Source: Fidelibacterota bacterium (lineage in GTDB: Bacteria > Fidelibacterota > UBA2242 > JAFGTP01). From it: a DNA stretch of 64,000 nt. The position numbers were made by a program, and so were the translations under genes. The number at the start of each line of letters is the position of its first letter. The first letter of the stretch is position 1. The stretch lies in NCBI GenBank assembly GCA_016934035.1, contig JAFGTP010000004.1:1-64000 (forward strand), read 5' to 3'. The notes below the pieces were generated by a model, which saw nothing but the letters and a program-made list of their open reading frames with translations, had not been told where the DNA came from and did not search any database. Of this stretch, positions 1 through 64,000 are shown piece after piece.

Positions 1-610
1 CCCACCTGTGGCCGGTGTATGGCACTCGTCAGGACCACCAGACGAAGAAGAGCACCGCCACTCACAGATTTGATACCACAGATCACTAACATCGCGGGAA
101 CAGTCCATCAATCCAAAATACCCGTAGGAATTTGATGCAGGATGATTCTGTCTGATAGGATGTGAAAATTGAAAAAAATATATTCCAATGAATGAAAGGA
201 TTGACAATCGATAAAAATCTTAGAAAAAACCTGCGGAATCCTTCTGAAAATCAGTAAAAATTTGCTTTTTCAGGCAAAACCTCAAAAAAGCAATTTCCAT
301 ATCTAAAATGTCGGTGAAAACCCACTGGCTTGCTCGAACACCGACTTGCATGCTGACGCCATTATTCCATCCAATATATTTTCAGCAAAATAGCCAAGAA
401 TATTAATTAGCCACGGGTCTGAAGGCAATAGGAACCCAAAACCTTTGTTGATTTATTATAATAAAAGGTTACTTTGATAAACACTTCAATACAATCCAGC
501 CCCTAATTTTTAAAAAATATTAAATAAATTTGTATAATAAAAAAAATTTGTTATTAATTATAAATCCGCTATATTTCAATATGAAATTTCTCAAAGGGAG
601 GAGAGAGAGA
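1..610. other. Long leader/intergenic region without a convincing gene
   Basis: No convincing coding region was found. On the minus strand, about 1-200 carries an open frame (translation resembling SNSYGYFGLMD ... CEW) that weakly recalls the core of formylglycine-generating-enzyme-like domains. It has no clear start and runs off the window edge, so it is not called. A perfect TATAAT lies at 457-462 without a good -35. A Bacteroidota-like TAAATTTG lies at 525-532. Either could drive the peptidase gene at 611. Confidence 0.4.
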
Positions 611-2836
611 ATGAGACCATTGAAAACACTGTGTATATTATTATTAATTACAATAAGCCTTTTTGCAAATAACACAAAAAAATTCACCAATATGAATCCT
701 GACCCAGATAGCGAACCCAGGTATCTGGATTATTATGTTCCTGATGAGAACCCGCCCATGATGAGTGATGAAAAAATTCAGGATGTCCTGGCCAAAGTTA
801 CAGCTCTGCCTTCTAAAATTGACTATTCCTTTTCAAGATATATGCGTCCGGTTTTCAACCAGGCTGGTGGTTCCTGCGGTTCCGCCTCCAGGATTTGCTA
901 CATGTTCGGTTATGAAATCAATAATTACCGGAATGTAACAGGCACCAGTTTAATAAACCAATATCCATCCCATTTTACATGGCTGCTTACCGGCCAAAAT
1001 TCCAGCAAAGAGGAAATGGCGATATTCAATGGTATTCCAAGTGCTTTTTACTATAATGGTAACACTTTTTCCACCAAATACGGCGGGCAGAATGTCGGCT
1101 GGCCCGATTTAACTGAAGCGCCAGACTACGGCTGGATGAATGGTTACAACCGCTGGGAAAATGCTTTAAACAATCGATTGGAAAAGAACGCTTTTATCAA
1201 TCTAACGACGCCGGAGAACCTGACAGTCCTCAAATCCTGGATGTATGACCATCATGGCGATACTGATTTCCAGGAAGGGGGTGTAGCCGGCGCCGGTGTC
1301 GCGACATCAGGTATGAATATTGTTTCTATTCCTGCCGGAATGGTTGAATCTGGCAAAAGCATTGTGAAGTCCTGGGGACCGCAGGTTGATCATGGCACGA
1401 CCTGGAGTGGCTATGATGACAGCGTGGCCTATGATTTCAATAATGACGGAAAAATTACCAATGATATTGACATAACCGGTGATGGTAAAGTGGATATGGC
1501 CGATTGGGAGCAGGGCGCCCTGATTATGCTGAATTCCTGGGGTGACAGTTGGGAAAACAATGGTACGGTTTATGTCCCCTATCGTCTCCTGAAAATCAAT
1601 AACATGGCAGCAGAATTCTATTACATTCGTAAAAATTACACACCTAAAAAAATCATGAAGATTAAAATGGATTACAATAAACGCTGCGATTTGAAATTAA
1701 GAATCGGCATATCAACGGATACCTTGGCCTCCTTACCCATGAAAACCATGGATTGCCATCATTTTAATTACGCAGGCAATGGAGAAGTGCCCATGCTGGG
1801 CAAATGGGCCGACGGTAAAATGCATGAAGAGCCCATGGAATTTTGTTTCGATCTCACAGACCTCATGGAAAATATGGATGTTTCACATCCCTATGATTTT
1901 TATCTCAAAGCCGCCACTAAACGATTCACGACGGGAATCGGTACCATATATTCAGTATCGGTAGTGGATTATGCAAAATCCCAAACCGGTGATGTGGTCT
2001 ATACAGCCCGGCATTCAAACCTCCCCATACAGGGCGGTGACATTAAATATATTTCCGTGCGCATGCCCGGCGAAACGATGGATATTCCTGAGAATGTTTT
2101 GATTGCCCAGTCAGCTATGACCGTTTATTTTGTGGACAGTGAAGAGACTACCGGCGAAGATGGGTCCGCTGTTAATGTTATCGATGGTGACCAAAGTACA
2201 ATTTGGCATACGGAGTGGTCCGATACCACCCCAACTCACCCACACGAAATCCAACTGCGTTTTGACCAAAGTTATTGGATCTCCGGATTTGAATACCTGC
2301 CGCGTCAAAATAGTGAAAATGGCAGAATCGGGCAATTTGAAATTTATCTATCTGTTGATGCCTCGGATTGGGGTGAGCCTGTGGCTACCGGAATCTGGCC
2401 CAATTCAACGGAAAGACAAACAGTGTTGTTTGAACCTGAAATGGGTAATCTTATTAAATTAGTCGCCCTTTCAGAAGTCAACGGCAACGAATGGACCTCC
2501 TGCGCTGAAATCAACATTTTACAAAAAAATCCAACAACGACATCTATGGAAAACCCTACCATCACCACAGTGTCAGAATTCAGACTGGACCAGAATTATC
2601 CCAATCCCTTTAATCCGGCAACCCATATTTCCTTTTATATATCCCGCAAAGCATCAGTAAAACTGGAAATTTATAATCTCCTGGGAAGAAAGATCACAAC
2701 CCTCACCAATAAGGTTTATTCTCCCGGAAAGCATACGATATCATGGAATGCTTCCGATTTGCCCAGTGGTATTTATTTTTATCAATTGACCGACCATAAG
2801 CAATCTATCACCCGAAAAATGGTCCTTCAAAAATAA
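611..2836 (+). CDS. Secreted papain-like (C1A) cysteine peptidase with discoidin domain and type IX-like sorting domain
   Basis: The 741-residue start at 611 is chosen because a purine-rich GGGAGGAGAGAGAG precedes the ATG and a signal peptide (MRPLKTLCILLLITISLFA) follows. An in-frame upstream ATG at 530 gives a poorer N-terminus. The papain triad is recognisable: Cys89 in GGSCGSAS, His261 in VDHGTTWSGYDD and Asn308 in LNSWGDSW. His and Asn are about 47 residues apart, against about 16 in papain. The insert holds two acidic calcium-loop-like segments (DFNNDGKITND and DITGDGKVDMAD). Residues ~500-640 form an F5/8-type C (discoidin) domain and the last ~80 a NYPNPFNP-type sorting domain ending in KMVLQK. 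The protein is probably exported and surface-attached, and degrades protein or glycoprotein. The fold assignment is firm; the substrate is unknown. Confidence 0.85.
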   Translation: MRPLKTLCILLLITISLFANNTKKFTNMNPDPDSEPRYLDYYVPDENPPMMSDEKIQDVLAKVTALPSKIDYSFSRYMRPVFNQAGGSCGSASRICYMFGYEINNYRNVTGTSLINQYPSHFTWLLTGQNSSKEEMAIFNGIPSAFYYNGNTFSTKYGGQNVGWPDLTEAPDYGWMNGYNRWENALNNRLEKNAFINLTTPENLTVLKSWMYDHHGDTDFQEGGVAGAGVATSGMNIVSIPAGMVESGKSIVKSWGPQVDHGTTWSGYDDSVAYDFNNDGKITNDIDITGDGKVDMADWEQGALIMLNSWGDSWENNGTVYVPYRLLKINNMAAEFYYIRKNYTPKKIMKIKMDYNKRCDLKLRIGISTDTLASLPMKTMDCHHFNYAGNGEVPMLGKWADGKMHEEPMEFCFDLTDLMENMDVSHPYDFYLKAATKRFTTGIGTIYSVSVVDYAKSQTGDVVYTARHSNLPIQGGDIKYISVRMPGETMDIPENVLIAQSAMTVYFVDSEETTGEDGSAVNVIDGDQSTIWHTEWSDTTPTHPHEIQLRFDQSYWISGFEYLPRQNSENGRIGQFEIYLSVDASDWGEPVATGIWPNSTERQTVLFEPEMGNLIKLVALSEVNGNEWTSCAEINILQKNPTTTSMENPTITTVSEFRLDQNYPNPFNPATHISFYISRKASVKLEIYNLLGRKITTLTNKVYSPGKHTISWNASDLPSGIYFYQLTDHKQSITRKMVLQK

Positions 2837-2881
2837 ACTTAAATTTTTCAACTCATAACCGTCTCCTTCTTTCCTTCAATT

Positions 2882-2913
2882 CACCTGCTTGATTTTAATC
2901 TGTCAAGCAGGTG
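2882..2913 (+). terminator. Hairpin downstream of the peptidase gene
   Basis: A perfect 10-bp stem (CACCTGCTTG / CAAGCAGGTG) with a 12-nt loop lies 46 nt after the peptidase stop codon. The tract after it (GATTTCTG) is only weakly T-rich, so this may be a weak intrinsic terminator or a 3' stabilising hairpin. Confidence 0.5.
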
Positions 2914-3150
2914 GATTTCTGTTACCAATACCTCAAAATTTGCTTTGCTAAATGAGCAATTATTTTACATCGAACTCAAGTTATTTACTTTTGGGACTTC
3001 CTGATGAAGACGACTCAAATGATCCATTTTTTATTTTACAGGATGTTATATAGGGATTGATGTTAAAGGACAATATTTCCGGTTCACCCTTTCAGACATC
3101 CATGAAGATCTTAGTATATATTAATTTTTGCACGCTTCAAAAATAATAAG

Positions 3151-3197
3151 AACCAGAAGGGCCGATACTGATTAAGGCAATATCGGCTTTTCTGGTT
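3151..3197 (-). terminator. Long bidirectional-type terminator hairpin between convergent genes
   Basis: The arms AACCAGAAGGGCCGATA and TATCGGCTTTTCTGGTT pair over 17 bp, including two G-U pairs in + strand RNA, around a 13-nt loop. On the minus strand the hairpin is followed by CTTATTATTTTT, as expected for the terminator of the glycosidase operon ending at 3280. The 443-base gap 2837-3279 otherwise holds only the hairpin at 2882-2913 and AT-rich sequence. Confidence 0.7.
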
Positions 3198-3279
3198 CAG
3201 GTAACGATAAATTCTCTATAATATTTTTAAATTTATATGAAGGTTAAACCTATGTTTATTCAAATCCGAAAACACCGGA

Positions 3280-7119
<3,840 letters not shown>

Positions 7120-7130
7120 CTAATTTCTTT

Positions 7131-8351
7131 TCAGACATAAGCTTTGGGGTTCAAATGCTCCACTTCAAAAAGTTCACGAAATTCCAGCATTGCAGCCCCC
7201 ATGGCTCCGGCAATTGTTCCGAGGTCCGAAACCACAAATTTGATATTTTTATTAATCTGGGTCATGGAGTATTTCAATGCTGCCGCACGAATATTATTGA
7301 TGATAAAATCATTGACTGTAGCGATTTTCCCTCCAAAAATGATCATTTCCGGATTGAGTATATTGATAATCTGGGAGAGGCCAAATCCAAGATGGCCCGC
7401 AGCTTCTTCCAGGATTTCAATTGAGAAGGTGTCCCCTTTATTGGCCGATTCAAAGACCACTTTGGCATCGATTTTTTCAATATCATTCACTTCGTTGGTG
7501 ATGATGGTCTGGGCTCCGGCTTCGATTTTTTCCCGGGCAATGCGTGCCATGGCCTTTCCTGATGCATAGGTTTCCAGGCAACCCTGCTTGCCACAGTAGC
7601 AGAGATTGCCGTCTCTGACCACCTGCAGGTGGCCGAATTCACCGGCATAATAATCACTGCCATAAAAGATTTTACCATTGAGAATCATACCCAGTCCCAG
7701 GCCCCAACCAATATTGATGCAGAGAACATTTTGTTTACCCTTGGCCTGGCCAAACCACAATTCCCCTAATGCCATGGCTTTGGCGTCATGTTCTATGTTG
7801 ACTGATTTATTAAATTTTTTCTTAAGAAGTTCCTCCAGAGATTCATCACTGAAATTGAAATAGGTCTGGCTCAAGCCTTTGGGCCCCTGTATAATTCCCG
7901 GAATGGAAATTCCGATTCCCAGGACACTTTTATATTTTACAGCAGCATTTTTGATTACATCCTGAACTTCATCAAACAAGTCATCAATAACGGAGATGTC
8001 TTTGCTGTTCAGGTTAACAGATTCACGTCTGTCCTGGTGAATAATATTTTGGGCCAGATCCAGAACAACATAATCAGTTGTTGATCGTCCGATATCAATT
8101 CCAAGTACATAACCCGCCTGACCATTGAGCTGATAGATCAAGGGTGGCCGGCCGGCTCCCCTGTTTTCATCCTTGACGTCCACTTCCGTCACAAACTTTT
8201 CCTTTTCCAAACTGGATACGATGCTGGTCACCACCGGCAGGCTAATCCCGGTTTTATTTTTTAAATCGGTGAGAGAGAGCCTTTCCTCATCCAGTAATGC
8301 ACGAAGAATCAAATTTCTTCGAATAATATTCTTCTTTCTGACCTTACTCAT
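7131..8351 (-). CDS. ROK-family transcriptional regulator (NagC/XylR type)
   Basis: This 406-residue protein has an N-terminal winged helix (residues ~10-60, RALLDEERLSLTDLKNKTG...) followed by a ROK sugar-kinase fold. Visible ROK signatures are GIDIGRSTTDYV, the GIGISIPGI segment, HDAKAMALGE, and the zinc-binding CYCGKQGCLE. Family knowledge says such proteins repress sugar-utilisation genes and are released by a mono- or oligosaccharide. It sits inside the glycosidase operon, 65 nt before the GH2 gene and 49 nt after the DUF3472-protein gene, so it probably controls this operon. A GAGGAG motif lies just before the ATG with short spacing. The inducer cannot be read from sequence; a galactoside is the likely guess. 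Confidence 0.9.
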   Translation of the reverse strand: MSKVRKKNIIRRNLILRALLDEERLSLTDLKNKTGISLPVVTSIVSSLEKEKFVTEVDVKDENRGAGRPPLIYQLNGQAGYVLGIDIGRSTTDYVVLDLAQNIIHQDRRESVNLNSKDISVIDDLFDEVQDVIKNAAVKYKSVLGIGISIPGIIQGPKGLSQTYFNFSDESLEELLKKKFNKSVNIEHDAKAMALGELWFGQAKGKQNVLCINIGWGLGLGMILNGKIFYGSDYYAGEFGHLQVVRDGNLCYCGKQGCLETYASGKAMARIAREKIEAGAQTIITNEVNDIEKIDAKVVFESANKGDTFSIEILEEAAGHLGFGLSQIINILNPEMIIFGGKIATVNDFIINNIRAAALKYSMTQINKNIKFVVSDLGTIAGAMGAAMLEFRELFEVEHLNPKAYV

Positions 8352-8400
8352 AACTCCTCAAAGTACGGTATTTTTTTACATCAAATCCAAAATCGATTTA

Positions 8401-10377
8401 TTATTTGACCAAAACCATTTTTCGAATGGTAAGGTTGCTGCCGGATTTTAAAACAGCCAGATAGATACCGGATATACAATTTAACCCGTGCTGATTTTGG
8501 CCATTCCATATTGCCGTGTATGCTCCCGGATTTTGTAAACCATAATATAATTGTTTAATCTTTTTTCCCTTTAGATCGTAAACGGCCAGGTCTACTGGCG
8601 ATCTTTTTGTTAGGGAATATAATAAATTCGTGGAAGGATTAAAAGGATTTGGATAATTCTGTTCCAGATTACAACTGCAGGGAGCGTTTTCATCATCTTC
8701 CTTAAGGCCTGTGGCCTCTGAAATTTCCACAGCTTTCGAATTCCAGCAATTAACACCGAAGATGGTTTTTGTAATCAGCCTCAGATAATATTTATTTTCA
8801 CCGCTGAAATCCAAACCTGTTATCACATGTTTTCTATCCGAGTTTTTTTCCCACTGAACCGATTCATAATCATGGGGGTAAAGGTCACCGGTTTTATAAA
8901 CTAAATTATTAAAATTTGCATCGGAATAGATGCGAATATCAAAACATTCCTGGGCTGCCCATTCCGAAAGTTTGTAGTCCCATGTGATTTCGATCGTTGT
9001 ATCATTTACCATTGTATAATATATGTCCGTCAGGCCCGGATTTTTTGGGTCAAAATCGCCATCCGGTGTAATATACAACAGGGTGCCGCTCAGTGTTCTG
9101 TTTTCCGGAACAAAGTCGCCACCTGTAGCCAGCCATATTTTTTTATTTTCTCTGACTTCAGCCTGGGTATTGGGGTCGTGTCCGTCACCAGTGGCAGGAT
9201 TGTTTTCCTGATCATTGATCGAATAATAGGCTTTGGTGTAGGTGTACCATGAACCGGCCCTGTATTTTTTTCGGGCATTGTAAACATAACAGGAGCGGTG
9301 CCAAGCAGCTGTTGCAGCCCAATCTTCTACGAAAACATGGACTTCACCCAGGTCCGTTTCGGCTGTGTTGGTTGTCGGATCATCCGCCCGCCAAAGCGTG
9401 GCAATATGCATCCATTCCGTGAATTCCGGATCATATACCCAATAATCACGGGTAGCACCAGGGAAAGAATCAATTTCCACTGATCTCATCTTAACCAGCA
9501 ATCTGTAAGGCTGATTGTTTTTCCACTGGTAATTTTTCCAGGTTTTCACACCAGTCCCTTCACCTCCGAAGCCACTGCTGTTGACCCGGTAGCCTTTCCA
9601 TAGCACCTTTGCTTCGGCACCTTCAGGGACAGCAGAAACATCACCATCCACATAATCCCAAAGAGAAAAATGCAATGTACGATTGTTGCCCTGGTCCTGA
9701 ATGCCACAATAACCACCTGTAAAATTTATAGGCGCATAATATGTGTTGGGTGATGAGGAATCCACTTCAATATCAACCATCAGCACCTGTGCATCAAAAT
9801 CAGAATCATCGCGAAAGCCCAGGTGGAGTGAACTAGCCCAGCCGTCAATATCAACATTTGGATTAAAAGCATCATTAAGATTGATCTCTGCGGCAGTGGC
9901 CCAGGGATTTTCATTTACTTCAGAAAGTGCGATAAGTTTTACATATTGAGCAGAAATGGCTGCATCAAATCCTTCGATCTGCTTGGCAGTCTGATTGGGC
10001 CATTCCCCTTCTACAACGGGCTCGCCCCAGTTACTGGTATCATTGGTGACATATATTTGAAAATCCTTGATTCGGCCATTCCCCGAATTTTGGCGCGGCC
10101 AGTAGGAAAAATTTTCTATTGCATATTGTTTATCCAGTTTAAAAATGATTTCATGAGGATATTCCGGCTCAGATTGGGACCATTCTGTATGCCAAAAGGT
10201 TTCCGGATCGCCATCCAATACATTTACGGCCCTGCCATCTTCACCGGCAGTCTCCTCACTGTCAACATAAATGATTTCCATTGCACTTTGAGGAATATCT
10301 TCCATGGTAAAACCATAGGAAAATAAAAATAGTATAATAAATGCTATATAGAATTTTTGAATAGTGCGTTTTCTCAT
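8401..10377 (-). CDS. Secreted discoidin / DUF3472 protein with type IX-like sorting domain
   Basis: This 658-residue protein starts with a signal peptide (MRKRTIQKFYIAFIILFLFS). Residues ~30-165 are an F5/8 discoidin domain closely resembling the one in the peptidase at 611. Residues ~185-420 match the DUF3472 pattern (GGYCGIQ, FSLWD, GFGGEGTG, WMHIATLW, VEDW). An FN3-like segment (~440-560) leads to a NYPNPFNP sorting domain ending in RKMVLVK. No catalytic motif is recognised, so its role is unknown. Lying between a GH3 gene (16-nt gap) and the regulator, it is probably a surface carbohydrate-binding or accessory protein for the same glycan. The DUF3472 assignment rests on remembered motif patterns. 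Confidence 0.8.
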   Translation of the reverse strand: MRKRTIQKFYIAFIILFLFSYGFTMEDIPQSAMEIIYVDSEETAGEDGRAVNVLDGDPETFWHTEWSQSEPEYPHEIIFKLDKQYAIENFSYWPRQNSGNGRIKDFQIYVTNDTSNWGEPVVEGEWPNQTAKQIEGFDAAISAQYVKLIALSEVNENPWATAAEINLNDAFNPNVDIDGWASSLHLGFRDDSDFDAQVLMVDIEVDSSSPNTYYAPINFTGGYCGIQDQGNNRTLHFSLWDYVDGDVSAVPEGAEAKVLWKGYRVNSSGFGGEGTGVKTWKNYQWKNNQPYRLLVKMRSVEIDSFPGATRDYWVYDPEFTEWMHIATLWRADDPTTNTAETDLGEVHVFVEDWAATAAWHRSCYVYNARKKYRAGSWYTYTKAYYSINDQENNPATGDGHDPNTQAEVRENKKIWLATGGDFVPENRTLSGTLLYITPDGDFDPKNPGLTDIYYTMVNDTTIEITWDYKLSEWAAQECFDIRIYSDANFNNLVYKTGDLYPHDYESVQWEKNSDRKHVITGLDFSGENKYYLRLITKTIFGVNCWNSKAVEISEATGLKEDDENAPCSCNLEQNYPNPFNPSTNLLYSLTKRSPVDLAVYDLKGKKIKQLYYGLQNPGAYTAIWNGQNQHGLNCISGIYLAVLKSGSNLTIRKMVLVK

Positions 10378-10393
10378 TGTTTTTTTTCTTCCT

Positions 10394-12724
10394 CTAAATT
10401 ATTTCAAATGTTTGATTAATTTTGATATCTTCTGAACTGCTACCCACCATTATTTTAAACTTTCCAGGCTCAAGCAAATACTCTCCTTGTTTATTATAAT
10501 AACCGCAATCCTTTAGTTTTATTTTCAATGTTACCTGCTTTTTCTCACCTTTTTTGATCTCGATCTTTTTAAAAGCTTTGAGTTCTTTGACCGGTCGCGT
10601 AATGGAGCAAAACTCCTGTCGAATGTATAACTGTACAGTTTCCTTACCATCCATTTTACCGGTATTACTTACATCAACAGTCACAACCAACTCATCATCA
10701 TAAGATAACTTTGTACCACTAATAGCCATATTGCTGTATTCAAAATCTGTATAACTTAAGCCAAATCCAAAAGGCCATAACGCGTCGGGTGATGAAAAGA
10801 CATAATCCCGTCCTGGTACATCGTAACTTCCTCTGTTTCTGTAATATCCTTTATCTGTCGGTAAATGATTATAATAACATGGTAAATGCCCGACGCTTTT
10901 TGGAAATGATACCGGAAGTCTTCCCGATGGATTTACTTTTCCAACTAACAATTCTGCTATTGACAATCCTCCCTGCTCACCAGGATACCATGTTTCAACA
11001 ATAGCCGAAATATTTTCCTTGATCCAGGGCATTGAAAAGGGTTTTCCCTGAATGAGTACAACGATGGTCGGTTTTCCTGTTGCAGCCACTGCTTCAACTA
11101 ATTCCTGCTGCTTTCCAGTTGGGTCTAAGTCCGATAAATCAAAACCTTCGCCACTGGTACAGTTGGAATAATCTCTGGCCAGAGAGGCACTGGCTGTACC
11201 GATTGCGACAATTGCCGCATCACTTTTTTGTGCCGCTTTGACTGCCTCCTGAATTCCATCTTCACGAAGCGTAGCAATATCACATCCTTTTGCATAGTTT
11301 ATTTTCACTGTTTCCGGTAGCACTTGTTTGAGGCCGTCTAATAAAGTATAACCATCTTTATTATCCCTCGTCCAGGTATAATCACCAAACTGCACCTGAT
11401 CTGCATTCGGACCGACAACAGCAATTGAATTAAGTTTATTGACATCCAGAGGTAGTAGATTGTTCTCATTTTTGAGTAAAACAATACTTTCATCAGCCAT
11501 TTTTTTAGCCAGGTCAATATGTTTCTGAGTATGTATTTTAGAATAAATATTATCTTCATTTGCATAGGGATTTTCAAATAATCCTGTTTTGAATTTGGTG
11601 TATAATATTCTTGAAACTGCTTGATCAATTATTTTTACATCCACTTCACCAATTTTAACCAAACTATCCAGATGCTGATAGCAATGAGGTCCCGGTGCTT
11701 CCAGATCAACCCCCGCTTCCAGGGCTAATTTTCCTGCTTTTGGATAATCCTCTACAACTTTGTGAAAATAATGCAGCATCGCGACAGACCCCCAATCGGA
11801 ATAGACATATCCTTTGAATCCCAATTGGTTTCGTAGCAGATCAGTATAAATCGCTTTTGAACCGGTCAATGCTTCGCCATTATAGGCATTATACACACTC
11901 ATTACAGAGAGAATATTTGCTTTCTGAACGGCAGCCTTGAATGATGGCAGATGAATATTATAAAGATCATAAACGCCACCAACTGATGATGCCAGGTTGA
12001 GTCCGCCATGAGGTGCGCTATAGGCTAAAAAATGTTTTGCTGTGGCACATAGGCTTTGGTTTCCAGGATCATTTCCCTCTTGCAAACCTTTGATCATAGC
12101 AATTCCCATTGATGAAACCAGAAACGGGTCTTCACCATAAGTTTCTTCCACTCGTCCCCATCGCAAATCCCTTACCACATCCAGCACCGGGCTCAGAACC
12201 TGCGAAGCACCAACTGCTTTTACCTCTTTATGAATAGCGATACCGACTTCATTGATTAATTCAGGGTTCCAACTACTTGCCATTCCAATTGCCTGTGGAA
12301 ATATAGTAGCGCCATCCTGAACCAGTCCGTGAAGACTCTCACTGATAAATATTGCCGGAATTCCTAACCGGGTCTCTTCAACTAAATATTTCTGAATTTT
12401 ATTAACAGCCCTGGCAAACTCATTTACATTCAGTTGAAATCCATGGATGGTGCCAATTCCATTTTTATAATTTTTATCGATAAAATGGGCGCTTTCGACG
12501 TTATTGTCTTCTTTCATATCATCACAACCGGCTTCAGATAACTGTGCGATTTTTTCTTCCAGGGTCATTCTGTCGATTAAATCAATAATCCTGTTTTCAA
12601 TAGAAGCATTTGGATCTTTGTAGATTAATATTTCATGCTGTTCTTTGGAACACGATGAGAAAACACTCACAATAATAAGGACTATTGAAATGAAATGAAT
12701 TATATGTTTGTTGAAAAGTTTCAT
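10394..12724 (-). CDS. GH3 beta-glucosidase/beta-xylosidase-type lipoprotein
   Basis: This 776-residue glycoside hydrolase family 3 enzyme carries a lipoprotein signal (lipobox VFSSC, ~residues 21-25), which suggests anchoring in a membrane facing the periplasm. The N-terminal TIM barrel contains KHFLAYSAPHGG and the nucleophile Asp310 in the YVYSDWGS motif. The second alpha/beta sandwich is followed by an FN3-like C-terminal domain (~residues 660-776). The length matches BglX-type enzymes. It is 4 nt downstream of the GH27 gene and 16 nt upstream of the DUF3472-protein gene, within one operon. It probably hydrolyses beta-linked glucose or xylose from oligosaccharides released upstream. Subfamily specificity cannot be decided from sequence alone. 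Confidence 0.92.
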   Translation of the reverse strand: MKLFNKHIIHFISIVLIIVSVFSSCSKEQHEILIYKDPNASIENRIIDLIDRMTLEEKIAQLSEAGCDDMKEDNNVESAHFIDKNYKNGIGTIHGFQLNVNEFARAVNKIQKYLVEETRLGIPAIFISESLHGLVQDGATIFPQAIGMASSWNPELINEVGIAIHKEVKAVGASQVLSPVLDVVRDLRWGRVEETYGEDPFLVSSMGIAMIKGLQEGNDPGNQSLCATAKHFLAYSAPHGGLNLASSVGGVYDLYNIHLPSFKAAVQKANILSVMSVYNAYNGEALTGSKAIYTDLLRNQLGFKGYVYSDWGSVAMLHYFHKVVEDYPKAGKLALEAGVDLEAPGPHCYQHLDSLVKIGEVDVKIIDQAVSRILYTKFKTGLFENPYANEDNIYSKIHTQKHIDLAKKMADESIVLLKNENNLLPLDVNKLNSIAVVGPNADQVQFGDYTWTRDNKDGYTLLDGLKQVLPETVKINYAKGCDIATLREDGIQEAVKAAQKSDAAIVAIGTASASLARDYSNCTSGEGFDLSDLDPTGKQQELVEAVAATGKPTIVVLIQGKPFSMPWIKENISAIVETWYPGEQGGLSIAELLVGKVNPSGRLPVSFPKSVGHLPCYYNHLPTDKGYYRNRGSYDVPGRDYVFSSPDALWPFGFGLSYTDFEYSNMAISGTKLSYDDELVVTVDVSNTGKMDGKETVQLYIRQEFCSITRPVKELKAFKKIEIKKGEKKQVTLKIKLKDCGYYNKQGEYLLEPGKFKIMVGSSSEDIKINQTFEII

Positions 12725-12728
12725 CTGT

Positions 12729-13931
12729 TTAATTACTCAATTTTATTAACACGACTTCATGAGGTCTTACTTCACAGGAATAACTATCGAGGTTTTCGCC
12801 AACATTTTCATGTTTCCAAAGATCTCTGACAGTCATTTTTGACTCTAAACCAAGTTTTGAAAATTCCAATGACATTTTTAATGTTTCATTATCATTTCTA
12901 TTGAGAAACCCCACTGCCCAGGCACCCTTTTCCAGTTCTCTGGCCCAAATTTCGTGATCATTTTCCTTGAAAATTCTTTGTGCCTGTTTCCCAAGTTTGT
13001 CTTGATTGATAGCAATGACTTCTTTATTGGTCAGGATTGCAAGGCTTTTCTGGCTGATATTTCGAAGATCACAGGAAGTAATGAGAGGCGAATTCAGCAT
13101 AGACCACAAACTCATCTGGCTCTGATATTCCATATCTGTGCAACCATTGGCGCCATCATGAGATGAAGATTCGCCAGTTCCATAAAGTCCCACAACCAGC
13201 ATATCCATATCATTCCATTTTCCGGGCCCGGAATATTTCCACAGGTCAACATTTCTGTCCAGACAATTGATGATGCCGTTGTGCCCACCGTCGTATTTTC
13301 CATGGTCCCAAGTGTCCCGAATATCCCAGGTAGTCCGCCATAATTGCCCCCCGGCGTCAGCAGCCCATTCCCAGGGTTTTCTGGGGCCCCATTCACAAAT
13401 GGCGAAGACCATTGGCCGGCCGGTTTGTTTCAGTGCATCCGCCATTTTTTTATAACGAACAAAAGCCGAATCGCGGTGTTCCGGGGCGCCACAGTAATCA
13501 TATTTCAGATAATCCATGCCCCACTCGGCAAAGGTCCGGGCGTCCATTTCTTCGTACCTGATACTTCCCACAGCGCCGGCACAGGTATATTCAGCTGCAT
13601 CAGAATAAATTCCCAGTTTCAGGCCTTTGCTATGAACATAATCCGCCAGGTCTTTCATGCCTTTTGGAAATTTTTCCGGATCAGGGTGCAGGACACCATT
13701 TTCATCCCTTTGTCCCTGCCAGAGGTCATCAATAATAATATATTCATATCCGGCTTCTTTCATACCCTTGGCGACCATTGCATCAGCCATTTCACGGATC
13801 AGTTGACCATTGATATTGCCGCCGAACATATTCCAGTTCATCCAGCCCATGGGCGGAGTCTGGGCTAGTTGTCCGTTTTCACAAGAAAAGAACACGAAAA
13901 AAACCAATATAAGAGCAATGATTTTTTTCAT
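12729..13931 (-). CDS. GH27 alpha-galactosidase, lipoprotein
   Basis: The 400-residue start at 13931 is chosen because AGGAGATAAA precedes the ATG and a lipoprotein signal (MKKIIALILVFFVFFSC) follows. The open frame extends further upstream but overlaps the previous gene. GH27 signatures are GWMNWNMFGG, IIDDLWQ, the nucleophile Asp145 in YLKYDYCG and the acid/base Asp203 in RTTWDIRDTW, which aligns with the human alpha-galactosidase A site. GKWNDMDMLVVG is also typical. The start codon lies 1 nt after the stop of the upstream GH36-like gene and its ribosome binding site lies inside that gene, so the two are probably translationally coupled. It removes terminal alpha-galactosyl residues; a related alpha-N-acetylgalactosaminidase activity cannot be excluded. 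Confidence 0.92.
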   Translation of the reverse strand: MKKIIALILVFFVFFSCENGQLAQTPPMGWMNWNMFGGNINGQLIREMADAMVAKGMKEAGYEYIIIDDLWQGQRDENGVLHPDPEKFPKGMKDLADYVHSKGLKLGIYSDAAEYTCAGAVGSIRYEEMDARTFAEWGMDYLKYDYCGAPEHRDSAFVRYKKMADALKQTGRPMVFAICEWGPRKPWEWAADAGGQLWRTTWDIRDTWDHGKYDGGHNGIINCLDRNVDLWKYSGPGKWNDMDMLVVGLYGTGESSSHDGANGCTDMEYQSQMSLWSMLNSPLITSCDLRNISQKSLAILTNKEVIAINQDKLGKQAQRIFKENDHEIWARELEKGAWAVGFLNRNDNETLKMSLEFSKLGLESKMTVRDLWKHENVGENLDSYSCEVRPHEVVLIKLSN

Positions 13932-13932
13932 T

Positions 13933-16647
13933 TTATCTCCTGATAATTCGGGCATCGCCCCAGTCAGCATGGTCACCATTGATGTTGTCACCGCCATCTG
14001 TTGTGATCAATTTTAATTTTTGAGCATTTGTAATGTCAAGTTTCACATCCACAGTACCGTCTTCTCGTCTTAAAATTCCCGATTCAAAAGCCGGTTTTTC
14101 AGTATATCCATGACCCATATCCAGAAATATTTGAAAAGTGATGGATCCGTTGGTTTCTTTATCCTGTCCCACAAAGGCTAAAAATTCACAGGCATTAAAT
14201 CTTGACAGGTCATATTCTATCTCAGAATTAGCATGAGTTCCCAGGCCTTTTTCATAGACTTTTCCACCAATGGTTAGCGGATTACCATCAACTGATTTAT
14301 TCCTGTTCAGGTTTCCCCAGTCCTGTTTTGTGGCAAGAGGTTCCATATCACTGAGGTAGAATACTTTTTGATCCGGGTCAATATCGGTCTCAAAGGTCAC
14401 AATGGCCGCACTTTCAAAACCAGCACCCACAATATTTATTTTTCCGGAATAAGCAGTTGAGAACTCCAGCCCTTTTGTATTGACAAGATAGGTATCTTTT
14501 AAAAATTTCTTTTTTGTTAGCCACTTGTCAGAAATTTCTATTTCAAATTCATTATCGCCCATGACAGATAATTGAAAATTGATTTTTTCTCCGACTTTGA
14601 CAATTCCCAGATCGGTTTCAGCCCTTTTGGGCAAAACTGTTTTTTGGATTGTGTCAGTAGGGGAAATTTTTACAACTTTCACCTCCCAGGGATTCAGGGT
14701 CACAGGAACAGACTGCCCGTACTGGTAAGTTCCCAGTTGTTTTTCTGCCACTTTGCTAAAACCACTAACTTTGATCACTTCGGCCCTGTAAATTTGTCCT
14801 TTGAATTCCGGCATTCTGGATGATTCCCCCAGCGGAATGTCAATACCACGGACATGACCGGTTGGATTGCGTAAAATGACCAGGCCTTCTTTGTCTTTGA
14901 AATGGGACCAGAAGTAGGGTTTTCCTTCACTGGGTGCACCGCTCATGGCCGGCTGGGTAGTGAGGATTTCCCAATTTGCATCCGACCATTTGATCACATC
15001 AGCCAGTGCGTCCCAATAGTCATCATTCATACCGGTGACGTAGATTTCACTCCACATCACACCACGGGCATAATAGAGAATCGCATTGTCAATATGTTCC
15101 TGTAATGTCGCATAGAGGCCATCATCCTGGCAACTGGAAATAATCCCATGGGTCATGTAACTGGTTTGAGGAATGAACCATTTCATGCAATGTTGATAGT
15201 GGTATTCGTCCCTTCCACTCATCCGTTGCTGGGCTTCGGTTGGTTCATCATTACCGGTGTAGGTTTTGATATCACCGCCGAAAGATTCCCATAAAATATC
15301 ATTGGTTTTCAACCACCAGGGATTATGATTGATTTCAGTCGTAAGATAATAAAATAGTTCAGGTTGAATCTCTCTGGCGGATTCGATAATGTCAATGACG
15401 CCATCCACCGTTGCTTCGATACCATAGAAATTATTAGCCAGATGGCCATGCCCCTCTTTATCACAACCGATATAAGCAAAATCCGATTTGATACTGGTAC
15501 AGCCCAGGTCCATCAATTCCAGTATTCTGGATTTTTTATCTTCAAAAATTTTACTGCCTTGCTTGAGGCAAAGGCTCCAGTTTGATCCGGTATTATAGCC
15601 CCCGGATTCATACCATTCTGTTTCCTTGCCACGCTCGGCCAGACCATATTGTCCGGTTAACGGCATCCATAAATGAAGATTGCTGTCATATTTTTTGATG
15701 GCTTTTTGCAGTGGGCTGTCAGGCCCGATACCACCCGGCAAAAATTCATGATTAACTTCCCACATGGTATTGCGGTCCTGCCAGCCATCATCCACCACAA
15801 ATCCGTCCAGGATAATCCCCCGGTCATAAAGTGGTTTTACATGGGTTTCAATGGCCTTCAGCAGGCTTTCTTCTTTCTGGTCAAACACAAGCAGAAACCA
15901 GGTATTATAAACCTTAAAATTTCGAACTTTTGTGCCGCGATATTCATCGATATATTTGAAAAAGGTATCCTTTAAACGATTTAAAGGAGTGTTGGGGCTG
16001 GCACCGATCACAGCAGTTTTACTGATGCAGGATTCCCCTTTTGCCAGGTCCTGACCCGGAAAATGCCTGAGTCTCAAATATTTCCCATCCATCGAATTAT
16101 CCTGTTTCGGATATTCCAGGCCAAAGAAAAAATTGTCCACATAGACCGGACCATCAGCCGGTGTATTGCCTTTAAAGACATGGGATGGATAGGATATGTC
16201 CGCTCCGTTTATGATCATTCGCTCCACTTCAATGGTGGAGATGTTTCGTTTCAAAGTATGAGAAGTGAATTCTATTTTTTTTCTAATGTAAAATTCTTTT
16301 GTTGCATCGTAGGTGATCCTGGCTTCGATTTCGTAATCGGCATTTTTCAGCAATACTTCCAGAACAGTGCCTGTCCAGAGGGGTTCACCGACAACAATAA
16401 AGTCCCTTGCGGTCAGTGTTTTTCCGGTGAAATCCGCTTTATAATCATCAATCATCACTTTGAATTCATCAGAAACGATCTGATACCCTTCACCGGAATA
16501 TTTATTTTCCAGAAAAGTAGTTGATAGGTGATCATCAACCGAAAGGATACGCTTTACACCTCTGTTTTCCAGAATATAATCTTTGGCATTTAAGGTAAGC
16601 GTGAAAATAAGAATCAGAAATAAAAGTTTTTGGATTTTGTACAACAA
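13933..16647 (-). CDS. GH36-like (clan GH-D) glycosidase with C-terminal NPCBM domain
   Basis: This 904-residue exported enzyme has a TTG start preceded by CGGAGAAT, and no alternative ATG nearby fits. A signal peptide covers residues ~1-21. A beta-sandwich N-terminus leads to a TIM barrel with FVVDDGWQDR, LHLWMPLTGQYGL and TSIKSDFAYIG, the last resembling the nucleophile strand of GH36/GH27 alpha-galactosidases. The final ~150 residues form an NPCBM carbohydrate-binding domain (GLGTHANSEIEYDL ... TTDGGDN). It is the first gene of the six-gene operon and is directly coupled to the GH27 gene. Likely alpha-galactosidase or a related alpha-glycosidase; the exact family number is less certain than the clan. 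Confidence 0.8.
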   Translation of the reverse strand: MLYKIQKLLFLILIFTLTLNAKDYILENRGVKRILSVDDHLSTTFLENKYSGEGYQIVSDEFKVMIDDYKADFTGKTLTARDFIVVGEPLWTGTVLEVLLKNADYEIEARITYDATKEFYIRKKIEFTSHTLKRNISTIEVERMIINGADISYPSHVFKGNTPADGPVYVDNFFFGLEYPKQDNSMDGKYLRLRHFPGQDLAKGESCISKTAVIGASPNTPLNRLKDTFFKYIDEYRGTKVRNFKVYNTWFLLVFDQKEESLLKAIETHVKPLYDRGIILDGFVVDDGWQDRNTMWEVNHEFLPGGIGPDSPLQKAIKKYDSNLHLWMPLTGQYGLAERGKETEWYESGGYNTGSNWSLCLKQGSKIFEDKKSRILELMDLGCTSIKSDFAYIGCDKEGHGHLANNFYGIEATVDGVIDIIESAREIQPELFYYLTTEINHNPWWLKTNDILWESFGGDIKTYTGNDEPTEAQQRMSGRDEYHYQHCMKWFIPQTSYMTHGIISSCQDDGLYATLQEHIDNAILYYARGVMWSEIYVTGMNDDYWDALADVIKWSDANWEILTTQPAMSGAPSEGKPYFWSHFKDKEGLVILRNPTGHVRGIDIPLGESSRMPEFKGQIYRAEVIKVSGFSKVAEKQLGTYQYGQSVPVTLNPWEVKVVKISPTDTIQKTVLPKRAETDLGIVKVGEKINFQLSVMGDNEFEIEISDKWLTKKKFLKDTYLVNTKGLEFSTAYSGKINIVGAGFESAAIVTFETDIDPDQKVFYLSDMEPLATKQDWGNLNRNKSVDGNPLTIGGKVYEKGLGTHANSEIEYDLSRFNACEFLAFVGQDKETNGSITFQIFLDMGHGYTEKPAFESGILRREDGTVDVKLDITNAQKLKLITTDGGDNINGDHADWGDARIIRR

Positions 16648-16673
16648 TTTTATTCTCCGTGGAAAGTTTAAAG

Positions 16674-16702
16674 ATTATAAGCATGGATTGCCAGGATAAT
16701 AA
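16674..16702 (-). promoter_or_regulatory. Putative sigma70-like promoter of the glycosidase operon
   Basis: On the minus strand a perfect TATAAT (16674-16679) lies about 20 nt before the expected start of the leader of the gene starting at 16647. The -35 candidate TTATTA, 17 nt upstream, is poor, and a TG lies close to the extended -10 position. The assignment is by motif only. Confidence 0.35.
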
Positions 16703-16707
16703 AAATC

Positions 16708-16832
16708 AGGCTTTCTTAAAAGTGTTTCGTCATTGAATCTGTCACTATTGAAAATTTTTCGCCTCATACTTTTTAAGAAACTTCAGTAAGTTCTGGCGGA
16801 TTTCAGGACTGAATTCACTTTTAAGAAAGCCT
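16708..16832. repeat. 125-bp segment bounded by a perfect 17-bp inverted repeat
   Basis: AGGCTTTCTTAAAAGTG (16708-16724) and CACTTTTAAGAAAGCCT (16816-16832) are perfect reverse complements separated by 91 nt. An imperfect third copy (ACTTTTTAAGAAAC) lies inside. No open frame and no target-site duplication were found. It could be a MITE-like element, a degenerate insertion remnant, or a structured leader of the glycosidase operon. Confidence 0.6.
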
Positions 16833-16841
16833 TAGAAAATT

Positions 16842-16871
16842 GCACTCTTAATGAAAATCCATTAAGAGCGC
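16842..16871 (-). terminator. Intrinsic terminator after the CBM-like secreted protein gene
   Basis: The stem CTCTTAATG / CATTAAGAG (9 bp, extended by two further pairs across a mismatch) has a 6-nt loop and lies a few bases after the stop at 16878. On the minus strand it is followed by CAATTTTCT. It separates the surface module from the glycosidase operon. Confidence 0.65.
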
Positions 16872-16877
16872 AAAGGG

Positions 16878-19280
16878 TTATTTAACCAGCATCATCTTTT
16901 TAACGGCTTCATGCTTGCCTGCTGTGAGTTTATAAAAATATACACCACTGGCCAGTTTGGAGCCATCAAAAGTCATTCGATGGGCACCTGCCACCATTTC
17001 CTGGTTGGCGATGAGTTTTTCTACCAGTTCACCCCGCAGGTTGTAGACAAACAAACTGACTTTATCATGCCGCGGAATATAGTAATTGATAACAGTTGTA
17101 GGGTTAAAAGGATTTGGATAGTTCTGTTTTAATTCAAATTTTTCTGCAACAATTTCTTCCTCAATGGCTGTTGGGGCCTGAGTGGTATCAATATAGATCA
17201 CAGAAGCTGCACCTTTGATACCAGCATCATTGGTACCGCAAATACCCAGCCATCTGACGCCTTCCGGAGGTGTAATGGTAAAACTACCACCGGTTACACC
17301 CGTCATAACTTCTTCAAAAGGTACTATGGCTGCATCGTCAAAGAAGACTTCGCCTTTGCAGGGGAAATTGACCGGATAGTTGCTGCCAACACCGACCTGA
17401 AAATAATGTCCCCATCCTTTCCAGAAGACATCATTGGGTGTAAAGGGATAAGCCTGTTCTTCCCAGCCATCGCTGGTGCCATAACCTCTGTCATATCCCA
17501 GAGCAAAGATTTTTTCATAATGGAAAGTATCCCAGTAATATCTTGGGAAAATATAGACACCGGTAATATTCAGGGAATCTTCCGGAGTCGGATCGTTATT
17601 GAAGACATTTTCATTGTCATCGGGAAGGACTTTATGAGTTCTATCCAGACCGATTTCAATGTTACTGTAATTGGCCATTACTCTATAAAGGTAAATGTTT
17701 GTTACATCCGGGAGTACACCGCCGCCGGGATAATATTGTCCCCAGGCTGCACAGACACCTTTGGGCTGATTGTCCGGATCTTCAGGGCCGATATAAACAC
17801 ATCCGGAACCGTCTATTCCCATTCCCTGGTCGGGAGTCAACCATGCCATGTAGGGATGATCAAAAGCATCAGGCTGTGCTTCAGACCGTTCATAAGCTCT
17901 CCAACTGGCCAGCTGACCGGTACTGTCGGCTTCTTCAAAGTGAGGATTGCCAATAATATTCTGATCGTCTGTCCATATCAAAGGTTCCTGAAGGACTGTA
18001 TAAGTGACGCCTTCTTCTGCATCAAAATTTATCGTATATTCACCGGATTCATTTTTTACAATACTGTAATCATTATTTATCATGCTGGGGGTTTTACCCA
18101 AGGGCTGACAATTCACATTATCAATCCAGACCGTCATCAGTGAATCGGCATGGCCCTTGCCAACACCGTGTAATTCAATTCTGAAAATATTGGGCAGACT
18201 TTGATAATCGGTTGGATAGATAATGGTATCTTTCAATGTAATCCAGCCGTTGGTGCTTCCTGTCTCATCCAGTCTTTCATCAGTATTTTCCAGCAAAGTG
18301 GATTCAATGTGGTACCATCCTTCGACAAACTGGATTTCATGATTATAGAAATGTTCGGCTTTGATATCCATGGAAACCTCATAGATATATCCCAGTAAGA
18401 ACGGAAAATCCGTACACCAGGCATACCAGTCGTCAGAACCGGTCGTATCATCTTCAAACTGCTGAATTTTGACACATTTCGTGCCATTGACGCCTTCACC
18501 ATCAACATAGGCATAATTGGTACTGTCTTCAGCATCATTGGCATAGCCAATCAGGCCAAGGGCGGTGTACCAGCCTTTAGGGGCAAAATCATTGTCCAGG
18601 GCTGCTTCTTCAAAATTTCCATTGACAATGTCTTCGATGGGTTCTTTGGTTTGCTCGATCGTTATATCATCGATCCAGACTTTTCCGGAACCTTTCATTC
18701 CAAATCCAATGTAAAAGCTGGCATCCATCCAGTTGAAAATATATTCTTTCTTTTCCCAACCGTCACTGAGCCCTGTCCATTCATCCTGTTCATATCCGTC
18801 ATACAGTGAGAACCCCCACCAGGCATTACCTTCGGTGATTTCATATTTTGTCCAGAAAGTCACTTTGTATTCGGCACCTAATTCCATATTTTCAGGAATG
18901 ATATCCATTTCCATACCGCCATGGAACCAGATTTCTTCAAAATTATTGGCCATAAACAATGACCGTGTACCTTCATGGGCGTCGTCACTTACAACTGACA
19001 TATTGTTGTAAATGGTTGCGCTGCCATCAGGATGGTCAGCTCTGAAAATTGTATCACCTTCAGAAGTGATAAAAGTATCCGGAGCCATATCGCTCCAAAG
19101 TGCATTTCCAATCCAATTAAAATCTTCGCCTTCAACGGGAATTGTGTTTACGTCCGTTGAATCAGTTTCAAAACCATATTGAAAAGGTACATCGCCAACA
19201 TCTTTGACATCGGCGAAGGAAACCGTAAAGCATACTACCAGTACCAATAATAGGCTTGCAATTCGTAACAAATTTTTCAT
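16878..19280 (-). CDS. Large secreted CBM-like protein with type IX-like sorting domain
   Basis: The start at 19280 (800 residues) is preferred because AAGGAGGAAAAAACG precedes it and a signal peptide (MKNLLRIASLLLVLVVCFTVSFA) follows. The protein appears to contain at least three jelly-roll modules of the CBM4/9-like type, each opening with a GNFEE- or GNPHFEE-like segment and containing aromatic-rich strands. The C-terminal ~85 residues are a NYPNPFNP sorting domain ending in KKMMLVK. No catalytic residues are recognised. It is probably a surface glycan-binding protein exported with the PorV-like system encoded 135 nt upstream. It is rich in acidic residues and tryptophan. Exact CBM family is not assignable by eye. 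Confidence 0.75.
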   Translation of the reverse strand: MKNLLRIASLLLVLVVCFTVSFADVKDVGDVPFQYGFETDSTDVNTIPVEGEDFNWIGNALWSDMAPDTFITSEGDTIFRADHPDGSATIYNNMSVVSDDAHEGTRSLFMANNFEEIWFHGGMEMDIIPENMELGAEYKVTFWTKYEITEGNAWWGFSLYDGYEQDEWTGLSDGWEKKEYIFNWMDASFYIGFGMKGSGKVWIDDITIEQTKEPIEDIVNGNFEEAALDNDFAPKGWYTALGLIGYANDAEDSTNYAYVDGEGVNGTKCVKIQQFEDDTTGSDDWYAWCTDFPFLLGYIYEVSMDIKAEHFYNHEIQFVEGWYHIESTLLENTDERLDETGSTNGWITLKDTIIYPTDYQSLPNIFRIELHGVGKGHADSLMTVWIDNVNCQPLGKTPSMINNDYSIVKNESGEYTINFDAEEGVTYTVLQEPLIWTDDQNIIGNPHFEEADSTGQLASWRAYERSEAQPDAFDHPYMAWLTPDQGMGIDGSGCVYIGPEDPDNQPKGVCAAWGQYYPGGGVLPDVTNIYLYRVMANYSNIEIGLDRTHKVLPDDNENVFNNDPTPEDSLNITGVYIFPRYYWDTFHYEKIFALGYDRGYGTSDGWEEQAYPFTPNDVFWKGWGHYFQVGVGSNYPVNFPCKGEVFFDDAAIVPFEEVMTGVTGGSFTITPPEGVRWLGICGTNDAGIKGAASVIYIDTTQAPTAIEEEIVAEKFELKQNYPNPFNPTTVINYYIPRHDKVSLFVYNLRGELVEKLIANQEMVAGAHRMTFDGSKLASGVYFYKLTAGKHEAVKKMMLVK

Positions 19281-19415
19281 CGTTTTTTCCTCCTTAAAGT
19301 TGTTTAACACACATTTTTTTTATTCGAAAACATAGCACATTCAATTTTCTGAGATCATCCCAGCGAGCCATTGGACTAGATTTATCCATTGACCCAGTCA
19401 AAGCATTCGGAAAAT

Positions 19416-20387
19416 TCAAAGTCCGAATCCCAATGAGAACTTGTGGATACTTCCAATAATCCCAAAAGGCGTAAAGGAATAACCGAAGCGCATTTGCTTG
19501 CCCATCATGGTATTGCTGAGTCCCATACCAAAAGTCGCCCCCTGTTCTCCGGACGAAAATTTATACCCGCATCTCAGGTCGATGAGACTATTGTAACTGT
19601 ATTCCACACCGATCTGGGCTTTTTCCTGTTCATCCACACACTTGTTCCAGTTAATGGCCAGCGCCAGCCGGTCATTTTCCGTGAAAAGGCCGTAAACAGG
19701 ACGGGTCGCACCAATTGTATAATTCAAGGGCAAGCCATAACCTTCTTTGGCATAAGTTACCTGGGGGCCAAAGTTTCTGATTGTTACCGCGATAATCGTA
19801 CCTTCTAAAATTCCGGGCAAAGCGGAATTGTATTGCAACCCAATATCTCCGGACCATGAAAGTTCACTGTACATATCGCTGACCATATGCAGGTTCAGCA
19901 ATCGTGCAGTGAAGCCCACTTTGAACTTGTCCGTATAATTTCTCGCATAGGTCAATCCATAAGCATATTTACCGACGGAAAAATATTCACCGGTCCCTTC
20001 AGGCTGCAAAGGAGTCCGGACTTTCATCTCATCCGTGGTCAAGGCCAGCAGAGAAATTGCAATTGCGTGGTGTCCCAATTTCTTGGCAAAACTGAAATAG
20101 GATAGTCCCACTCCGGCCGGCATACTGGTATGACCAAATTCCATATCTGCCGAATTGATATTCATTAAACCGGCAGGATTTGAAAAGACGGCAGCGGCAT
20201 TATCAGCCAGACCGATAATTGCAGAACCCATGGCTTCCCCACGAGGCGTTGGCATCATTTTTAAAAAGGCTTCCGTCGTATTTCCGGGTTTATCATAGGT
20301 TTGTGCCTGTAGTACCCCAGGCAACATTGCAATAAGTGCAACCATTAATAAACCGACAACACTAAAATTACGTCTCATTTTTTCCAT
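19416..20387 (-). CDS. PorV/PorQ-like (UPF0164-type) outer-membrane beta-barrel protein
   Basis: The ATG at 20387 gives 323 residues with a signal peptide (cleavage near GVLQAQ). A TTG and another ATG nearby are alternatives. The segment after the signal peptide (PRGEAMGSAIIGLADNAAAVFSNPAGL) is the hallmark of PorV-like, FadL-fold outer-membrane proteins. The rest alternates short amphipathic strands and ends in LGFGL. In type IX secretion PorV shuttles cargo bearing C-terminal sorting domains, which fits the sorting-domain proteins on either side. The start codon lies just after the stop (20395) of the upstream sorting-domain gene, which suggests coupling. Whether it is the general PorV or a cargo-specific paralogue cannot be told. 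Confidence 0.75.
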   Translation of the reverse strand: MEKMRRNFSVVGLLMVALIAMLPGVLQAQTYDKPGNTTEAFLKMMPTPRGEAMGSAIIGLADNAAAVFSNPAGLMNINSADMEFGHTSMPAGVGLSYFSFAKKLGHHAIAISLLALTTDEMKVRTPLQPEGTGEYFSVGKYAYGLTYARNYTDKFKVGFTARLLNLHMVSDMYSELSWSGDIGLQYNSALPGILEGTIIAVTIRNFGPQVTYAKEGYGLPLNYTIGATRPVYGLFTENDRLALAINWNKCVDEQEKAQIGVEYSYNSLIDLRCGYKFSSGEQGATFGMGLSNTMMGKQMRFGYSFTPFGIIGSIHKFSLGFGL

Positions 20388-20394
20388 TATTCTC

Positions 20395-22314
20395 TCACTT
20401 AACAATTACAAATTTTCCAACTTGCTTAAAATTTTGATCACTGCCTTTCCCCTGCACAACAAAATAATAGATCCCGCTACCCACAGTATGGTTGTTTTTG
20501 TTCAGCAGGTTCCAACTGGCGATATTATGCCCTTTTTCGTCACGATCATGGTTGAGTTCATTCACCAGGATTCCATTAATGGTAAAAATCTGAATATCAC
20601 ATTTTGCCGGCAGGTTCATGAAAGCAATTCGTCTGTCAATCTCATACCAGTCATCTCTCAAATCCTGGGTTGGATATTCCCAGGCCGGACTGTGTGAATA
20701 ATCCATGTCCGCCCGGTAAGGATTCGGTACTACATAAACCTCGTCATTGCCGGAATCTTCAGGACTCGGCCCTGGGACAGTGCTCTTCACCAAAAAGGAT
20801 TTCGGTGATTCGAGTGGGCCGATTCCTGAAGAATCATCACGAAGATCTATAGAGGTCACTGTGTACCAATATCTGATACCGTTCTTCAGTCCGGTATCGG
20901 TATAGTCAAATTCAAGTCCGGTATCATAGCCGCTGCCATTAATACTGTCAAATTGGGCAATCAATGTCCAGGGGCCATATTCGCTCTCTTCACTGCGATA
21001 GACTTTAAATCCATCGAAATCTCGGGTGATACCGTCAATACGGGAATTATCCACCGTTTCCACAGGATCATAGCCTTCGTAATCCTCTTTCCAGCGCCAA
21101 TCGATTTTGATACCGTGGGATACCGGCCCCAGTTCAAATTTTGGCGGATTGGGCGCTTTAGGCACCTGGAAATCAGCACTGTAAAGGGAACGGGCGGCCT
21201 TGATATTTTCACGGAGATCAATAATACCATTACCACCGGCAATGGCACAGGTAATACGAATCGTATCACCGGGGGCCAGGGTAGCATAAGGCCCTTTGGC
21301 GATCAGTCCGCGCATACTTCCCGTAATCTGGTCACTGTAAGTACGGTCAATTTCATTCTTTGACATTTCTGTATAAAATTCGCTGTTAATATGAGGATCT
21401 TTGGGGCCTCCCTCCCAGCTCCAAAATCTTGTATTCAAACCCTCAATTGTCACACTGCCGCCGGGAAGTGCAATGCCCAGGACTTCAAAGCCGACCAGTT
21501 CATTATTGGGAAAGTCATCACTGCCTGTGCCGGGATGATCACCCTGGACCATGAATTTTCCATCTTCATCCCAATAGGAAATATCGTCACCCAGTGTAAT
21601 ACCTTTTGAAAAATCACCACTGTGGGGATCAGAATAAATGCCCAGATAAAGTTGTTCCCAATCAAATTCATTTTCATTGATAATAAAATAATCGATAAAA
21701 ATAATATCATTGTACCATTCATTGTCCCAGGCAAAAGAGCGCTGAATTACATGGGCATCCATCGGTTCGTGCAGTTTAAAAATTTCCGGTGCTTCCGGTG
21801 TGGAAAAGGTCACGACATTGTCATAAAACTGACAGATCAGGTCCTCCTGGGAAATGGGAAAGTAGTTATCTGAAAGAGTACCATCTTCATTGAAAAAATC
21901 CACCACAGCATTGGGATTGATATCCGGGTTCTGCTTTTCAAAAATGCTGGTACTGTACATGATATGTTTCGGGTTATATTGGGGTGCAAATTCAAAATAA
22001 TCTCCGCCCGGAGTTTTGGTGTCATTATAGGCGCCGGAAACACTACACAGAGTGTCACCGTTAACAATGGCGCCAATCCAAATGCCATGATAAGCCAGGA
22101 AGGTATTATTACTGGACTTTGGAAAAATCAGAGCATGCGACATACCGCTCTGGCCAAAATAGGCTGCAGCACTGTTTCCGACATTTCCCACGGCCAATTT
22201 TACATTATTGATCTCGTGATAGCGAAAATCGACGTTTGCCGGCGGATAAACTTCCTGGCCGGAAAGGAGGATTATGAATGAAAGAATGGTTAAGGTTGTT
22301 CTGATAAATTTCAT
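20395..22314 (-). CDS. FN3/sorting-domain secreted protein, tandem paralogue 1
   Basis: The ATG at 22314 gives 639 residues with a signal peptide (MKFIRTTLTILSFIILLSG). A longer TTG frame from 22341 overlaps the previous gene and is unlikely. The protein opens with YPPANVDFRYHEINNVKLAVGN, has a large beta-rich, aromatic and aspartate-rich N-terminal region (to ~400), then an FN3-like domain (~410-520; YWYTVTSIDLRDDSSG). The C-terminal region has a VPNPYRAD motif and ends in KFVIVK, resembling a type IX-like sorting domain variant. It is strongly similar along its whole length to the next gene upstream. No enzyme motif is seen. Likely a surface protein working with the TonB receptor of the same operon; function unknown. 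Confidence 0.75.
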   Translation of the reverse strand: MKFIRTTLTILSFIILLSGQEVYPPANVDFRYHEINNVKLAVGNVGNSAAAYFGQSGMSHALIFPKSSNNTFLAYHGIWIGAIVNGDTLCSVSGAYNDTKTPGGDYFEFAPQYNPKHIMYSTSIFEKQNPDINPNAVVDFFNEDGTLSDNYFPISQEDLICQFYDNVVTFSTPEAPEIFKLHEPMDAHVIQRSFAWDNEWYNDIIFIDYFIINENEFDWEQLYLGIYSDPHSGDFSKGITLGDDISYWDEDGKFMVQGDHPGTGSDDFPNNELVGFEVLGIALPGGSVTIEGLNTRFWSWEGGPKDPHINSEFYTEMSKNEIDRTYSDQITGSMRGLIAKGPYATLAPGDTIRITCAIAGGNGIIDLRENIKAARSLYSADFQVPKAPNPPKFELGPVSHGIKIDWRWKEDYEGYDPVETVDNSRIDGITRDFDGFKVYRSEESEYGPWTLIAQFDSINGSGYDTGLEFDYTDTGLKNGIRYWYTVTSIDLRDDSSGIGPLESPKSFLVKSTVPGPSPEDSGNDEVYVVPNPYRADMDYSHSPAWEYPTQDLRDDWYEIDRRIAFMNLPAKCDIQIFTINGILVNELNHDRDEKGHNIASWNLLNKNNHTVGSGIYYFVVQGKGSDQNFKQVGKFVIVK

Positions 22315-22322
22315 ATTATTGG

Positions 22323-24239
22323 CTATTTTACGATTACACATTTTCCGACCTGTTTAAAATTTTTATCGGCTTTCAGGCCTTCGACAACAAAGTAATAAAT
22401 GCCGCTTCCGACAGCATGATTGTTTGTATTCAGCAGGTTCCAGCTGGCGATATTGTGCCCTTTTTCATCACGATGATGTTCGAACTTATTGACCAGAATT
22501 CCATTAATGGTAAAAATCTGAACACGACAGTCAGCCGGCAGGTTCATAAAAGCAATTCTTCGGTCGATTTCATACCAGTCATCACGGAGCTCCTGGGTGG
22601 GATATTCCCAGGCCGGACTGGCTGAATAATCAACGTCGGCACGATAAGGATTAGGCACCACAAAGACTTCATTATCACCGGATTCTTCCGGTTTTGGTCC
22701 GGGCATGGTGTTTTTTACCATAAAAGACTTCGGTGATTCCAGGGGCCCGATACCTGATGAATCATCTCGAATATCAATAGCGGTTACAGTATAGTAATAC
22801 ATGAGACCGTTTTTCAATCCGCGGTCGGTGTGTGAAAATTTCAATCCGGTATCATAGCCATAGCCATTGGTGGAATCATACTGAGCGATCAGATTCCACG
22901 GACCGTATTTGCCTTTTTCACTTCGATAGACTTTGAAGCCGTCGAAATCATTGATAATGCCATCATTACGGGAGTTATCAACCGATTCCACAGGATTATA
23001 ACCTTCGTAATAATCTTTCCATGACCAGTCAATTTTTACACCATTGTTAATGGCTTCTACTTCAAATTGGGGCGGATTTGGGGAACGTGGAACTGAGAAT
23101 CCGGCACTGTAAAGGTTTTGTGCAGCTTTCATATTTTCCCGTAGCTTTTCGATACCCAAACCACCGACCAAAGCCGCTGTAAACCGTAAGGTGTCGCCGG
23201 AAGCCAGTTCCGGAATCGGTCCATTGGCATAGAGGCCGCGCATACTTCCGGTATTGTCCGGTCCGTAGGTTCGATCAATTTCATTTTTTGATATCTGAAA
23301 GTAATAATCTTCGTTGAAATGCGGATCATTGGGGCCATCGACCCAACTCCAAAAACGAGTATTCAGTCCTTCGATAGGATTCGGAACACCGGGTTTGGAG
23401 ACACCCAGGATTTTCCAGCCTGTTAATGCGCCACCGGGCAGGTCATCACCACCCGTGCCAACATGATCACCCTGGACCAGCAGGCGTCCCAATTCATCCC
23501 AGTAACTGATATCATCGGAGATTGTGACCCCTTTGCTGAAGTCACCACAATGGGGGTCCGCATAGACACCAAAATGGACATCTTTCCAGGCCGAGTCATG
23601 CTCATTGATCACAAAGTAATCCATAAAAATAATATTGGAATACCATTCATTGTCCCAGGCAAAAGAACGCTGAATGACATGGGCATTCATCGGTGTGTGT
23701 AATTTCATTGTTTCCGGTGCTTCCGGAAGGTTCTTCAATACTTTGTTGTCATAATACTGGCAAATCAGGTCATCATGGGAAATTGGGTAATACTCTTCCG
23801 AAAGTGTGCCGTCATTATTGAAGAAAGAAGTTACCAGGTTGGGATCAATATCCGGGTCTTGTTTTTCAAACATGCTCATTCGGTAAACAACATCACTGGC
23901 CCGAAAATCAGGATAAAATTCATGAATACTGCCACCGGGACTTCCCTGGGCATCGTAAGCCGCAGAAATACTGGCCAGTGTATCACCGCCCACTACAGCT
24001 GCCAGCCAGAAACCGCTCCAGGCCAGAAAGGTGTTGTTACTGGATTTCGGGTAAATGAGGGTGTAGGGAATACCGCCCACACCGACATAGCCGGCATCAT
24101 TACTTCCAATATTGCCAACGGCAAACTTAATATTATTGATATCATGGTATTGAAAATCACAATTTGGCGGCGGGAAAACTCTCTGCCCCGACAACTGTAC
24201 AGATAACAAAAAACTCAGCAGGATAACCATTTTTTTCAT
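22323..24239 (-). CDS. FN3/sorting-domain secreted protein, tandem paralogue 2
   Basis: This 638-residue protein has the same architecture as its downstream neighbour: signal peptide (1-18), a shared opening (FPPPNCDFQYHDINNIKFAVGN), a shared middle (AHVIQRSFAWDNEWY), an FN3-like domain and a VPNPYRAD C-terminus ending in KCVIVK. The two genes are 8 nt apart and probably arose by tandem duplication. Differences concentrate in the first third (for example PGGSIHEFYPD against PGGDYFEFAPQ). The TonB receptor gene ends 12 nt upstream, so all three are likely co-transcribed. No known domain is recognised in residues 20-400. A glycan-capture or surface-assembly role is inferred only from context. 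Confidence 0.75.
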   Translation of the reverse strand: MKKMVILLSFLLSVQLSGQRVFPPPNCDFQYHDINNIKFAVGNIGSNDAGYVGVGGIPYTLIYPKSSNNTFLAWSGFWLAAVVGGDTLASISAAYDAQGSPGGSIHEFYPDFRASDVVYRMSMFEKQDPDIDPNLVTSFFNNDGTLSEEYYPISHDDLICQYYDNKVLKNLPEAPETMKLHTPMNAHVIQRSFAWDNEWYSNIIFMDYFVINEHDSAWKDVHFGVYADPHCGDFSKGVTISDDISYWDELGRLLVQGDHVGTGGDDLPGGALTGWKILGVSKPGVPNPIEGLNTRFWSWVDGPNDPHFNEDYYFQISKNEIDRTYGPDNTGSMRGLYANGPIPELASGDTLRFTAALVGGLGIEKLRENMKAAQNLYSAGFSVPRSPNPPQFEVEAINNGVKIDWSWKDYYEGYNPVESVDNSRNDGIINDFDGFKVYRSEKGKYGPWNLIAQYDSTNGYGYDTGLKFSHTDRGLKNGLMYYYTVTAIDIRDDSSGIGPLESPKSFMVKNTMPGPKPEESGDNEVFVVPNPYRADVDYSASPAWEYPTQELRDDWYEIDRRIAFMNLPADCRVQIFTINGILVNKFEHHRDEKGHNIASWNLLNTNNHAVGSGIYYFVVEGLKADKNFKQVGKCVIVK

Positions 24240-24251
24240 CGATTTTCAGCC

Positions 24252-27002
24252 TTAATTAAAGTTAATTTTGATACCCAGGCGGACTAATCTGGCCCAACTA
24301 TAAGTATCAATTCCACGATAATAGAGCAGATCAGGGTACATGAGATACTGGTCACTGGTTCCGGATAAATCACCATAATCCAATACTTTTCCAGTGCGAT
24401 AATTATATCCTGAACCCAAATTGAGATTTCTGATGTTGAGCAGGTTCTTGGCTTCCACAAAAAATCTGAAACGAAATTTTCCCATTCTGAAGCCTTTTTG
24501 CAGGTCCGCATCAAGCGTGTAAATCCGGGGGCCCGTTTCGGTGTTGGTTTCAATGTAAATTTGGTTTGGAATGACAGGAGTATAGGGATATCCGGAATAA
24601 TAGGAGCCCAGCATATTCAGGGAGAAATCTTTCAGATAAGCCCCAAAAAGATTCAAGGGTTTTGTTTCAGGCACATGAAATGAAAAGGTAAAGTTGGCGA
24701 CATGATTGATATCATATCCAACTCTTTGCGCACGCACGGGTGGCGGTACGGTTTCACCTCTCTGATAGGCATCCAGTGCACTGAGGTCAAAGCCACGGGC
24801 CAGAGAAAAAGTATAATTTGCTGTCAGAGCAAAATAATTTGAGTATTCTTTTCGAAACTCGGTTTCAAAGCCACGGCTGGATCCAAACCCCGTATTCTGA
24901 TAAACCACGTTTATCGGTTCAGTCTCTGTCTGGCGCAGTCCGATTCCACCGGCATAATCTTTTCCAAAGATTTTAACACGCATCACATAATCTTTGATGA
25001 ATTCTGTTTCCACTCCCACTTCGTAACTGATGGATTTTCTCGGATCAAGGTCCGGATTTCCAATGGCACCATTCAGAAAAGGATCCAAATACATCTCCTG
25101 GAAACTGGGTTGCTGGGCAAAATACCCGTAATTAAAAAATACCTTGGTGTTGAGGTTAGCCGGAATCGACAATCCGAAGCGAGGTGAATAAGCAACTTTT
25201 ACACGATCAAACGCTTTGATGTCCGTGCCGGCAGCACGATTAAATGCTGCAATATACTCATCAGAATTGATGGTTTCGCCATGAATATAATAGTCAGCCC
25301 GCATACCCAGCAGCAGGTACATGCCGGCATAATCAATTCTGTCCTGAAAATACCAGCTGCCACGCTGGGGTGAATCATTGAAATACCAGCGCGTGCTGCC
25401 ATATCTGGGAAAATCACCGGGAAGCGAATCGCGGTCTGGATAGTAATTGTTATAGCCGGATATGCTCAGGTAGTTAATATTTTTATGCTGAAAATTGGCA
25501 CCAAATTCAAACTTATGGATCTTTGCGATATGCTTTACAAACTGAAAATCAAAGTCCCACACATCACTTCTTGAAGTGTTATATCCCTTGGTAACGCCAT
25601 AATCCATGAAGTGATCTTTATCCTCGTCCAGATCTTCTTCCGGCCCGATATAAGCCGGGTTCGTAAAGGACCAGAGGATATCCTCGTCACTGATTCCAAG
25701 AGAATCATAATAATGGATCAAGCCGGGAATTGTCCCCCATTTTGACCAAAGCTTATTTTCATCAAATCCCATTAATTTGAGATTATACCCCCACATATCC
25801 TGGGGATTTTTTAGTCCCATCAGTCCGCCGTAGCTGTCAACCCCCTGTTGTGATATGGTCAACCTGTAATAAGTGTTTTCCTGAAGGGAATGATTGAAAA
25901 TCATTGTATATTGACTGACCCTGCTGGTCCCGATGCCGACTCTGTCCGGAAGATCTTTCCAGGAGTAATTGTAGCCTTTGTCAAAGCTGTTTTGATATCG
26001 ATATTTGAGATTCAGTCTGATTTTTTTAGTAGGCTTGTAGTCGATAGCGGCCGAACCTTTGTAATTGGTGTGTTGATTATTTGGAATGGAAAAGAGCCCA
26101 AAATCTGTCTCGCCGTAATCACCTCCCATATGATGGTACCCGTCTTTCAGATCCGTGGACAGCGTTGTCGAAAAACTTCCGTCACCGGGCAGGAAATTCA
26201 AAGGCCCATTAATACCGAGATAAGTATAGGTGTATCCTTCATTTTTACCACTTGAAAATTGGTCGGTTTTGGTATGAAAATCCACATCGATATATTCTTT
26301 ACCGGATTTGGTGATAATATTGATAATAGCACTCTGAGCATTACCATAACGGGCATCAAAACCACCTTTGATGATTTCCACTTCCTTAATCTGGTTAATG
26401 TCAATATCCACAGCATTGACTCCGGTGATGGGATCATTGACCGGAACACCGTCTACAAGATAAAGCACTTCGTCGCTACGGCCACCTCGAACATGGATTG
26501 CGTCATCCACTTTGACGACACCGGCCTGCATGGCAAAAAGGTCTGTGGCTGAAGTCATAACAGGCATCCGTTCAATTTCTTCAGAACTGATCATCTGGGA
26601 ACTGTTGGCGGTTTTGACATCCACAGCCGGCCGGTCCGCAGTCACAATGACTTCCTGGCCACTGATGGCCTCCACTTCCATTTTAGCGTCGATTTTGGTC
26701 ATACGGTTACTGGAAACCTTGACTTCCCGTACAGTATATTTACTATAGCTGATAAATGTCACTGTCATGGTGTAAGTTCCACTGGGTACCTGGGTAATGA
26801 GATACATACCGTTTATATCAGAGGCAGACCCGAAGAATTCACTTTTATTATCATTGTTGACAATGACAACATTGGCCCCCATAAGCGGTTCACCCGTCCT
26901 GGCATCGGTTATCATTCCCTTGACGATTCCATCGGCAAAGCAAAGTTTGGTAATGATTAATATTGCAATGATTGTAATTTTCTTGATCATAATAAAATCC
27001 AT
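24252..27002 (-). CDS. TonB-dependent receptor with CarboxypepD_reg-like N-terminal domain
   Basis: This 916-residue outer-membrane receptor has a signal peptide (residues ~1-24), a CarboxypepD_reg-like beta-sandwich (25-110; GMITDARTGEPLMGANVVI), a plug domain (about 120-235; DAIHVRGGRSDEVLYLVDGVPV) and a 22-strand-type barrel ending in RLGIKINFN. It should import a substrate using TonB energy. Two ATGs (27002 and 26990) are possible starts and neither has a good RBS; the first lies 2 nt after the upstream stop. No SusD partner is adjacent. It is flanked by a lipoprotein gene and two FN3 surface-protein genes. The substrate is unknown, but the neighbouring glycosidases suggest an oligosaccharide. 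Confidence 0.9.
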   Translation of the reverse strand: MDFIMIKKITIIAILIITKLCFADGIVKGMITDARTGEPLMGANVVIVNNDNKSEFFGSASDINGMYLITQVPSGTYTMTVTFISYSKYTVREVKVSSNRMTKIDAKMEVEAISGQEVIVTADRPAVDVKTANSSQMISSEEIERMPVMTSATDLFAMQAGVVKVDDAIHVRGGRSDEVLYLVDGVPVNDPITGVNAVDIDINQIKEVEIIKGGFDARYGNAQSAIINIITKSGKEYIDVDFHTKTDQFSSGKNEGYTYTYLGINGPLNFLPGDGSFSTTLSTDLKDGYHHMGGDYGETDFGLFSIPNNQHTNYKGSAAIDYKPTKKIRLNLKYRYQNSFDKGYNYSWKDLPDRVGIGTSRVSQYTMIFNHSLQENTYYRLTISQQGVDSYGGLMGLKNPQDMWGYNLKLMGFDENKLWSKWGTIPGLIHYYDSLGISDEDILWSFTNPAYIGPEEDLDEDKDHFMDYGVTKGYNTSRSDVWDFDFQFVKHIAKIHKFEFGANFQHKNINYLSISGYNNYYPDRDSLPGDFPRYGSTRWYFNDSPQRGSWYFQDRIDYAGMYLLLGMRADYYIHGETINSDEYIAAFNRAAGTDIKAFDRVKVAYSPRFGLSIPANLNTKVFFNYGYFAQQPSFQEMYLDPFLNGAIGNPDLDPRKSISYEVGVETEFIKDYVMRVKIFGKDYAGGIGLRQTETEPINVVYQNTGFGSSRGFETEFRKEYSNYFALTANYTFSLARGFDLSALDAYQRGETVPPPVRAQRVGYDINHVANFTFSFHVPETKPLNLFGAYLKDFSLNMLGSYYSGYPYTPVIPNQIYIETNTETGPRIYTLDADLQKGFRMGKFRFRFFVEAKNLLNIRNLNLGSGYNYRTGKVLDYGDLSGTSDQYLMYPDLLYYRGIDTYSWARLVRLGIKINFN

Positions 27003-27004
27003 AT

Positions 27005-28489
27005 TTAGAAGGGTTTATCTTCTTCAAAATAGTCGATTGCTTTACGCAGAATAGCCTGGCCACCTTCTACTGTAAAAGGATAGAGCGGGAACCCGCAGAA
27101 TAGAATTCTGTAGGTATCATTATAATATCCGGATCCAACTGTACGTCCATTCCAATTCAGGGTCGTACTGTCAGTCGTGGCAAATTTGAAAACAGGTTCG
27201 GCAAAGTTGCCAAGGCCATTGATATAGGTGACGTCCGCAACACCTCCGATTGCCGCACTGATTTTTGAAATATCCACAGCGACAGAGTCAGAATCAAAAG
27301 TCACAGCCAGCATTTTATTGGGGACATCATCATAGTGGCTATTGATATGCAGGATTTCCTTTGCGAAATCACCGAAATATCGAAGTTCATCAACCACTTC
27401 GGGCCGTTCCAGATTGTCCAGAATTTCCCTGGAAGTGATCATGAGATTACCACCGGTTTCGACATACTGCCAAAGGACCGGGATGAATTCATTTAAATGT
27501 GAGGCCCGTGTATGTTCACAATGATAAAGCACATTTTTATATTTGGCAATCTCTTTTACAGGAACAACACCCTGGGCCGTATAATCCCACATTCCATAGC
27601 TGTTCGGAACCACACCGTCAAACACTTCAGTAAAAAACCCATCCTGTTTTGTATCAGAGACACCGAATCTGTCGTCATAAGTATCATCAATGACCAGCCA
27701 TTCCAGATCATCATGATCGGGCACATAAAAATAAACTTCAATCGATGCCGGAGTGTCATCGTCTTTATAAGCCGTGTTTCTTGCTTTGACATAAATTGTA
27801 TGGGGCCCTTCGAGTTCACCTTCAATCAAAGTCGGGTCAATAAAAAAAGCAGAATCTGCCACCGGACCCAGCCATTGACCATCATCTACTTTGTAGAGAT
27901 AATCCATGATTTCAGGCGGATTGGTGTAGAGGTTTGGATTGGGCTGGGAATCTGAAACCACCACTTTGATTCCCTGGTAAATATAGTCTGTAAAATCATT
28001 AACCAGCAATGTATCCCCCCAGGCCGGAAATTCAATACCCGTTTCCGGCGGAACACTCTGGCGGGTGTAGATAACCAAACTATCGCCAACAGGATCAATG
28101 TTCCCTTCTTTATCTTCCGCATAAATATGAATCCTTTGCCGATTCACAGTTTCCCTGGAAGGAAATACAATCAGTTCACGTTCATTTTCGGTATAAACCA
28201 TTTCCTGTTCAAAAACTTCTTTGGAATCCATGTACAGGGTTGCTATTTGATAATGGTATCCCTTGATAATACTGTTATCGGAAATACCGTTCCAACCGAT
28301 ATATTGCACAGATTCATATAACTGGTCGGGAGGTTCAGCAGCATTCGGACTGGGTATATTTAATACTTTCGTCTCCGGCGGGGCAATTGCATATTTCTTG
28401 CCGCTCATTTCAGGTTTTAACAATTCAGAACAACTGTAAACCATTATAAAAATAACAAACAATAGTAGTAATTTTTTATAACTCTTCAT
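27005..28489 (-). CDS. Lipoprotein with FN3-like N-terminus, function unknown
   Basis: This 494-residue protein has a lipobox (MVYSC, Cys ~20). The N-terminal part looks like an FN3/Ig-like strand pattern (YIGWNGISDNSIIKGYHYQI). The C-terminal ~230 residues look like an alpha/beta domain with glutamine-amidotransferase-like flavour (VLYHCEHTRASHLNEFIPVLWQYVETGGNLMI... and ILFCGFPLYPF), as in some uncharacterised surface lipoproteins. No active site is claimed. The start lies right after the previous gene's TAG, and the end lies 2 nt before the TonB receptor gene, so it is co-transcribed. Likely part of the surface module. Confidence 0.65.
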   Translation of the reverse strand: MKSYKKLLLLFVIFIMVYSCSELLKPEMSGKKYAIAPPETKVLNIPSPNAAEPPDQLYESVQYIGWNGISDNSIIKGYHYQIATLYMDSKEVFEQEMVYTENERELIVFPSRETVNRQRIHIYAEDKEGNIDPVGDSLVIYTRQSVPPETGIEFPAWGDTLLVNDFTDYIYQGIKVVVSDSQPNPNLYTNPPEIMDYLYKVDDGQWLGPVADSAFFIDPTLIEGELEGPHTIYVKARNTAYKDDDTPASIEVYFYVPDHDDLEWLVIDDTYDDRFGVSDTKQDGFFTEVFDGVVPNSYGMWDYTAQGVVPVKEIAKYKNVLYHCEHTRASHLNEFIPVLWQYVETGGNLMITSREILDNLERPEVVDELRYFGDFAKEILHINSHYDDVPNKMLAVTFDSDSVAVDISKISAAIGGVADVTYINGLGNFAEPVFKFATTDSTTLNWNGRTVGSGYYNDTYRILFCGFPLYPFTVEGGQAILRKAIDYFEEDKPF

Positions 28490-28491
28490 CT

Positions 28492-29103
28492 CTATTCCTG
28501 TTCAATTTGTAAATTGCCAATAGCTGTACTGTCATCACCCACCGTGCTGAAATAAAATTTATCACCCAGACGTCTGATTCCTTCATTGACATAATAGGTC
28601 AGATAAATATCGGTAATCTGGTTTTCGGCAATCGGAAATTCAGTCTCAATGCTCACCATGGTTTTGGCACCTTGGCCCTGATAGGTCAACGGGTATTTTT
28701 GGCCTCCGATTACAAAAGCAGTATCCAGTGGTGACATCTGAAATTGCAGTTTGGTGTACTCATAAGGTGGCACTGAACCGTGGGCGATTTTCACATATTC
28801 CTGTTTATTGTCCAGCAGATTGAAAATAACCGCCTTTGTTCTGTCCTGACGAAACTGGTCCGGTTCCTGATAAAAGTCCGTATAATTGGTATCATTGTAG
28901 AGGCGAAAATTGGTACAGATGACCTTCAGACTGTCATTTTCCTGAACGATGTTTTCAAAAGCGGTGCCTTCGCCCAGGTCATAGTTAAACCAAATTCTGA
29001 TTTCACCGGGTTTTGTTATTTCTTCCACTGTTGGGAATTCACAATCGGCCATCATCAGCCAACCCAAAATTGAAATTCCCAAAATTAGATATTTAGTTTT
29101 CAT
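28492..29103 (-). CDS. Small lipoprotein of the surface operon
   Basis: The ATG at 29103 gives 203 residues with a lipobox (MMADC). A GTG frame beginning at 29115 overlaps the upstream stop codon (TAGTG) and is an alternative. The rest is beta-rich with no recognised motif. It contains a KLQFQMSPLDTAF segment resembling calculations in DUF4382-like lipoproteins, but this is only an impression. Position between the phytase-like lipoprotein and the FN3 lipoprotein makes it a component of the same surface module. Function unknown. Confidence 0.6.
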   Translation of the reverse strand: MKTKYLILGISILGWLMMADCEFPTVEEITKPGEIRIWFNYDLGEGTAFENIVQENDSLKVICTNFRLYNDTNYTDFYQEPDQFRQDRTKAVIFNLLDNKQEYVKIAHGSVPPYEYTKLQFQMSPLDTAFVIGGQKYPLTYQGQGAKTMVSIETEFPIAENQITDIYLTYYVNEGIRRLGDKFYFSTVGDDSTAIGNLQIEQE

Positions 29104-29114
29104 TCCCGTATCCA

Positions 29115-30410
29115 CTATTTTATTTTAATTATTTTTATATTAACATCTTCTTTGATCACATCGTAAGTGCCGGCCTCAAGGTTCCCGTTTTCAATCCCAT
29201 AATCATGGCGTTCCAGAACGGCAATTTTATCATGACCAACCCTGGTTATACCTGCCACCGGTTTATCAAAATCACCGGAAATATCAATAATATCACGTTT
29301 TACAGCGAAGGACAATCCGGCTGAATCCAGTTCCTGGTAGGTCAATGTCTCCAGAGATTTTCCGAAAATACCTTCGGCCGTAGGCGTTGTCCAGATGGAA
29401 TCCGGCAAAATGACTTTTACCAGAAGATTGCGGACATTCCCACCCGATTTTCCATATTCATTGATAAAACAAGTGGTATCATCAATCATCACCAGTCCGC
29501 TGATACTGATTTCCTCTTCAGCAATACCATCATAATCGGCCGGCTCAACTTCATATAGTGCGCTCTTCTCCCAGCGCATTATATCCGTAGAATTAGGTTC
29601 CAGCCGCACAAAACGGCGTCGGTTTTTCATTAACTCCAGGGTATCGATGACATGAATATTGCCCACACTGTCAGTAGCTGTCGGATAATTCAACAGTTCC
29701 TTTTCAATGATTGCAACCAGCCGCCCCTGGCTGTCCATATCCAGGCCGGAAAATCCACCGTCACCTTCGCGCTTCATATAATATTTCCGTAAACCTTTGT
29801 AAGGGTCAAGACGCTGAACAATATTGGCAAAACCCCTTTGTTCGCCAAGTTCACCCCAGCGACCAGTCAATTGATAAAAGGAAGGTCCGTATTTGTCAGC
29901 AATCCAGAAAAAATTCCCATCGGCAGAATAGACAATACCGCCGGGATTGATTCCCCAATACTGCAGTTCAAGGGAGGAATTGACAATTTCAAATTCATTG
30001 GTTGTTGAAGGCAGGCCTGTCACCTTTTCCCCCCGCAATGTCAGAATCGGATTGCGCTCAACCACTTCAATCTTGTTTTTGTCATTCAATTTTATAAAAA
30101 CAATTTCCGGAGTAAAATCCGGTGCCAGAAAATTGATTTTTTCCAGAATGCCGCTGACGCTGTTGAGGACTGGTCCTCTATTGGTTACAAGGACATACTC
30201 TCTTCCTCCCATGTAAAAAATAGATGAAAAACCGCCTAATTTGAAATCAGACCCTTCCTGAAGCCCGGGCAGGTCACTCCACGACAATGTATAAGTCCCT
30301 TCAAAATCGGGTGTAGATATCAATGGATTACTACTTTCACACTGCATTAGCAGCAAGATTGAAAAGGAAATCAACAGGATGATCAATAACAGTTTTTTAT
30401 TTTGGTTCAT
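29115..30410 (-). CDS. Phytase-like (esterase-like activity) lipoprotein
   Basis: This 431-residue protein has a lipobox (LLMQC, near residue 24) and a beta-propeller-type sequence that resembles the Phytase-like/esterase-like family: an early GFSSIFYMG ... LVTNRGP segment and GFSGLDMDSQGRLVAIIEKE near the middle. A strong RBS (GGGAGG) precedes the ATG, and a good promoter lies at 30446-30474, so it opens the surface operon. In the family the catalytic role is poorly defined, so only the fold is assigned. Its last codons overlap the start region of the next gene. It may act on, or sense, phosphorylated or esterified glycans. Confidence 0.7.
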   Translation of the reverse strand: MNQNKKLLLIILLISFSILLLMQCESSNPLISTPDFEGTYTLSWSDLPGLQEGSDFKLGGFSSIFYMGGREYVLVTNRGPVLNSVSGILEKINFLAPDFTPEIVFIKLNDKNKIEVVERNPILTLRGEKVTGLPSTTNEFEIVNSSLELQYWGINPGGIVYSADGNFFWIADKYGPSFYQLTGRWGELGEQRGFANIVQRLDPYKGLRKYYMKREGDGGFSGLDMDSQGRLVAIIEKELLNYPTATDSVGNIHVIDTLELMKNRRRFVRLEPNSTDIMRWEKSALYEVEPADYDGIAEEEISISGLVMIDDTTCFINEYGKSGGNVRNLLVKVILPDSIWTTPTAEGIFGKSLETLTYQELDSAGLSFAVKRDIIDISGDFDKPVAGITRVGHDKIAVLERHDYGIENGNLEAGTYDVIKEDVNIKIIKIK

Positions 30411-30750
30411 ATTCCTCCCAAACTGGTGTGCTCTTAATCTTTTCTATATTAAAACAATATTTTTTTATCATCAACTATTTTTTAATTTTTTTTATAAATT
30501 AAACAAGAATTTATCAATATTTTAATTAATTGTCTTTAAAAACAAACTTAATCTCCTCTAAAAACAGACCCACTCTTCAGGTATTATCTTCTTGAAAATA
30601 CTCTGAGTTCTTTGAGGAAAAATCATTTTTTCAAGGAAAATTTGGCTAAATTTTCTATAAAAATATCTAATTTTTAAAAATTTTTAAATATTACATCAAC
30701 ACTTGACTGCCACCTAAAAAGGAAGATAGCGCCGATAAAAAAACCGGGGG
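30411..30750. other. AT-rich intergenic region between two minus-strand operons
   Basis: About 340 bases, very AT-rich, contain the promoter at 30446-30474. No gene was found. A GC-rich stretch with CCGG and a T7 run (reading the minus strand, just after the stop at 30751) could be a poor terminator of the upstream operon, but the stem is weak. Confidence 0.5.
30446..30474 (-). promoter_or_regulatory. Sigma70-like promoter of the surface operon
   Basis: On the minus strand TTGATG, a 17-nt spacer and TAATAT lie 35-65 nt before the ATG of the gene starting at 30410. Expected leader length is about 28 nt and contains the GGGAGG ribosome binding site. Motif match only. Confidence 0.55.
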
Positions 30751-31815
30751 CTAAATTTCCCAGGGGTATTTTATCGTCAATTTTGCATTATTTTTACAGG
30801 CTGACTCAGCGGCATAAATTCCCGGCAGCGTCATTTCCAGGGCCTCTTTAATTCCCACAGGAGACGGCCCTCCAATATAGATTGCATGGAAAAAGCTTTT
30901 TAATAGTTCGAAATTGGCACCACCATGATTTCCGATATCCAGGCGGCCCTGATTCTCAGGCATGGCCTCTCCCACTTCGAGATCCAAAAACTGTTTTTCA
31001 GCAGAATTATCAGTTGAATACCAATAGGTTTTGCCACTATTTTCGCCACTGTAATCCATGGTTCTTTCAAAATAACCTTTTGTACCAAACACACGGAAGC
31101 GATGTCCATGCACCGGGCAATGATTAATAAAAGAGACCAGCAGTTTCATCACCACACCCGAGGACGTTCGAAAAATTGCTGTCATGGCATCATGATGAAC
31201 AGGGTCATTGTAGACATGGCTACCGGTATCAAAACCTACAACCTCCCTGAAGGGCTCTTTCAAAATTTTCATCACCGGCCCCAGGGAATGGGTACAATAT
31301 CGAATACTTTCATAGCCTTCACGCCAGGGCGTTTCCCCAAAGAGTTCAGTCAAATCATGAATGTATTCCGATTCGATACAATAGGGTTTTCCCAATTTTC
31401 CCCGTTTGTACAATTCCTCCAGTTTTTGAACATATCCAAAAAAATTGGTGGTACTTTGCAGCATAAAAATACGCTTTGTTTTACCGGCTGCCTGCCAAAG
31501 TCTTTGGGCTTCCTGAATATCATTAACGGCCGGAACATCACACAATACATGGATCCCTTTTTCAATTGCCCGGATGCTGAATTCCCCATGCATTGGAGCC
31601 GGCGTCTCTACCAGCAGGGCCTCCATTTCCGAAACCCTTAACATTGCCTCAAAATCAGAATACAGGATTGCAGAGGGAACTAAATTTCCGGCTTCCTTCA
31701 AAGCCTTTTGCCTGTTATCACAGATTGCAACTATTTCCTCGGAGGGAAAATGGCAATTGATTAATTTTGCCATTTTGATCCCTCTGATTCCAAATCCTAT
31801 TATTCCAATTTTCAT
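30751..31815 (-). CDS. Gfo/Idh/MocA-family oxidoreductase
   Basis: This 354-residue NAD(P)-dependent sugar oxidoreductase has the Rossmann start GIIGFGIRGIKMA and the family segment LVETPAPMHGEFSIRAIEKGIHVLCDVPA. The dehydrogenase-like C-terminal half contains the EYIHDL and CTHSLGPVMKIL segments. It has no signal peptide, so it is cytoplasmic. It lies 12 nt after the GH109 gene, which belongs to the same superfamily. It probably oxidises or reduces a sugar derived from the same glycan. The substrate cannot be read from sequence. Confidence 0.85.
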   Translation of the reverse strand: MKIGIIGFGIRGIKMAKLINCHFPSEEIVAICDNRQKALKEAGNLVPSAILYSDFEAMLRVSEMEALLVETPAPMHGEFSIRAIEKGIHVLCDVPAVNDIQEAQRLWQAAGKTKRIFMLQSTTNFFGYVQKLEELYKRGKLGKPYCIESEYIHDLTELFGETPWREGYESIRYCTHSLGPVMKILKEPFREVVGFDTGSHVYNDPVHHDAMTAIFRTSSGVVMKLLVSFINHCPVHGHRFRVFGTKGYFERTMDYSGENSGKTYWYSTDNSAEKQFLDLEVGEAMPENQGRLDIGNHGGANFELLKSFFHAIYIGGPSPVGIKEALEMTLPGIYAAESACKNNAKLTIKYPWEI

Positions 31816-31827
31816 AAACTTATAATC

Positions 31828-33198
31828 TTAGATTAACTGGTCAAATCTCATCACCGGCAACTGGCGTTCTTTTTTCCACATACCCCGGGTAAAATCAGGA
31901 AAGGCCATCGGTTTGCCTTTTCTCGCAATGGACTTTTCACTCAGATCCGTTACGGCACTCATCATGGCAGCATCATAGACATCCATGTCGGGTTCAACTC
32001 CCAGCCGCAAGGCCCGGACCAGGCGAAAATCTTCCAGATAATCCATGCCGCCATGTCCGGCAGCACCTTCCATTTCTGTACGCATTTTGACCCAAAGCGG
32101 ATGTTCATATGATTCCATCCAGGAATCAATCTCTTCCCATCCATGATGGGGGCTACGGCCTTCAATGTGGATCAGGGGTTTGGGATATTTTCGAATCACA
32201 CCGTTGGTTCCCTGTACATAAATATCGCGGCTGTAGGGTCTGGGAAGGTTTGTGTCATGGGTCAGCACCACTGTTTCACCCCGAAAGGTTTTTAACATCG
32301 ATACAACTACATCTCCCAACTTAAACTGTTCTTTGGCTTCCGGACTGTCTTTTCCGAAAAATTTCACAGCCCATTCATGCAGACCTCTGGATTTAGTGCT
32401 CATTGATTCCAGGTATTCAAAATAATTTCCGCGATTGATTTCCAGGCATTGGGCCACCGGTCCAAGTCCATGGGTCGGATAAATGTCACCATTTCTCGTG
32501 ACTGAATATTTACGACGCCACAATCCTTCGCCCTCATTGGAAAACTTAATTTCCCGCAAATCGTGCAAATAACCGCAGCGGGCATGGACCAGTTCACCGA
32601 ATACCCCCTGGAAAACCATGTTCAATATCATCATTTCAACTTTATCATAATTGCAGTTTTCCATCATGATACAGTGCTTGCGGGTCTTTTCCGAAGTATC
32701 CACCAATTGCCAACTTTCTTCTATGGTCCGTGCGGCAGGAACTTCAACAGCAGCGTGTTTTCCAGCCTCCATGGCATCAACACACATGGGCACATGCCAT
32801 TCCCATGGAGTGGCGATATATACCAGGTCCAGGTCGTCCCGCTGGCATAGGCGTTTATAATCAGTTTCACTACGACTGTAACCTTCAGGCACCATCATGC
32901 CTTTGTCCTTATGCCATTGCTGAATACGCTCTACTTTTTCCGGTACGATATCACAGACAGCAACAATTTTTGCACCCGGAATATTCATCAGGTTTTCGAC
33001 ATGGGCACTACCCATTCCGCCAACGCCGATAAAGCCAATACGGACTTCTTCCAGGGGCCGCATCGGATAGGCCGGGGGCACAGCACCGCGCAATCCCAAC
33101 TGGCTGCAACTGGACAACATTGAGGTTCCCAGGACCAACCCACCTCCGGCCGCCAGTCCTGTTTTTAAAAAATTTCTTCGATCAATTTTCTGACTCAT
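31828..33198 (-). CDS. GH109-type alpha-N-acetylgalactosaminidase (NAD-dependent, Tat-exported)
   Basis: The start at 33198 (456 residues) is chosen because GGGAGGACCT precedes the ATG and a Tat signal (IDRRNFLKTG) follows. An upstream ATG would add four residues. The Rossmann motif is GFIGVGGMGSAH. The segments CIMMENCNYDKVEMMILNMV, FGELVHARCGYLHDLR and YPTHGLGPVAQCLEINRGN closely match GH109, the NAD+-dependent, retaining alpha-N-acetylgalactosaminidases (known family). A possible lipobox (MLSSC) lies after the Tat region, so it could be a membrane lipoprotein. It sits between the galactokinase-like gene and a second oxidoreductase gene. It would remove alpha-GalNAc from glycans in the periplasm or at the surface. 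Confidence 0.8.
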   Translation of the reverse strand: MSQKIDRRNFLKTGLAAGGGLVLGTSMLSSCSQLGLRGAVPPAYPMRPLEEVRIGFIGVGGMGSAHVENLMNIPGAKIVAVCDIVPEKVERIQQWHKDKGMMVPEGYSRSETDYKRLCQRDDLDLVYIATPWEWHVPMCVDAMEAGKHAAVEVPAARTIEESWQLVDTSEKTRKHCIMMENCNYDKVEMMILNMVFQGVFGELVHARCGYLHDLREIKFSNEGEGLWRRKYSVTRNGDIYPTHGLGPVAQCLEINRGNYFEYLESMSTKSRGLHEWAVKFFGKDSPEAKEQFKLGDVVVSMLKTFRGETVVLTHDTNLPRPYSRDIYVQGTNGVIRKYPKPLIHIEGRSPHHGWEEIDSWMESYEHPLWVKMRTEMEGAAGHGGMDYLEDFRLVRALRLGVEPDMDVYDAAMMSAVTDLSEKSIARKGKPMAFPDFTRGMWKKERQLPVMRFDQLI

Positions 33199-33223
33199 AG
33201 GTCCTCCCAATATTTTTTCGATT

Positions 33224-34630
33224 TTAAAGTCGGTTGTTCAAAGCATTATAACTGGCGTCTTTTTCCAGATAAAAGGCGGCCGGACCGGTACGGCAGATAA
33301 AAAAACCGGCCTCCTTTGCGACTTCCGGAAATTCCTTTTGATAGGCTGACTTCCAGATTTGTATAAATTTTTCTGGTTCTTCGTTTTTTATCAGCGCCCA
33401 GACACTTCCGCCAAATCCGGCTCCAAAGGCTGAAGCTGCCACAGCCCCGGATTTCCGGGCTGAATCACACAAGAATGTAGTTTCCGGCACCTGGTTTTTC
33501 AGCAATTTCTCAGCAACTTTCTGAGAGAGATCAACATCCTCTCCAAAGGCCCTGTAATCATTTTTCATTAATGCCTGTACGGCTTTGGGTATGATCTTGC
33601 AATTCTCACTGATAAAATGATCGAGTCTGTCCACCAGGTCTTCTTTGGAAAAAAGTTCGCTTTGTGTTTCCAGTATCAGTTTTTTGAGTATTCTTTTTGC
33701 ATCGGGTGTACTTTCCAAGATATCCTGCAAACTTTGCTCTTCACTGCCGGTTTTTTCCTGCCATAACCGCCGGATCTCTCTGACAAGCAGCGAAACCCGA
33801 TTGTACTTGTCCATGGCATTGCCGGTCTTTTTGGCTTTTACACCAGAGGCTGCCACAATAAAAATATAATCATCAGAAATGTTTATATTCTGATGAAACT
33901 CTATGGGACAATAGGAAAATTCACTGACCATACCCGCATGACAATTTAAAATGGCAGTATGGTCCTCACTGCCGCCGAATGTACCGACCCCTTTTTCTCC
34001 TTTTAATTCACGAAAACTCAACCCGTTTTCAATTGTGGCGGCATATTCCGCAAGATCGTTCAAATTTCGAATGTTTGAGGAAAATCTTTCATTTTTATGA
34101 AGATGGCTGATTTTTGATAGAGCCATAAAAACGGCGATAATCAATGCACTGGAACTGCTCATTCCTGCGGCTATAGGCAAATCACTGCTAAAAACGATCC
34201 TGCATCCCTGAATTTCCCCGGGAAAATTCATCATCAATCTTCTGACCACAGTAATGGGATAATTGCTCCAATGTCCCGGTTCCGGATCCGGTACAGAAGC
34301 CAGATTAATGACCACTTCTTTATCAGTGGATAAGCCCTGTATTTGAATTTCTTTTTCTTTATTGGGAATAGCCACCAGACAGATACCACGATCAGCAGCC
34401 ATGACCAGGCTTTTTCCGCCGGCATAATCCGTATGCTTGCCCAAAACCTCCAGTCTTCCCGGAACAAAAAGCGATATCGCTTCTTGCTTTGTATCGGTCC
34501 CCTGGTCTGTCAGCAGGTCTACAATTCGTTTAAACAAATTAATTTTCGTGGCAATTGAATTTGCGTTCATTCCATTATTTTTCAGTTGTTTTTCAATCTC
34601 TATTCCTGCCGCAATTTCCAATATTTTCAT
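33224..34630 (-). CDS. galK: Galactokinase-family GHMP kinase, divergent subfamily
   Basis: This 468-residue enzyme should phosphorylate galactose or a close relative with ATP. The family motif appears as GRLEVLGKHTDYAGG (residues ~58-72), where the usual GEHTDY glutamate is Lys65. The ATP-binding motif is AAGMSSSSALI and the C-terminal GHMP motif GAGFGGSVW. The catalytic aspartate is probably in GGSEDHTAIL. It is longer than typical galactokinases (~390), mainly through an extra N-terminal ~50 residues. RBS GGGAAAGGAAAA precedes ATG. The promoter at 34663-34691 and the divergent galE support a galactose-pathway role. The Glu-to-Lys change may mean a different sugar (such as GalNAc), so the symbol is provisional. 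Confidence 0.75.
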   Translation of the reverse strand: MKILEIAAGIEIEKQLKNNGMNANSIATKINLFKRIVDLLTDQGTDTKQEAISLFVPGRLEVLGKHTDYAGGKSLVMAADRGICLVAIPNKEKEIQIQGLSTDKEVVINLASVPDPEPGHWSNYPITVVRRLMMNFPGEIQGCRIVFSSDLPIAAGMSSSSALIIAVFMALSKISHLHKNERFSSNIRNLNDLAEYAATIENGLSFRELKGEKGVGTFGGSEDHTAILNCHAGMVSEFSYCPIEFHQNINISDDYIFIVAASGVKAKKTGNAMDKYNRVSLLVREIRRLWQEKTGSEEQSLQDILESTPDAKRILKKLILETQSELFSKEDLVDRLDHFISENCKIIPKAVQALMKNDYRAFGEDVDLSQKVAEKLLKNQVPETTFLCDSARKSGAVAASAFGAGFGGSVWALIKNEEPEKFIQIWKSAYQKEFPEVAKEAGFFICRTGPAAFYLEKDASYNALNNRL

Positions 34631-35013
34631 TTTTCCTTTCCCTGCATAATCAATTTATAGGCCTTATATCAATTAAATCATTTTCAATCAAGAAAATTTA
34701 AAAATATTTTATATTAAAACTAGTTAATTTTTAAAATTTTTTATAAAATACTCTGTTTTCTTAAAAACCAGTGATTGACAATAAAAATTTCCAGTATTTA
34801 ACTAAGAATTTTCAAGACAACTAAACCATAATAAAACAGTAGATTACATCAATGAAAAAACAATAAAGCACCCATTTCCCTGTTGAACATGATTTTTTTA
34901 AAAATATTTTTAAAATATCTTTTACATAAAAATGACATTAAATTTTTGGTTAGACTTTATATTAATTTTAACTTTCCCATTCATTACGGGAAAAATTTGA
35001 AAAGAGGAATCAC
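34631..35013. other. Divergent regulatory region between galactokinase-like gene and galE
   Basis: A 383-base AT-rich region with no gene. It carries the galactokinase-side promoter at 34663-34691. A 6-bp TTTCCC / GGGAAA stem (34973-34993) lies near the galE leader and could be incidental. Confidence 0.5.
34663..34691 (-). promoter_or_regulatory. Sigma70-like promoter of the galactokinase-GH109 operon
   Basis: TTGATT, a 17-nt spacer and TATAAG lie on the minus strand, placing the start of transcription about 26 nt before the ATG at 34630. Motif match only. Confidence 0.45.
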
Positions 35014-36045
35014 ATGAAAATATTAATAACTGGCGGAGCAGGATATATCGGCAGTCATACTGCTGTCGAAATTCTTGAGGCCGGGCATGACATCATCATC
35101 GTTGATAACTTATCAAACAGCAGCCGGGAATCAGTCCGTCGAATCAGTGAAATTACCGGTAAAAAAATCATTTTTTTTGAAATAGATCTTCGCAACCGGG
35201 AAGCCCTGGAAGAGGTCTTTGAGGCCCATGACATTGATGCCGTTATCCATTTTGCAGCCTTAAAGGCTGTGGGCGAATCCGTTGAAAAACCCTTGCTGTA
35301 TTACCACAATAATATTACCGGTTCCCTTATGCTCTGCGAAGTGATGAAAAAATTTCATGTAAAAAATATTGTATTCAGCTCATCCGCAACCGTCTATGGA
35401 GATCCTGCCAGTGTACCCATTGGCGAAGATTTCCCGGTAGCCACCACTAATCCCTACGGTACCACTAAACTGGTGATGGAAACCATACTCCGTGACCTTT
35501 ATATATCGGATAATTCCTGGAATGTCGTCATTTTACGGTATTTTAATCCCATTGGCGCTCATGAGTCCGGAAGAATCGGCGAGGACCCAAACGGCATTCC
35601 CAATAATCTCATGCCCTACATATCCCAGGTTGCAGTCGGAAAACTCAAAGAACTCTCAGTTTTTGGTAATGACTATCCTACGGTTGATGGCACCGGAGTT
35701 CGAGACTATGTTCATGTCGTTGATCTGGCTAAAGGCCACCTGGCTGCCCTGAAAAAACTGTTCGAAAAACCCGGGGAAGTTACTTATAATCTGGGAACAG
35801 GCCACGGCATTTCGGTGCTTCAGATGATCACAGCCTTTGAAAAAGTATCAGAAAAAAAAATCCCCTACAAAATAGTCAATCGCCGCCCCGGGGACATTGC
35901 AGCATGCTGGGCAAACCCAGACAAAGCAGAAAAAGAACTGGGCTGGAAAGCCGGGAAGTCACTGGAGGATATGTGCCGGGATACCTGGAACTGGCAATCC
36001 CATAATCCGGAAGGATATCAAGGAAAAGAGAATGAGAAGGGTTAA
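35014..36045 (+). CDS. galE: UDP-glucose 4-epimerase
   Basis: This 343-residue short-chain dehydrogenase-type enzyme interconverts UDP-glucose and UDP-galactose. The Rossmann motif is [19 protein letters not shown]. The catalytic YxxxK appears as YGTTK, and the Ser-Ser catalytic area as [23 protein letters not shown] precedes the ATG. It is cytoplasmic. It lies divergent to the galactokinase-like gene, sharing a 383-nt control region. Length and motifs fit GalE well. No galT is seen in the window. Confidence 0.95.
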
Positions 36046-36185
36046 GTGAGGTTGAGGATGAGGTAGAAATTAAGGTTTAAGTGGAGTGAGACCCAAGGCT
36101 GATTAACAAAGCATAACGATTTAAAAAATCCGGTAAGCCCTCAGTATAAATTTTTACAAAAATCTAATAAAAAAAAAGGTAAACT

Positions 36186-36836
36186 ATGTTTGGCAAAGAC
36201 CCCCTGAGATATGATAAAAAAGAAGAGATTTTAAATTCCTTGACCCATGGCATCGGTGCCGGACTAGCTATTGCTGCTCTCGTGATATTAGTGGTATTTT
36301 CAGCACCGCAAGGGGATATTTGGCGGATAGTCAGTTTTGCGATTTTCGGCAGCACCATGATAACCCTATATCTGTCCTCCACCTTTTATCATGCATTTAT
36401 AAAACCCAAAGTGAAGACTGTTTTCAAATTTTTTGACCATGCTTCCATATATCTTTTGATAGCCGGAACTTATACTCCTTTTCTTTTGGTAAACATGCGC
36501 GGCCCCTGGGGCTGGAGCCTTTTTGGAGTAATCTGGGGACTTGCCTTTTCAGGCATCATTTTCAAAGCTTTCTTTATTCATCGATTCAACAAAGCAGCGA
36601 CAGTGATCTACATTTTAATGGGATGGATGATTGTCATTGCCATGCGTAAAATGTTTCAGGCCATAGAATTAGGTGGGATTATCTGGCTGGTGGCCGGCGG
36701 CCTCTCCTATACCGTTGGAACAATATTCTATCTTAAAAAGAATATTCGATTTTTTCATACAATCTGGCATTTATTTGTACTGGGAGGCAGCATTTGCCAC
36801 TTTTTTGCCATTTTGCTCTATGTTTTACCAGAATAA
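36186..36836 (+). CDS. trhA: Hemolysin III / TrhA family membrane protein
   Basis: This 216-residue integral membrane protein has about seven predicted membrane helices, typical of the Hly-III/PAQR family. Conserved motifs are NSLTHGIGA near residue 20, SSTFYH, and the C-terminal IWHLFVLGGSICHFF, with His residues that bind a metal in PAQR proteins. In bacteria the homologue YqfA/TrhA is reported to influence membrane energetics and lipid properties. RBS AAGGTAAACT precedes the ATG. The next gene on the opposite strand ends 7 nt away. Function is by family only. Confidence 0.85.
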   Translation: MFGKDPLRYDKKEEILNSLTHGIGAGLAIAALVILVVFSAPQGDIWRIVSFAIFGSTMITLYLSSTFYHAFIKPKVKTVFKFFDHASIYLLIAGTYTPFLLVNMRGPWGWSLFGVIWGLAFSGIIFKAFFIHRFNKAATVIYILMGWMIVIAMRKMFQAIELGGIIWLVAGGLSYTVGTIFYLKKNIRFFHTIWHLFVLGGSICHFFAILLYVLPE

Positions 36837-36843
36837 AAAAAAT

Positions 36844-38022
36844 TTATACATACTGGCCGGCACACCAGCCGGAAGACCAGGCCCATTGCAGATTATAACC
36901 GCCCAACCAGCCAGCTACATCTAATATTTCACCAATAAAGTAGAGCCCCGGAACTTTTTGAGATTCAAAATTCCTGGAGGAAATCTCACGGGTATCAACT
37001 CCGCCCAACATGACTTCGGCCTTTTCCAGGGAGGCTTTTTTTTTCGGCTGTATTTCAAAATTGTGAAAAAGGGAGTGGATTCCAGCAATTTCCTTTTGAT
37101 TAAATTGATGGACAGGTTTATCAAACAATTGTCCATCAATAAGGATTTTTAACAATCTCTCCGGAAGATATGCCTTCAGGAAATTTTTCAAATTTTGTTG
37201 TGTGGACCCATCTGTTAACAGCTGGCTGATATTTTGTCCGGGGAGAAAATCAATGAATATTTTACCTTTTGTTCTCCAGTAATTGGAAATTTGCAGAATT
37301 GCCGGCCCGCTCAGTCCATGATGGGTAAAGAGCAACTCATCCTGAAAAGCATGTTTTTCAAAGGTAATTCCGGCTGTAATGGAAATCCCGGATAACCCTG
37401 AAAATTTCTGCTGGTCCTTTTGGGTCCATATCAGAGGCACAAGACCAGCTTGCGGTGGCAGGACTTTCAAACCGAATTGGCCGGCAATTTGAAGACCGAA
37501 ATCCGTCGCACCGGCTGATTTCCAGGTAATACCCCCCGTAGCTATGACCAGAGATTCCGAAGTATAAATATTATCATCCACTGAAAGAATATACTTTTCC
37601 TCTTTTTTTAAATTTTGAATCGACGCTGAAAGATAGACTCTGCCCCTGGCTTTTTCCAATTTTTTGAGGAGCATATTCAAAAGGTCTTTGGCACTTTGCC
37701 AGCAAAACAATTGTCCAAAGTTTCTCTCTTCATAAGGAATTCCGTGCTGATTGACCATTTCCAGGATATTCCATTGCGAAAAGCGTGAAAGGGCTGACTT
37801 TACAAAATGTGGATTGGCAGAAATATAATGCTCAGCACCCAGATTATAATTGGTAAAATTACATCTGCCTCCTCCTGAAATCAGAATTTTACGCCCCGGT
37901 TTTTCTCCGTGATCCAGGACTAATACACGTCGCCCTCTTTGCCCGGCTGAAATTCCGCACATCAAGCCCGATGCACCTGCTCCAATTATTATTACATCAA
38001 AATTTTTTATTCTGTTGTTCAT
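36844..38022 (-). CDS. BaiN/HI0933-like FAD-dependent oxidoreductase
   Basis: This 392-residue flavoprotein has the FAD-binding DVIIIGAGASGLMCGI motif at the N-terminus, PGRKILISGGGRCNFTN (typical of the HI0933/YhiN family), and a C-terminal FIGEILDVAGWLGGYNLQWAWSSG motif. Members of this family are reported to act in flavin-dependent reductions, for example bile-acid dehydroxylation-related steps in BaiN, but most have unknown substrates. It is cytoplasmic, monocistronic and convergent with the TrhA-like gene. No RBS of strength is visible. Substrate unknown. Confidence 0.9.
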   Translation of the reverse strand: MNNRIKNFDVIIIGAGASGLMCGISAGQRGRRVLVLDHGEKPGRKILISGGGRCNFTNYNLGAEHYISANPHFVKSALSRFSQWNILEMVNQHGIPYEERNFGQLFCWQSAKDLLNMLLKKLEKARGRVYLSASIQNLKKEEKYILSVDDNIYTSESLVIATGGITWKSAGATDFGLQIAGQFGLKVLPPQAGLVPLIWTQKDQQKFSGLSGISITAGITFEKHAFQDELLFTHHGLSGPAILQISNYWRTKGKIFIDFLPGQNISQLLTDGSTQQNLKNFLKAYLPERLLKILIDGQLFDKPVHQFNQKEIAGIHSLFHNFEIQPKKKASLEKAEVMLGGVDTREISSRNFESQKVPGLYFIGEILDVAGWLGGYNLQWAWSSGWCAGQYV

Positions 38023-38090
38023 AGATTGATTTTCATTGCTATTTTGGTTTAATTATAGAAACAATCTAATTAAATAATCATCGAGGAACT

Positions 38091-39422
38091 ATGAAAGCAA
38101 AAAGAAAAAAAACCTTTGTTCTGGACACCAACGTGATCCTTCATGACAGCTCCTGCATTTATCAGTTCAATGAACATGATATCATCATTCCCATCGGTGT
38201 TCTGGAGGAATTGGACAAATTTAAGTCTGGTAACGAAACGATTAATTTTCATGCCCGTGAATTTGTACGAACACTGGATTCTATCTTTGACAACAAAATA
38301 TTCAAAACCGGAATTCAAATTCGGGAAGGTCTCGGAAAAATAACCATAAAACTGGAGCGAGAATTTCACCCGGATATCAAACAAAATTTTGCCGAATCAA
38401 AAGTTGACCATCATATTTTGAACACAGCCTATTGCATGGCCCAGGAAAACCCAAAGGGAGAACTGGTTCTCATTACCAAAGATGTCAACCTGCGTATGAA
38501 GGCCAAAGCGCTGGGATTGAAAGCGGAGGATTATACCTCAGACCATGTGACCGATATTTCAGAATTGTACAAAGGTCATCGAGTGGTTGAAGATATCAAT
38601 ACAGAACTAATTGACCAAATGTATAGTCCACCATATTATTTCGAAAAAAGCCGTCTGGAGATTGAACATAAAATACTTCCCAATGAAGCATTGATTATGA
38701 AAAACCAGCGCAAATCCGCATTGGCTATTTATGATGCGGAAATGATGCGCATCAATCATGTTGAAAAATTGATGGCCTATGGAATTACACCTCGCAATGC
38801 AGAACAGACCTTTGCCCTAAATATCCTACTCAACTCCAATATCAAACTGATCACTCTCACCGGCAAGGCCGGCACAGGAAAAACCCTGCTGGCTCTGGCG
38901 GCCGCTATTGAATGCCGCCGCAACTTCCGCCAGATTTTCATGGCCCGCCCCATTGTTCCGCTGAGCAATAAGGACATCGGATATTTGCCCGGCGATGTGG
39001 ATTCCAAACTGACACCCTACATGCAGCCACTCTTCGACAATCTGGGAGTTATTAAAAACCAATTCCCGGAAAACGACAAGCGGGCCAACCTGATTGACGA
39101 ACTTTTGGAAAAAGAAAAACTGAAAATCTCACCTCTCTCTTATATTCGCGGACGCAGCCTGGTCAAGATTTTTTTCATCGTCGATGAAGCCCAGAACCTG
39201 ACACCCCTGGAAATCAAAACCATCATTACCCGAGCCGGTGAAAATACAAAATTGGTTTTTACCGGTGATATTTTTCAGATCGATCATCCTTACCTGGATA
39301 CTCATTCCAACGGGCTGGTATACCTGATCGACAAAATGAAAGGCCAGAAACTCTATGCTCACATCAACCTGGAAAAAGGGGAAAGATCAGAGCTGGCAGA
39401 ACTGGCGAGTGATTTATTGTAA
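38091..39422 (+). CDS. PIN-domain/PhoH-like ATPase (PhoH2/YlaK type)
   Basis: This 443-residue fusion has an N-terminal PIN nuclease domain (residues 5-140; KTFVLDTNVILHDSS with acidic active-site residues, GVLEELDKFKSG) and a C-terminal PhoH P-loop ATPase (residues ~225-440). The Walker A motif is LTGKAGTGKTLLALAA and Walker B is FFIVDEAQNLTPLE. Such PIN-PhoH proteins are reported to be RNA-directed nuclease/helicases. The RBS GAGGAAC precedes the ATG. It is divergent from the BaiN-like gene with only 68 nt between starts. The role is inferred to be RNA metabolism. Confidence 0.92.
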   Translation: MKAKRKKTFVLDTNVILHDSSCIYQFNEHDIIIPIGVLEELDKFKSGNETINFHAREFVRTLDSIFDNKIFKTGIQIREGLGKITIKLEREFHPDIKQNFAESKVDHHILNTAYCMAQENPKGELVLITKDVNLRMKAKALGLKAEDYTSDHVTDISELYKGHRVVEDINTELIDQMYSPPYYFEKSRLEIEHKILPNEALIMKNQRKSALAIYDAEMMRINHVEKLMAYGITPRNAEQTFALNILLNSNIKLITLTGKAGTGKTLLALAAAIECRRNFRQIFMARPIVPLSNKDIGYLPGDVDSKLTPYMQPLFDNLGVIKNQFPENDKRANLIDELLEKEKLKISPLSYIRGRSLVKIFFIVDEAQNLTPLEIKTIITRAGENTKLVFTGDIFQIDHPYLDTHSNGLVYLIDKMKGQKLYAHINLEKGERSELAELASDLL

Positions 39423-39446
39423 AATTATCCTGATTCGAAATCATTG

Positions 39447-39496
39447 AGGCACAAAGATTTTAATCAGGTCTTTTTGTGCCTTTGTGCCTTTGTGCC
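39447..39496. repeat. Three tandem TTTGTGCC units with an inverted copy
   Basis: Three perfect 8-mers (39473-39480, 39481-39488, 39489-39496) follow the PIN-PhoH gene. AGGCACAAAGA (39447-39457) can pair with the first of them across a short loop, giving a hairpin. It may act as a terminator or be a small repeat family member; no coding function is seen. Confidence 0.6.
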
Positions 39497-39520
39497 TGCG
39501 GTAAAAATAAAGGAACTTAA

Positions 39521-39880
39521 ATGCCAAAACTAATCAAAACACCAACCCGAATATTGACGCCTGACGGGGATAATAAAATCATTAAAGAATTCATCGGAAA
39601 GGTTAACACAAAATCCTCAAATATCAGCATCGCCAGAATGAATGCTGTTGCGGGCTGGTCCGAGCCCGGTCAAAGGCCTGAATTTGATGAATATACCATC
39701 ATCCTTTCCGGCACTGTGAACGTAGAAACCGAGAAGGGAGATTTTGATGCCATAGCCGGACAGGTCGTCATTGCCGAAAAAGGTCAATGGGTCCGGTATT
39801 CCACACCTTATGATGGTGGTGCTGAATATATTTCGGTTTGTGTACCGGCCTTTTCACCGGATAGTGTACATAGAGATTAA
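39521..39880 (+). CDS. Single-domain cupin protein
   Basis: This 119-residue cytoplasmic protein has a cupin-like beta-barrel: RPEFDEYTIILSGTVNVE in the first motif region and QVVIAEKGQWVRYSTP in the second. The classic first-motif histidines are replaced by other residues (no GX5HXH), so metal-dependent catalysis is uncertain. The RBS AAAGGAAC lies before the ATG. It lies downstream of the PIN-PhoH gene after the repeat segment and is convergent with carB. Function unknown. Confidence 0.75.
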   Translation: MPKLIKTPTRILTPDGDNKIIKEFIGKVNTKSSNISIARMNAVAGWSEPGQRPEFDEYTIILSGTVNVETEKGDFDAIAGQVVIAEKGQWVRYSTPYDGGAEYISVCVPAFSPDSVHRD

Positions 39881-39949
39881 GCCTGGTATCCGACATTTTA
39901 TACCGATGAGAATATTCCATTATCAAAAACTCTGCAATAATCATAAAAC

Positions 39950-39979
39950 ACCCCGCACCTGAACCTTCAAATGCGGGGT
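39950..39979. terminator. Bidirectional terminator between the cupin gene and carB
   Basis: The arms ACCCCGCA and TGCGGGGT form a perfect 8-bp GC-rich stem with a 14-nt loop. The minus-strand continuation (GTTTTATGATTATT) is T-rich; the plus-strand continuation is T-rich as well. It lies 28 nt beyond the carB stop. Confidence 0.75.
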
Positions 39980-40006
39980 GGATTCATTCATTTCTTTCAT
40001 TCAGTC

Positions 40007-43000
40007 TTAGTCCTGGTACTCGCTCCAGCTACGAATATGGAGTTGTTTGTGACTGCCCCGTCCCAGGGCTTCAATGAAGCGCAATGCAATTTGTTTATTG
40101 CTGATGAGCATGACATTATAATCCACGGCAGCCCGGCGGATCAGATAGCCATTTGTCAATTCTTCCTGACGATAATTTTTCGGAATATTGATGACCAGGT
40201 CAATCTTTCCCTTTTTGATATAATCGATGACGTTGGGTTGTTTTTCATCCAGGGGCCAATGCAAGGTATCAACAGAAATTTCATTATTCTGCAGAAATCG
40301 CGCAGTTCCTGATGTCGCAAATAGTTTGACGCCCATTTTCACCAGAATTTTCGCAGCTTCCAACATGTCAGCCTTGGATTCAATAGGACCGGTGGACAGC
40401 AACACATTTTTAATATTAAAATTATACCCCACTGAAACCAGGGATTTGAGAAAGGCTTCATCAAAGGTGTCACCCAGACAGCCCACTTCCCCGGTGGACG
40501 CCATTTCCACTCCGAGAGTCGGATCAGCACCGATTAACCGGTTGAAGGAAAATTGCGGTGCTTTTACGCCAACATAATTCAATTCGAAAAAGGATTTTTC
40601 AAAAGGCTGGACCGGCACCCGCATGATTGCTTTGGCCGCCATATCAATAAAATTTTGCTTCATGACTTTGGAAACAAAAGGGAAACTTCGGGAAGCGCGC
40701 AAATTGCATTCAATGACCTTCACTTCATTATTTTTTGCCAGGAATTGAATATTGAAGGGCCCAGTGATATTCAAAGCCAGAGCGATCTTTTTAGCAATCT
40801 GGCGAATTCTCCGAATGGTTTCCAGATAGGTTCTCTGAGGAGGCAACACCAGGGTCGCGTCACCGGAGTGCACGCCGGCATTTTCCACATGCTCTGAAAT
40901 CGCATAGGCCACAATGGCGCCGTTTTGGGCCACTCCATCGTATTCAATTTCTTTGGCATTTTCCAGAAATTTGCTGATGACAGTTGGATGGTCCGGGGAG
41001 ATATCAGCTGCCTTTTTGAGAAAATTTTCCAGTTCTTCATCATTGGAAGCCACAGCCATGGCTGCACCTGATAAGACATAAGAGGGACGAATCAGAACCG
41101 GATATTTGTGCTTTTTGGCAAAAACACGGGCTTCTTCAATGGATGACATTTCCGCCCAAATGGGCTGATCAATACCCAGGGAATCCAAAAGGTCGGAAAA
41201 TTTCTGACGATTTTCAGCCCTGTCAATGCTTTCCGGTGCAGTTCCCAGCACCCGAAGGCCGATTTTATGAAGTTTCAGGGCCAGGTTATTGGGTATTTGT
41301 CCGCCGACCGAAACAACCACGCCAATAGGATTGAACTCCCGATAGATTTCCACCACATTTTCAAAATTGATATCATCAAAAAAAAGATAATCAAATTCAT
41401 CGTAATCGGTACTGACCGTTTCCGGGTTGTAATTCAGCATGATGGTTTTATAACCTAGTTTGCGAAGGGTTTTGCCCACATTGACACCACACCAGTCAAA
41501 TTCCACCGAACTTCCGATTCGATAAGCGCCGGAACCGAGGATCAGGACCGTGTTGTTGGGAATGTTGTCCACATCATGCTTCGTTGAATTGTAGGTCAGG
41601 TAGAGATAGTTGGTTTTCGCCGGAAATTCCGCAGCCAGTGTATCAATCTGGCGTACAAATGGCGTAATGCAATAGTCCCGCCGGAATTTAATAACATCAT
41701 AGGTTTTCAGGCCCATGATACGCCCGATCTGCTTATCGGAAAATCCATATTTTTTAGCTTTTAAAATCAAATCAGGTGTCATGACAGCCGTTGATAATTC
41801 TTTTTCAATTTTGACGACATTTTCAATTTTATTAAGGAACCAACGGTTAATGCGGGTCAGTTGGTGGATTTTTTCCACGTCATAGCCTGCTTTCATGGCT
41901 TCGGAAATGGCAAACACACGTTCTTCAGTGGGCTCTCTCAATTCCTGTTCCAGATCATCAAATTTTATTCCGTCGTTGCAGACCAGGCCATTGGCGCCGA
42001 TTTCCAGCATGCGAAGCCCTTTTTGCAAAGCTTCTTCAAAATTTCTTCCAATAGCCATGATTTCACCAACAGACTTCATTCCCGTTCCGATTTTGCGGGA
42101 AACCTTGCTGAATTTCTTCATATCCCAGCGTGGTATTTTCACAACGCAGTAATCCAAAGCCGGTTCAAAAAAGGCCGATGTATCACGGGTTACACTGTTG
42201 GGTAATTCATACAATCCATAACCCAGGGACAATTTTGCGGCGATAAAAGCAATGGGATAGCCGGTGGCCTTGGATGCCAGGGCTGAACTTCGCGAAAGGC
42301 GGGCATTGACTTCAATGACGCGATATTCCATAGAATGCGGGTCATAGGCATATTGAATGTTGCATTCTCCCACAATCCCAAGGTGGCGAATGGTTTTGAT
42401 CGCTACTTCCCGTAGCAGGTGATAATCTTTATTGGAAAGGGTCTGGCTGGGTGCCACAACAATGGATTCGCCGGTATGAATTCCCATGGGATCAAAATTT
42501 TCCATATTACAGATGGTGATACAATTGCCGTATTGGTCGCACATGACTTCGTATTCAACTTCCTTCCAGCCTTTAAGGGATTCTTCTACCAGGATTTGGG
42601 GTGCGTGTTTGAAAGCTTTGTCCGCCATTTCACGTACTTCTTCGATGGTTTTGCAAACGCCGGAACCCAATCCGCCAAGTGCATAGGCCACACGAATCAT
42701 TACGGGACAGCCAAATTCCTCAGCAATAGCTACAGCATCCTCGGTATTGGTGGCGATTTTTGATTTTGCCGTGGAAACATCAATTTCATTCAATTTTTTA
42801 ATAAACAAATCCCTGTCTTCAGTATCCGTAATAACTGAAACCTGGGTGCCAAGAACGGCAACATTGTATTTTTTTAGGACGCCGAGACGATCCAATTCGA
42901 CACCGGTATTCAAGGCGGTCTGACCACCAAAACCCAGCAAAATGGCATCGGGTCTGGTCTTTTCTATTACTTTCTCGACAAATTCGGCATTAACCGGCAG

Positions 43001-43198
43001 AAAGTAGACTTCATCGGCCAGTTCATCCGAGGTTTGTATGGTCGCGATATTGGGATTCACCAGAAGGGTATAAAGGCCTTCTTCTTTGAGCGCTTTGATG
43101 GCCTGGGAACCGGAATAGTCAAATTCTCCAGCTTCACCGATTTTCAGGGCCGCGCTTCCAAGGATCAGTACTTTTTTTATAGAACTTTTCATTTGCAT
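40007..43198 (-). CDS. carB: Carbamoyl-phosphate synthase large subunit
   Basis: This 1063-residue protein forms carbamoyl phosphate from bicarbonate, glutamine-derived ammonia and two ATP, for pyrimidine and arginine synthesis. Two homologous ATP-grasp halves are visible: the first starts at VLILGSAALKIGEAGEFDYSG and the second at TVLILGSGAYRIGSSVEFDW. The C-terminal MGS-like allosteric domain follows (LVKMGVKLFATSGTARFL). The first ATG lies 4 nt after the carA stop; a second in-frame ATG (43192) is also possible. It is cytoplasmic and coupled to carA. Length matches the family. Confidence 0.97.
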   Translation of the reverse strand: MQMKSSIKKVLILGSAALKIGEAGEFDYSGSQAIKALKEEGLYTLLVNPNIATIQTSDELADEVYFLPVNAEFVEKVIEKTRPDAILLGFGGQTALNTGVELDRLGVLKKYNVAVLGTQVSVITDTEDRDLFIKKLNEIDVSTAKSKIATNTEDAVAIAEEFGCPVMIRVAYALGGLGSGVCKTIEEVREMADKAFKHAPQILVEESLKGWKEVEYEVMCDQYGNCITICNMENFDPMGIHTGESIVVAPSQTLSNKDYHLLREVAIKTIRHLGIVGECNIQYAYDPHSMEYRVIEVNARLSRSSALASKATGYPIAFIAAKLSLGYGLYELPNSVTRDTSAFFEPALDYCVVKIPRWDMKKFSKVSRKIGTGMKSVGEIMAIGRNFEEALQKGLRMLEIGANGLVCNDGIKFDDLEQELREPTEERVFAISEAMKAGYDVEKIHQLTRINRWFLNKIENVVKIEKELSTAVMTPDLILKAKKYGFSDKQIGRIMGLKTYDVIKFRRDYCITPFVRQIDTLAAEFPAKTNYLYLTYNSTKHDVDNIPNNTVLILGSGAYRIGSSVEFDWCGVNVGKTLRKLGYKTIMLNYNPETVSTDYDEFDYLFFDDINFENVVEIYREFNPIGVVVSVGGQIPNNLALKLHKIGLRVLGTAPESIDRAENRQKFSDLLDSLGIDQPIWAEMSSIEEARVFAKKHKYPVLIRPSYVLSGAAMAVASNDEELENFLKKAADISPDHPTVISKFLENAKEIEYDGVAQNGAIVAYAISEHVENAGVHSGDATLVLPPQRTYLETIRRIRQIAKKIALALNITGPFNIQFLAKNNEVKVIECNLRASRSFPFVSKVMKQNFIDMAAKAIMRVPVQPFEKSFFELNYVGVKAPQFSFNRLIGADPTLGVEMASTGEVGCLGDTFDEAFLKSLVSVGYNFNIKNVLLSTGPIESKADMLEAAKILVKMGVKLFATSGTARFLQNNEISVDTLHWPLDEKQPNVIDYIKKGKIDLVINIPKNYRQEELTNGYLIRRAAVDYNVMLISNKQIALRFIEALGRGSHKQLHIRSWSEYQD

Positions 43199-43202
43199 CT
43201 CA

Positions 43203-44273
43203 TTATTTTGAAATTAAATCAATAAACCGGTCAAAGATAAAGAGTGTATCCACCGGACCCGGTTCTGCTTCCGGATGGAATTGCACACTTTTGAACAATC
43301 CGGAATCGTGGATCAGACCTTCACTGGTGTTGTCATTCAGGTTCCTAAACCAAGGTTTCCAGCCCTCAGGCAGATTGGTATCATCTACGGCATAACCATG
43401 GTTCTGGGATGTGATGTAACAATGTTGGGTGAGCAGGTCCATCACCGGCTGGTTTTGGCTTCGGTGGCCATATTTCAGTTTATAGGTCTTCGCACCGGCA
43501 GCCAGCGCCATGATCTGATGTCCCAGACAAATTCCCATGGTGGGTATTTTCTCCTCCATGGCCCAACGCACCGATTCAATGGTAGCTTTGGCCTGCTCCG
43601 GATCACCGGGACCATTGGAGATGAACAATGCATCAAATTCCAACTGCTTCAAATCGGCATTCCAGGGAAGGCGAAGCACTCTGAAACCGCGATCTGTAAA
43701 ATTTCGAATAATGGAAAATTTACAGCCGCAGTCCAGCAAGGCAATGGTTTTATTGCCTTCGCCATGGATTTCATATTCATTGATGCTGACGGTTTCTACC
43801 AGGTTCACTTTGTTGGGATCATACAATTCCACGGCTTCATCATTGACGATGATTTTGCCGAGCATGGTCCCCTTTTCCCGCAAAACTTGTGTCAGGGCCC
43901 GTGTATCGATACCGGAAATGGCGGGTACTTTCTCTCTCTTTAGCCATTCCGAAAGGCTCTGCACAGATTTCCAATGACTGTAGTTCTCGGAAATTTCAGC
44001 GACTACCAGTCCCCGAATATGGATGCGGTCGGATTCAAAATCTTCATTCAAGGTTCTCTCTTTTTCAAACTCCGGCACGCCATAATTCCCGATCAATGGA
44101 TAAGTCAATGTCAAAATCTCTCCCTTATAAGATGGATCTGTAAGGCTTTCAGGATAACCGGTCATACCGGTATTGAAGACGATTTCCCCGGAAACGGATT
44201 GTTCATATCCGAAGGAAAAACCGCTGAAAACCATTCCATTCTCAAGATGTAGTTCTGCTTTTTGTGTTTTCAT
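43203..44273 (-). CDS. carA: Carbamoyl-phosphate synthase small (glutaminase) subunit
   Basis: This 356-residue glutamine amidotransferase supplies ammonia to CarB. The N-terminal CPSase domain shows GYPESLTDPSYKGEILTLTYP. The class I amidotransferase domain contains the nucleophile cysteine in GICLGHQIMALA and the His-Glu in SVQFHPEAEPGP. The ATG at 44273 is preferred because the GGAG ribosome binding site sits directly before it; a GTG at 44282 would overlap that site. It is followed 4 nt later by carB, a standard car operon. Confidence 0.95.
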   Translation of the reverse strand: MKTQKAELHLENGMVFSGFSFGYEQSVSGEIVFNTGMTGYPESLTDPSYKGEILTLTYPLIGNYGVPEFEKERTLNEDFESDRIHIRGLVVAEISENYSHWKSVQSLSEWLKREKVPAISGIDTRALTQVLREKGTMLGKIIVNDEAVELYDPNKVNLVETVSINEYEIHGEGNKTIALLDCGCKFSIIRNFTDRGFRVLRLPWNADLKQLEFDALFISNGPGDPEQAKATIESVRWAMEEKIPTMGICLGHQIMALAAGAKTYKLKYGHRSQNQPVMDLLTQHCYITSQNHGYAVDDTNLPEGWKPWFRNLNDNTSEGLIHDSGLFKSVQFHPEAEPGPVDTLFIFDRFIDLISK

Positions 44274-44373
44274 GTTCTCCACATTTTAATGTTATTTCGA
44301 CTATTCGCGTAATTTAATAGCTAATTAAAAAATTTGGGACTTTTTTATTTACCTTGATAATGAAAGTTTTACA

Positions 44374-44412
44374 TAAAAAAAGCCTTCCGGTTGGTTTATC
44401 ACCGAAAGGCTT
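44374..44412 (-). terminator. Intrinsic terminator of the GIN-domain gene
   Basis: AAGCCTT / AAGGCTT plus an inner CGGT / ACCG form the stem with one internal mismatch. On the minus strand it is followed by a run of seven T. It lies 25 nt beyond the stop codon at 44438. Confidence 0.85.
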
Positions 44413-44437
44413 AAAATGAATTTGTATCGGTTTGAAT

Positions 44438-45157
44438 CTATTCGAGACTTTTAATTTCGGAAGCTCCGCTTGTGCTGATATTTTTCAAACGCGGATTTCC
44501 ATAATATTTCACTTCAGATGCGCCGCTGCAATCCACATTCAATTCCTCCTGAACATTGACTACCACTTCGCTGGCGCCACTTAATTCAATATTGGCAGAT
44601 GCTACTTTGAAATCACCAAAATTCATTTCACTGGCACCACTGCCGTCAATGGTCAATTTTTTACCGGAACCAATCAATTCTATTTCGCTGGCCCCGGATA
44701 CATCCAGATAAAGGTCGCCAACATTGATAAATCCTTCCAGTTCTGTGGCCCCGGATACATCTATTCGAAAATCTTCATCAGTTTTAAAACCACTGATCTT
44801 GATTTCACTGGCACCACTGGCGTCAATTGATGCGAGAAAAGGCATTGTAATATGGACTTTGTAATCGACCCTGGAGTAGGAAACGTGATCCTGTAGTCCT
44901 AAATAGAGTTTGTCACCCCGTTTTTCTATTTCCACATAGTCTTTCAGATTATCATCAATGCTCACGACAATTTCATATTCATTGCCATATTCAATCACCG
45001 CATCAATGGCATTGGAAAAATCCAGTTCTGAAAAATCAGAAAAATTTTCATTGAAAGTCACACTTCTGCCGGAGCCCCTGACTCGTTCGCTGTAAAGACA
45101 GCTGGATAACAGCATGGTAACTAAAAACACCGAAATCATTATTTTTTTTCTCATCAT
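44438..45157 (-). CDS. DUF2807 (GIN domain) lipoprotein
   Basis: The ATG at 45157 (239 residues) follows AAGGAGTGTTA; a GTG six bases upstream is an alternative. A lipobox (LLSSC) anchors it. The body is a right-handed beta-helix-like GIN domain carrying a repeated DxSGASE motif, with about seven repeats of SGASE/SGATE spaced about 20 residues apart. This matches the DUF2807 'putative auto-transporter adhesin head' family. Function is unknown, and adhesion or surface binding is inferred. It is followed by its own terminator and preceded by an EEP-family gene. Confidence 0.9.
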   Translation of the reverse strand: MMRKKIMISVFLVTMLLSSCLYSERVRGSGRSVTFNENFSDFSELDFSNAIDAVIEYGNEYEIVVSIDDNLKDYVEIEKRGDKLYLGLQDHVSYSRVDYKVHITMPFLASIDASGASEIKISGFKTDEDFRIDVSGATELEGFINVGDLYLDVSGASEIELIGSGKKLTIDGSGASEMNFGDFKVASANIELSGASEVVVNVQEELNVDCSGASEVKYYGNPRLKNISTSGASEIKSLE

Positions 45158-45229
45158 TAACACTCCTTCGCACTATTTTTTTATAAACTCAGATTAGAAT
45201 AAAAAAAGATAAAATAGTTGTCATTGTTT

Positions 45230-46066
45230 TTATTTAATTTTTACAATGACCGGATAGTGATCAGATATGTAGACCCCCTCTTTTTCTTTTTTATATATTT
45301 CGTAATTTTCTATTTTGAGTCCCGCTGAAACAAAGACATAATCAATAACAGGTTTAGGGTCTACCTTACCCCAACCATTAAAGGTGTGATCATATTCGCT
45401 GAAGGTGTGAACCGATGATGCATCATAGAGTTTCATTTCAGAATGGCTGATGATTGTTTGATAGGCGTCGGAATCCATGGTCAGGTTGAAATCTCCCGTC
45501 AGAATTATTCTTTCTTTGTCTGCAATTTTCGCGATTTCCGTTAAAACCATATCCGCCGATTTTTGACGGGCCTCATCACTGACATGACTAAAGTGAGTGT
45601 TAAAAAAATAGAGCACTTCACCGGATTTTTTATCTTTCAGTTTTACCCAGCTGCAAACACGGTTGCAGACAGTATTCCAGCAGAGGTTTCCCGGTTTTTC
45701 CGGGGTCTCCGAAAGCCAGAAAGTGTTTTTATCCAGTAATTCAAACCTCTCTTTACGAAAAATGATCGGACAAAACTCACCGGCTTCCTGGCCGTCATCC
45801 CGGCCAATTCCATAAACCTGATATTCCGAAAGAGGTTTGGCAAGATCATCCAACTGATGTTTGAGTACCTCCTGTAAACCGGCAATATCAATACTTTTTT
45901 CACCAAAGACCCGGGCTGCCATTTCTTTGCGATTGTCCCAGATATTGACACCGTCATCAGGATTGGCATAACGGATATTGAAAGTCATGACGTTTAAAAT
46001 ATCTGATCTGTCACAGGCCAGTAACAGAAAAACAACCATTGATGCTAGTAAAAACAATTTTTTCAT
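45230..46066 (-). CDS. EEP-family (endonuclease/exonuclease/phosphatase) lipoprotein
   Basis: This 278-residue enzyme has a lipobox (FLLLAC) and the endonuclease/exonuclease/phosphatase fold. Key motifs are MTFNIRYANPDDGVNIWDNRK, GLQEV with the metal-binding glutamate, LTGDFNLTMDSDAY, and the C-terminal YISDHYPVIVKI with the Asp-His pair. The same fold serves DNases, inositol-phosphate phosphatases and sphingomyelinases, so substrate cannot be chosen. Being exported, it probably degrades an extracellular phosphoester. It is flanked by the GIN-domain and TonB-receptor genes. Confidence 0.88.
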   Translation of the reverse strand: MKKLFLLASMVVFLLLACDRSDILNVMTFNIRYANPDDGVNIWDNRKEMAARVFGEKSIDIAGLQEVLKHQLDDLAKPLSEYQVYGIGRDDGQEAGEFCPIIFRKERFELLDKNTFWLSETPEKPGNLCWNTVCNRVCSWVKLKDKKSGEVLYFFNTHFSHVSDEARQKSADMVLTEIAKIADKERIILTGDFNLTMDSDAYQTIISHSEMKLYDASSVHTFSEYDHTFNGWGKVDPKPVIDYVFVSAGLKIENYEIYKKEKEGVYISDHYPVIVKIK

Positions 46067-46111
46067 GATCGTATCCTTTTGAAGTAGTTTTCAAAATTTA
46101 GTAAAATATTT

Positions 46112-46152
46112 AAAAAAATAAACCTCCAAAATTTTGGAAACTTCGGAGGTTT
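46112..46152 (-). terminator. Intrinsic terminator of the TonB receptor gene
   Basis: AAACCTCC and GGAGGTTT pair over 8 bp (loop 17 nt, partly paired). The minus-strand continuation is A followed by seven T. It lies 35 nt beyond the receptor stop codon. Confidence 0.85.
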
Positions 46153-46186
46153 ATTTCATCGTCTTTATATCTCGGGTTTTTGGAAG

Positions 46187-48568
46187 TTAAAAATCCAGCA
46201 CCACCCCGATTGTGGGCAAAACCGTTCCGGAAGAATTTTCAATTCTTTTTAATCGATATCGTTGCTCGGCGAAGGGTGCTTCCGGATTTTCAATTATTTT
46301 GTTACCGTTAGCATCAGCGTCTACAAGGATGATATCCGGCTGTTTGGCCTGATAATTCAATATATTCTGAATATCCAGATAGAGCAAAAGAGCAATATTT
46401 CGGAAATTATACTGTTTGTCGACTCTCAGATCCAGTTGCACAAAGGGGTCCAGCCTCTCAGCATTGTAACGGCTAAAATCCCAAAAAGCCCTGTTTTGTG
46501 TATTCCAGGCAGCCACCAGGGATGACTTGTTCAGATCATAGGGTGTATAAGGCAAGCCACCCAGCACACGCAATTTTCCACCCGCCTGCCAGCCGCGATT
46601 GAATCCTTTGGTCACAGTACCTGTGAAGATATGGCGGGAATCCCAACTGCTGGGAATCAGGTCGCCGGAATAGTCCGCAAATTCACTGCGTACAAAGGTG
46701 TAGGCGAAAATAGTATTTAGCCGATTTAGAAAAACCAAACGTCCGGAAATTTCAAATCCATAGGCACGTCCTTTACTGGTTGACGTCACTTCTTCATCGC
46801 CAATGACCCCGAAGTCACTGCCTTTATTGGCAATGGAAACAGAATCCAGAACGGAGAACGGGTATTGGGAATATTCTTTATAGAACCCTTCTACGGCAAT
46901 ACGGGAATCCACATAGGGCAAATATTCAAAACCGGCGATAATATGGTTAACACCAATATATTTCAAATCATTTTCCTTATTGACCAACTGACCGGAATTA
47001 TCCCGAAAGCCCAATGTAGTGTAGGCCGGCAACTGATAGTATCTGCCCATATTAAAATTAAGGTTCCATTTTCTGGCCAAAACATAGGAGGCAGAAAACC
47101 TGGGCGAAATCTGATCGATTGGATTGGACATGGAGTCTGAGTAATTATTCAGGTCTGTCCGCATTCCCAATGACAGGCTCAGGCGCTGATTAAAAAAGGG
47201 TTTGCTCACCTGGGCAAAAGCTGCGTATTTGAAAAAATCCAGGTCTGACTGATAGACTTTATCTACCACCTGGTCATTGACAAAGATTTGACGGTAAGTG
47301 TCATTATTATACTTCACATACTGAAGGCCCAGTCCCATGGAAATTTTATAATCACGGACCCTGACCGTATTTTCAAAACGGAATTTATTTTCAATCTCCT
47401 GGGATTTATAATCCTGTATTTTTGGCAGTTCATCATCATTATCCAGATATTTAAACTCTTCATTGTTTAACATATTTCTGGAAAAAATATAATTTTGAAA
47501 ACTTTTACCACGGAAATGGGTGTAATTGGCGCCAATCATATAATTCCACTGATCGGATTCCGGCAGATACGAAAGAATGTACTCCTGGTCTTCGGTCGGA
47601 TCATCAATGTCAAGGTTCAGCCGGTTGTAATCCAGGGCACCCAGGGACACAATGGTTAATTTGTTTTTGGGGTCAAACTGGGTTTCGGTTTTAAATTGAT
47701 AATCATTAAATGTCGGTAAAAAGGGAAGTCCCAACGCACCAAACAAAAATTGAAGATAACTTCTGCGGACCGATGCCAGATAAGTGGTTTTTTCACCAAG
47801 AGGGCCATCCATTGTGAGGGCCAGTTCCGATGCGCCAATAACAGCCCGTCCGTTCATTTTTTCCTTGTTTCCTGATTTTTGTTTAAAATCAAACACACCG
47901 CTCAGTGCATCACCGCGATTGGCCGGAAAAGCACCGGAATAATAATCCACTGACTGAATGAAATCCGGATTGATTATGCCGACAGGGCCACCGGAAGCTC
48001 CCTGGGTTGCAAAATGGTTCAGGTTAGGAATTTCAATGCCGTCAAGGTAAAAAACACTTTCACTGGGTCCACCGCCTCGGACAATGACATCATTGCGAAA
48101 GGAAACCGTACTACCGACACCTGGAAATGACTGGATAACTTTGGAAATATCCCGATTGGCCCCTGGATTTTTTTCAATGTCTGATACCTGGATTTGCTGC
48201 ACAGACAGGGGACTTTCTTCAATCTTTTCAAAAGTGGAAGCCTGGACTGTGACTGTCCCCAGCTCAATGTTCTTTTGTTTCAATTCAATCGTCACAAAGG
48301 CATTTTTTGTATCATTAATCTGGACTTCGTCGGAATATCCGATATCATAACCGATAAAGGAAGCCATCAATCGATAAAATCCGGGTTCCAGTCCCGTTAT
48401 CAGAAAATTTCCATTCAAATCCGTTGCTGCCCCGATTTCAGTATTCAATACTATAACATTCACAAAAGACAAGGGAGCACCGGAATCAGCATCCACTACC
48501 CGGCCATTGATCTGGCTGGCATAAGTATTGACAACCAAAAGAAATAAAATCAATAATTTATTTTTCAT
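46187..48568 (-). CDS. TonB-dependent receptor with CarboxypepD_reg-like domain
   Basis: This 793-residue outer-membrane receptor has a signal peptide (1-17), a CarboxypepD_reg-like domain (INGRVVDADSGAPLSFVNVI), a plug domain (~110-220; NDVIVRGGGPSESVFYLDGIEIP) and a beta barrel ending in the aromatic terminus VVLDF. RBS AGGTGAAATT precedes ATG, 8 nt after the DUF2271-like lipoprotein gene with which it is surely co-transcribed. The substrate is unknown. It differs from the receptor at 24252 in length and has no FN3 neighbours. Iron, flavin or another small cofactor is as likely as a sugar. Confidence 0.9.
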   Translation of the reverse strand: MKNKLLILFLLVVNTYASQINGRVVDADSGAPLSFVNVIVLNTEIGAATDLNGNFLITGLEPGFYRLMASFIGYDIGYSDEVQINDTKNAFVTIELKQKNIELGTVTVQASTFEKIEESPLSVQQIQVSDIEKNPGANRDISKVIQSFPGVGSTVSFRNDVIVRGGGPSESVFYLDGIEIPNLNHFATQGASGGPVGIINPDFIQSVDYYSGAFPANRGDALSGVFDFKQKSGNKEKMNGRAVIGASELALTMDGPLGEKTTYLASVRRSYLQFLFGALGLPFLPTFNDYQFKTETQFDPKNKLTIVSLGALDYNRLNLDIDDPTEDQEYILSYLPESDQWNYMIGANYTHFRGKSFQNYIFSRNMLNNEEFKYLDNDDELPKIQDYKSQEIENKFRFENTVRVRDYKISMGLGLQYVKYNNDTYRQIFVNDQVVDKVYQSDLDFFKYAAFAQVSKPFFNQRLSLSLGMRTDLNNYSDSMSNPIDQISPRFSASYVLARKWNLNFNMGRYYQLPAYTTLGFRDNSGQLVNKENDLKYIGVNHIIAGFEYLPYVDSRIAVEGFYKEYSQYPFSVLDSVSIANKGSDFGVIGDEEVTSTSKGRAYGFEISGRLVFLNRLNTIFAYTFVRSEFADYSGDLIPSSWDSRHIFTGTVTKGFNRGWQAGGKLRVLGGLPYTPYDLNKSSLVAAWNTQNRAFWDFSRYNAERLDPFVQLDLRVDKQYNFRNIALLLYLDIQNILNYQAKQPDIILVDADANGNKIIENPEAPFAEQRYRLKRIENSSGTVLPTIGVVLDF

Positions 48569-48576
48569 AATTTCAC

Positions 48577-49323
48577 CTATTTAACAATCACTTTAATCTT
48601 ATCAAAAATTTTTAACGCCGTCGTGATCGTACTGATATCAGTATAGAGCAGCCCGTCATCACCGGAATAATGGCTATGCCCGATTGGGTTAAGGTAATAT
48701 TCACTTAGTTTTGAATTGGGGTCCATAGTCACAGCATAAACCAGGGCTGGTTGGCAGGAACTTTTGTAGTCAATATCATCGGGAAATTTGTTATTATGCC
48801 AGTAATCATTCCAATCCCAGGTCTGGTTGACTTCCATCAGGATTCTGAACTTCTGCCCCGTTTCCATACCGGATTTGGTGTGGAGATAAAAGTCAGATTT
48901 CGGTGTGGCAGATGTAATCGCATCAGGTATGGCATCAATATCATTAGGAATAGCCGGTAAATAATCATCGCTTCTTTTGTGAAACCAGTAAGGCAGTGAT
49001 GCTGTCCGAACAGCTTTGCCCGGTTTATCTTTCCATTTTCCCGGTTCCAGTTCACCATGTCCCCAAATACCGCTGGATACTGATTTTGTGACATAGAGAG
49101 TATGCTGGAAATTGCCCTCCAAATCTTCCACCCAGATTACAAAGGTCGGATGATTGTGAGATTCACCGGCTGTGAATTGAAATATCAGATCATTGCCTGT
49201 CTCACTGGCACCAGCTTTAATTTTCTCAATTTCTTCAACTTTTTGTTTTTTTAAATTTTGAGAGCATCCAATCAGAACCATGCTCAAAAATATACCAATT
49301 AAAATTTTATGCATTATCTTCAT
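48577..49323 (-). CDS. DUF2271-like lipoprotein, paralogue A
   Basis: This 248-residue lipoprotein has a lipobox (MVLIGC) and a strong RBS (GGAGGATAAAA). Its core (HPTFVIWVEDLEGNFQHTLY) matches the DUF2271-like pattern, in which an IWVED-type motif follows a beta strand. Further conserved blocks are SLPYWFHKR, DAITSATPK, DWNDYW and QPALVYAV. The last four recur in the lipoprotein at 55604, showing these are paralogues. It begins the operon with the TonB receptor. DUF2271 proteins are often found near flavin- or PepSY-linked redox genes in other bacteria, but the function is not known. Confidence 0.75.
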   Translation of the reverse strand: MKIMHKILIGIFLSMVLIGCSQNLKKQKVEEIEKIKAGASETGNDLIFQFTAGESHNHPTFVIWVEDLEGNFQHTLYVTKSVSSGIWGHGELEPGKWKDKPGKAVRTASLPYWFHKRSDDYLPAIPNDIDAIPDAITSATPKSDFYLHTKSGMETGQKFRILMEVNQTWDWNDYWHNNKFPDDIDYKSSCQPALVYAVTMDPNSKLSEYYLNPIGHSHYSGDDGLLYTDISTITTALKIFDKIKVIVK

Positions 49324-49677
49324 TTTTATCCTCCAAAATGTGCATTTGGTTTGATGTAACTATCACTATTAGGTTACAATTTTTTCTAAATTATTAAAAA
49401 TTATTTTTTACTAGTTTTTGATAGCCTGGGTCAAAAGAAATAACTTACCGGAGACCTTTTAAATTTCCACTTACAGGTTGAATTATTGAATATATTTCTG
49501 CATATCCCAATAAAATTTTAAAACAGCACTTGGCCCAAGACTCCTGTCTGAAAGGCAAACGACAATCAGGAAAATATTTTTGGAATTGCACATCTTTGGG
49601 AAATTTTCTCTGAATCATAAAAAAAAAGACGACCTTCCGGCCGTCTTTAATTTAATCCAAATACCGGTTATGTTATT
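49324..49677. other. Intergenic region with a palindrome and a terminator
   Basis: A 354-base gap without a gene. TGTAAC (49355-49360) and GTTACA (49373-49378) form an operator-like inverted repeat ~32 nt before the DUF2271-like gene and enclose a TATCACTA half-site similar to the TetR boxes near 56970. The remaining sequence is AT-rich. The terminator at 49619-49648 closes the upstream esterase gene. Confidence 0.5.
49619..49648 (-). terminator. Intrinsic terminator of the large esterase gene
   Basis: AAAGACG and CGTCTTT pair (plus inner CC/GG), followed on the minus strand by a run of nine T. It lies 30 nt beyond the stop at 49678. Confidence 0.9.
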
Positions 49678-52200
49678 TTATCGCCAGAGAAATTCACCTT
49701 TTTCCACAGACCAGTCATTGCCAAAAAAGCCAGTGGCTTCAATACCAGAATTTTCCATCTCAAATCGAGTTTCATTGAACAACACAAAATCCGGAGAATT
49801 GGTAAAAGGATACATAAAATCACGCAATTGGGTAAGTTTCATCCCTTTTTTTCCGGTACCGCCCACAACAGCCACGAGGTTATTTTCACTGTCTGGTTTC
49901 GGATACACAAAAAAACAGGCCAGACTTTCAGATTGGATTTCTTTATCCCCCACTTTGACAGAACCATTTTTCAATTGAACGGGAGAATGGGCCAATAATT
50001 TTTCCCAGGCTGAATTGGTGGATGCATTGCCAAATAAAATAATACTTCTGTCACGATATTTTTCTGCAACATATTCTGTGTCCGGCACGATATCCATGGC
50101 GCCGTTGCCCTGCATCCAGAAAGTTTCGGCGTCAAAGCGTGCCTTATTATAATTCAACTGATCTTCCGTATCATCTCCCAGGGTACCATATACAAAAACA
50201 AATCTGTGATTATAAGCATCTTTTAGGGTACCATAACGATGCGGCCCTTTTAGTTCACAGTCAGGTTTCGCGACCTGTGCCCATTTACCATCATCTCTGG
50301 CAAACCAAACCTGCTTCTCTGCCGGATATGCAACTTTGGAAAAAATCTGTCCATCGATTTCAAAAGCCACAGAATCCTGGGACAAATGTCCTAATTTGAA
50401 AGACAACCGCGCCACATTCTCAGTCATACCCTGGAAACTGCGTGAGCCGGGGTTCCAACGAAATTTGGCTTTACTCAATTCCAGTTGCTTATCCTGGGCT
50501 TCAATTCCCAACCATTTGTTCCAGGCGGAAACGGCCGGGTTTGCAGTGGTAAACTGGATATCTCTGACAACTTCATCAGCCGGGATGATACATTTTGAAA
50601 AATAATCAAACAATTCGGGCCAGTCTACACAGTCCGTTCCGGGTTCGTCAGAATGGTCCCACCAGTGACCGGCACCGGGTTCTTCATGGTATTTGTAATT
50701 AATCCCATGGGCTTTTAATGTATCGATCATCTGATGTGCCTGGTCAGCTTTGACCACATCATCATCAGCACCATGGATGATGTAAATTCCTTTATCAGCA
50801 ATATTGTCAACAAGACCGTAAGTGTCTGTCGGCCTGGAAGAACGCCGCATCATTTTCCACAATTCATCTGTATGGCTCTGCATTCTGTGACTGACGTAGG
50901 TCCAGTAACTGATCCATCCGGCGCTAGGCCCGATCGTAGCCCATTTATCCGGATAGGTAACTCCCAGATACCAGGTTCCGTGCCCGCCCATGGAGTGGCC
51001 GGTGAGATAAATTTTTTCATCATCAATTTTGTAATTTTTTTTCGCTTCTGCCAGGACTTCAATAGCATCAATTCTTCCCCAGTCCTCCCAATCATATCCG
51101 TATGGACGACGGTTGGTGGGAGAGACAATATAGGCCCAATCCTTACCGGCATAGCTGCCAGCCTGATTAATGGCTTCAACCGAAGCTCCATGAACAGAGA
51201 GAACCAGGGCTTTTTCTTTGCCATCATCTTTTTGGGCCGGATTGACTGCATAATATTGCAAACTGCCATCAATCTGACTAAAAAAAGTCCGTTTATGGGT
51301 CTCTTTAGGATTTTTGACATTGAATTTGACTTCTGCCTGATCCAGTAAAATATCACCTGATGTTAATGTTAACTGTACTGTCAAATCTCCTTTAACCATT
51401 AGAGCCGGTCCTTCAATTTTAAAAGGAACTTTTCGGGCAGTCATCGGTGGAATGGCCGGTATCATGACAATGGTTGGCTTCAGTTTTTCATGGCAGGATT
51501 CTATTTTTAAACCAGATAAGGGTTCACCGGTACCATTCATGACGAGGACTGCACCGTAATGGCTCACTGGTTCTTCGATGAGAATGTCGGGCAGAGTTGG
51601 GTCGTTCACATTAAATTTTGCAATCTCATTCATGGGATGAAATTTCACTTTTAACCGGCCCCGATTGACATTGAAAAACAAATGGTTAGTGCCTTTTTTC
51701 AATATCACCGGTAATTTACCGTAATTATATTGAGGGGCCCAGGGTTCCTGGGTATCAGTATTCTGATAGGGATTTCCTATTCTCGGCTCACCATTGACAT
51801 AAGTCATGCGATTACCCATGGTTTCCAATAAGACCACCTGTTCCGATGGAGAATTAACTGAAAAATAGACATAGGTCCCACGCAGGTTCCGGCCACTAAA
51901 CCATCCGGTAGAATCAGGTTCAATTGCCTTCCAGACAGCACCAATGGTATCGGATATTTTCCAAAATTCCTCTGCGACAGGTTCACGCCATGCACCGCTG
52001 ACCATCATTTTTTCAATCAGGTCGATTCGGTTCCATCGGTTTTTGTATTCCAGCACCAGCATTGTATTTATTTGCGGTTCACTGAAAGAAGGCGGATTAT
52101 TCACAAAGGTGTCAGGTCTCTCATCAACAACAGCCTGATGCACACAACTTGTCGACATAAATAAGGCACAAAGACCTATGAATATTAATGTTTTTTTCAT
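49678..52200 (-). CDS. Large alpha/beta-hydrolase (feruloyl/acetyl-esterase-like) lipoprotein
   Basis: The ATG at 52200 (840 residues) is preferred because GGAGTGATAAT precedes it and a lipoprotein signal (FMSTSC) follows. The frame extends 28 codons upstream without signs of use. The N-terminal ~330 residues are a beta-sandwich-like region. The hydrolase core has the nucleophile Ser403 in YLTGHSMGGHGTWYLG, an aspartate region IIHGADDDVV and catalytic His512 in PGAGHWWDHS. The remaining ~330 residues are a C-terminal extension of unknown fold. This resembles PHB-depolymerase/feruloyl-esterase-type enzymes that remove acyl groups from polysaccharides. It is divergent from a six-hairpin glycosidase. 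Substrate is inferred, not shown. Confidence 0.82.
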   Translation of the reverse strand: MKKTLIFIGLCALFMSTSCVHQAVVDERPDTFVNNPPSFSEPQINTMLVLEYKNRWNRIDLIEKMMVSGAWREPVAEEFWKISDTIGAVWKAIEPDSTGWFSGRNLRGTYVYFSVNSPSEQVVLLETMGNRMTYVNGEPRIGNPYQNTDTQEPWAPQYNYGKLPVILKKGTNHLFFNVNRGRLKVKFHPMNEIAKFNVNDPTLPDILIEEPVSHYGAVLVMNGTGEPLSGLKIESCHEKLKPTIVMIPAIPPMTARKVPFKIEGPALMVKGDLTVQLTLTSGDILLDQAEVKFNVKNPKETHKRTFFSQIDGSLQYYAVNPAQKDDGKEKALVLSVHGASVEAINQAGSYAGKDWAYIVSPTNRRPYGYDWEDWGRIDAIEVLAEAKKNYKIDDEKIYLTGHSMGGHGTWYLGVTYPDKWATIGPSAGWISYWTYVSHRMQSHTDELWKMMRRSSRPTDTYGLVDNIADKGIYIIHGADDDVVKADQAHQMIDTLKAHGINYKYHEEPGAGHWWDHSDEPGTDCVDWPELFDYFSKCIIPADEVVRDIQFTTANPAVSAWNKWLGIEAQDKQLELSKAKFRWNPGSRSFQGMTENVARLSFKLGHLSQDSVAFEIDGQIFSKVAYPAEKQVWFARDDGKWAQVAKPDCELKGPHRYGTLKDAYNHRFVFVYGTLGDDTEDQLNYNKARFDAETFWMQGNGAMDIVPDTEYVAEKYRDRSIILFGNASTNSAWEKLLAHSPVQLKNGSVKVGDKEIQSESLACFFVYPKPDSENNLVAVVGGTGKKGMKLTQLRDFMYPFTNSPDFVLFNETRFEMENSGIEATGFFGNDWSVEKGEFLWR

Positions 52201-52414
52201 ATTATCACTCCAATCATTTGTTGATATACGACAGGGAATATAAGTGGTTTGGTGACACAATTTCAAGTAAGTTTTTTTTAGCAATTAACTATTTAGATTA
52301 AAAAACCTCTACTGAAACATCGATGAATTATATGACGACGACAAAAAATCTGGATTTTATTATTTTTTTTGAGAATTGCCAACATACAACCCTCATTAAA
52401 AGGAAAAACCATTG

Positions 52415-53947
52415 ATGAAATATTTAATCCTTATTCTCACGTGTTTGCTTTTGGTTGCTTGTTCCGGCAGGCAGGAGGCAACCCTCTACCCACCAACTTT
52501 AACTATCAACGGGTCCAACAATCATGAATTTGCCAGGGCCTATCGCATCGCAATCGGAGACTTAACGACAAATATTCAAAAGTACCAGGCCGGATTGCTG
52601 AACCAGCCAAAACCCTGCATCCTGGCAGGATTGGTTTACGATACACCTTGGACACGCGATGCCTCCATCAACACCTGGAACGCAGCCGGACTCCTGTTTC
52701 CATCAGCAGCCAAACATACACTGCTGGCCCAGGTCACAACCGATGAATCCGGACAAAACATTATTGACGGCCAGTACTGGGACAAAATTGTTTGGGGAAT
52801 CGGCGCATGGAATTATTACCTTTACAACCATGACAGACCCTTCCTGAAATTCTCCCACAACGTCATCAAAAATACCCTTGAAATACTGGAAACCACAGAA
52901 TTAGACAAAACCCTTCAGCTCTTTCGCGGGCCCGCAGTATATGGCGATGGTGTGGCAGCCTATCCCTTATATTACACTTCTGCGGCTGATCCTGAAAAGG
53001 AGGCCTCCTACTCCGCTATCCTGGATTGGATAGATAACAATCCCGATAAACTGGCAATAATAGGAAAAGGCCTGCCTATGATGACCTTGTCCACCAATTG
53101 CGTTTATGCTGAAGTCTATAAAATTATGCATGAAATTGAAGAAGTTCTGAGCCTTTCCAAACAAACGGATTGGTTACAAAAGTCCAATAGCCTGCAACAA
53201 TCCATCAAAAAAAATTTTTGGAATGAAGAGAGAAAATCTTTCAATTATTTGATTGACCCTCAAGGCCATTGTGATTACCAGGAAGGAATGGGATTGGCCT
53301 ATGCAATTCTTTTTGATATTGCTGATTCAGATCAGAAATCCAAAATCTTTCAGAATATTCATCTGGAACCAGCCGGAATTCCATGTGTCTATCCCTCATT
53401 CCCCCGATATAAAAAAACGAAAGATGCCTACGGACGTCACAGTGGAACCGTCTGGCCTCATATTCAGGGATTTTGGGCCGATGCCTGCATAAAAAATGAC
53501 AATATCGATGGCTTTTTGCATGAATTTCGAAACCTGGCCAAACATGCGGTACGGGACAACCAGTTTGTGGAAATTTATCATCCTGTAACCGGTTTGCCAT
53601 ACGGCGGTCTTCAAGAGCCCTGGTTGGACCAAGAAACAATATGGTTTTGTGCAGAAAGACAAACTTGGAGTGCAACGGCTTATCTGCGCATGATTTTACT
53701 CAATATCATTGGCATGGAATTTAAAGTTGATGGCATCGAATTCCATCCCTTTTTACCTGAGGAATTCAGCAGGCTGGAATTTGGCGATTTGCATTATGGC
53801 GACCAGGTCATTAATATTCAAATTTCCGGCAAAGGTAACCATCTTGAATCCTTTCAAGTCAATGGTATGGAACAGAAGAATTTCCTTCCCTATTCGAAAA
53901 GAGGTCAGAACATGATAGAAATGATAGTGAGTGAAAAATATGAATAA
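52415..53947 (+). CDS. Six-hairpin glycosidase-like lipoprotein
   Basis: The ATG at 52415 gives 510 residues with a lipobox (LLLVAC). AAGGA lies 11 nt before it; a TTG three bases upstream is possible. The body is an (alpha/alpha)6 barrel-like protein: GLVYDTPWTRDASINTWNA near residue 75 and DAYGRHSGTVWPHIQGFWADA, with the Asp and Glu pairs usual for GH63/GH78-like catalysts. The C-terminus has a small beta-rich domain with a VDGIEFHPFLPEEF segment. Exact GH family is not assignable by eye. It is divergent from the esterase and its stop overlaps the next gene by 8 nt. Confidence 0.8.
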   Translation: MKYLILILTCLLLVACSGRQEATLYPPTLTINGSNNHEFARAYRIAIGDLTTNIQKYQAGLLNQPKPCILAGLVYDTPWTRDASINTWNAAGLLFPSAAKHTLLAQVTTDESGQNIIDGQYWDKIVWGIGAWNYYLYNHDRPFLKFSHNVIKNTLEILETTELDKTLQLFRGPAVYGDGVAAYPLYYTSAADPEKEASYSAILDWIDNNPDKLAIIGKGLPMMTLSTNCVYAEVYKIMHEIEEVLSLSKQTDWLQKSNSLQQSIKKNFWNEERKSFNYLIDPQGHCDYQEGMGLAYAILFDIADSDQKSKIFQNIHLEPAGIPCVYPSFPRYKKTKDAYGRHSGTVWPHIQGFWADACIKNDNIDGFLHEFRNLAKHAVRDNQFVEIYHPVTGLPYGGLQEPWLDQETIWFCAERQTWSATAYLRMILLNIIGMEFKVDGIEFHPFLPEEFSRLEFGDLHYGDQVINIQISGKGNHLESFQVNGMEQKNFLPYSKRGQNMIEMIVSEKYE

Positions 53948-54512
53948 TAATTATCATGAAAGGAAAATTTTCAGGGAAATCCATGAACCGGGTGCCAATT
54001 TTTCTAACCGGGAATTCGAACAATGTAAATTTGAAAACTGTGATCTTTCAGATGTGAATTTTTCCCATAGCAAATTAACAGATTGTACTTTTGTAAATTG
54101 CAATCTATCTATGATAAAGTTGCAGAATGCAGCGTTAAAAACCGTGGATTTCAAGCAATGCAAACTATCCGGAGTGGATTTCAGTGAGTGTCATGATTTC
54201 ATATTCGAAGTAGGCTTCAGTAACACGATTTTAGACTTTTCCACTTTCACAAAATTGGATATGAAATACACAAAATTTCGTGATTGCCATATTCATGACG
54301 CCAATTTTACACGATGCAATCTGGAGTCAGCCATATTTAAAAATTGCGATCTAAAAGGGGCAACTTTTGAGCATACCAATTTGGTGAAATGTCATCTGTC
54401 AACTTCTTATAATTTTATGATCAATCCCAATAATAATAATGTGTGGAAAGCCGTATTCTCGATATCAGGATTGCCGGGATTATTGTTGCAGTATGGAATT
54501 ATTGTGGAATAA
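53940..54512 (+). CDS. Pentapeptide-repeat protein
   Basis: This 190-residue protein is built almost wholly of pentapeptide repeats A(D/N)LxX, for example CKFENCDLSDVNF and FTRCNLESAIFKNCDLKGATF, which form a right-handed quadrilateral beta helix. The ending (a GLPGLLLQYGI segment) resembles the C-terminus of Qnr/MfpA-like proteins that mimic DNA and guard gyrase, but the evidence is weak. It overlaps the glycosidase gene by 8 nt, so translation may be coupled. A GTG nine bases upstream is another possible start. Role unknown. Confidence 0.85.
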   Translation: MNNNYHERKIFREIHEPGANFSNREFEQCKFENCDLSDVNFSHSKLTDCTFVNCNLSMIKLQNAALKTVDFKQCKLSGVDFSECHDFIFEVGFSNTILDFSTFTKLDMKYTKFRDCHIHDANFTRCNLESAIFKNCDLKGATFEHTNLVKCHLSTSYNFMINPNNNNVWKAVFSISGLPGLLLQYGIIVE

Positions 54513-54515
54513 AAT

Positions 54516-55088
54516 TTATAGTTTGGCATTAAGTCTTTCAATTTTCTTTTTTAAATAAAAATTGATTTCAGAGTGTTTTTTTGTGTTTGGCTTTACTATT
54601 TTTCCAATAATTTTATACCCGCCATAATGCAATATTTCTTTTAGAGCCCGAATAGCGCCTCTGCTTTCAGCCAAAATAAAATTGAAAGGCCAGGGTGTTG
54701 TACAGGCGGTAACAATTATGGCTTTTTTCCCTTTTTGCCTTGGAATAGGGAAGCCATTTTTATTTTCCCCCATCAATATGAAAACATTTCGGTCCAAAAG
54801 GACTTTAAGTGGCCCCGACATATTTCCCCAATAAGTTGGTGTTCCGATAATCAATACATCTGCTTGCCTGATTTTTTCGCCAATAACATGAGCATCATCC
54901 TCTGGCAGAACACAATGACCGGATTGTCGACAGGCCATACAACCGCGACAAAATTGCATATTTAAATCACATACTCTAATCACTTCAATTTCATAGTTAT
55001 CATTAACCAACGAAATTAATGTCTCTAAAAGTCTGCTGATAGTACCAGATTTTCGGGGACTACCATTTAATACGATTAATTTTTTCAT
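54516..55088 (-). CDS. Flavodoxin-fold NAD(P)H-dependent oxidoreductase
   Basis: This 190-residue flavoprotein has the FMN-binding NGSPRKSGTIS loop and a DVLIIGTPTYWGNMSGPLKVLLDRN motif. A cysteine cluster CRGCMACRQSGHC follows the first beta-alpha units, as in iron-sulfur flavoproteins and some azo/quinone reductases. It is cytoplasmic. It ends the TetR-controlled operon (9-nt gap to the neighbouring gene) and is convergent with the pentapeptide-repeat gene. Likely an FMN/NAD(P)H redox enzyme; substrate unknown. Confidence 0.85.
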   Translation of the reverse strand: MKKLIVLNGSPRKSGTISRLLETLISLVNDNYEIEVIRVCDLNMQFCRGCMACRQSGHCVLPEDDAHVIGEKIRQADVLIIGTPTYWGNMSGPLKVLLDRNVFILMGENKNGFPIPRQKGKKAIIVTACTTPWPFNFILAESRGAIRALKEILHYGGYKIIGKIVKPNTKKHSEINFYLKKKIERLNAKL

Positions 55089-55097
55089 AAATATTCT

Positions 55098-55601
55098 TTA
55101 AAAATTGATACAATAGCCAACACTCAAATTGATTGGCGAAAGAACTAATTTTTCAATGCTGATAGCAGTAAAGTATTGATTATGATAACTTTCTATATAA
55201 TATTTCTTACCTGATTGGTATCCAATCTCAATAAATAATTGGTGCTCGTTGGTAATATTATAATTGAAACCAAAATCAGAACCCCAAAATATCAAATTTT
55301 GATGATATTGAGCATTATTGGCAATATAAATTCCAGAATGAATTTGGCTATAGAATCCAAAATTTTTTCTATTCCTTAACTGCATTTTTGCACTTGCATT
55401 GATAAAAATATCATTAAAGCCGGTATCAATATCCTGATTGCTCACACCAATTTTAATTTTCGGTTTGATGGGAAAATTAAAGTTATTGTATTGATATCCA
55501 ACAGCGAATTTGTTAGGAGATAATTCTACTGAAAGTTGGTTTTGAGCCATACAATCTAAAAATGGCACAAGACATAAAATTAAAAAGTAAATATAGCGCA
55601 T
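55098..55601 (-). CDS. Small putative outer-membrane beta-barrel protein
   Basis: This 167-residue protein begins with a signal peptide (cleavage near CMAQ). The body alternates strands rich in aromatic and asparagine residues (for example FWGSDFGFNYNIT) and ends in VGYCINF with a terminal Phe, as in outer-membrane barrels. No known family is recognised. The start lies 2 nt after the DUF2271-like gene's stop, with GTGGAG as RBS. Probably the outer-membrane partner of the neighbouring lipoprotein. Function unknown. Confidence 0.6.
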   Translation of the reverse strand: MRYIYFLILCLVPFLDCMAQNQLSVELSPNKFAVGYQYNNFNFPIKPKIKIGVSNQDIDTGFNDIFINASAKMQLRNRKNFGFYSQIHSGIYIANNAQYHQNLIFWGSDFGFNYNITNEHQLFIEIGYQSGKKYYIESYHNQYFTAISIEKLVLSPINLSVGYCINF

Positions 55602-55603
55602 AA

Positions 55604-56320
55604 TTACTCCACAACTTCAACTTTGATAGATTCTATGATCTCTTTTGCTGAGGTTAATTTTTCAAAGTCATTATACAGGTCACCGGTACTGCCATCGGCA
55701 CTACTTCGTCCTATTAATTCTAATTGATAAACTGAATTTTGGTAATCAATTGTATCTGAATAAACTATTGCAGGTTGTCCACTTCCTCCTTTACCTCCAG
55801 AATAATTTGCATTCCCTTTTTTTGCCTTTTCAGGAAAATAGTCATTCCAATCCGTTGAATGGTTGAATTCTGCTTTTATAACAACTGGTTCATCAACCTT
55901 TTCAAAATCCAATTGAATTGTTTTGTTGGTTTTGGGAGTCGCACCAGTAATACAGTCGGTAAAAGGATTTTCTTTTGTCGGTAAATATAGACCATCAGTG
56001 TATTTTACACCTCGCTGAAAGCACCAGTGAGGTAAAGCTTCTTGACGACGATTATCGCCGTTTGCTAACCATGATTCATTTGCAATTTTGGAGGTTACAT
56101 AAATTGTTGAAAGATAGTTACCTAAAGTGTCCTCAAGCCAAATTGCAAATTGGGGTGGATTTTCCTTTTTAATGCCAAAAAGTATTGGAAATTCATGTAA
56201 CCAATGCGCACCCGTTTTTATTTCTATTTTTAAATTATTATTGGTATAAGATAAACTCGGATTACTACAAGCACCAATACCAATAAAAGATAATAAGAAA
56301 CATAAAATTTTAATATGCAT
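55604..56320 (-). CDS. DUF2271-like lipoprotein, paralogue B
   Basis: This 238-residue lipoprotein has a lipobox (IGIGAC) and RBS AAGGAGAAAAATT. The core (PPQFAIWLEDTLGNYLSTIYVT) and the blocks ALPHWCFQR, DCITGATPK, STDWNDYF and QPAIVYSD match paralogue A at 48577. It is the second gene of the TetR-led operon (11 nt after TetR). The two paralogues have different partners: a TonB receptor there, a flavodoxin-fold enzyme and a small barrel here. Function is unknown; a periplasmic or surface redox or cofactor-binding role is inferred from family context. Confidence 0.75.
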   Translation of the reverse strand: MHIKILCFLLSFIGIGACSNPSLSYTNNNLKIEIKTGAHWLHEFPILFGIKKENPPQFAIWLEDTLGNYLSTIYVTSKIANESWLANGDNRRQEALPHWCFQRGVKYTDGLYLPTKENPFTDCITGATPKTNKTIQLDFEKVDEPVVIKAEFNHSTDWNDYFPEKAKKGNANYSGGKGGSGQPAIVYSDTIDYQNSVYQLELIGRSSADGSTGDLYNDFEKLTSAKEIIESIKVEVVE

Positions 56321-56331
56321 AATTTTTCTCC

Positions 56332-56943
56332 TTAATTTTTAAAAATTACCTCTGCTATTGTTTTTATTAATAAATGAATAGTGTCTTCAAGTCGTTGCCA
56401 ACCGGACTCATGGTTATATTTTAATCCGGCAAATTGGTCAACATGCCGAGATCTTAACACTTGATAAATTATTCCACCGATGAGAATGTTATTTAAAGAT
56501 GGAATATCAATATTAGTATTTTTAATGGCACAATTCAGTTTTTCAAACAACTCTGTACTCAGTTGTTCTCTTATTTCAGCAATTTTTATAGTAATACTAT
56601 TTTTTTCCAGTAATTCCCAAAGGAGTATTTCCTGATATTTTTTATTGGCACGTAAATCTCGAAGTTCTTTAATGTAAAAATCGGTAGTCGATTTTATAAA
56701 AGATTCTTTGCCGACTATATCTACCGCTTTGAATTCTTCAATCAGGCGTTTAACCAAATCCTCTTGCATAACATATTCATTCAGCAAGTTATCCAATCCA
56801 CCGAAATATCGATAAATTAATACTTTATCAACGCCTGCTTTTTTAGCAATTGCATTAATTCCAATTTTATCAAATCCATCTTTTTCAATGATTTTTCCAA
56901 CAGCATTGATAATTTTTTGTTTTGTTTCTTCTTTATCTCTCAT
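56332..56943 (-). CDS. TetR-family transcriptional regulator
   Basis: The ATG at 56943 (203 residues) is chosen because AAAGGATACAA precedes it; a longer TTG frame from 56982 would run through the operator palindromes and is rejected. The N-terminal helix-turn-helix is typical (DGFDKIGINAIAKKAGVDKVLIYRYFGG). The C-terminal ligand-binding half is divergent. It heads an operon with the DUF2271-like lipoprotein, the small barrel and the flavodoxin-fold enzyme, and probably represses its own promoter via the palindromes at 56965-57003. The ligand is unknown. Confidence 0.93.
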   Translation of the reverse strand: MRDKEETKQKIINAVGKIIEKDGFDKIGINAIAKKAGVDKVLIYRYFGGLDNLLNEYVMQEDLVKRLIEEFKAVDIVGKESFIKSTTDFYIKELRDLRANKKYQEILLWELLEKNSITIKIAEIREQLSTELFEKLNCAIKNTNIDIPSLNNILIGGIIYQVLRSRHVDQFAGLKYNHESGWQRLEDTIHLLIKTIAEVIFKN

Positions 56944-56964
56944 TTGTATCCTTTCTATCTCTCT

Positions 56965-57003
56965 GTCACTAAGTAGTGACAATTTATGTCACCAATTAGT
57001 GAT
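56965..57003. promoter_or_regulatory. Two TetR-type operator palindromes
   Basis: A perfect GTCACTAAGTAGTGAC (56965-56980) and an imperfect GTCACCAATTAGTGAT (56988-57003) have centres 23 bp apart. They sit over the start region and the promoter spacer of the tetR gene (see 56981-57009). Autoregulation is inferred from position. Confidence 0.7.
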
Positions 57004-57009
57004 ATGCAA
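56981..57009 (-). promoter_or_regulatory. Promoter of the TetR operon
   Basis: On the minus strand TTGCAT, a 17-nt spacer and TAAATT precede the tetR start by about 40 nt. The imperfect palindrome fills the spacer and the perfect one covers the start of transcription, a geometry expected for repression. Confidence 0.6.
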
Positions 57010-57041
57010 GTAGAAAATTTTTTTATGAAAAGAATGAAAAT

Positions 57042-57071
57042 AAAAAAGCCTTCCCATATTTGGAAGGCTTT
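57042..57071 (-). terminator. Intrinsic terminator of the transketolase gene
   Basis: AAAGCCTTCC and GGAAGGCTTT form a perfect 10-bp stem with a 7-nt loop. The minus-strand continuation is TTTTATTTTC. It lies about 22 nt past the stop. Confidence 0.9.
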
Positions 57072-57093
57072 GAATAGGATATCAATATTTAGT

Positions 57094-59082
57094 TTACACT
57101 AATTCTTTTACTTTATTCGCAATGTTCTCAGCGGTAAATCCAAATTTCTTGAACAATTCCCCTGCCGGACCACTTTCACCATAACAATCGATCGTAATGT
57201 TTTCTCCTATACCTGTGTATTTGTGCCAACCGAAGGAAGAAGCTGCTTCTACAGCGATTCGCTTGGTGATATTGGATGGAAGGACGCTTTCTTTGTATTC
57301 ACGATCCTGACTGTCATATAATTCCTGACATGGCATACTAACCACACGCACGTGAAGACCATCAGCTTCCAATTTTTCCGCAGCGGCCATAGAAATGCTC
57401 ACCTCACTACCCGTGGCAATGATGATTGCATCGATTTTATCACCGGTAACATCTTTGATCACATAGCCGCCTTTGATGGCCAGTTTTTCAGAAGCAAACT
57501 TTTCTCGATCCAGAGTTGGCAAGTTTTGACGAGTCAACACAAAGGCTGATGGTTGTTCTTTCTGTAACATTGCCCAGCGCCATAATTCCTGTAATTCATT
57601 GGCATCGCAGGGACGGATAACATTTAATCCCGGAATACTGCGCAATGCCGCCAGGTGTTCGACTGGCTGGTGAGTCGGACCATCTTCACCCACGCCAATG
57701 CTGTCATGGGTAAAAATATATTTCACAGGCAATTTCATCATGGCAGCCATTCGAATTGCCGGTTTCATATAGTCAGAAAAAACAAAGAAGGTGGCACAGA
57801 AGGTTTGTAATTTGGACAATGCGATACCATTGGTAATGGCCCCCATGGCATGTTCGCGCACACCATAGTGCAGATTTCTGCCAGAGAAATTTTCAGCAGT
57901 AATTGAATCAAATTTCTCCAGTCTGGATTTATTGGATGGGGCCAGATCGGCGGAACCACCAATCATCCAGGGAATATTAATGGCGATGCGGTTGAGCACT
58001 TTTCCACCGGAAGCACGGGTTGCCAGGCCTTTTTCATCCGCAGCAAAGGCTTCCAGATCTTTGTCCCATTCGCTGGGTAATTGTCCGTTTTGGATCATCA
58101 GCAATTCTTTGGCCTCATCAGGATAAGTGGCGGCATATCGGTCAAAGAGCTTATTCCAATCCATTTCCTGCTGGACACCACGCTCTTCCATTTCAGCACG
58201 AAAATCTTTCATTTCATCGGGTACAAAAAAATGGGTCTCCGGATCAAGTCCGTAATATTTTTTGGTTTTTTTGATTTCTTCAATACCAAGTGGTGCTCCA
58301 TGGGCTTCTTCTTTATCCTGAAGATTTGGGCTGCCGTAACCAATATTGGTATCAACAATCAGCAAAACAGGTCCATCGCTGTCGCCTATTGCCAGATCAA
58401 AGCCGGCTTGTAATGCATCTAGATTATTGACATCAGTCACATGGTATGTTTTCCAGCCATAGGCTTTAAATCTTTGAGCCACGTTCTCTGTAAAAGCCAG
58501 ATTGGTTTCGCCTTCAATAGTAATTTTATTATGATCATAAATCCAAACCAGATTATTGAGTTTCAGGTGTCCGGCCAGAGATGCGGCTTCGGAAGAGATC
58601 CCTTCCATCATGCAGCCGTCACCCATAATGACAAAGGTTTTGTAATCAATCAGTTTGATATCATCTTTATTGTATTTTTTAGCCAGCCATTTTTCCGCAA
58701 TGGCAAAACCCACAGAAGTCGCTGCTCCCTGTCCCAGCGGACCTGTTGTCATTTCAACACCGGGAACTGCGCGAAATTCCGGATGTCCCGGACATCTGCT
58801 GCCGATCTGACGAAAATTCTTTAAATCTTCCAGAGTCATATCAAAGCCGAAAGTGTAAAGCAAACTGTATATCAGCATCGAAGCATGACCGTTGGAGAGT
58901 ACAAAGCGATCCCGGTTCAACCACTGTGGATTGTTGGGATTGAACTTCATATTATTTTTCCACAATGTGTAAGCAACCGGCGCCAATCCCATGGGAGCTC
59001 CCGGATGCCCTGAGTTTGCTTTTTGGACACCATCCATGGCCAAAGCGCGAATCGTATTGATAAAAAGTCTGTCCTTTTTCAT
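57094..59082 (-). CDS. tkt: Transketolase
   Basis: This 662-residue thiamine-diphosphate enzyme moves two-carbon units in the non-oxidative pentose phosphate pathway. N-terminal active-site motifs are NSGHPGAPMGLAP and FVIMGDGCMMEG (thiamine-binding), with VREHAMGAITNG carrying the conserved catalytic glutamate. The transketolase C-terminal domain follows. Its start codon is 1 nt past the galM stop, and its RBS (AAGGAAA) lies inside galM, so the genes are coupled. It is cytoplasmic. With xylA it would process xylose-derived pentose phosphates. Confidence 0.97.
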   Translation of the reverse strand: MKKDRLFINTIRALAMDGVQKANSGHPGAPMGLAPVAYTLWKNNMKFNPNNPQWLNRDRFVLSNGHASMLIYSLLYTFGFDMTLEDLKNFRQIGSRCPGHPEFRAVPGVEMTTGPLGQGAATSVGFAIAEKWLAKKYNKDDIKLIDYKTFVIMGDGCMMEGISSEAASLAGHLKLNNLVWIYDHNKITIEGETNLAFTENVAQRFKAYGWKTYHVTDVNNLDALQAGFDLAIGDSDGPVLLIVDTNIGYGSPNLQDKEEAHGAPLGIEEIKKTKKYYGLDPETHFFVPDEMKDFRAEMEERGVQQEMDWNKLFDRYAATYPDEAKELLMIQNGQLPSEWDKDLEAFAADEKGLATRASGGKVLNRIAINIPWMIGGSADLAPSNKSRLEKFDSITAENFSGRNLHYGVREHAMGAITNGIALSKLQTFCATFFVFSDYMKPAIRMAAMMKLPVKYIFTHDSIGVGEDGPTHQPVEHLAALRSIPGLNVIRPCDANELQELWRWAMLQKEQPSAFVLTRQNLPTLDREKFASEKLAIKGGYVIKDVTGDKIDAIIIATGSEVSISMAAAEKLEADGLHVRVVSMPCQELYDSQDREYKESVLPSNITKRIAVEAASSFGWHKYTGIGENITIDCYGESGPAGELFKKFGFTAENIANKVKELV

Positions 59083-59083
59083 A

Positions 59084-60106
59084 TCATTTCCTTATTATTT
59101 TTTTCGTGAACCTGTATATAATTCTATGAAAATATTCATTTTCAGGCGTCAGTAGCGATGATGGAAAGCCTGGATTATTGGGCGTGTCCGGGAAAAATTG
59201 GGGTTCCAGGCACAAACCACCAAATTGCGAATAAATCACACCACTTCTGCAGATCAAATTATCAATGAATTTTCCGGAATAAAACTGAATACCGGGTTTT
59301 GAAGTAATGACGTCCATTTCAATACCAGTATCAGGCGCAAAAACCCGTGCTGCCAATGACATTTCATCATCTTTATTGAGTACGAAATTGTGATCAATAC
59401 CACCAATTTCAGCATTACGCTCTTTGATTTTAGTTAATAGACGAAAATCCATTGCACTGTTTTCCACCGAAGCAATTTCTCCTGTCGGAAGGGCACCACC
59501 AGTGACCGGAGTAAAATAATCAGCATTCAGCATAATCTGGTGATTTTCAATCGTCGGCTCATCCGATAAATTAAAATAAGAGTGATGGGTCAGGTTGACA
59601 TGAGTGGAAATATCGGTCGTGGCTGTATAATCGATTTGAAGTTCGTTATTATTAGTCAATGTATATGTGACATAAACATCCAGATTGCCCGGAAACCCTT
59701 GTTCACCATCAGGACTAACCCGAAACATTATAACACTGATGCTATCCTCATTTTCATCCACCTGGGCGCCCCAGACCTCCTTGTCAAAACCTACGATTCC
59801 ACCGTGAAGTGTCGTTGTGGATTCATTTTTTGATAATTCATAAAGTTGACCATCAATGGTAAATTTTCCGCCGGCAATACGGTTGGCATATCGACCAGCA
59901 GTTACACCGGCATAAATTGGATTATTTTCCCATTCTGACAGCGTATCAAATCCAAGAGTAAGATCTTTTCCGTCGAACCTAAGTGAAGTAACTGTCGCGC
60001 CATAAGTCATAACTTCGGCTGTCATCCCATGATCATTTTCCAGAATATATTTGTAGATGGTAGTCCCGTTCGCTAATTGGCCAAAATTGATCTTTGTGTA
60101 TTTCAT
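59084..60106 (-). CDS. galM: Aldose 1-epimerase (mutarotase)
   Basis: This 340-residue protein interconverts alpha and beta anomers of galactose and glucose. The family motifs ATVTSLRFDGKDLTLGFD, AGRYANRIAGGKF, GGIVGFDKEVW, VNLTHHSYFNLS and PGIQFYSGKF (containing the catalytic His and the following Glu-rich region) are visible. RBS AGGAGAGTAA precedes the ATG. It precedes tkt by 1 nt and follows xylA by 147 nt, which contains a strong terminator-like hairpin. It fits the galactose and xylose use suggested by the window. Confidence 0.95.
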   Translation of the reverse strand: MKYTKINFGQLANGTTIYKYILENDHGMTAEVMTYGATVTSLRFDGKDLTLGFDTLSEWENNPIYAGVTAGRYANRIAGGKFTIDGQLYELSKNESTTTLHGGIVGFDKEVWGAQVDENEDSISVIMFRVSPDGEQGFPGNLDVYVTYTLTNNNELQIDYTATTDISTHVNLTHHSYFNLSDEPTIENHQIMLNADYFTPVTGGALPTGEIASVENSAMDFRLLTKIKERNAEIGGIDHNFVLNKDDEMSLAARVFAPDTGIEMDVITSKPGIQFYSGKFIDNLICRSGVIYSQFGGLCLEPQFFPDTPNNPGFPSSLLTPENEYFHRIIYRFTKKIIRK

Positions 60107-60169
60107 TTACTCTCCTGAATTTTAAAAACAACCCGTAAGATAAACATTTATGAAGAAAAATTAGAATAA

Positions 60170-60240
60170 AAAAATTAACCACGGAATACCTGGAAAACAC
60201 AAAATTAATATTTGCATTTTTTTCTGCAGGTTCCGTGGTT
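60170..60240 (-). terminator. Terminator-like hairpin between xylA and galM
   Basis: AACCACGGAA (60177-60186) and TTCCGTGGTT (60231-60240) pair perfectly around a 44-nt loop with a small inner pairing (CCTG/CAGG). On the minus strand a run of seven T follows (TTTTTTTATT), as in an intrinsic terminator. Read-through to galM may still occur. Confidence 0.65.
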
Positions 60241-60253
60241 CAAGTTTAAAAAA

Positions 60254-61594
60254 TTATTTTAAGTATTTGTTAATCAGGCTTTCATAGAGTTCCTGTTTAC
60301 CGCTGATCTGTTTGGGTTCACCCACTTCAGCAGCGATTTTTGCCAGGTCTTCAAGTCCTAATTCGCCCTTAATCCATTTTGCGCCATTACCCGAATTATA
60401 AGAAGCATATCTGTCAGATCTCATTTGGGTGTAAGCGGATTTTGAGATGATGTTGTCCGCAATCAGCAAGGCTCTGGCCATGGTGTCCATGGAAGAGACA
60501 TGGGCGATGAAAATATCTTCCAGATCAGTAGAACTGCGACGGGTTTTCGCATCGAAATTCATACCACCGGTTTTAAATCCACCATTTTCCAGCATGATCA
60601 GCATCAATTCAGTTGCGTCATAAAGATTGTGCAGAAATTCATCGGTATCCCAACCATTGTGCGGGTCACCCTGGTTAATATCCAATGAACCAAACATACC
60701 ATTGTCATAGGCAACCTGCGCTTCGTGAGCAAAAGTATGGCGGGCCAGAGTTGCATGATTGTTTTCAATGTTCATTTTGAAATCATTTTGTAAACCATAT
60801 TTATTGAGGAATCCAATTACTGTGGCAGTGTCGAAATCATATTGATGTTTGGTAGGTTCCATGGGTTTTGGCTCAATCAGAAAAGTCCCTTTAAAACCTT
60901 GGGCTCTGGCATAATCACGGGCTTTGGCCAGGAACATACCCAAATTATCCAATTCTCTTTTCATGTTGGTGTTTAGCAATGAAAAATAGCCTTCGCGTCC
61001 ACCCCAGAATACATAATTTTCACCACCAAGTTTGATAGTGGCATCAAGGGCTGCTTTTACCTGAGCGCCGGCATGAGCGAGCACATCAAAATTAGGATTG
61101 GTGGCAGCGCCATTCATATACCGTGGGTTTGAGAAGACATTGGCAGTACCCCAAAGTAGTTTTACACCGGTCATCTCCTGACGTTCCCTGGCTAAATCTG
61201 TGATTTCAATCAGGTTCCTTTCAGATTCAGCAACATTGCTTCCTTCCGGCGCCATATCTCTGTCATGAAAACAGTAATAAGGCGTACCCATTTTTGTAAA
61301 AAATTCAAAAGCTGCATCCAGTTTTTCTTTGGCAGCGTCCATTGGATCGGCAGCGCCATTCCATGGAAAAATCTGAGTTCCCGGACCAAATGGATCTTCG
61401 CCCGTTCCACAGAAGGTATGCCAGTAGGCTATCGCAAAACGAAAGTGGTCTTTCATGGTTTTGCCGGCGACAACTTTGTTTTCATCATAATATTTAAAGG
61501 CCAGAGGATTGTCTGAATCCGGGCCTTCAAACTGTATTTTGTTAATTCCTTTGAAATATTCTTTTTGACCAATAAATACATCTTTTGCCATCAT
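60254..61594 (-). CDS. xylA: Xylose isomerase
   Basis: This 446-residue enzyme converts xylose to xylulose (and glucose to fructose). Conserved class II motifs are visible: the catalytic-region histidine in [13 protein letters not shown], the metal-ligand region in [31 protein letters not shown] and [24 protein letters not shown] lies before two consecutive ATGs; the first is used here. The upstream region carries a promoter and an operator palindrome. No xylulokinase is found in the window. Length matches the family. Confidence 0.97.
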
Positions 61595-61640
61595 GTTTCT
61601 CCTTTTTATAATCCGAGGTTTGCAATGTTAAATATCTGAA

Positions 61641-61670
61641 ATATTACTAATATAAAACATTTAGTGTAAA
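61641..61670 (-). promoter_or_regulatory. Promoter of xylA
   Basis: On the minus strand TTTACA, an 18-nt spacer and TAATAT lie upstream of xylA. The -35 overlaps the palindrome at 61661-61681. Motif match only. Confidence 0.4.
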
Positions 61671-61681
61671 AAGTACACTAA
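61661..61681. promoter_or_regulatory. Operator-like palindrome upstream of xylA
   Basis: TTAGTGTA and TACACTAA are perfect reverse complements around a 5-nt spacer. The site overlaps the predicted -35 of xylA, as expected for repression. The candidate binding protein is the Nudix-type regulator at 63432 or the ROK protein at 7131. Confidence 0.6.
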
Positions 61682-61717
61682 TTAATTTAAATTTTTATTT
61701 GGAAAATGTTGGTTTAT

Positions 61718-62306
61718 CTATATCACGAAATATGCGAAATAAGCGAAAATGCAAAGCCATCCAATGATTGCACCACCGAAAGTCAATCCTAATTTGAGGG
61801 CAAACAATGAAGCAGACATGATCTGTCCTGTTGCCCGTCGATTGAATTTCCATTCGCCATAATCCGCGAAGTCGGTATACATCGCCCATTGCAATACTGC
61901 CACCGGGCCAAAGATAAAATTGATTATCACCTGGAAAAGCAAAATCAGAAGCACATTCTGTTGTCGTAAAAATAGGAAAAATGCTTTGAACAAAGCACTT
62001 TTGAACAAAAATCCCGCATAGACAGTTTTTTTACTTAAATATTTTGAGTAAATCGATGCCAGCATCGCACCGGAGATAGTTGCTATAGAACCGATTGCCA
62101 TGAATATTGTGACGAATTTTGAGAATTTCCAATTGTTCATTGCCTCCACCCAGAGATTTTACCAAATCTATAGGACTTATTTGTACAATTAATCCACCAA
62201 TAAAAGCAGCCACAAAACGATATGTGGATAATTGTGTCTGCTCCAGAGAATTGGGAGTCATGACACCCATGAGTGTTGAATAAGGGACATTAATTTTATA
62301 TTCCAA
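61718..62306 (-). pseudogene. Decayed GPH/MFS sugar symporter (MelB/XylP-type)
   Basis: Two fragments in different frames lie between xylA and the radical SAM gene. The first (62306 to about 62150) has YSTLMGVMTPNSLEQTQLSTYRF and IGGLIVQISPIDLVKSLGGGNEQ, a typical mid-protein block of GPH-family sodium/proton-sugar symporters. The second (to 61718) has WAMYTDFADYGEWKFNRRATGQIMSASLF, the family's later signature. The N-terminal third, the joint between the fragments and the last part are missing, so the gene is broken and truncated. Its place next to xylA suggests a former xylose importer. A sequencing error could account for the frameshift but not the missing ends. Confidence 0.8.
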
Positions 62307-62327
62307 AAATGAAAACTGTGAAAGTGA

Positions 62328-63353
62328 TTATTCCTGAGCTGTGATATATTTTGCCCCACAGCGGTAACAAATTGGTAGCAAATTTTTTCGGCGGTATTCA
62401 CGAAATTTATGGGCTTTTTCACTATTCCAGATAATAGCGATATTTTCAATTTTAACATTTCCGAAAGAATAATCCGGAAAATCAACGCAAAAATTGGCAT
62501 TACCATCAGGTTGAATATCAATGAGGTTCTCGACATTATTGCACTCAACCGGGCCAACTTGTGTATCAGCATCGGCAAACCATTTTTTATAATCTTTTGG
62601 TGAAAAATCCATATATGGAAAGTTGACAATATCGTTGAGATTTTTTTGGAATTGGCTTAATTGTTCCTGAAATAAGTCCCACACCACTCCGGATTTCTCA
62701 TGGTGAAAGCCAATCCATGAATAAGCATTAGTGTCAAATTTTTCCTTCATCAATTTTTCATAAGCTTCGCCAACAGATTTTGGAAAATAATAGTAGGGCA
62801 CAATATTGATACTTTTGACTCCTAGTTCTCGTGCGATATTCGGCATTTTACTCAGAAATTTGTAATTGAACTGACTGATGGTAAAGCACATGCTCGGTTT
62901 GTCTGTGCCGGGATAACTTTTAAATTTTTCGACACCTTTTTTTATTTGTGCATAAGTACCGGAAATTCCACGAACATCGTCGTGAATATTTTCAGGACCA
63001 TCGATAGAAATGGTGATGGCAAGATTTTTTATTTTAGATAATTCTTCAGCATATTTTTCCAGTAAAGTTCCATTTGTATCTATGAAACTGGTAATGTTTT
63101 TTGATTCGATATATTTAAGCAAATCCAAAATATAATCCAGAAGAAAAACTTCACCACCTCTCAATAATACCCAATCAATGCTATTTTCCGCTATCTCATC
63201 AATTACTTTTTTCCAATCATCCAATTGCATGATTTGTTGGATTGCTTGTTTGGTTTTCATATAACCTGTATCGCTCCATTGACCACACATTTTGCAGCGT
63301 AAATTGCATTTGTTTGTCAGTGTCAGTGATATTTTTTGTGGAAATGAATTCAT
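62328..63353 (-). CDS. Radical SAM/SPASM-domain protein
   Basis: The start at 63353 (341 residues) follows GAGGGGAATTTCA; an upstream codon is less likely. The radical SAM cluster motif is CNLRCKMCGQW (CxxxCxxC) at residues ~16-23. A TIM-barrel core follows. The C-terminal part has SPASM-like cysteines (GPVECNN, NFCVDF, ICYRCG) that may bind extra iron-sulfur clusters. Such enzymes modify peptides, sulfatases or other macromolecules; no adjacent precursor peptide is visible. It ends 21 nt before the transporter remnant and appears co-oriented with the Nudix regulator gene. Substrate unknown. Confidence 0.85.
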   Translation of the reverse strand: MNSFPQKISLTLTNKCNLRCKMCGQWSDTGYMKTKQAIQQIMQLDDWKKVIDEIAENSIDWVLLRGGEVFLLDYILDLLKYIESKNITSFIDTNGTLLEKYAEELSKIKNLAITISIDGPENIHDDVRGISGTYAQIKKGVEKFKSYPGTDKPSMCFTISQFNYKFLSKMPNIARELGVKSINIVPYYYFPKSVGEAYEKLMKEKFDTNAYSWIGFHHEKSGVVWDLFQEQLSQFQKNLNDIVNFPYMDFSPKDYKKWFADADTQVGPVECNNVENLIDIQPDGNANFCVDFPDYSFGNVKIENIAIIWNSEKAHKFREYRRKNLLPICYRCGAKYITAQE

Positions 63354-63431
63354 TGAAATTCCCCTCAAAAATGATATTTATGTTACAAGTCCTGGCCTAA
63401 ACTAAATCCATTAATGGTAGGTTTTCAAATT

Positions 63432-64000
63432 CTACAAATCAAAAATAAATCCCAACTCTTTGAATTTGTTATAGGCTTCCTGATCGAATTTGTAGAGGTA
63501 CGCCGAACGACCCACATTTGAATTTTCCTTCTCCTCCAGTTTTTCCAGCAGGTCCATTTTCTGAATTTTTTTACGGAAATTACGCTTATCAATTTTTTTA
63601 CCCAGAATTTCTTCATAGAGGATCTGTAACTGAGGAAGCGTGAATTTTTCCGGTAAAAGTTCAAAACCAATGGGCTTGGTACGAACCCGGGCCCGAAGCT
63701 TTTTCAGCGCCTGGCTGACAATCTGATTATGGTCAAAGGGCAATTCCTGGATTTCATGCATTTTAACCCATTGAACATCTTTGGTATCGATACCGGGATG
63801 GAGGTCATAATTTTCCGGAGCAATCAAAGCAAAATACCCGACCGTAAATACTCTCCTTTCAGGATAACGATGCAAACCACCAAAAGCCGCTATCTGCTCC
63901 ATAAAAATATTTTTAACGCCGGTGGTTTCATAAAGAATTCGACGAGCACCGGCATCCAGCTCTTCCTCTTTCAAAATAAATCCGCCAGGCAGAGCCCATT
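63432..64000 (-). CDS. Nudix-related transcriptional regulator (NrtR/AraR-like), 5' end off the window
   Basis: Partial: the N-terminus lies beyond 64000. The visible frame begins near a degenerate Nudix box: the usual GX5EX7REUXEEXGU reads G...E...RILYETTGV, so the REUXEE core is RILYET. Two of the catalytic glutamates are therefore replaced. The C-terminal ~80 residues form a winged helix-like region (FTLPQLQILYEEILGKKIDKRNFRKKIQKM). This matches Nudix-related regulators, in which the Nudix fold has lost hydrolysis and senses a metabolite. It lies upstream of xylA, galM and tkt, so pentose sensing is a reasonable inference. The ligand is unproven. Confidence 0.8.
   Translation of the reverse strand, partial: WALPGGFILKEEELDAGARRILYETTGVKNIFMEQIAAFGGLHRYPERRVFTVGYFALIAPENYDLHPGIDTKDVQWVKMHEIQELPFDHNQIVSQALKKLRARVRTKPIGFELLPEKFTLPQLQILYEEILGKKIDKRNFRKKIQKMDLLEKLEEKENSNVGRSAYLYKFDQEAYNKFKELGFIFDL

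Follow-up and report, generated by a model that had tools for sequence, protein, structure and literature searches.

A putative type IX-secreted papain-like peptidase with an apparently nested pair of predicted calcium loops at its His/Asn hairpin turn

Introduction

The window, by which we mean the whole 64,000-nucleotide stretch analyzed here (positions 1 to 64,000 of contig JAFGTP010000004.1, Fidelibacterota bacterium assembly GCA_016934035.1), encodes near its start a putative peptidase with an unusual segment between the catalytic His and Asn. A preliminary description of the locus placed these residues at His261 and Asn308, 47 residues apart, and translation from the ATG at 611 confirmed the spacing, the coordinates, and the residues. 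The description also reported two calcium-loop motifs in the intervening segment, called them dockerin-like, and suggested that they lie beside the active cleft. What this segment is, where it sits in the papain fold, and what calcium might do there are the questions that we address here.

Architecture and genomic setting of the peptidase

The main features of the gene and its product, outside the insert, are as follows.

611 to 2836, plus strand: coding sequence of 741 aa for a putative secreted papain-like peptidase with an F5/8 type C (CBM32-type) domain and a type IX secretion sorting tail
611, plus strand: ATG start codon, with the purine-rich AGGGAGGAGAGAGAG just 5' of it
611 to 667, plus strand: likely signal peptide, residues 1 to 19, as read from the sequence
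806 to 1645, plus strand: papain-like peptidase domain, residues ~66 to 345, from the family alignment and a weak PF00112 match
860 to 862, plus strand: Gln84, presumed oxyanion-hole Gln (Gln in 107 of 110 aligned relatives)
875 to 877, plus strand: Cys89, presumed nucleophile (Cys in 111 of 111 aligned relatives)
1391 to 1393, plus strand: His261, catalytic His, at the start of the hairpin (His in 111 of 111 aligned relatives)
1532 to 1534, plus strand: Asn308, third catalytic residue (Asn in 99 of 111 aligned relatives; otherwise D, Q, E, or G)
1640 to 2095, plus strand: family-specific domain of unassigned fold, residues 344 to 495, common to the family
2150 to 2512, plus strand: F5/8 type C domain, residues 514 to 634, resembling modules of sialidase and galactose oxidase (Pfam)
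2597 to 2830, plus strand: type IX secretion C-terminal sorting domain, residues 663 to 740 (Pfam, NCBIfam)

Gln84, Cys89, His261, and Asn308 are all present in the window protein and follow the papain order, with the Gln ahead of the Cys. Against a papain-like assignment, the protein does not reach the PF00112 cut-off of 20.7 bits, scoring 12.4 bits at full length and 15.2 bits for the domain alone; three of six family members match PF00112 at E values of up to 1. One relative that carries the same insert, L007, exceeds the cut-off with 23.8 bits, and because 80 of its residues are aligned to profile positions 149 to 202, the insert is treated there as an insertion. The C terminus is a type A sorting domain, with 50.6 bits against TIGR04183 (cut-off 23) and 47.7 bits against PF18962 (cut-off 27). 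Together, the best explanation is that the window protein is a putative papain-like (C1-type) peptidase exported by the type IX system, and its sorting tail makes a location at the cell surface likely. For the domain at residues 344 to 495, searches with six family members gave no match in Pfam, and none in the PDB better than E 0.23; on these results, a Cwp84-like lectin domain was rejected as an identity for this region.

The peptidase gene is convergent with a run of genes for sugar-cleaving enzymes on the opposite strand (3283 to 13997, minus strand), which comprises a GH2 beta-galactosidase, a ROK protein, a DUF3472 protein, a GH3 enzyme, and an alpha-galactosidase; the GH2 and DUF3472 proteins each carry an F5/8 type C domain. 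The F5/8 type C domains of the peptidase (2096 to 2530, plus strand) and the GH2 beta-galactosidase (3283 to 3852, minus strand) are 41% identical (54/131). The domain in the DUF3472 protein (8404 to 10377) is the third of its kind here. A role of the peptidase in glycoprotein breakdown is a reasonable guess. Also in the window are two long open frames on the minus strand, at 16881 to 19310 (810 aa) and 20398 to 22341 (648 aa), that had no Pfam match at E 1e-10.

Distribution of the family

Our initial searches yielded two relatives: L003, from the same phylum, and L004, from a Porphyromonadaceae assembly whose genome holds three further copies. A six-member profile then matched 89 of 393 genomes sampled from the order of that assembly (E ≤ 1e-10), many of them with multiple copies. 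Of 244 genomes from the phylum of the window, 8 matched at E 1e-5; the strong matches (E < 1e-100) were confined to the window's genome and one other (G039), and the remaining six were distant (E 1e-5 to 1e-8). When a three-row profile was used on the wider phylum of L004, to which genome G245 belongs, G245 alone matched (1 of 395 genomes); since the samples and first looks behind 1/395 (three-row profile) and 89/393 (six-row profile, order) differ, these counts do not translate into a phylum frequency. Horizontal transfer of the window peptidase gene is possible. The nearest kin by sequence, L195 and L196, come from the order of a Porphyromonadaceae assembly, and the window's own phylum yielded one other strong match.

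A plasmid search and, on viral contigs, searches with profiles A1 and A4 and with a DNA pattern for the loop found no relative of the window peptidase. Profile A3 detected one distant C1 peptidase on a viral contig, L069, along with its kin L221 to L228. L069 and L221 to L225 are papain-like with a plain turn that has neither an insert nor a calcium loop, and the His-Asn gap in L069 is 18.

In total, we aligned 192 rows, set aside 16 that were partial, and retained 176 full rows, of which 157 were nonredundant; these relatives are drawn mostly from one order. The counts given above for Cys, His, Asn, and Gln come from an earlier alignment of 111 members with the insert, in which one row (L124) had a gap of 48 that became 47 after realignment. 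Across the 157 nonredundant relatives, all of which have both residues in the alignment, the gap between His and Asn is 47 in 149, 33 in four, and 39, 40, 48, and 51 in one each.

Two calcium-loop motifs between His261 and Asn308

Both motifs lie within positions 1433 to 1504 of the window, and the first, DFNNDGKITND, begins at 1433. We describe the insert by the following features.

1433 to 1462, plus strand: predicted calcium loop 1, residues 275 to 284 (DFNNDGKITN), with D275, N277, D279, and T283 as predicted ligands
1463 to 1504, plus strand: 14-residue segment 285 to 298, which contains loop 2 and is missing from single-loop relatives
1469 to 1504, plus strand: predicted calcium loop 2, residues 287 to 298, DITGDGKVDMAD from 1469
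1508 to 1510, plus strand: Glu300, invariant, the proposed closing ligand of loop 1, aligned to EF position 12 of single-loop relatives

Shuffling the N-terminal 350 residues 200,000 times gave two Dx[NDST]x[DN]G motifs no more than 20 residues apart in 137 cases, and the combined double-loop pattern had a single match, this protein, among the 314 open frames of at least 60 aa in the window. Conservation is a stronger control than shuffling. In all 149 relatives with a gap of 47, D275, N277, D279, D287, D291, and E300 are invariant. Substitutions at the other predicted ligand positions are limited: residue 283 is Thr in 147 and Ser in 2; residue 289 is Asn in 136, Thr in 10, Ser in 2, and Asp in 1; residue 295 is Asp in 105, Asn in 32, and Thr in 12; and residue 298 is Asp in 148 and Glu in 1. 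Every predicted ligand position thus carries an oxygen side chain in 149 of 149, and positions 278, 281, 293, and 297 are variable. Gly302, in the motif E300-x-G302, is Gly in 147 of 149. The double loop is a fixed hallmark of the family and not an oddity of one protein, because the gap is exactly 47 in 149 of 157 relatives and the ligands are kept in 149 of 149.

When we compared a profile of the insert with the PDB, the best 60 of 78 matching chains were mostly EF-hand proteins, with some dockerins. Each match covered a single loop, and among those 60 no best stretch spanned both complete loops. With the ligand invariance in 149 of 149 relatives, these matches to single EF-hand and dockerin loops bear out the earlier report of two calcium-loop motifs. 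By these patterns both loops probably bind calcium; the pairing of ligands with ions that we describe below is likewise inferred.

Dockerins consist of two loop-helix repeats of about 22 to 24 residues each, with the loop pattern D-x-[ND]-x-D-G-x-[ILV]-[DN]-x-x-D. Loop 2 resembles the 12-residue loop of dockerin type I (PF00404) and fits this pattern save for Thr at position 3, which corresponds to residue 289, so the dockerin likeness proposed earlier stands for this loop as a motif. It does not extend to the unit: the loops start at residues 275 and 287, only 12 apart, which leaves no room for a helix; there are no loop-helix repeats; loop 1 has no residue 12 of its own (residue 286, its linear position 12, is acidic in just 4 of 149); and the PF00404 score is 10.3 against a cut-off of 22.9. 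An EF loop with an acidic residue 12 occurs in linear form in the four relatives with a gap of 33, and in window loop 2 by way of Asp298, whereas loop 1 of the window has such a residue only when the 14-residue insert is skipped and Glu300 is taken as position 12.

Relation of the two loops to each other

In each of the four relatives with a gap of 33, a single canonical 12-residue loop of EF type is present (DLNEDGTIQEDE in two of them, DLNGDGAIQEDE, and DLNNNGHIDQDE). These loops end in a Glu followed by x-G-A, which aligns to the invariant E300-x-G302. The difference between the two gaps, 47 minus 33, is 14 residues and corresponds to segment 285 to 298, including all of loop 2. Two further relatives, L200 and L206, lack loop 2 but retain loop 1 and the W-E-I-G-A end. 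Given the aligned Glu of the single-loop relatives, the 14-residue difference, and the pattern in L200 and L206, the most economical interpretation is that loop 1 is closed by E300 on the far side of an inserted loop 2, and the lobe would then be a calcium loop nested in a calcium loop rather than two dockerin repeats.

Two observations sit less easily with this reading. A single relative, L139, has a disrupted loop 1 yet retains E300 and loop 2, so E300 may act for loop 2 as well. D287 is also invariant (149 of 149), lies directly after loop 1, and might be a ligand common to both ions. These same observations favor an arrangement in tandem, in which D287 would close loop 1 and open loop 2 in a thrombospondin-type binuclear centre, with Glu300 belonging to site 2 or having a structural role; binuclear Dx[DN]xDG centres are on record (PMC3123361). 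Because the Glu stays in register in single-loop and loop-1-only relatives, where there is no second loop, we consider such a tandem arrangement unlikely, if still the most serious competitor to nesting.

History of the loops

Outside the hairpin, the window protein is 48% identical (119/250) to the single-loop relative L195, 36% identical to L003, and 33% identical to L004. The four single-loop rows represent about three lineages, because L195 and L196 are 96% identical and the gene of L215 is split. The peptidase domain of this last relative is spread over two frames with a stop between them (L215 and L209, in G983), reflecting either a pseudogene or an assembly error.

We built a tree from 69 rows, excluding the hairpin, omitting L215, and using loop-free C1 peptidases as the outgroup. 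Single-loop L199 branches outside all others (98/93), a deep placement that depends on the long outgroup branch. The window protein groups with single-loop L195 and L196 (100/99), among double-loop rows. Placing the loop labels on this tree calls for four changes, and a quick 70-row tree gave the same count. This topology fits a history in which the turn went from no loop to a single loop to a double loop, with a later reversal to a single loop in the window's sisters.

Position of the insert in the papain fold

In PF00112 loci of the same phylum, the gap between His and Asn is 18 (21 loci), 24 (5 loci), or 25 (2 loci); our gap pattern found both residues in 28 of 30 loci, and the other two had no pattern match. 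Since ordinary C1 peptidases of this phylum have gaps of 18 to 25, the insert takes the place of the turn in the His/Asn hairpin. A viral-contig row illustrates the exchange: it reads G-Y-D-D-S-K-K followed by C-F-L-I-Q-N-S-W-G, and the window protein reads G-Y-D-D-S-V-A-Y, then the insert, then W-E-Q-G-A-L-I-M-L-N-S-W-G. An EF-hand is a helix-loop-helix unit; by alignment to the papain fold, the flanks of the loops here are strands. The papain core carries the His on strand 2 and the polar residue on strand 3 of a single antiparallel sheet (PMC10318531), which puts the turn at the end of these strands away from the catalytic residues. H261 is 14 residues from D275, and E300 is 8 residues from N308; from strand geometry, our estimate of the distance along the strands between the lobe and the catalytic residues is about 25 Å or more. 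AlphaFold2 models from 2-row and 7-row alignments had mean pLDDT values of 28 and 30, with no residue at or above 50, and we drew no geometry from either.

The alignment thus does not support the earlier suggestion that the loops lie beside the active cleft. A calcium switch at that site, in which calcium would open or shape the substrate groove and gate activity, has a parallel in the CHAP domain of LysK, in which a structural calcium ion lies ~10 Å from a zinc on the catalytic Cys and its ligands are needed for activity (PMC4126393). That ion, however, is held in a loop before the Cys helix, and the window insert is at the His/Asn hairpin turn, 8 to 14 residues along the strands from the catalytic residues, which makes a switch of this kind improbable here. 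Least probable of all is a docking or substrate-recognition lobe, in which a calcium-rigidified loop would bind a surface partner protein or glycan as dockerins bind cohesins: loop 2 is dockerin-like (a weak match) and the sorting tail makes a surface location likely, but conservation is found mainly at ligand and packing positions, residues 278, 281, 293, and 297 vary, and the loops are too close for a dockerin helix to lie between them.

Predicted role of calcium

The reading that we favor, with a probability of roughly 0.6, is that a nested two-calcium lobe at the His/Asn hairpin turn has a structural role in a type IX-secreted papain-like peptidase. The turn between the His strand and the Asn strand would be replaced by a calcium-binding lobe. 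Its loop 1 would be of EF type, with D275, N277, D279, the main chain of residue 281, and T283 as ligands and Glu300 as the closing acid, and a second complete 12-residue loop (D287 to D298) would sit between positions 10 and 11 of loop 1. Two calcium ions would then pin the tip of the hairpin and keep the strands of His261 and Asn308 in register, probably helping the enzyme to fold and remain stable once it has left the calcium-poor cytoplasm.

Because the lobe is at the far end of the hairpin, calcium probably works not at the cleft but by stabilizing the catalytic hairpin once the enzyme has been secreted. The lobe is more likely to steady the enzyme than to gate its active site, and its role at the cell surface may be to support folding and stability. 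An indirect, structural calcium-dependence of activity is plausible; such dependence, if any, would act through the fold and not through a metal at the cleft. In the unrelated peptidase PepX, EDTA left activity unchanged, yet a calcium-loop double mutant was inactive (PMC10536834), so calcium tests of this kind can disagree. A further idea, that the second loop was inserted whole into the older one and that the two-ion clamp leaves the peptidase unfolded in the cytoplasm, to be switched on only after export, we offer tentatively and would ourselves sooner doubt than adopt.

Comparison with known systems

Relative to peptidase C1 (PF00112, including cathepsin K and Cwp84), the window protein shares the order of Cys, His, Asn, and Gln and the N-S-W-G after the hairpin, but it has 29 extra residues over the common gap of 18. 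Calcium in Cwp84 is bound in a separate lectin-like domain (PMC4089489). The CHAP domains of LysK and LysGH15 combine a papain-like fold with an EF-hand-like calcium loop, as the window protein appears to do; their loop is before the catalytic Cys and near the active site, whereas the window loops are between His and Asn, at the turn (PMC4126393). Tk-subtilisin also has a calcium-loop insert of ~25 residues in its peptidase domain, in this case an insert with four calcium ions that is needed for folding; it differs from the window protein in its fold, its four ions, and the irregular form of its insert (PMC3123361). A cellulosomal module of Ruminococcus described as papain-like was considered as a precedent and rejected: it is an NlpC/P60 domain, and the word calcium is absent from the text available for PMC3573020.

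There is also a close likeness to strand-loop-strand Dx[DN]xDG loops. Loops of this kind can link two strands, and CD2 gained a calcium site when one was grafted between its strands (PMC3123361); the window insert agrees with them in linear motif, in its place between strands, and in the short, motif-less loops of relatives. The main text of that source contains no occurrence of papain and none of nested. Our literature search on papain-like peptidases with calcium or EF-hand inserts, on type IX C1 peptidases, and on nested loops covered titles and the starts of abstracts, with few subscription journals, and within that range returned no paper on this family. As far as this literature goes, the motif and its strand context are known, and the fixed double loop at the His/Asn turn of a papain-like peptidase is new.

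Significance for the family

At its cut-off, PF00112 misses the window protein, and the family described here may help in annotation. These papain-like peptidases are numerous; in them a predicted calcium lobe bridges the strands that bear two catalytic residues, and relatives without the inner loop exist. They offer a testable case of metal loops growing by insertion into existing loops, and of whether calcium ties a cysteine peptidase to an extracellular site. If the nested reading is true, the window protein and the 48%-identical single-loop L195 would be a natural pair for gauging what the inner loop contributes.

Follow-up and report, generated by a model that had tools for sequence, protein, structure and literature searches.

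In SusCD systems, SusD acts as a lid on the TonB barrel and delivers ligand to it. The operon considered here encodes a TonB receptor with no SusD, which raises the question of what takes the place of that partner. It lies at positions 19416-30410 of the window, that is, the whole 64,000-nucleotide stretch of Fidelibacterota DNA that was analysed, and it had been put forward in the initial annotation as a candidate SusD-free alternative to Sus systems, composed of seven genes, that could be a distinct machine for glycan capture or surface anchoring in its lineage.

The operon and its surroundings

The seven co-directional genes were all recovered from the ORF list on the minus strand (Table 1). 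The gaps of 2-12 nt that had been reported hold for three junctions, whereas the other three overlap, since the distances from G1 to G7 in the order of transcription, with ORF starts as listed, are -1, 2, 2, 12, -19 and -11 nt. The reading of G4 as a TonB receptor was borne out by Pfam, which recognises a CarboxypepD_reg N-terminal extension (PF13715), a plug (PF07715) and a barrel, and that of G7 as a PorV-like protein by its match to the PorV/PorQ-family model NF033709, which with 155.5 bits exceeds the cut-off of 90. Likewise, the tandem proteins of about 640 residues are indeed paralogues, with 66% identity between G5 and G6, and the phytase-like domain of G1 exceeds the PF13449 cut-off (34.1 versus 27.6 bits). 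SusD was missing as claimed: PF14322, the one model used in this genome-wide search, had no match in the operon or in the whole genome.

Two descriptions stood in part. The three lipoproteins each have a signal peptide with a cysteine, but the residue at position -1 of the putative lipobox cysteine is Q in G1, D in G2 and S in G3, so that the lipobox is near-canonical in G3 only. Family models searched with G2 and G3 gave no match, and a PDB search with G3 found no relative. As for the FN3 domains assigned to G5 and G6, Pfam gave no match, although the family profile has a weak Fn3 structure match (E=0.007) and FN3-like strands appear in the predicted model.

The operon sits within a galactoside-degradation cluster. 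Elsewhere in the window, a 793-aa TonB-receptor-like protein without CTD (C-terminal sorting domain) or PorV partner is encoded at 46187-48568; close to it are a DUF2807 gene (44438-45163) and a gene (48577-49323) whose product has no match in Pfam.

Table 1. Genes and domains of the operon and of its neighbourhood (window coordinates)
Feature	Position	Strand	Model or evidence
G1, putative lipoprotein with phytase-like domain PF13449, 431 aa, accessory	29115..30410	-	Pfam
G2, putative lipoprotein, 207 aa, no family match, accessory	28492..29115	-	
G3, lipoprotein, 494 aa, no family or PDB match, accessory	27005..28489	-	
G4, module TonB receptor, 916 aa, core gene 1	24252..27002	-	PF13715, PF07715, PF00593
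G4, TonB plug domain	26337..26615	-	
G5, predicted surface protein with sorting domain, 638 aa, core gene 2	22323..24239	-	
G5, module-type C-terminal sorting domain	22326..22673	-	tail profile, 75 bits
G6, tandem paralogue of G5, 648 aa, core gene 2'	20395..22341	-	
G6, module-type C-terminal sorting domain	20398..20748	-	tail profile, 83 bits
G7, PorV/PorQ-family outer-membrane barrel, 329 aa, core gene 3	19416..20405	-	NF033709
Gene 105 nt downstream of G7, product of 810 aa with an ordinary type A sorting tail (contrast class)	16878..19310	-	PF18962 5e-10
Galactoside cluster: GH2 beta-galactosidase, ROK, DUF3472+F5/8 (type A-like tail), GH3, GH27 alpha-galactosidase, NPCBM protein	3280..16647	-	
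Two Gfo/Idh-type genes (one GH109-like) and galactokinase-like GHMP kinase	30751..34630	-	
UDP-galactose-4-epimerase-like gene	35014..36045	+	

A three-gene core recurs within the genome

Searches of the genome gave 26 matches to the PorV family and 49 to the TonB plug, and 20 regions around such matches were annotated with models built from the operon. The unit that recurs consists not of seven genes but of a TonB receptor followed by one or two CTD proteins and then by a PorV/PorQ-family barrel. The seven-gene set as a whole is not conserved: G1-G3 have no counterpart among the ORFs of the 20 other regions from this genome, and the core is all that recurs. Counting the window, 19 module TonB loci of one receptor subfamily are present, with a CTD gene near every one, and the strict TonB-CTD-PorV order is kept in 15 of them. 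In three others all parts are present in a changed order (L083, L087 and L088), and in the last the contig edge falls after the CTD gene (L096). If the genes were placed at random, and with an assumed total of 3800 genes, 0.4 TonB-PorV neighbours would be expected among 22 barrels, against about 18 observed. Tandem CTD genes such as G5 and G6 represent duplication and occur also in L087 and, among relatives, in L122 and L136.

The three module proteins have co-diverged as units. In Mantel permutation tests on 15 modules of this genome, the correlation was 0.79 for TonB-PorV, 0.80 for TonB-CTD and 0.70 for CTD-PorV (p=0.0001 each), and since all of the modules compared sit in one genome, species differences cannot account for it. 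Such co-divergence can be explained by duplication of the whole unit or by contact between its parts.

Several other arrangements were noted. A SurA-like protein (PF13624) is encoded between the CTD and PorV genes of one module (L077:3373-4761; C51), and genes of about 463 aa occupy the equivalent position in three other loci (L142, L145 and L135). An orphan G5 paralogue without TonB or PorV is split into two overlapping ORFs of 317 and 324 aa (L095:6795-8719; C7:254797-256703), and a relative carries its homologue unsplit, likewise as an orphan, with 651 aa (L226:4838-6793). A second pair also recurs (L094:2362-6487 and L089:4070-8227), in which the receptor (about 965 aa) falls outside the module subfamily and its neighbour is a putative lipoprotein (about 410 aa) with similar ends.

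Receptor and barrel families

A module-receptor HMM built from other genomes scored G4 at 510 bits and the 19 module receptors of this genome at 437-1150 bits, as against 77-165 bits for four full-length non-module TonB receptors, and partial plug loci were split likewise. Judged by these profile scores, the module receptor is a dedicated subfamily. Among the 14 NCBIfam matches of G4, none exceeded its cut-off and none was named SusC or RagA.

As regards the barrel, G7 falls below the cut-offs of the housekeeping models for PorV (NF033710, 54.3 versus 250 bits) and PorQ (NF033711, 69.9 versus 220 bits), and better candidates for these two roles, at 176 and 156 bits and also below the cut-offs, are encoded elsewhere in the genome. 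The best structural relative of the module-barrel profile is PorV (6h3i_F, 1.4e-32), followed at a distance by TodX (1.8e-07). In the PorV tree, most module barrels are separate from the PorV2 barrels and from the PorQ row, with long branches that make the deep order unsafe.

Sorting tails and secretion machinery

The module tails were compared with the stand-alone type A tails of the same genome, using a module-tail HMM trained on 100 tails from other genomes and a type A model scored leave-one-out. The former gave 65-162 bits for module tails and 16-38 bits for type A tails, and the latter 97-130 bits for type A tails and 11-33 bits for module tails, a separation favoured by the fact that the type A set was picked partly by its end motif. 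Genome-wide, 22 tails reached at least 48.9 bits, of which 21 lie in modules and one is an orphan. By this profile evidence, the module CTDs are a class apart from the type A tails that secreted enzymes of this genome carry. G5 and G6 had no match to the type A models TIGR04183 and PF18962, and the type B models TIGR04131 and PF13585 matched neither these two nor any of 44 module proteins, among which tail matches were to PorZ (25/44), PorU (14/44) and TIGR04183 (11/44, at E-values up to 0.01).

The machinery for exporting such proteins is encoded in the genome, namely the T9SS translocon gene SprA (700.8 bits summed) and the sortase gene PorU (680 bits against a cut-off of 420), besides a PorV-like barrel, a PorQ-like barrel and a PorU2-PorV2 pair; genes for TonB, ExbB and ExbD are also present. 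In one locus (L228:4407-10309; C50), a PorU2-like sortase-type CTD protein of 1632 aa is followed directly by its own PorV2-type barrel, which repeats the CTD-barrel order of the module without a TonB receptor.

Predicted structure of the CTD proteins

The model of G5 (pLDDT 67) starts with a beta domain, continues with an FN3-like domain and ends in a beta sandwich predicted with confidence, its strands lying at residues 526-636 and confidence being high from residue 561. The fold matches are headed by GH94, GH116 and GH15-type enzymes, which match weakly (TM 0.25-0.30) over the beta supersandwich, followed by FN3 proteins, PorZ and PorU. In the model of a longer CTD protein (1076 aa, pLDDT 78), PorZ heads the matches and GH94/GH149/GH15-type enzymes appear at a probability of about 1.00. 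A glycosidase-like beta supersandwich in the ectodomain may be taken from these models as a lead rather than as a result. Long CTD proteins of about 1000-1300 aa (L142:3209-6436 and homologues) are conserved across several phyla, and the three that were tested had no Pfam match.

The core in relatives and in other lineages

A scan of the genome collection with the G5/G6 pair returned no relative, and of 60 relatives only one had a close G5 homologue, encoded as an orphan where a contig ends. Since the fast evolution of the ectodomain defeats such searches, the TonB receptor was used instead. PorV-family genes were present in all 15 genomes tested across the phylum, with 2 to 26 per genome. In 13 relatives, a module TonB gene lies upstream and codirectional in 39 of 40 PorV loci, the remaining one being cut by a contig end, and the 43 module TonB genes of relatives are followed by CTD and PorV genes in 34 cases and by PorV only in 7, with 2 cut. 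The seven loci in which the CTD gene is displaced or unseen indicate that strict adjacency of CTD gene and barrel is not obligatory. In five relatives (L106, L116, L119, L131 and L133), TonB and PorV genes are adjacent and the CTD gene lies several genes upstream amid proteins with weak tails.

Named genomes were scanned with an alignment of six closer receptors, the alignment of all 19 being too diverse for a pattern, and this query contained TonB information only, none from CTD or PorV. The 80 loci obtained are those with the most similar receptors, the best match being to a Neomarinimicrobiota receptor (67% over the whole protein), and they come from Neomarinimicrobiota, Calditrichota, Ignavibacteriota, KSB1, WOR-3/Stahlbacteria, Delongbacteria, Balneola, Roseithermus and others. 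The 86 module TonB genes in them have CTD and PorV genes next in 64 cases; one locus (L180) is complete too, one has its CTD gene at a contig end and 20 are cut. L180 had been a candidate exception, discarded when a six-frame check revealed a CTD gene hidden by a shadow ORF on the opposite strand. Thus, among these most similar receptors, CTD and PorV genes accompany the receptor in 65 of the 65 loci uncut by contig ends. The cognate barrel, of the PorV/PorQ family, was directly downstream in 113 loci, with a median gap of 14 nt at both the TonB-CTD and the CTD-PorV junction, and the tail profile counted 1 to 18 copies per genome in 15 genomes of the named scan.

The order of the core, whose loss in relatives would have refuted the initial proposal, is therefore kept inside the phylum and beyond it, and the module extends over about ten bacterial lineages with many copies per genome. 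Its occurrence in Ignavibacteria, Calditrichota, KSB1, WOR-3, Delongbacteria, Balneola and Roseithermus shows that it is not confined to one lineage. PF14322 was absent from 56 of the 61 genomes in the phylum sample, and the other five had one match each. Of the original proposal, what survives is a SusD-free TonB-CTD-PorV core, well supported by conserved order and by the absence of SusD, and neither a seven-gene unit nor a lineage-specific one.

No description of the triad was found in the open-access literature that was searched. Passages of the Melioribacter roseus genome paper mention SusCDE and Por sorting domains with no link to PorV, and the main text of the Caldithrix abyssi genome paper refers to neither PorV nor SusD.

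Gene context and possible substrates

It is from the neighbouring genes that glycan capture by the module draws its support. In this genome, a GH9 cellulase-family gene stands beside one module (L085), a GH88 gene beside another (L091), and a third (L082) is adjoined by GH27, LacI and C-type lectin lipoprotein genes. Genes for LacI, a solute-binding protein and two permeases surround the modules of Caldithrix and Melioribacteraceae, LacI and alpha-amylase genes adjoin a Balneola module and, among 64 named modules, 15 have a sugar-ABC binding protein and permease beside them and 15 have a LacI-type gene in the locus. Other neighbours in this genome are mixed, including an M42 peptidase, a Na+/H+ antiporter and sigma-54 regulators, and a Pfam tally of the own-genome neighbours gave no dominant substrate class, so that substrates other than glycans are possible. 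Like SusCD-type systems, the module thus probably imports large substrates in general, and the ligand of the G4-G7 copy is probably a galactoside, as read from the genes around it.

Proposed mechanism and alternative explanations

The arrangement and its conservation are firmly established, as are the gene content, order, recurrence, co-divergence and distinct tail class, the presence of T9SS and TonB/ExbBD genes and the glycan-gene context. From these we infer the surface location of the module, the lack of tail cleavage, a physical complex, transport and a substrate. The reading that we favour, with a probability of roughly 0.65, is that the operon represents one copy of a TonB-CTD-PorV uptake module in which the CTD protein, fixed on its own barrel, would replace SusD. 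The CTD protein would be exported through the inner membrane by Sec and through the outer one by the T9SS (SprA), after which the PorV-family barrel encoded next to it would take up the module-type tail and hold it uncleaved, thereby anchoring the protein at the cell surface. Its ectodomain, which may consist of a glycosidase-like beta supersandwich and FN3, would bind the ligand above the TonB receptor and hand it over, and TonB/ExbBD would power import into the periplasm. In the operon copy, the two tandem CTD proteins would share one barrel, with G1-G3, the putative lipoproteins, as accessory surface or periplasmic proteins. The role given to the barrel is modelled on PorQ with PorZ and PorV with PorU: according to a review, the tails of PorU and PorZ are not cleaved but remain on PorV and PorQ, respectively, and protection of tails by cognate barrels is suggested there (PMC10202324). 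The PorU and PorU2 tails of this genome score closer to the type A class than to the module class, which renders the analogy with uncleaved PorU indirect.

A different role for the barrel would be that of a private T9SS shuttle, the CTD protein being afterwards cleaved and then attached or released, so that it would act on the same substrate as the receptor but form no stable TonB-CTD complex. PorV does shuttle type A cargo and PorP/SprF-like barrels are the cognate shuttles of type B cargo (PMC12618676), and the barrel gene usually adjoins the CTD gene. However, a housekeeping PorV-like barrel is already encoded in the genome, where many type A proteins lack an adjacent barrel, the TonB-barrel co-divergence is as strong as that of the other pairs, and several loci keep TonB and barrel adjacent with the CTD gene elsewhere; dedicated export alone is, therefore, unlikely, though it deserves to be kept in mind. 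It is improbable that the module serves instead for surface assembly or adhesion, with structural or adhesive CTD proteins and a TonB-like barrel that energises assembly rather than nutrient import. The long FN3-containing ectodomains, the T9SS-type tail and the anchoring of adhesins by type B CTD/PorP pairs (PMC9143113) would suit such a machine, but LacI, sugar-ABC importer, alpha-amylase, GH9, GH88 and galactoside genes adjoin the modules, and diversification of substrates would account well for diverged copies that number up to about 19 per genome.

The barrel could also be a FadL-type channel for a hydrophobic molecule, linked to the CTD protein by co-regulation only, as PorV belongs to the FadL/TodX superfamily and weak TodX matches occur. 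This explanation is very improbable, considering how much closer the barrel is to PorV than to TodX and that its T9SS-tailed partner is constant across many lineages. Slightly more remote still is a distinct glycan machine of this lineage formed by the seven genes themselves: their tight co-directional arrangement in a galactoside cluster speaks for it, and against it stand the recurrence of the core alone, the lack of counterparts of G1-G3 and the orphan state of G5 in the sole relative with a close homologue.

Comparison with known systems

Neomarinimicrobiota, Calditrichota, KSB1 and Ignavibacteria are common in marine and sediment carbon turnover, and their SusD-free import of large substrates across the outer membrane is poorly known. 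The chances seem evenly balanced that the uptake module, in which the T9SS-exported protein on its own PorV-type barrel would stand in SusD's place, constitutes a separate class of outer-membrane nutrient importer in the FCB group outside Bacteroidia; T9SS barrels would thus be permanent subunits of many transport complexes, and the CTD proteins a large family without a Pfam name. If this is true, the module, with up to about 19 copies per genome, would mark uptake loci whose substrates could be predicted from neighbouring genes, T9SS-type barrels would gain a new role as fixed transporter parts, and a large unannotated protein family would receive its first functional hypothesis.

The closest functional parallel would be SusCD/RagAB of Bacteroidota, with its SusD lid. 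In both systems, a CarboxypepD_reg TonB receptor precedes a partner presumed to bind the substrate at the surface, each genome has many diverged copies, and these are set in glycan loci with regulators and hydrolases. However, the module lacks SusD, its partner is a T9SS-tailed beta-rich protein rather than a SusD lipoprotein, a barrel is added as third subunit, and G4 has no SusC/RagA model among its NCBIfam matches. Polysaccharide utilisation loci similarly place uptake genes next to glycosidases, sugar regulators and importers, but here TonB-CTD-PorV is found in place of the SusCD pair and some modules have no adjacent CAZymes.

As regards the barrel, the PorU-PorV and PorZ-PorQ pairs of the T9SS attachment complex of P. 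gingivalis also combine a CTD protein with a PorV/PorQ-family barrel, and the module tails resemble those of PorZ and PorU. In contrast to them, the module pairs are present as numerous paralogues within a genome, a separate TonB receptor accompanies each pair, and the ectodomains are, according to the family search, neither sortase nor PorZ propeller. In the type B CTD and PorP/SprF pairs of Flavobacterium and Porphyromonas, the cargo gene is, as in the module, directly followed by a cognate FadL-family barrel, which is thought to anchor the cargo, whereas the module has a barrel of the PorV/PorQ family, a tail that is not type B and a TonB receptor as part of the unit.
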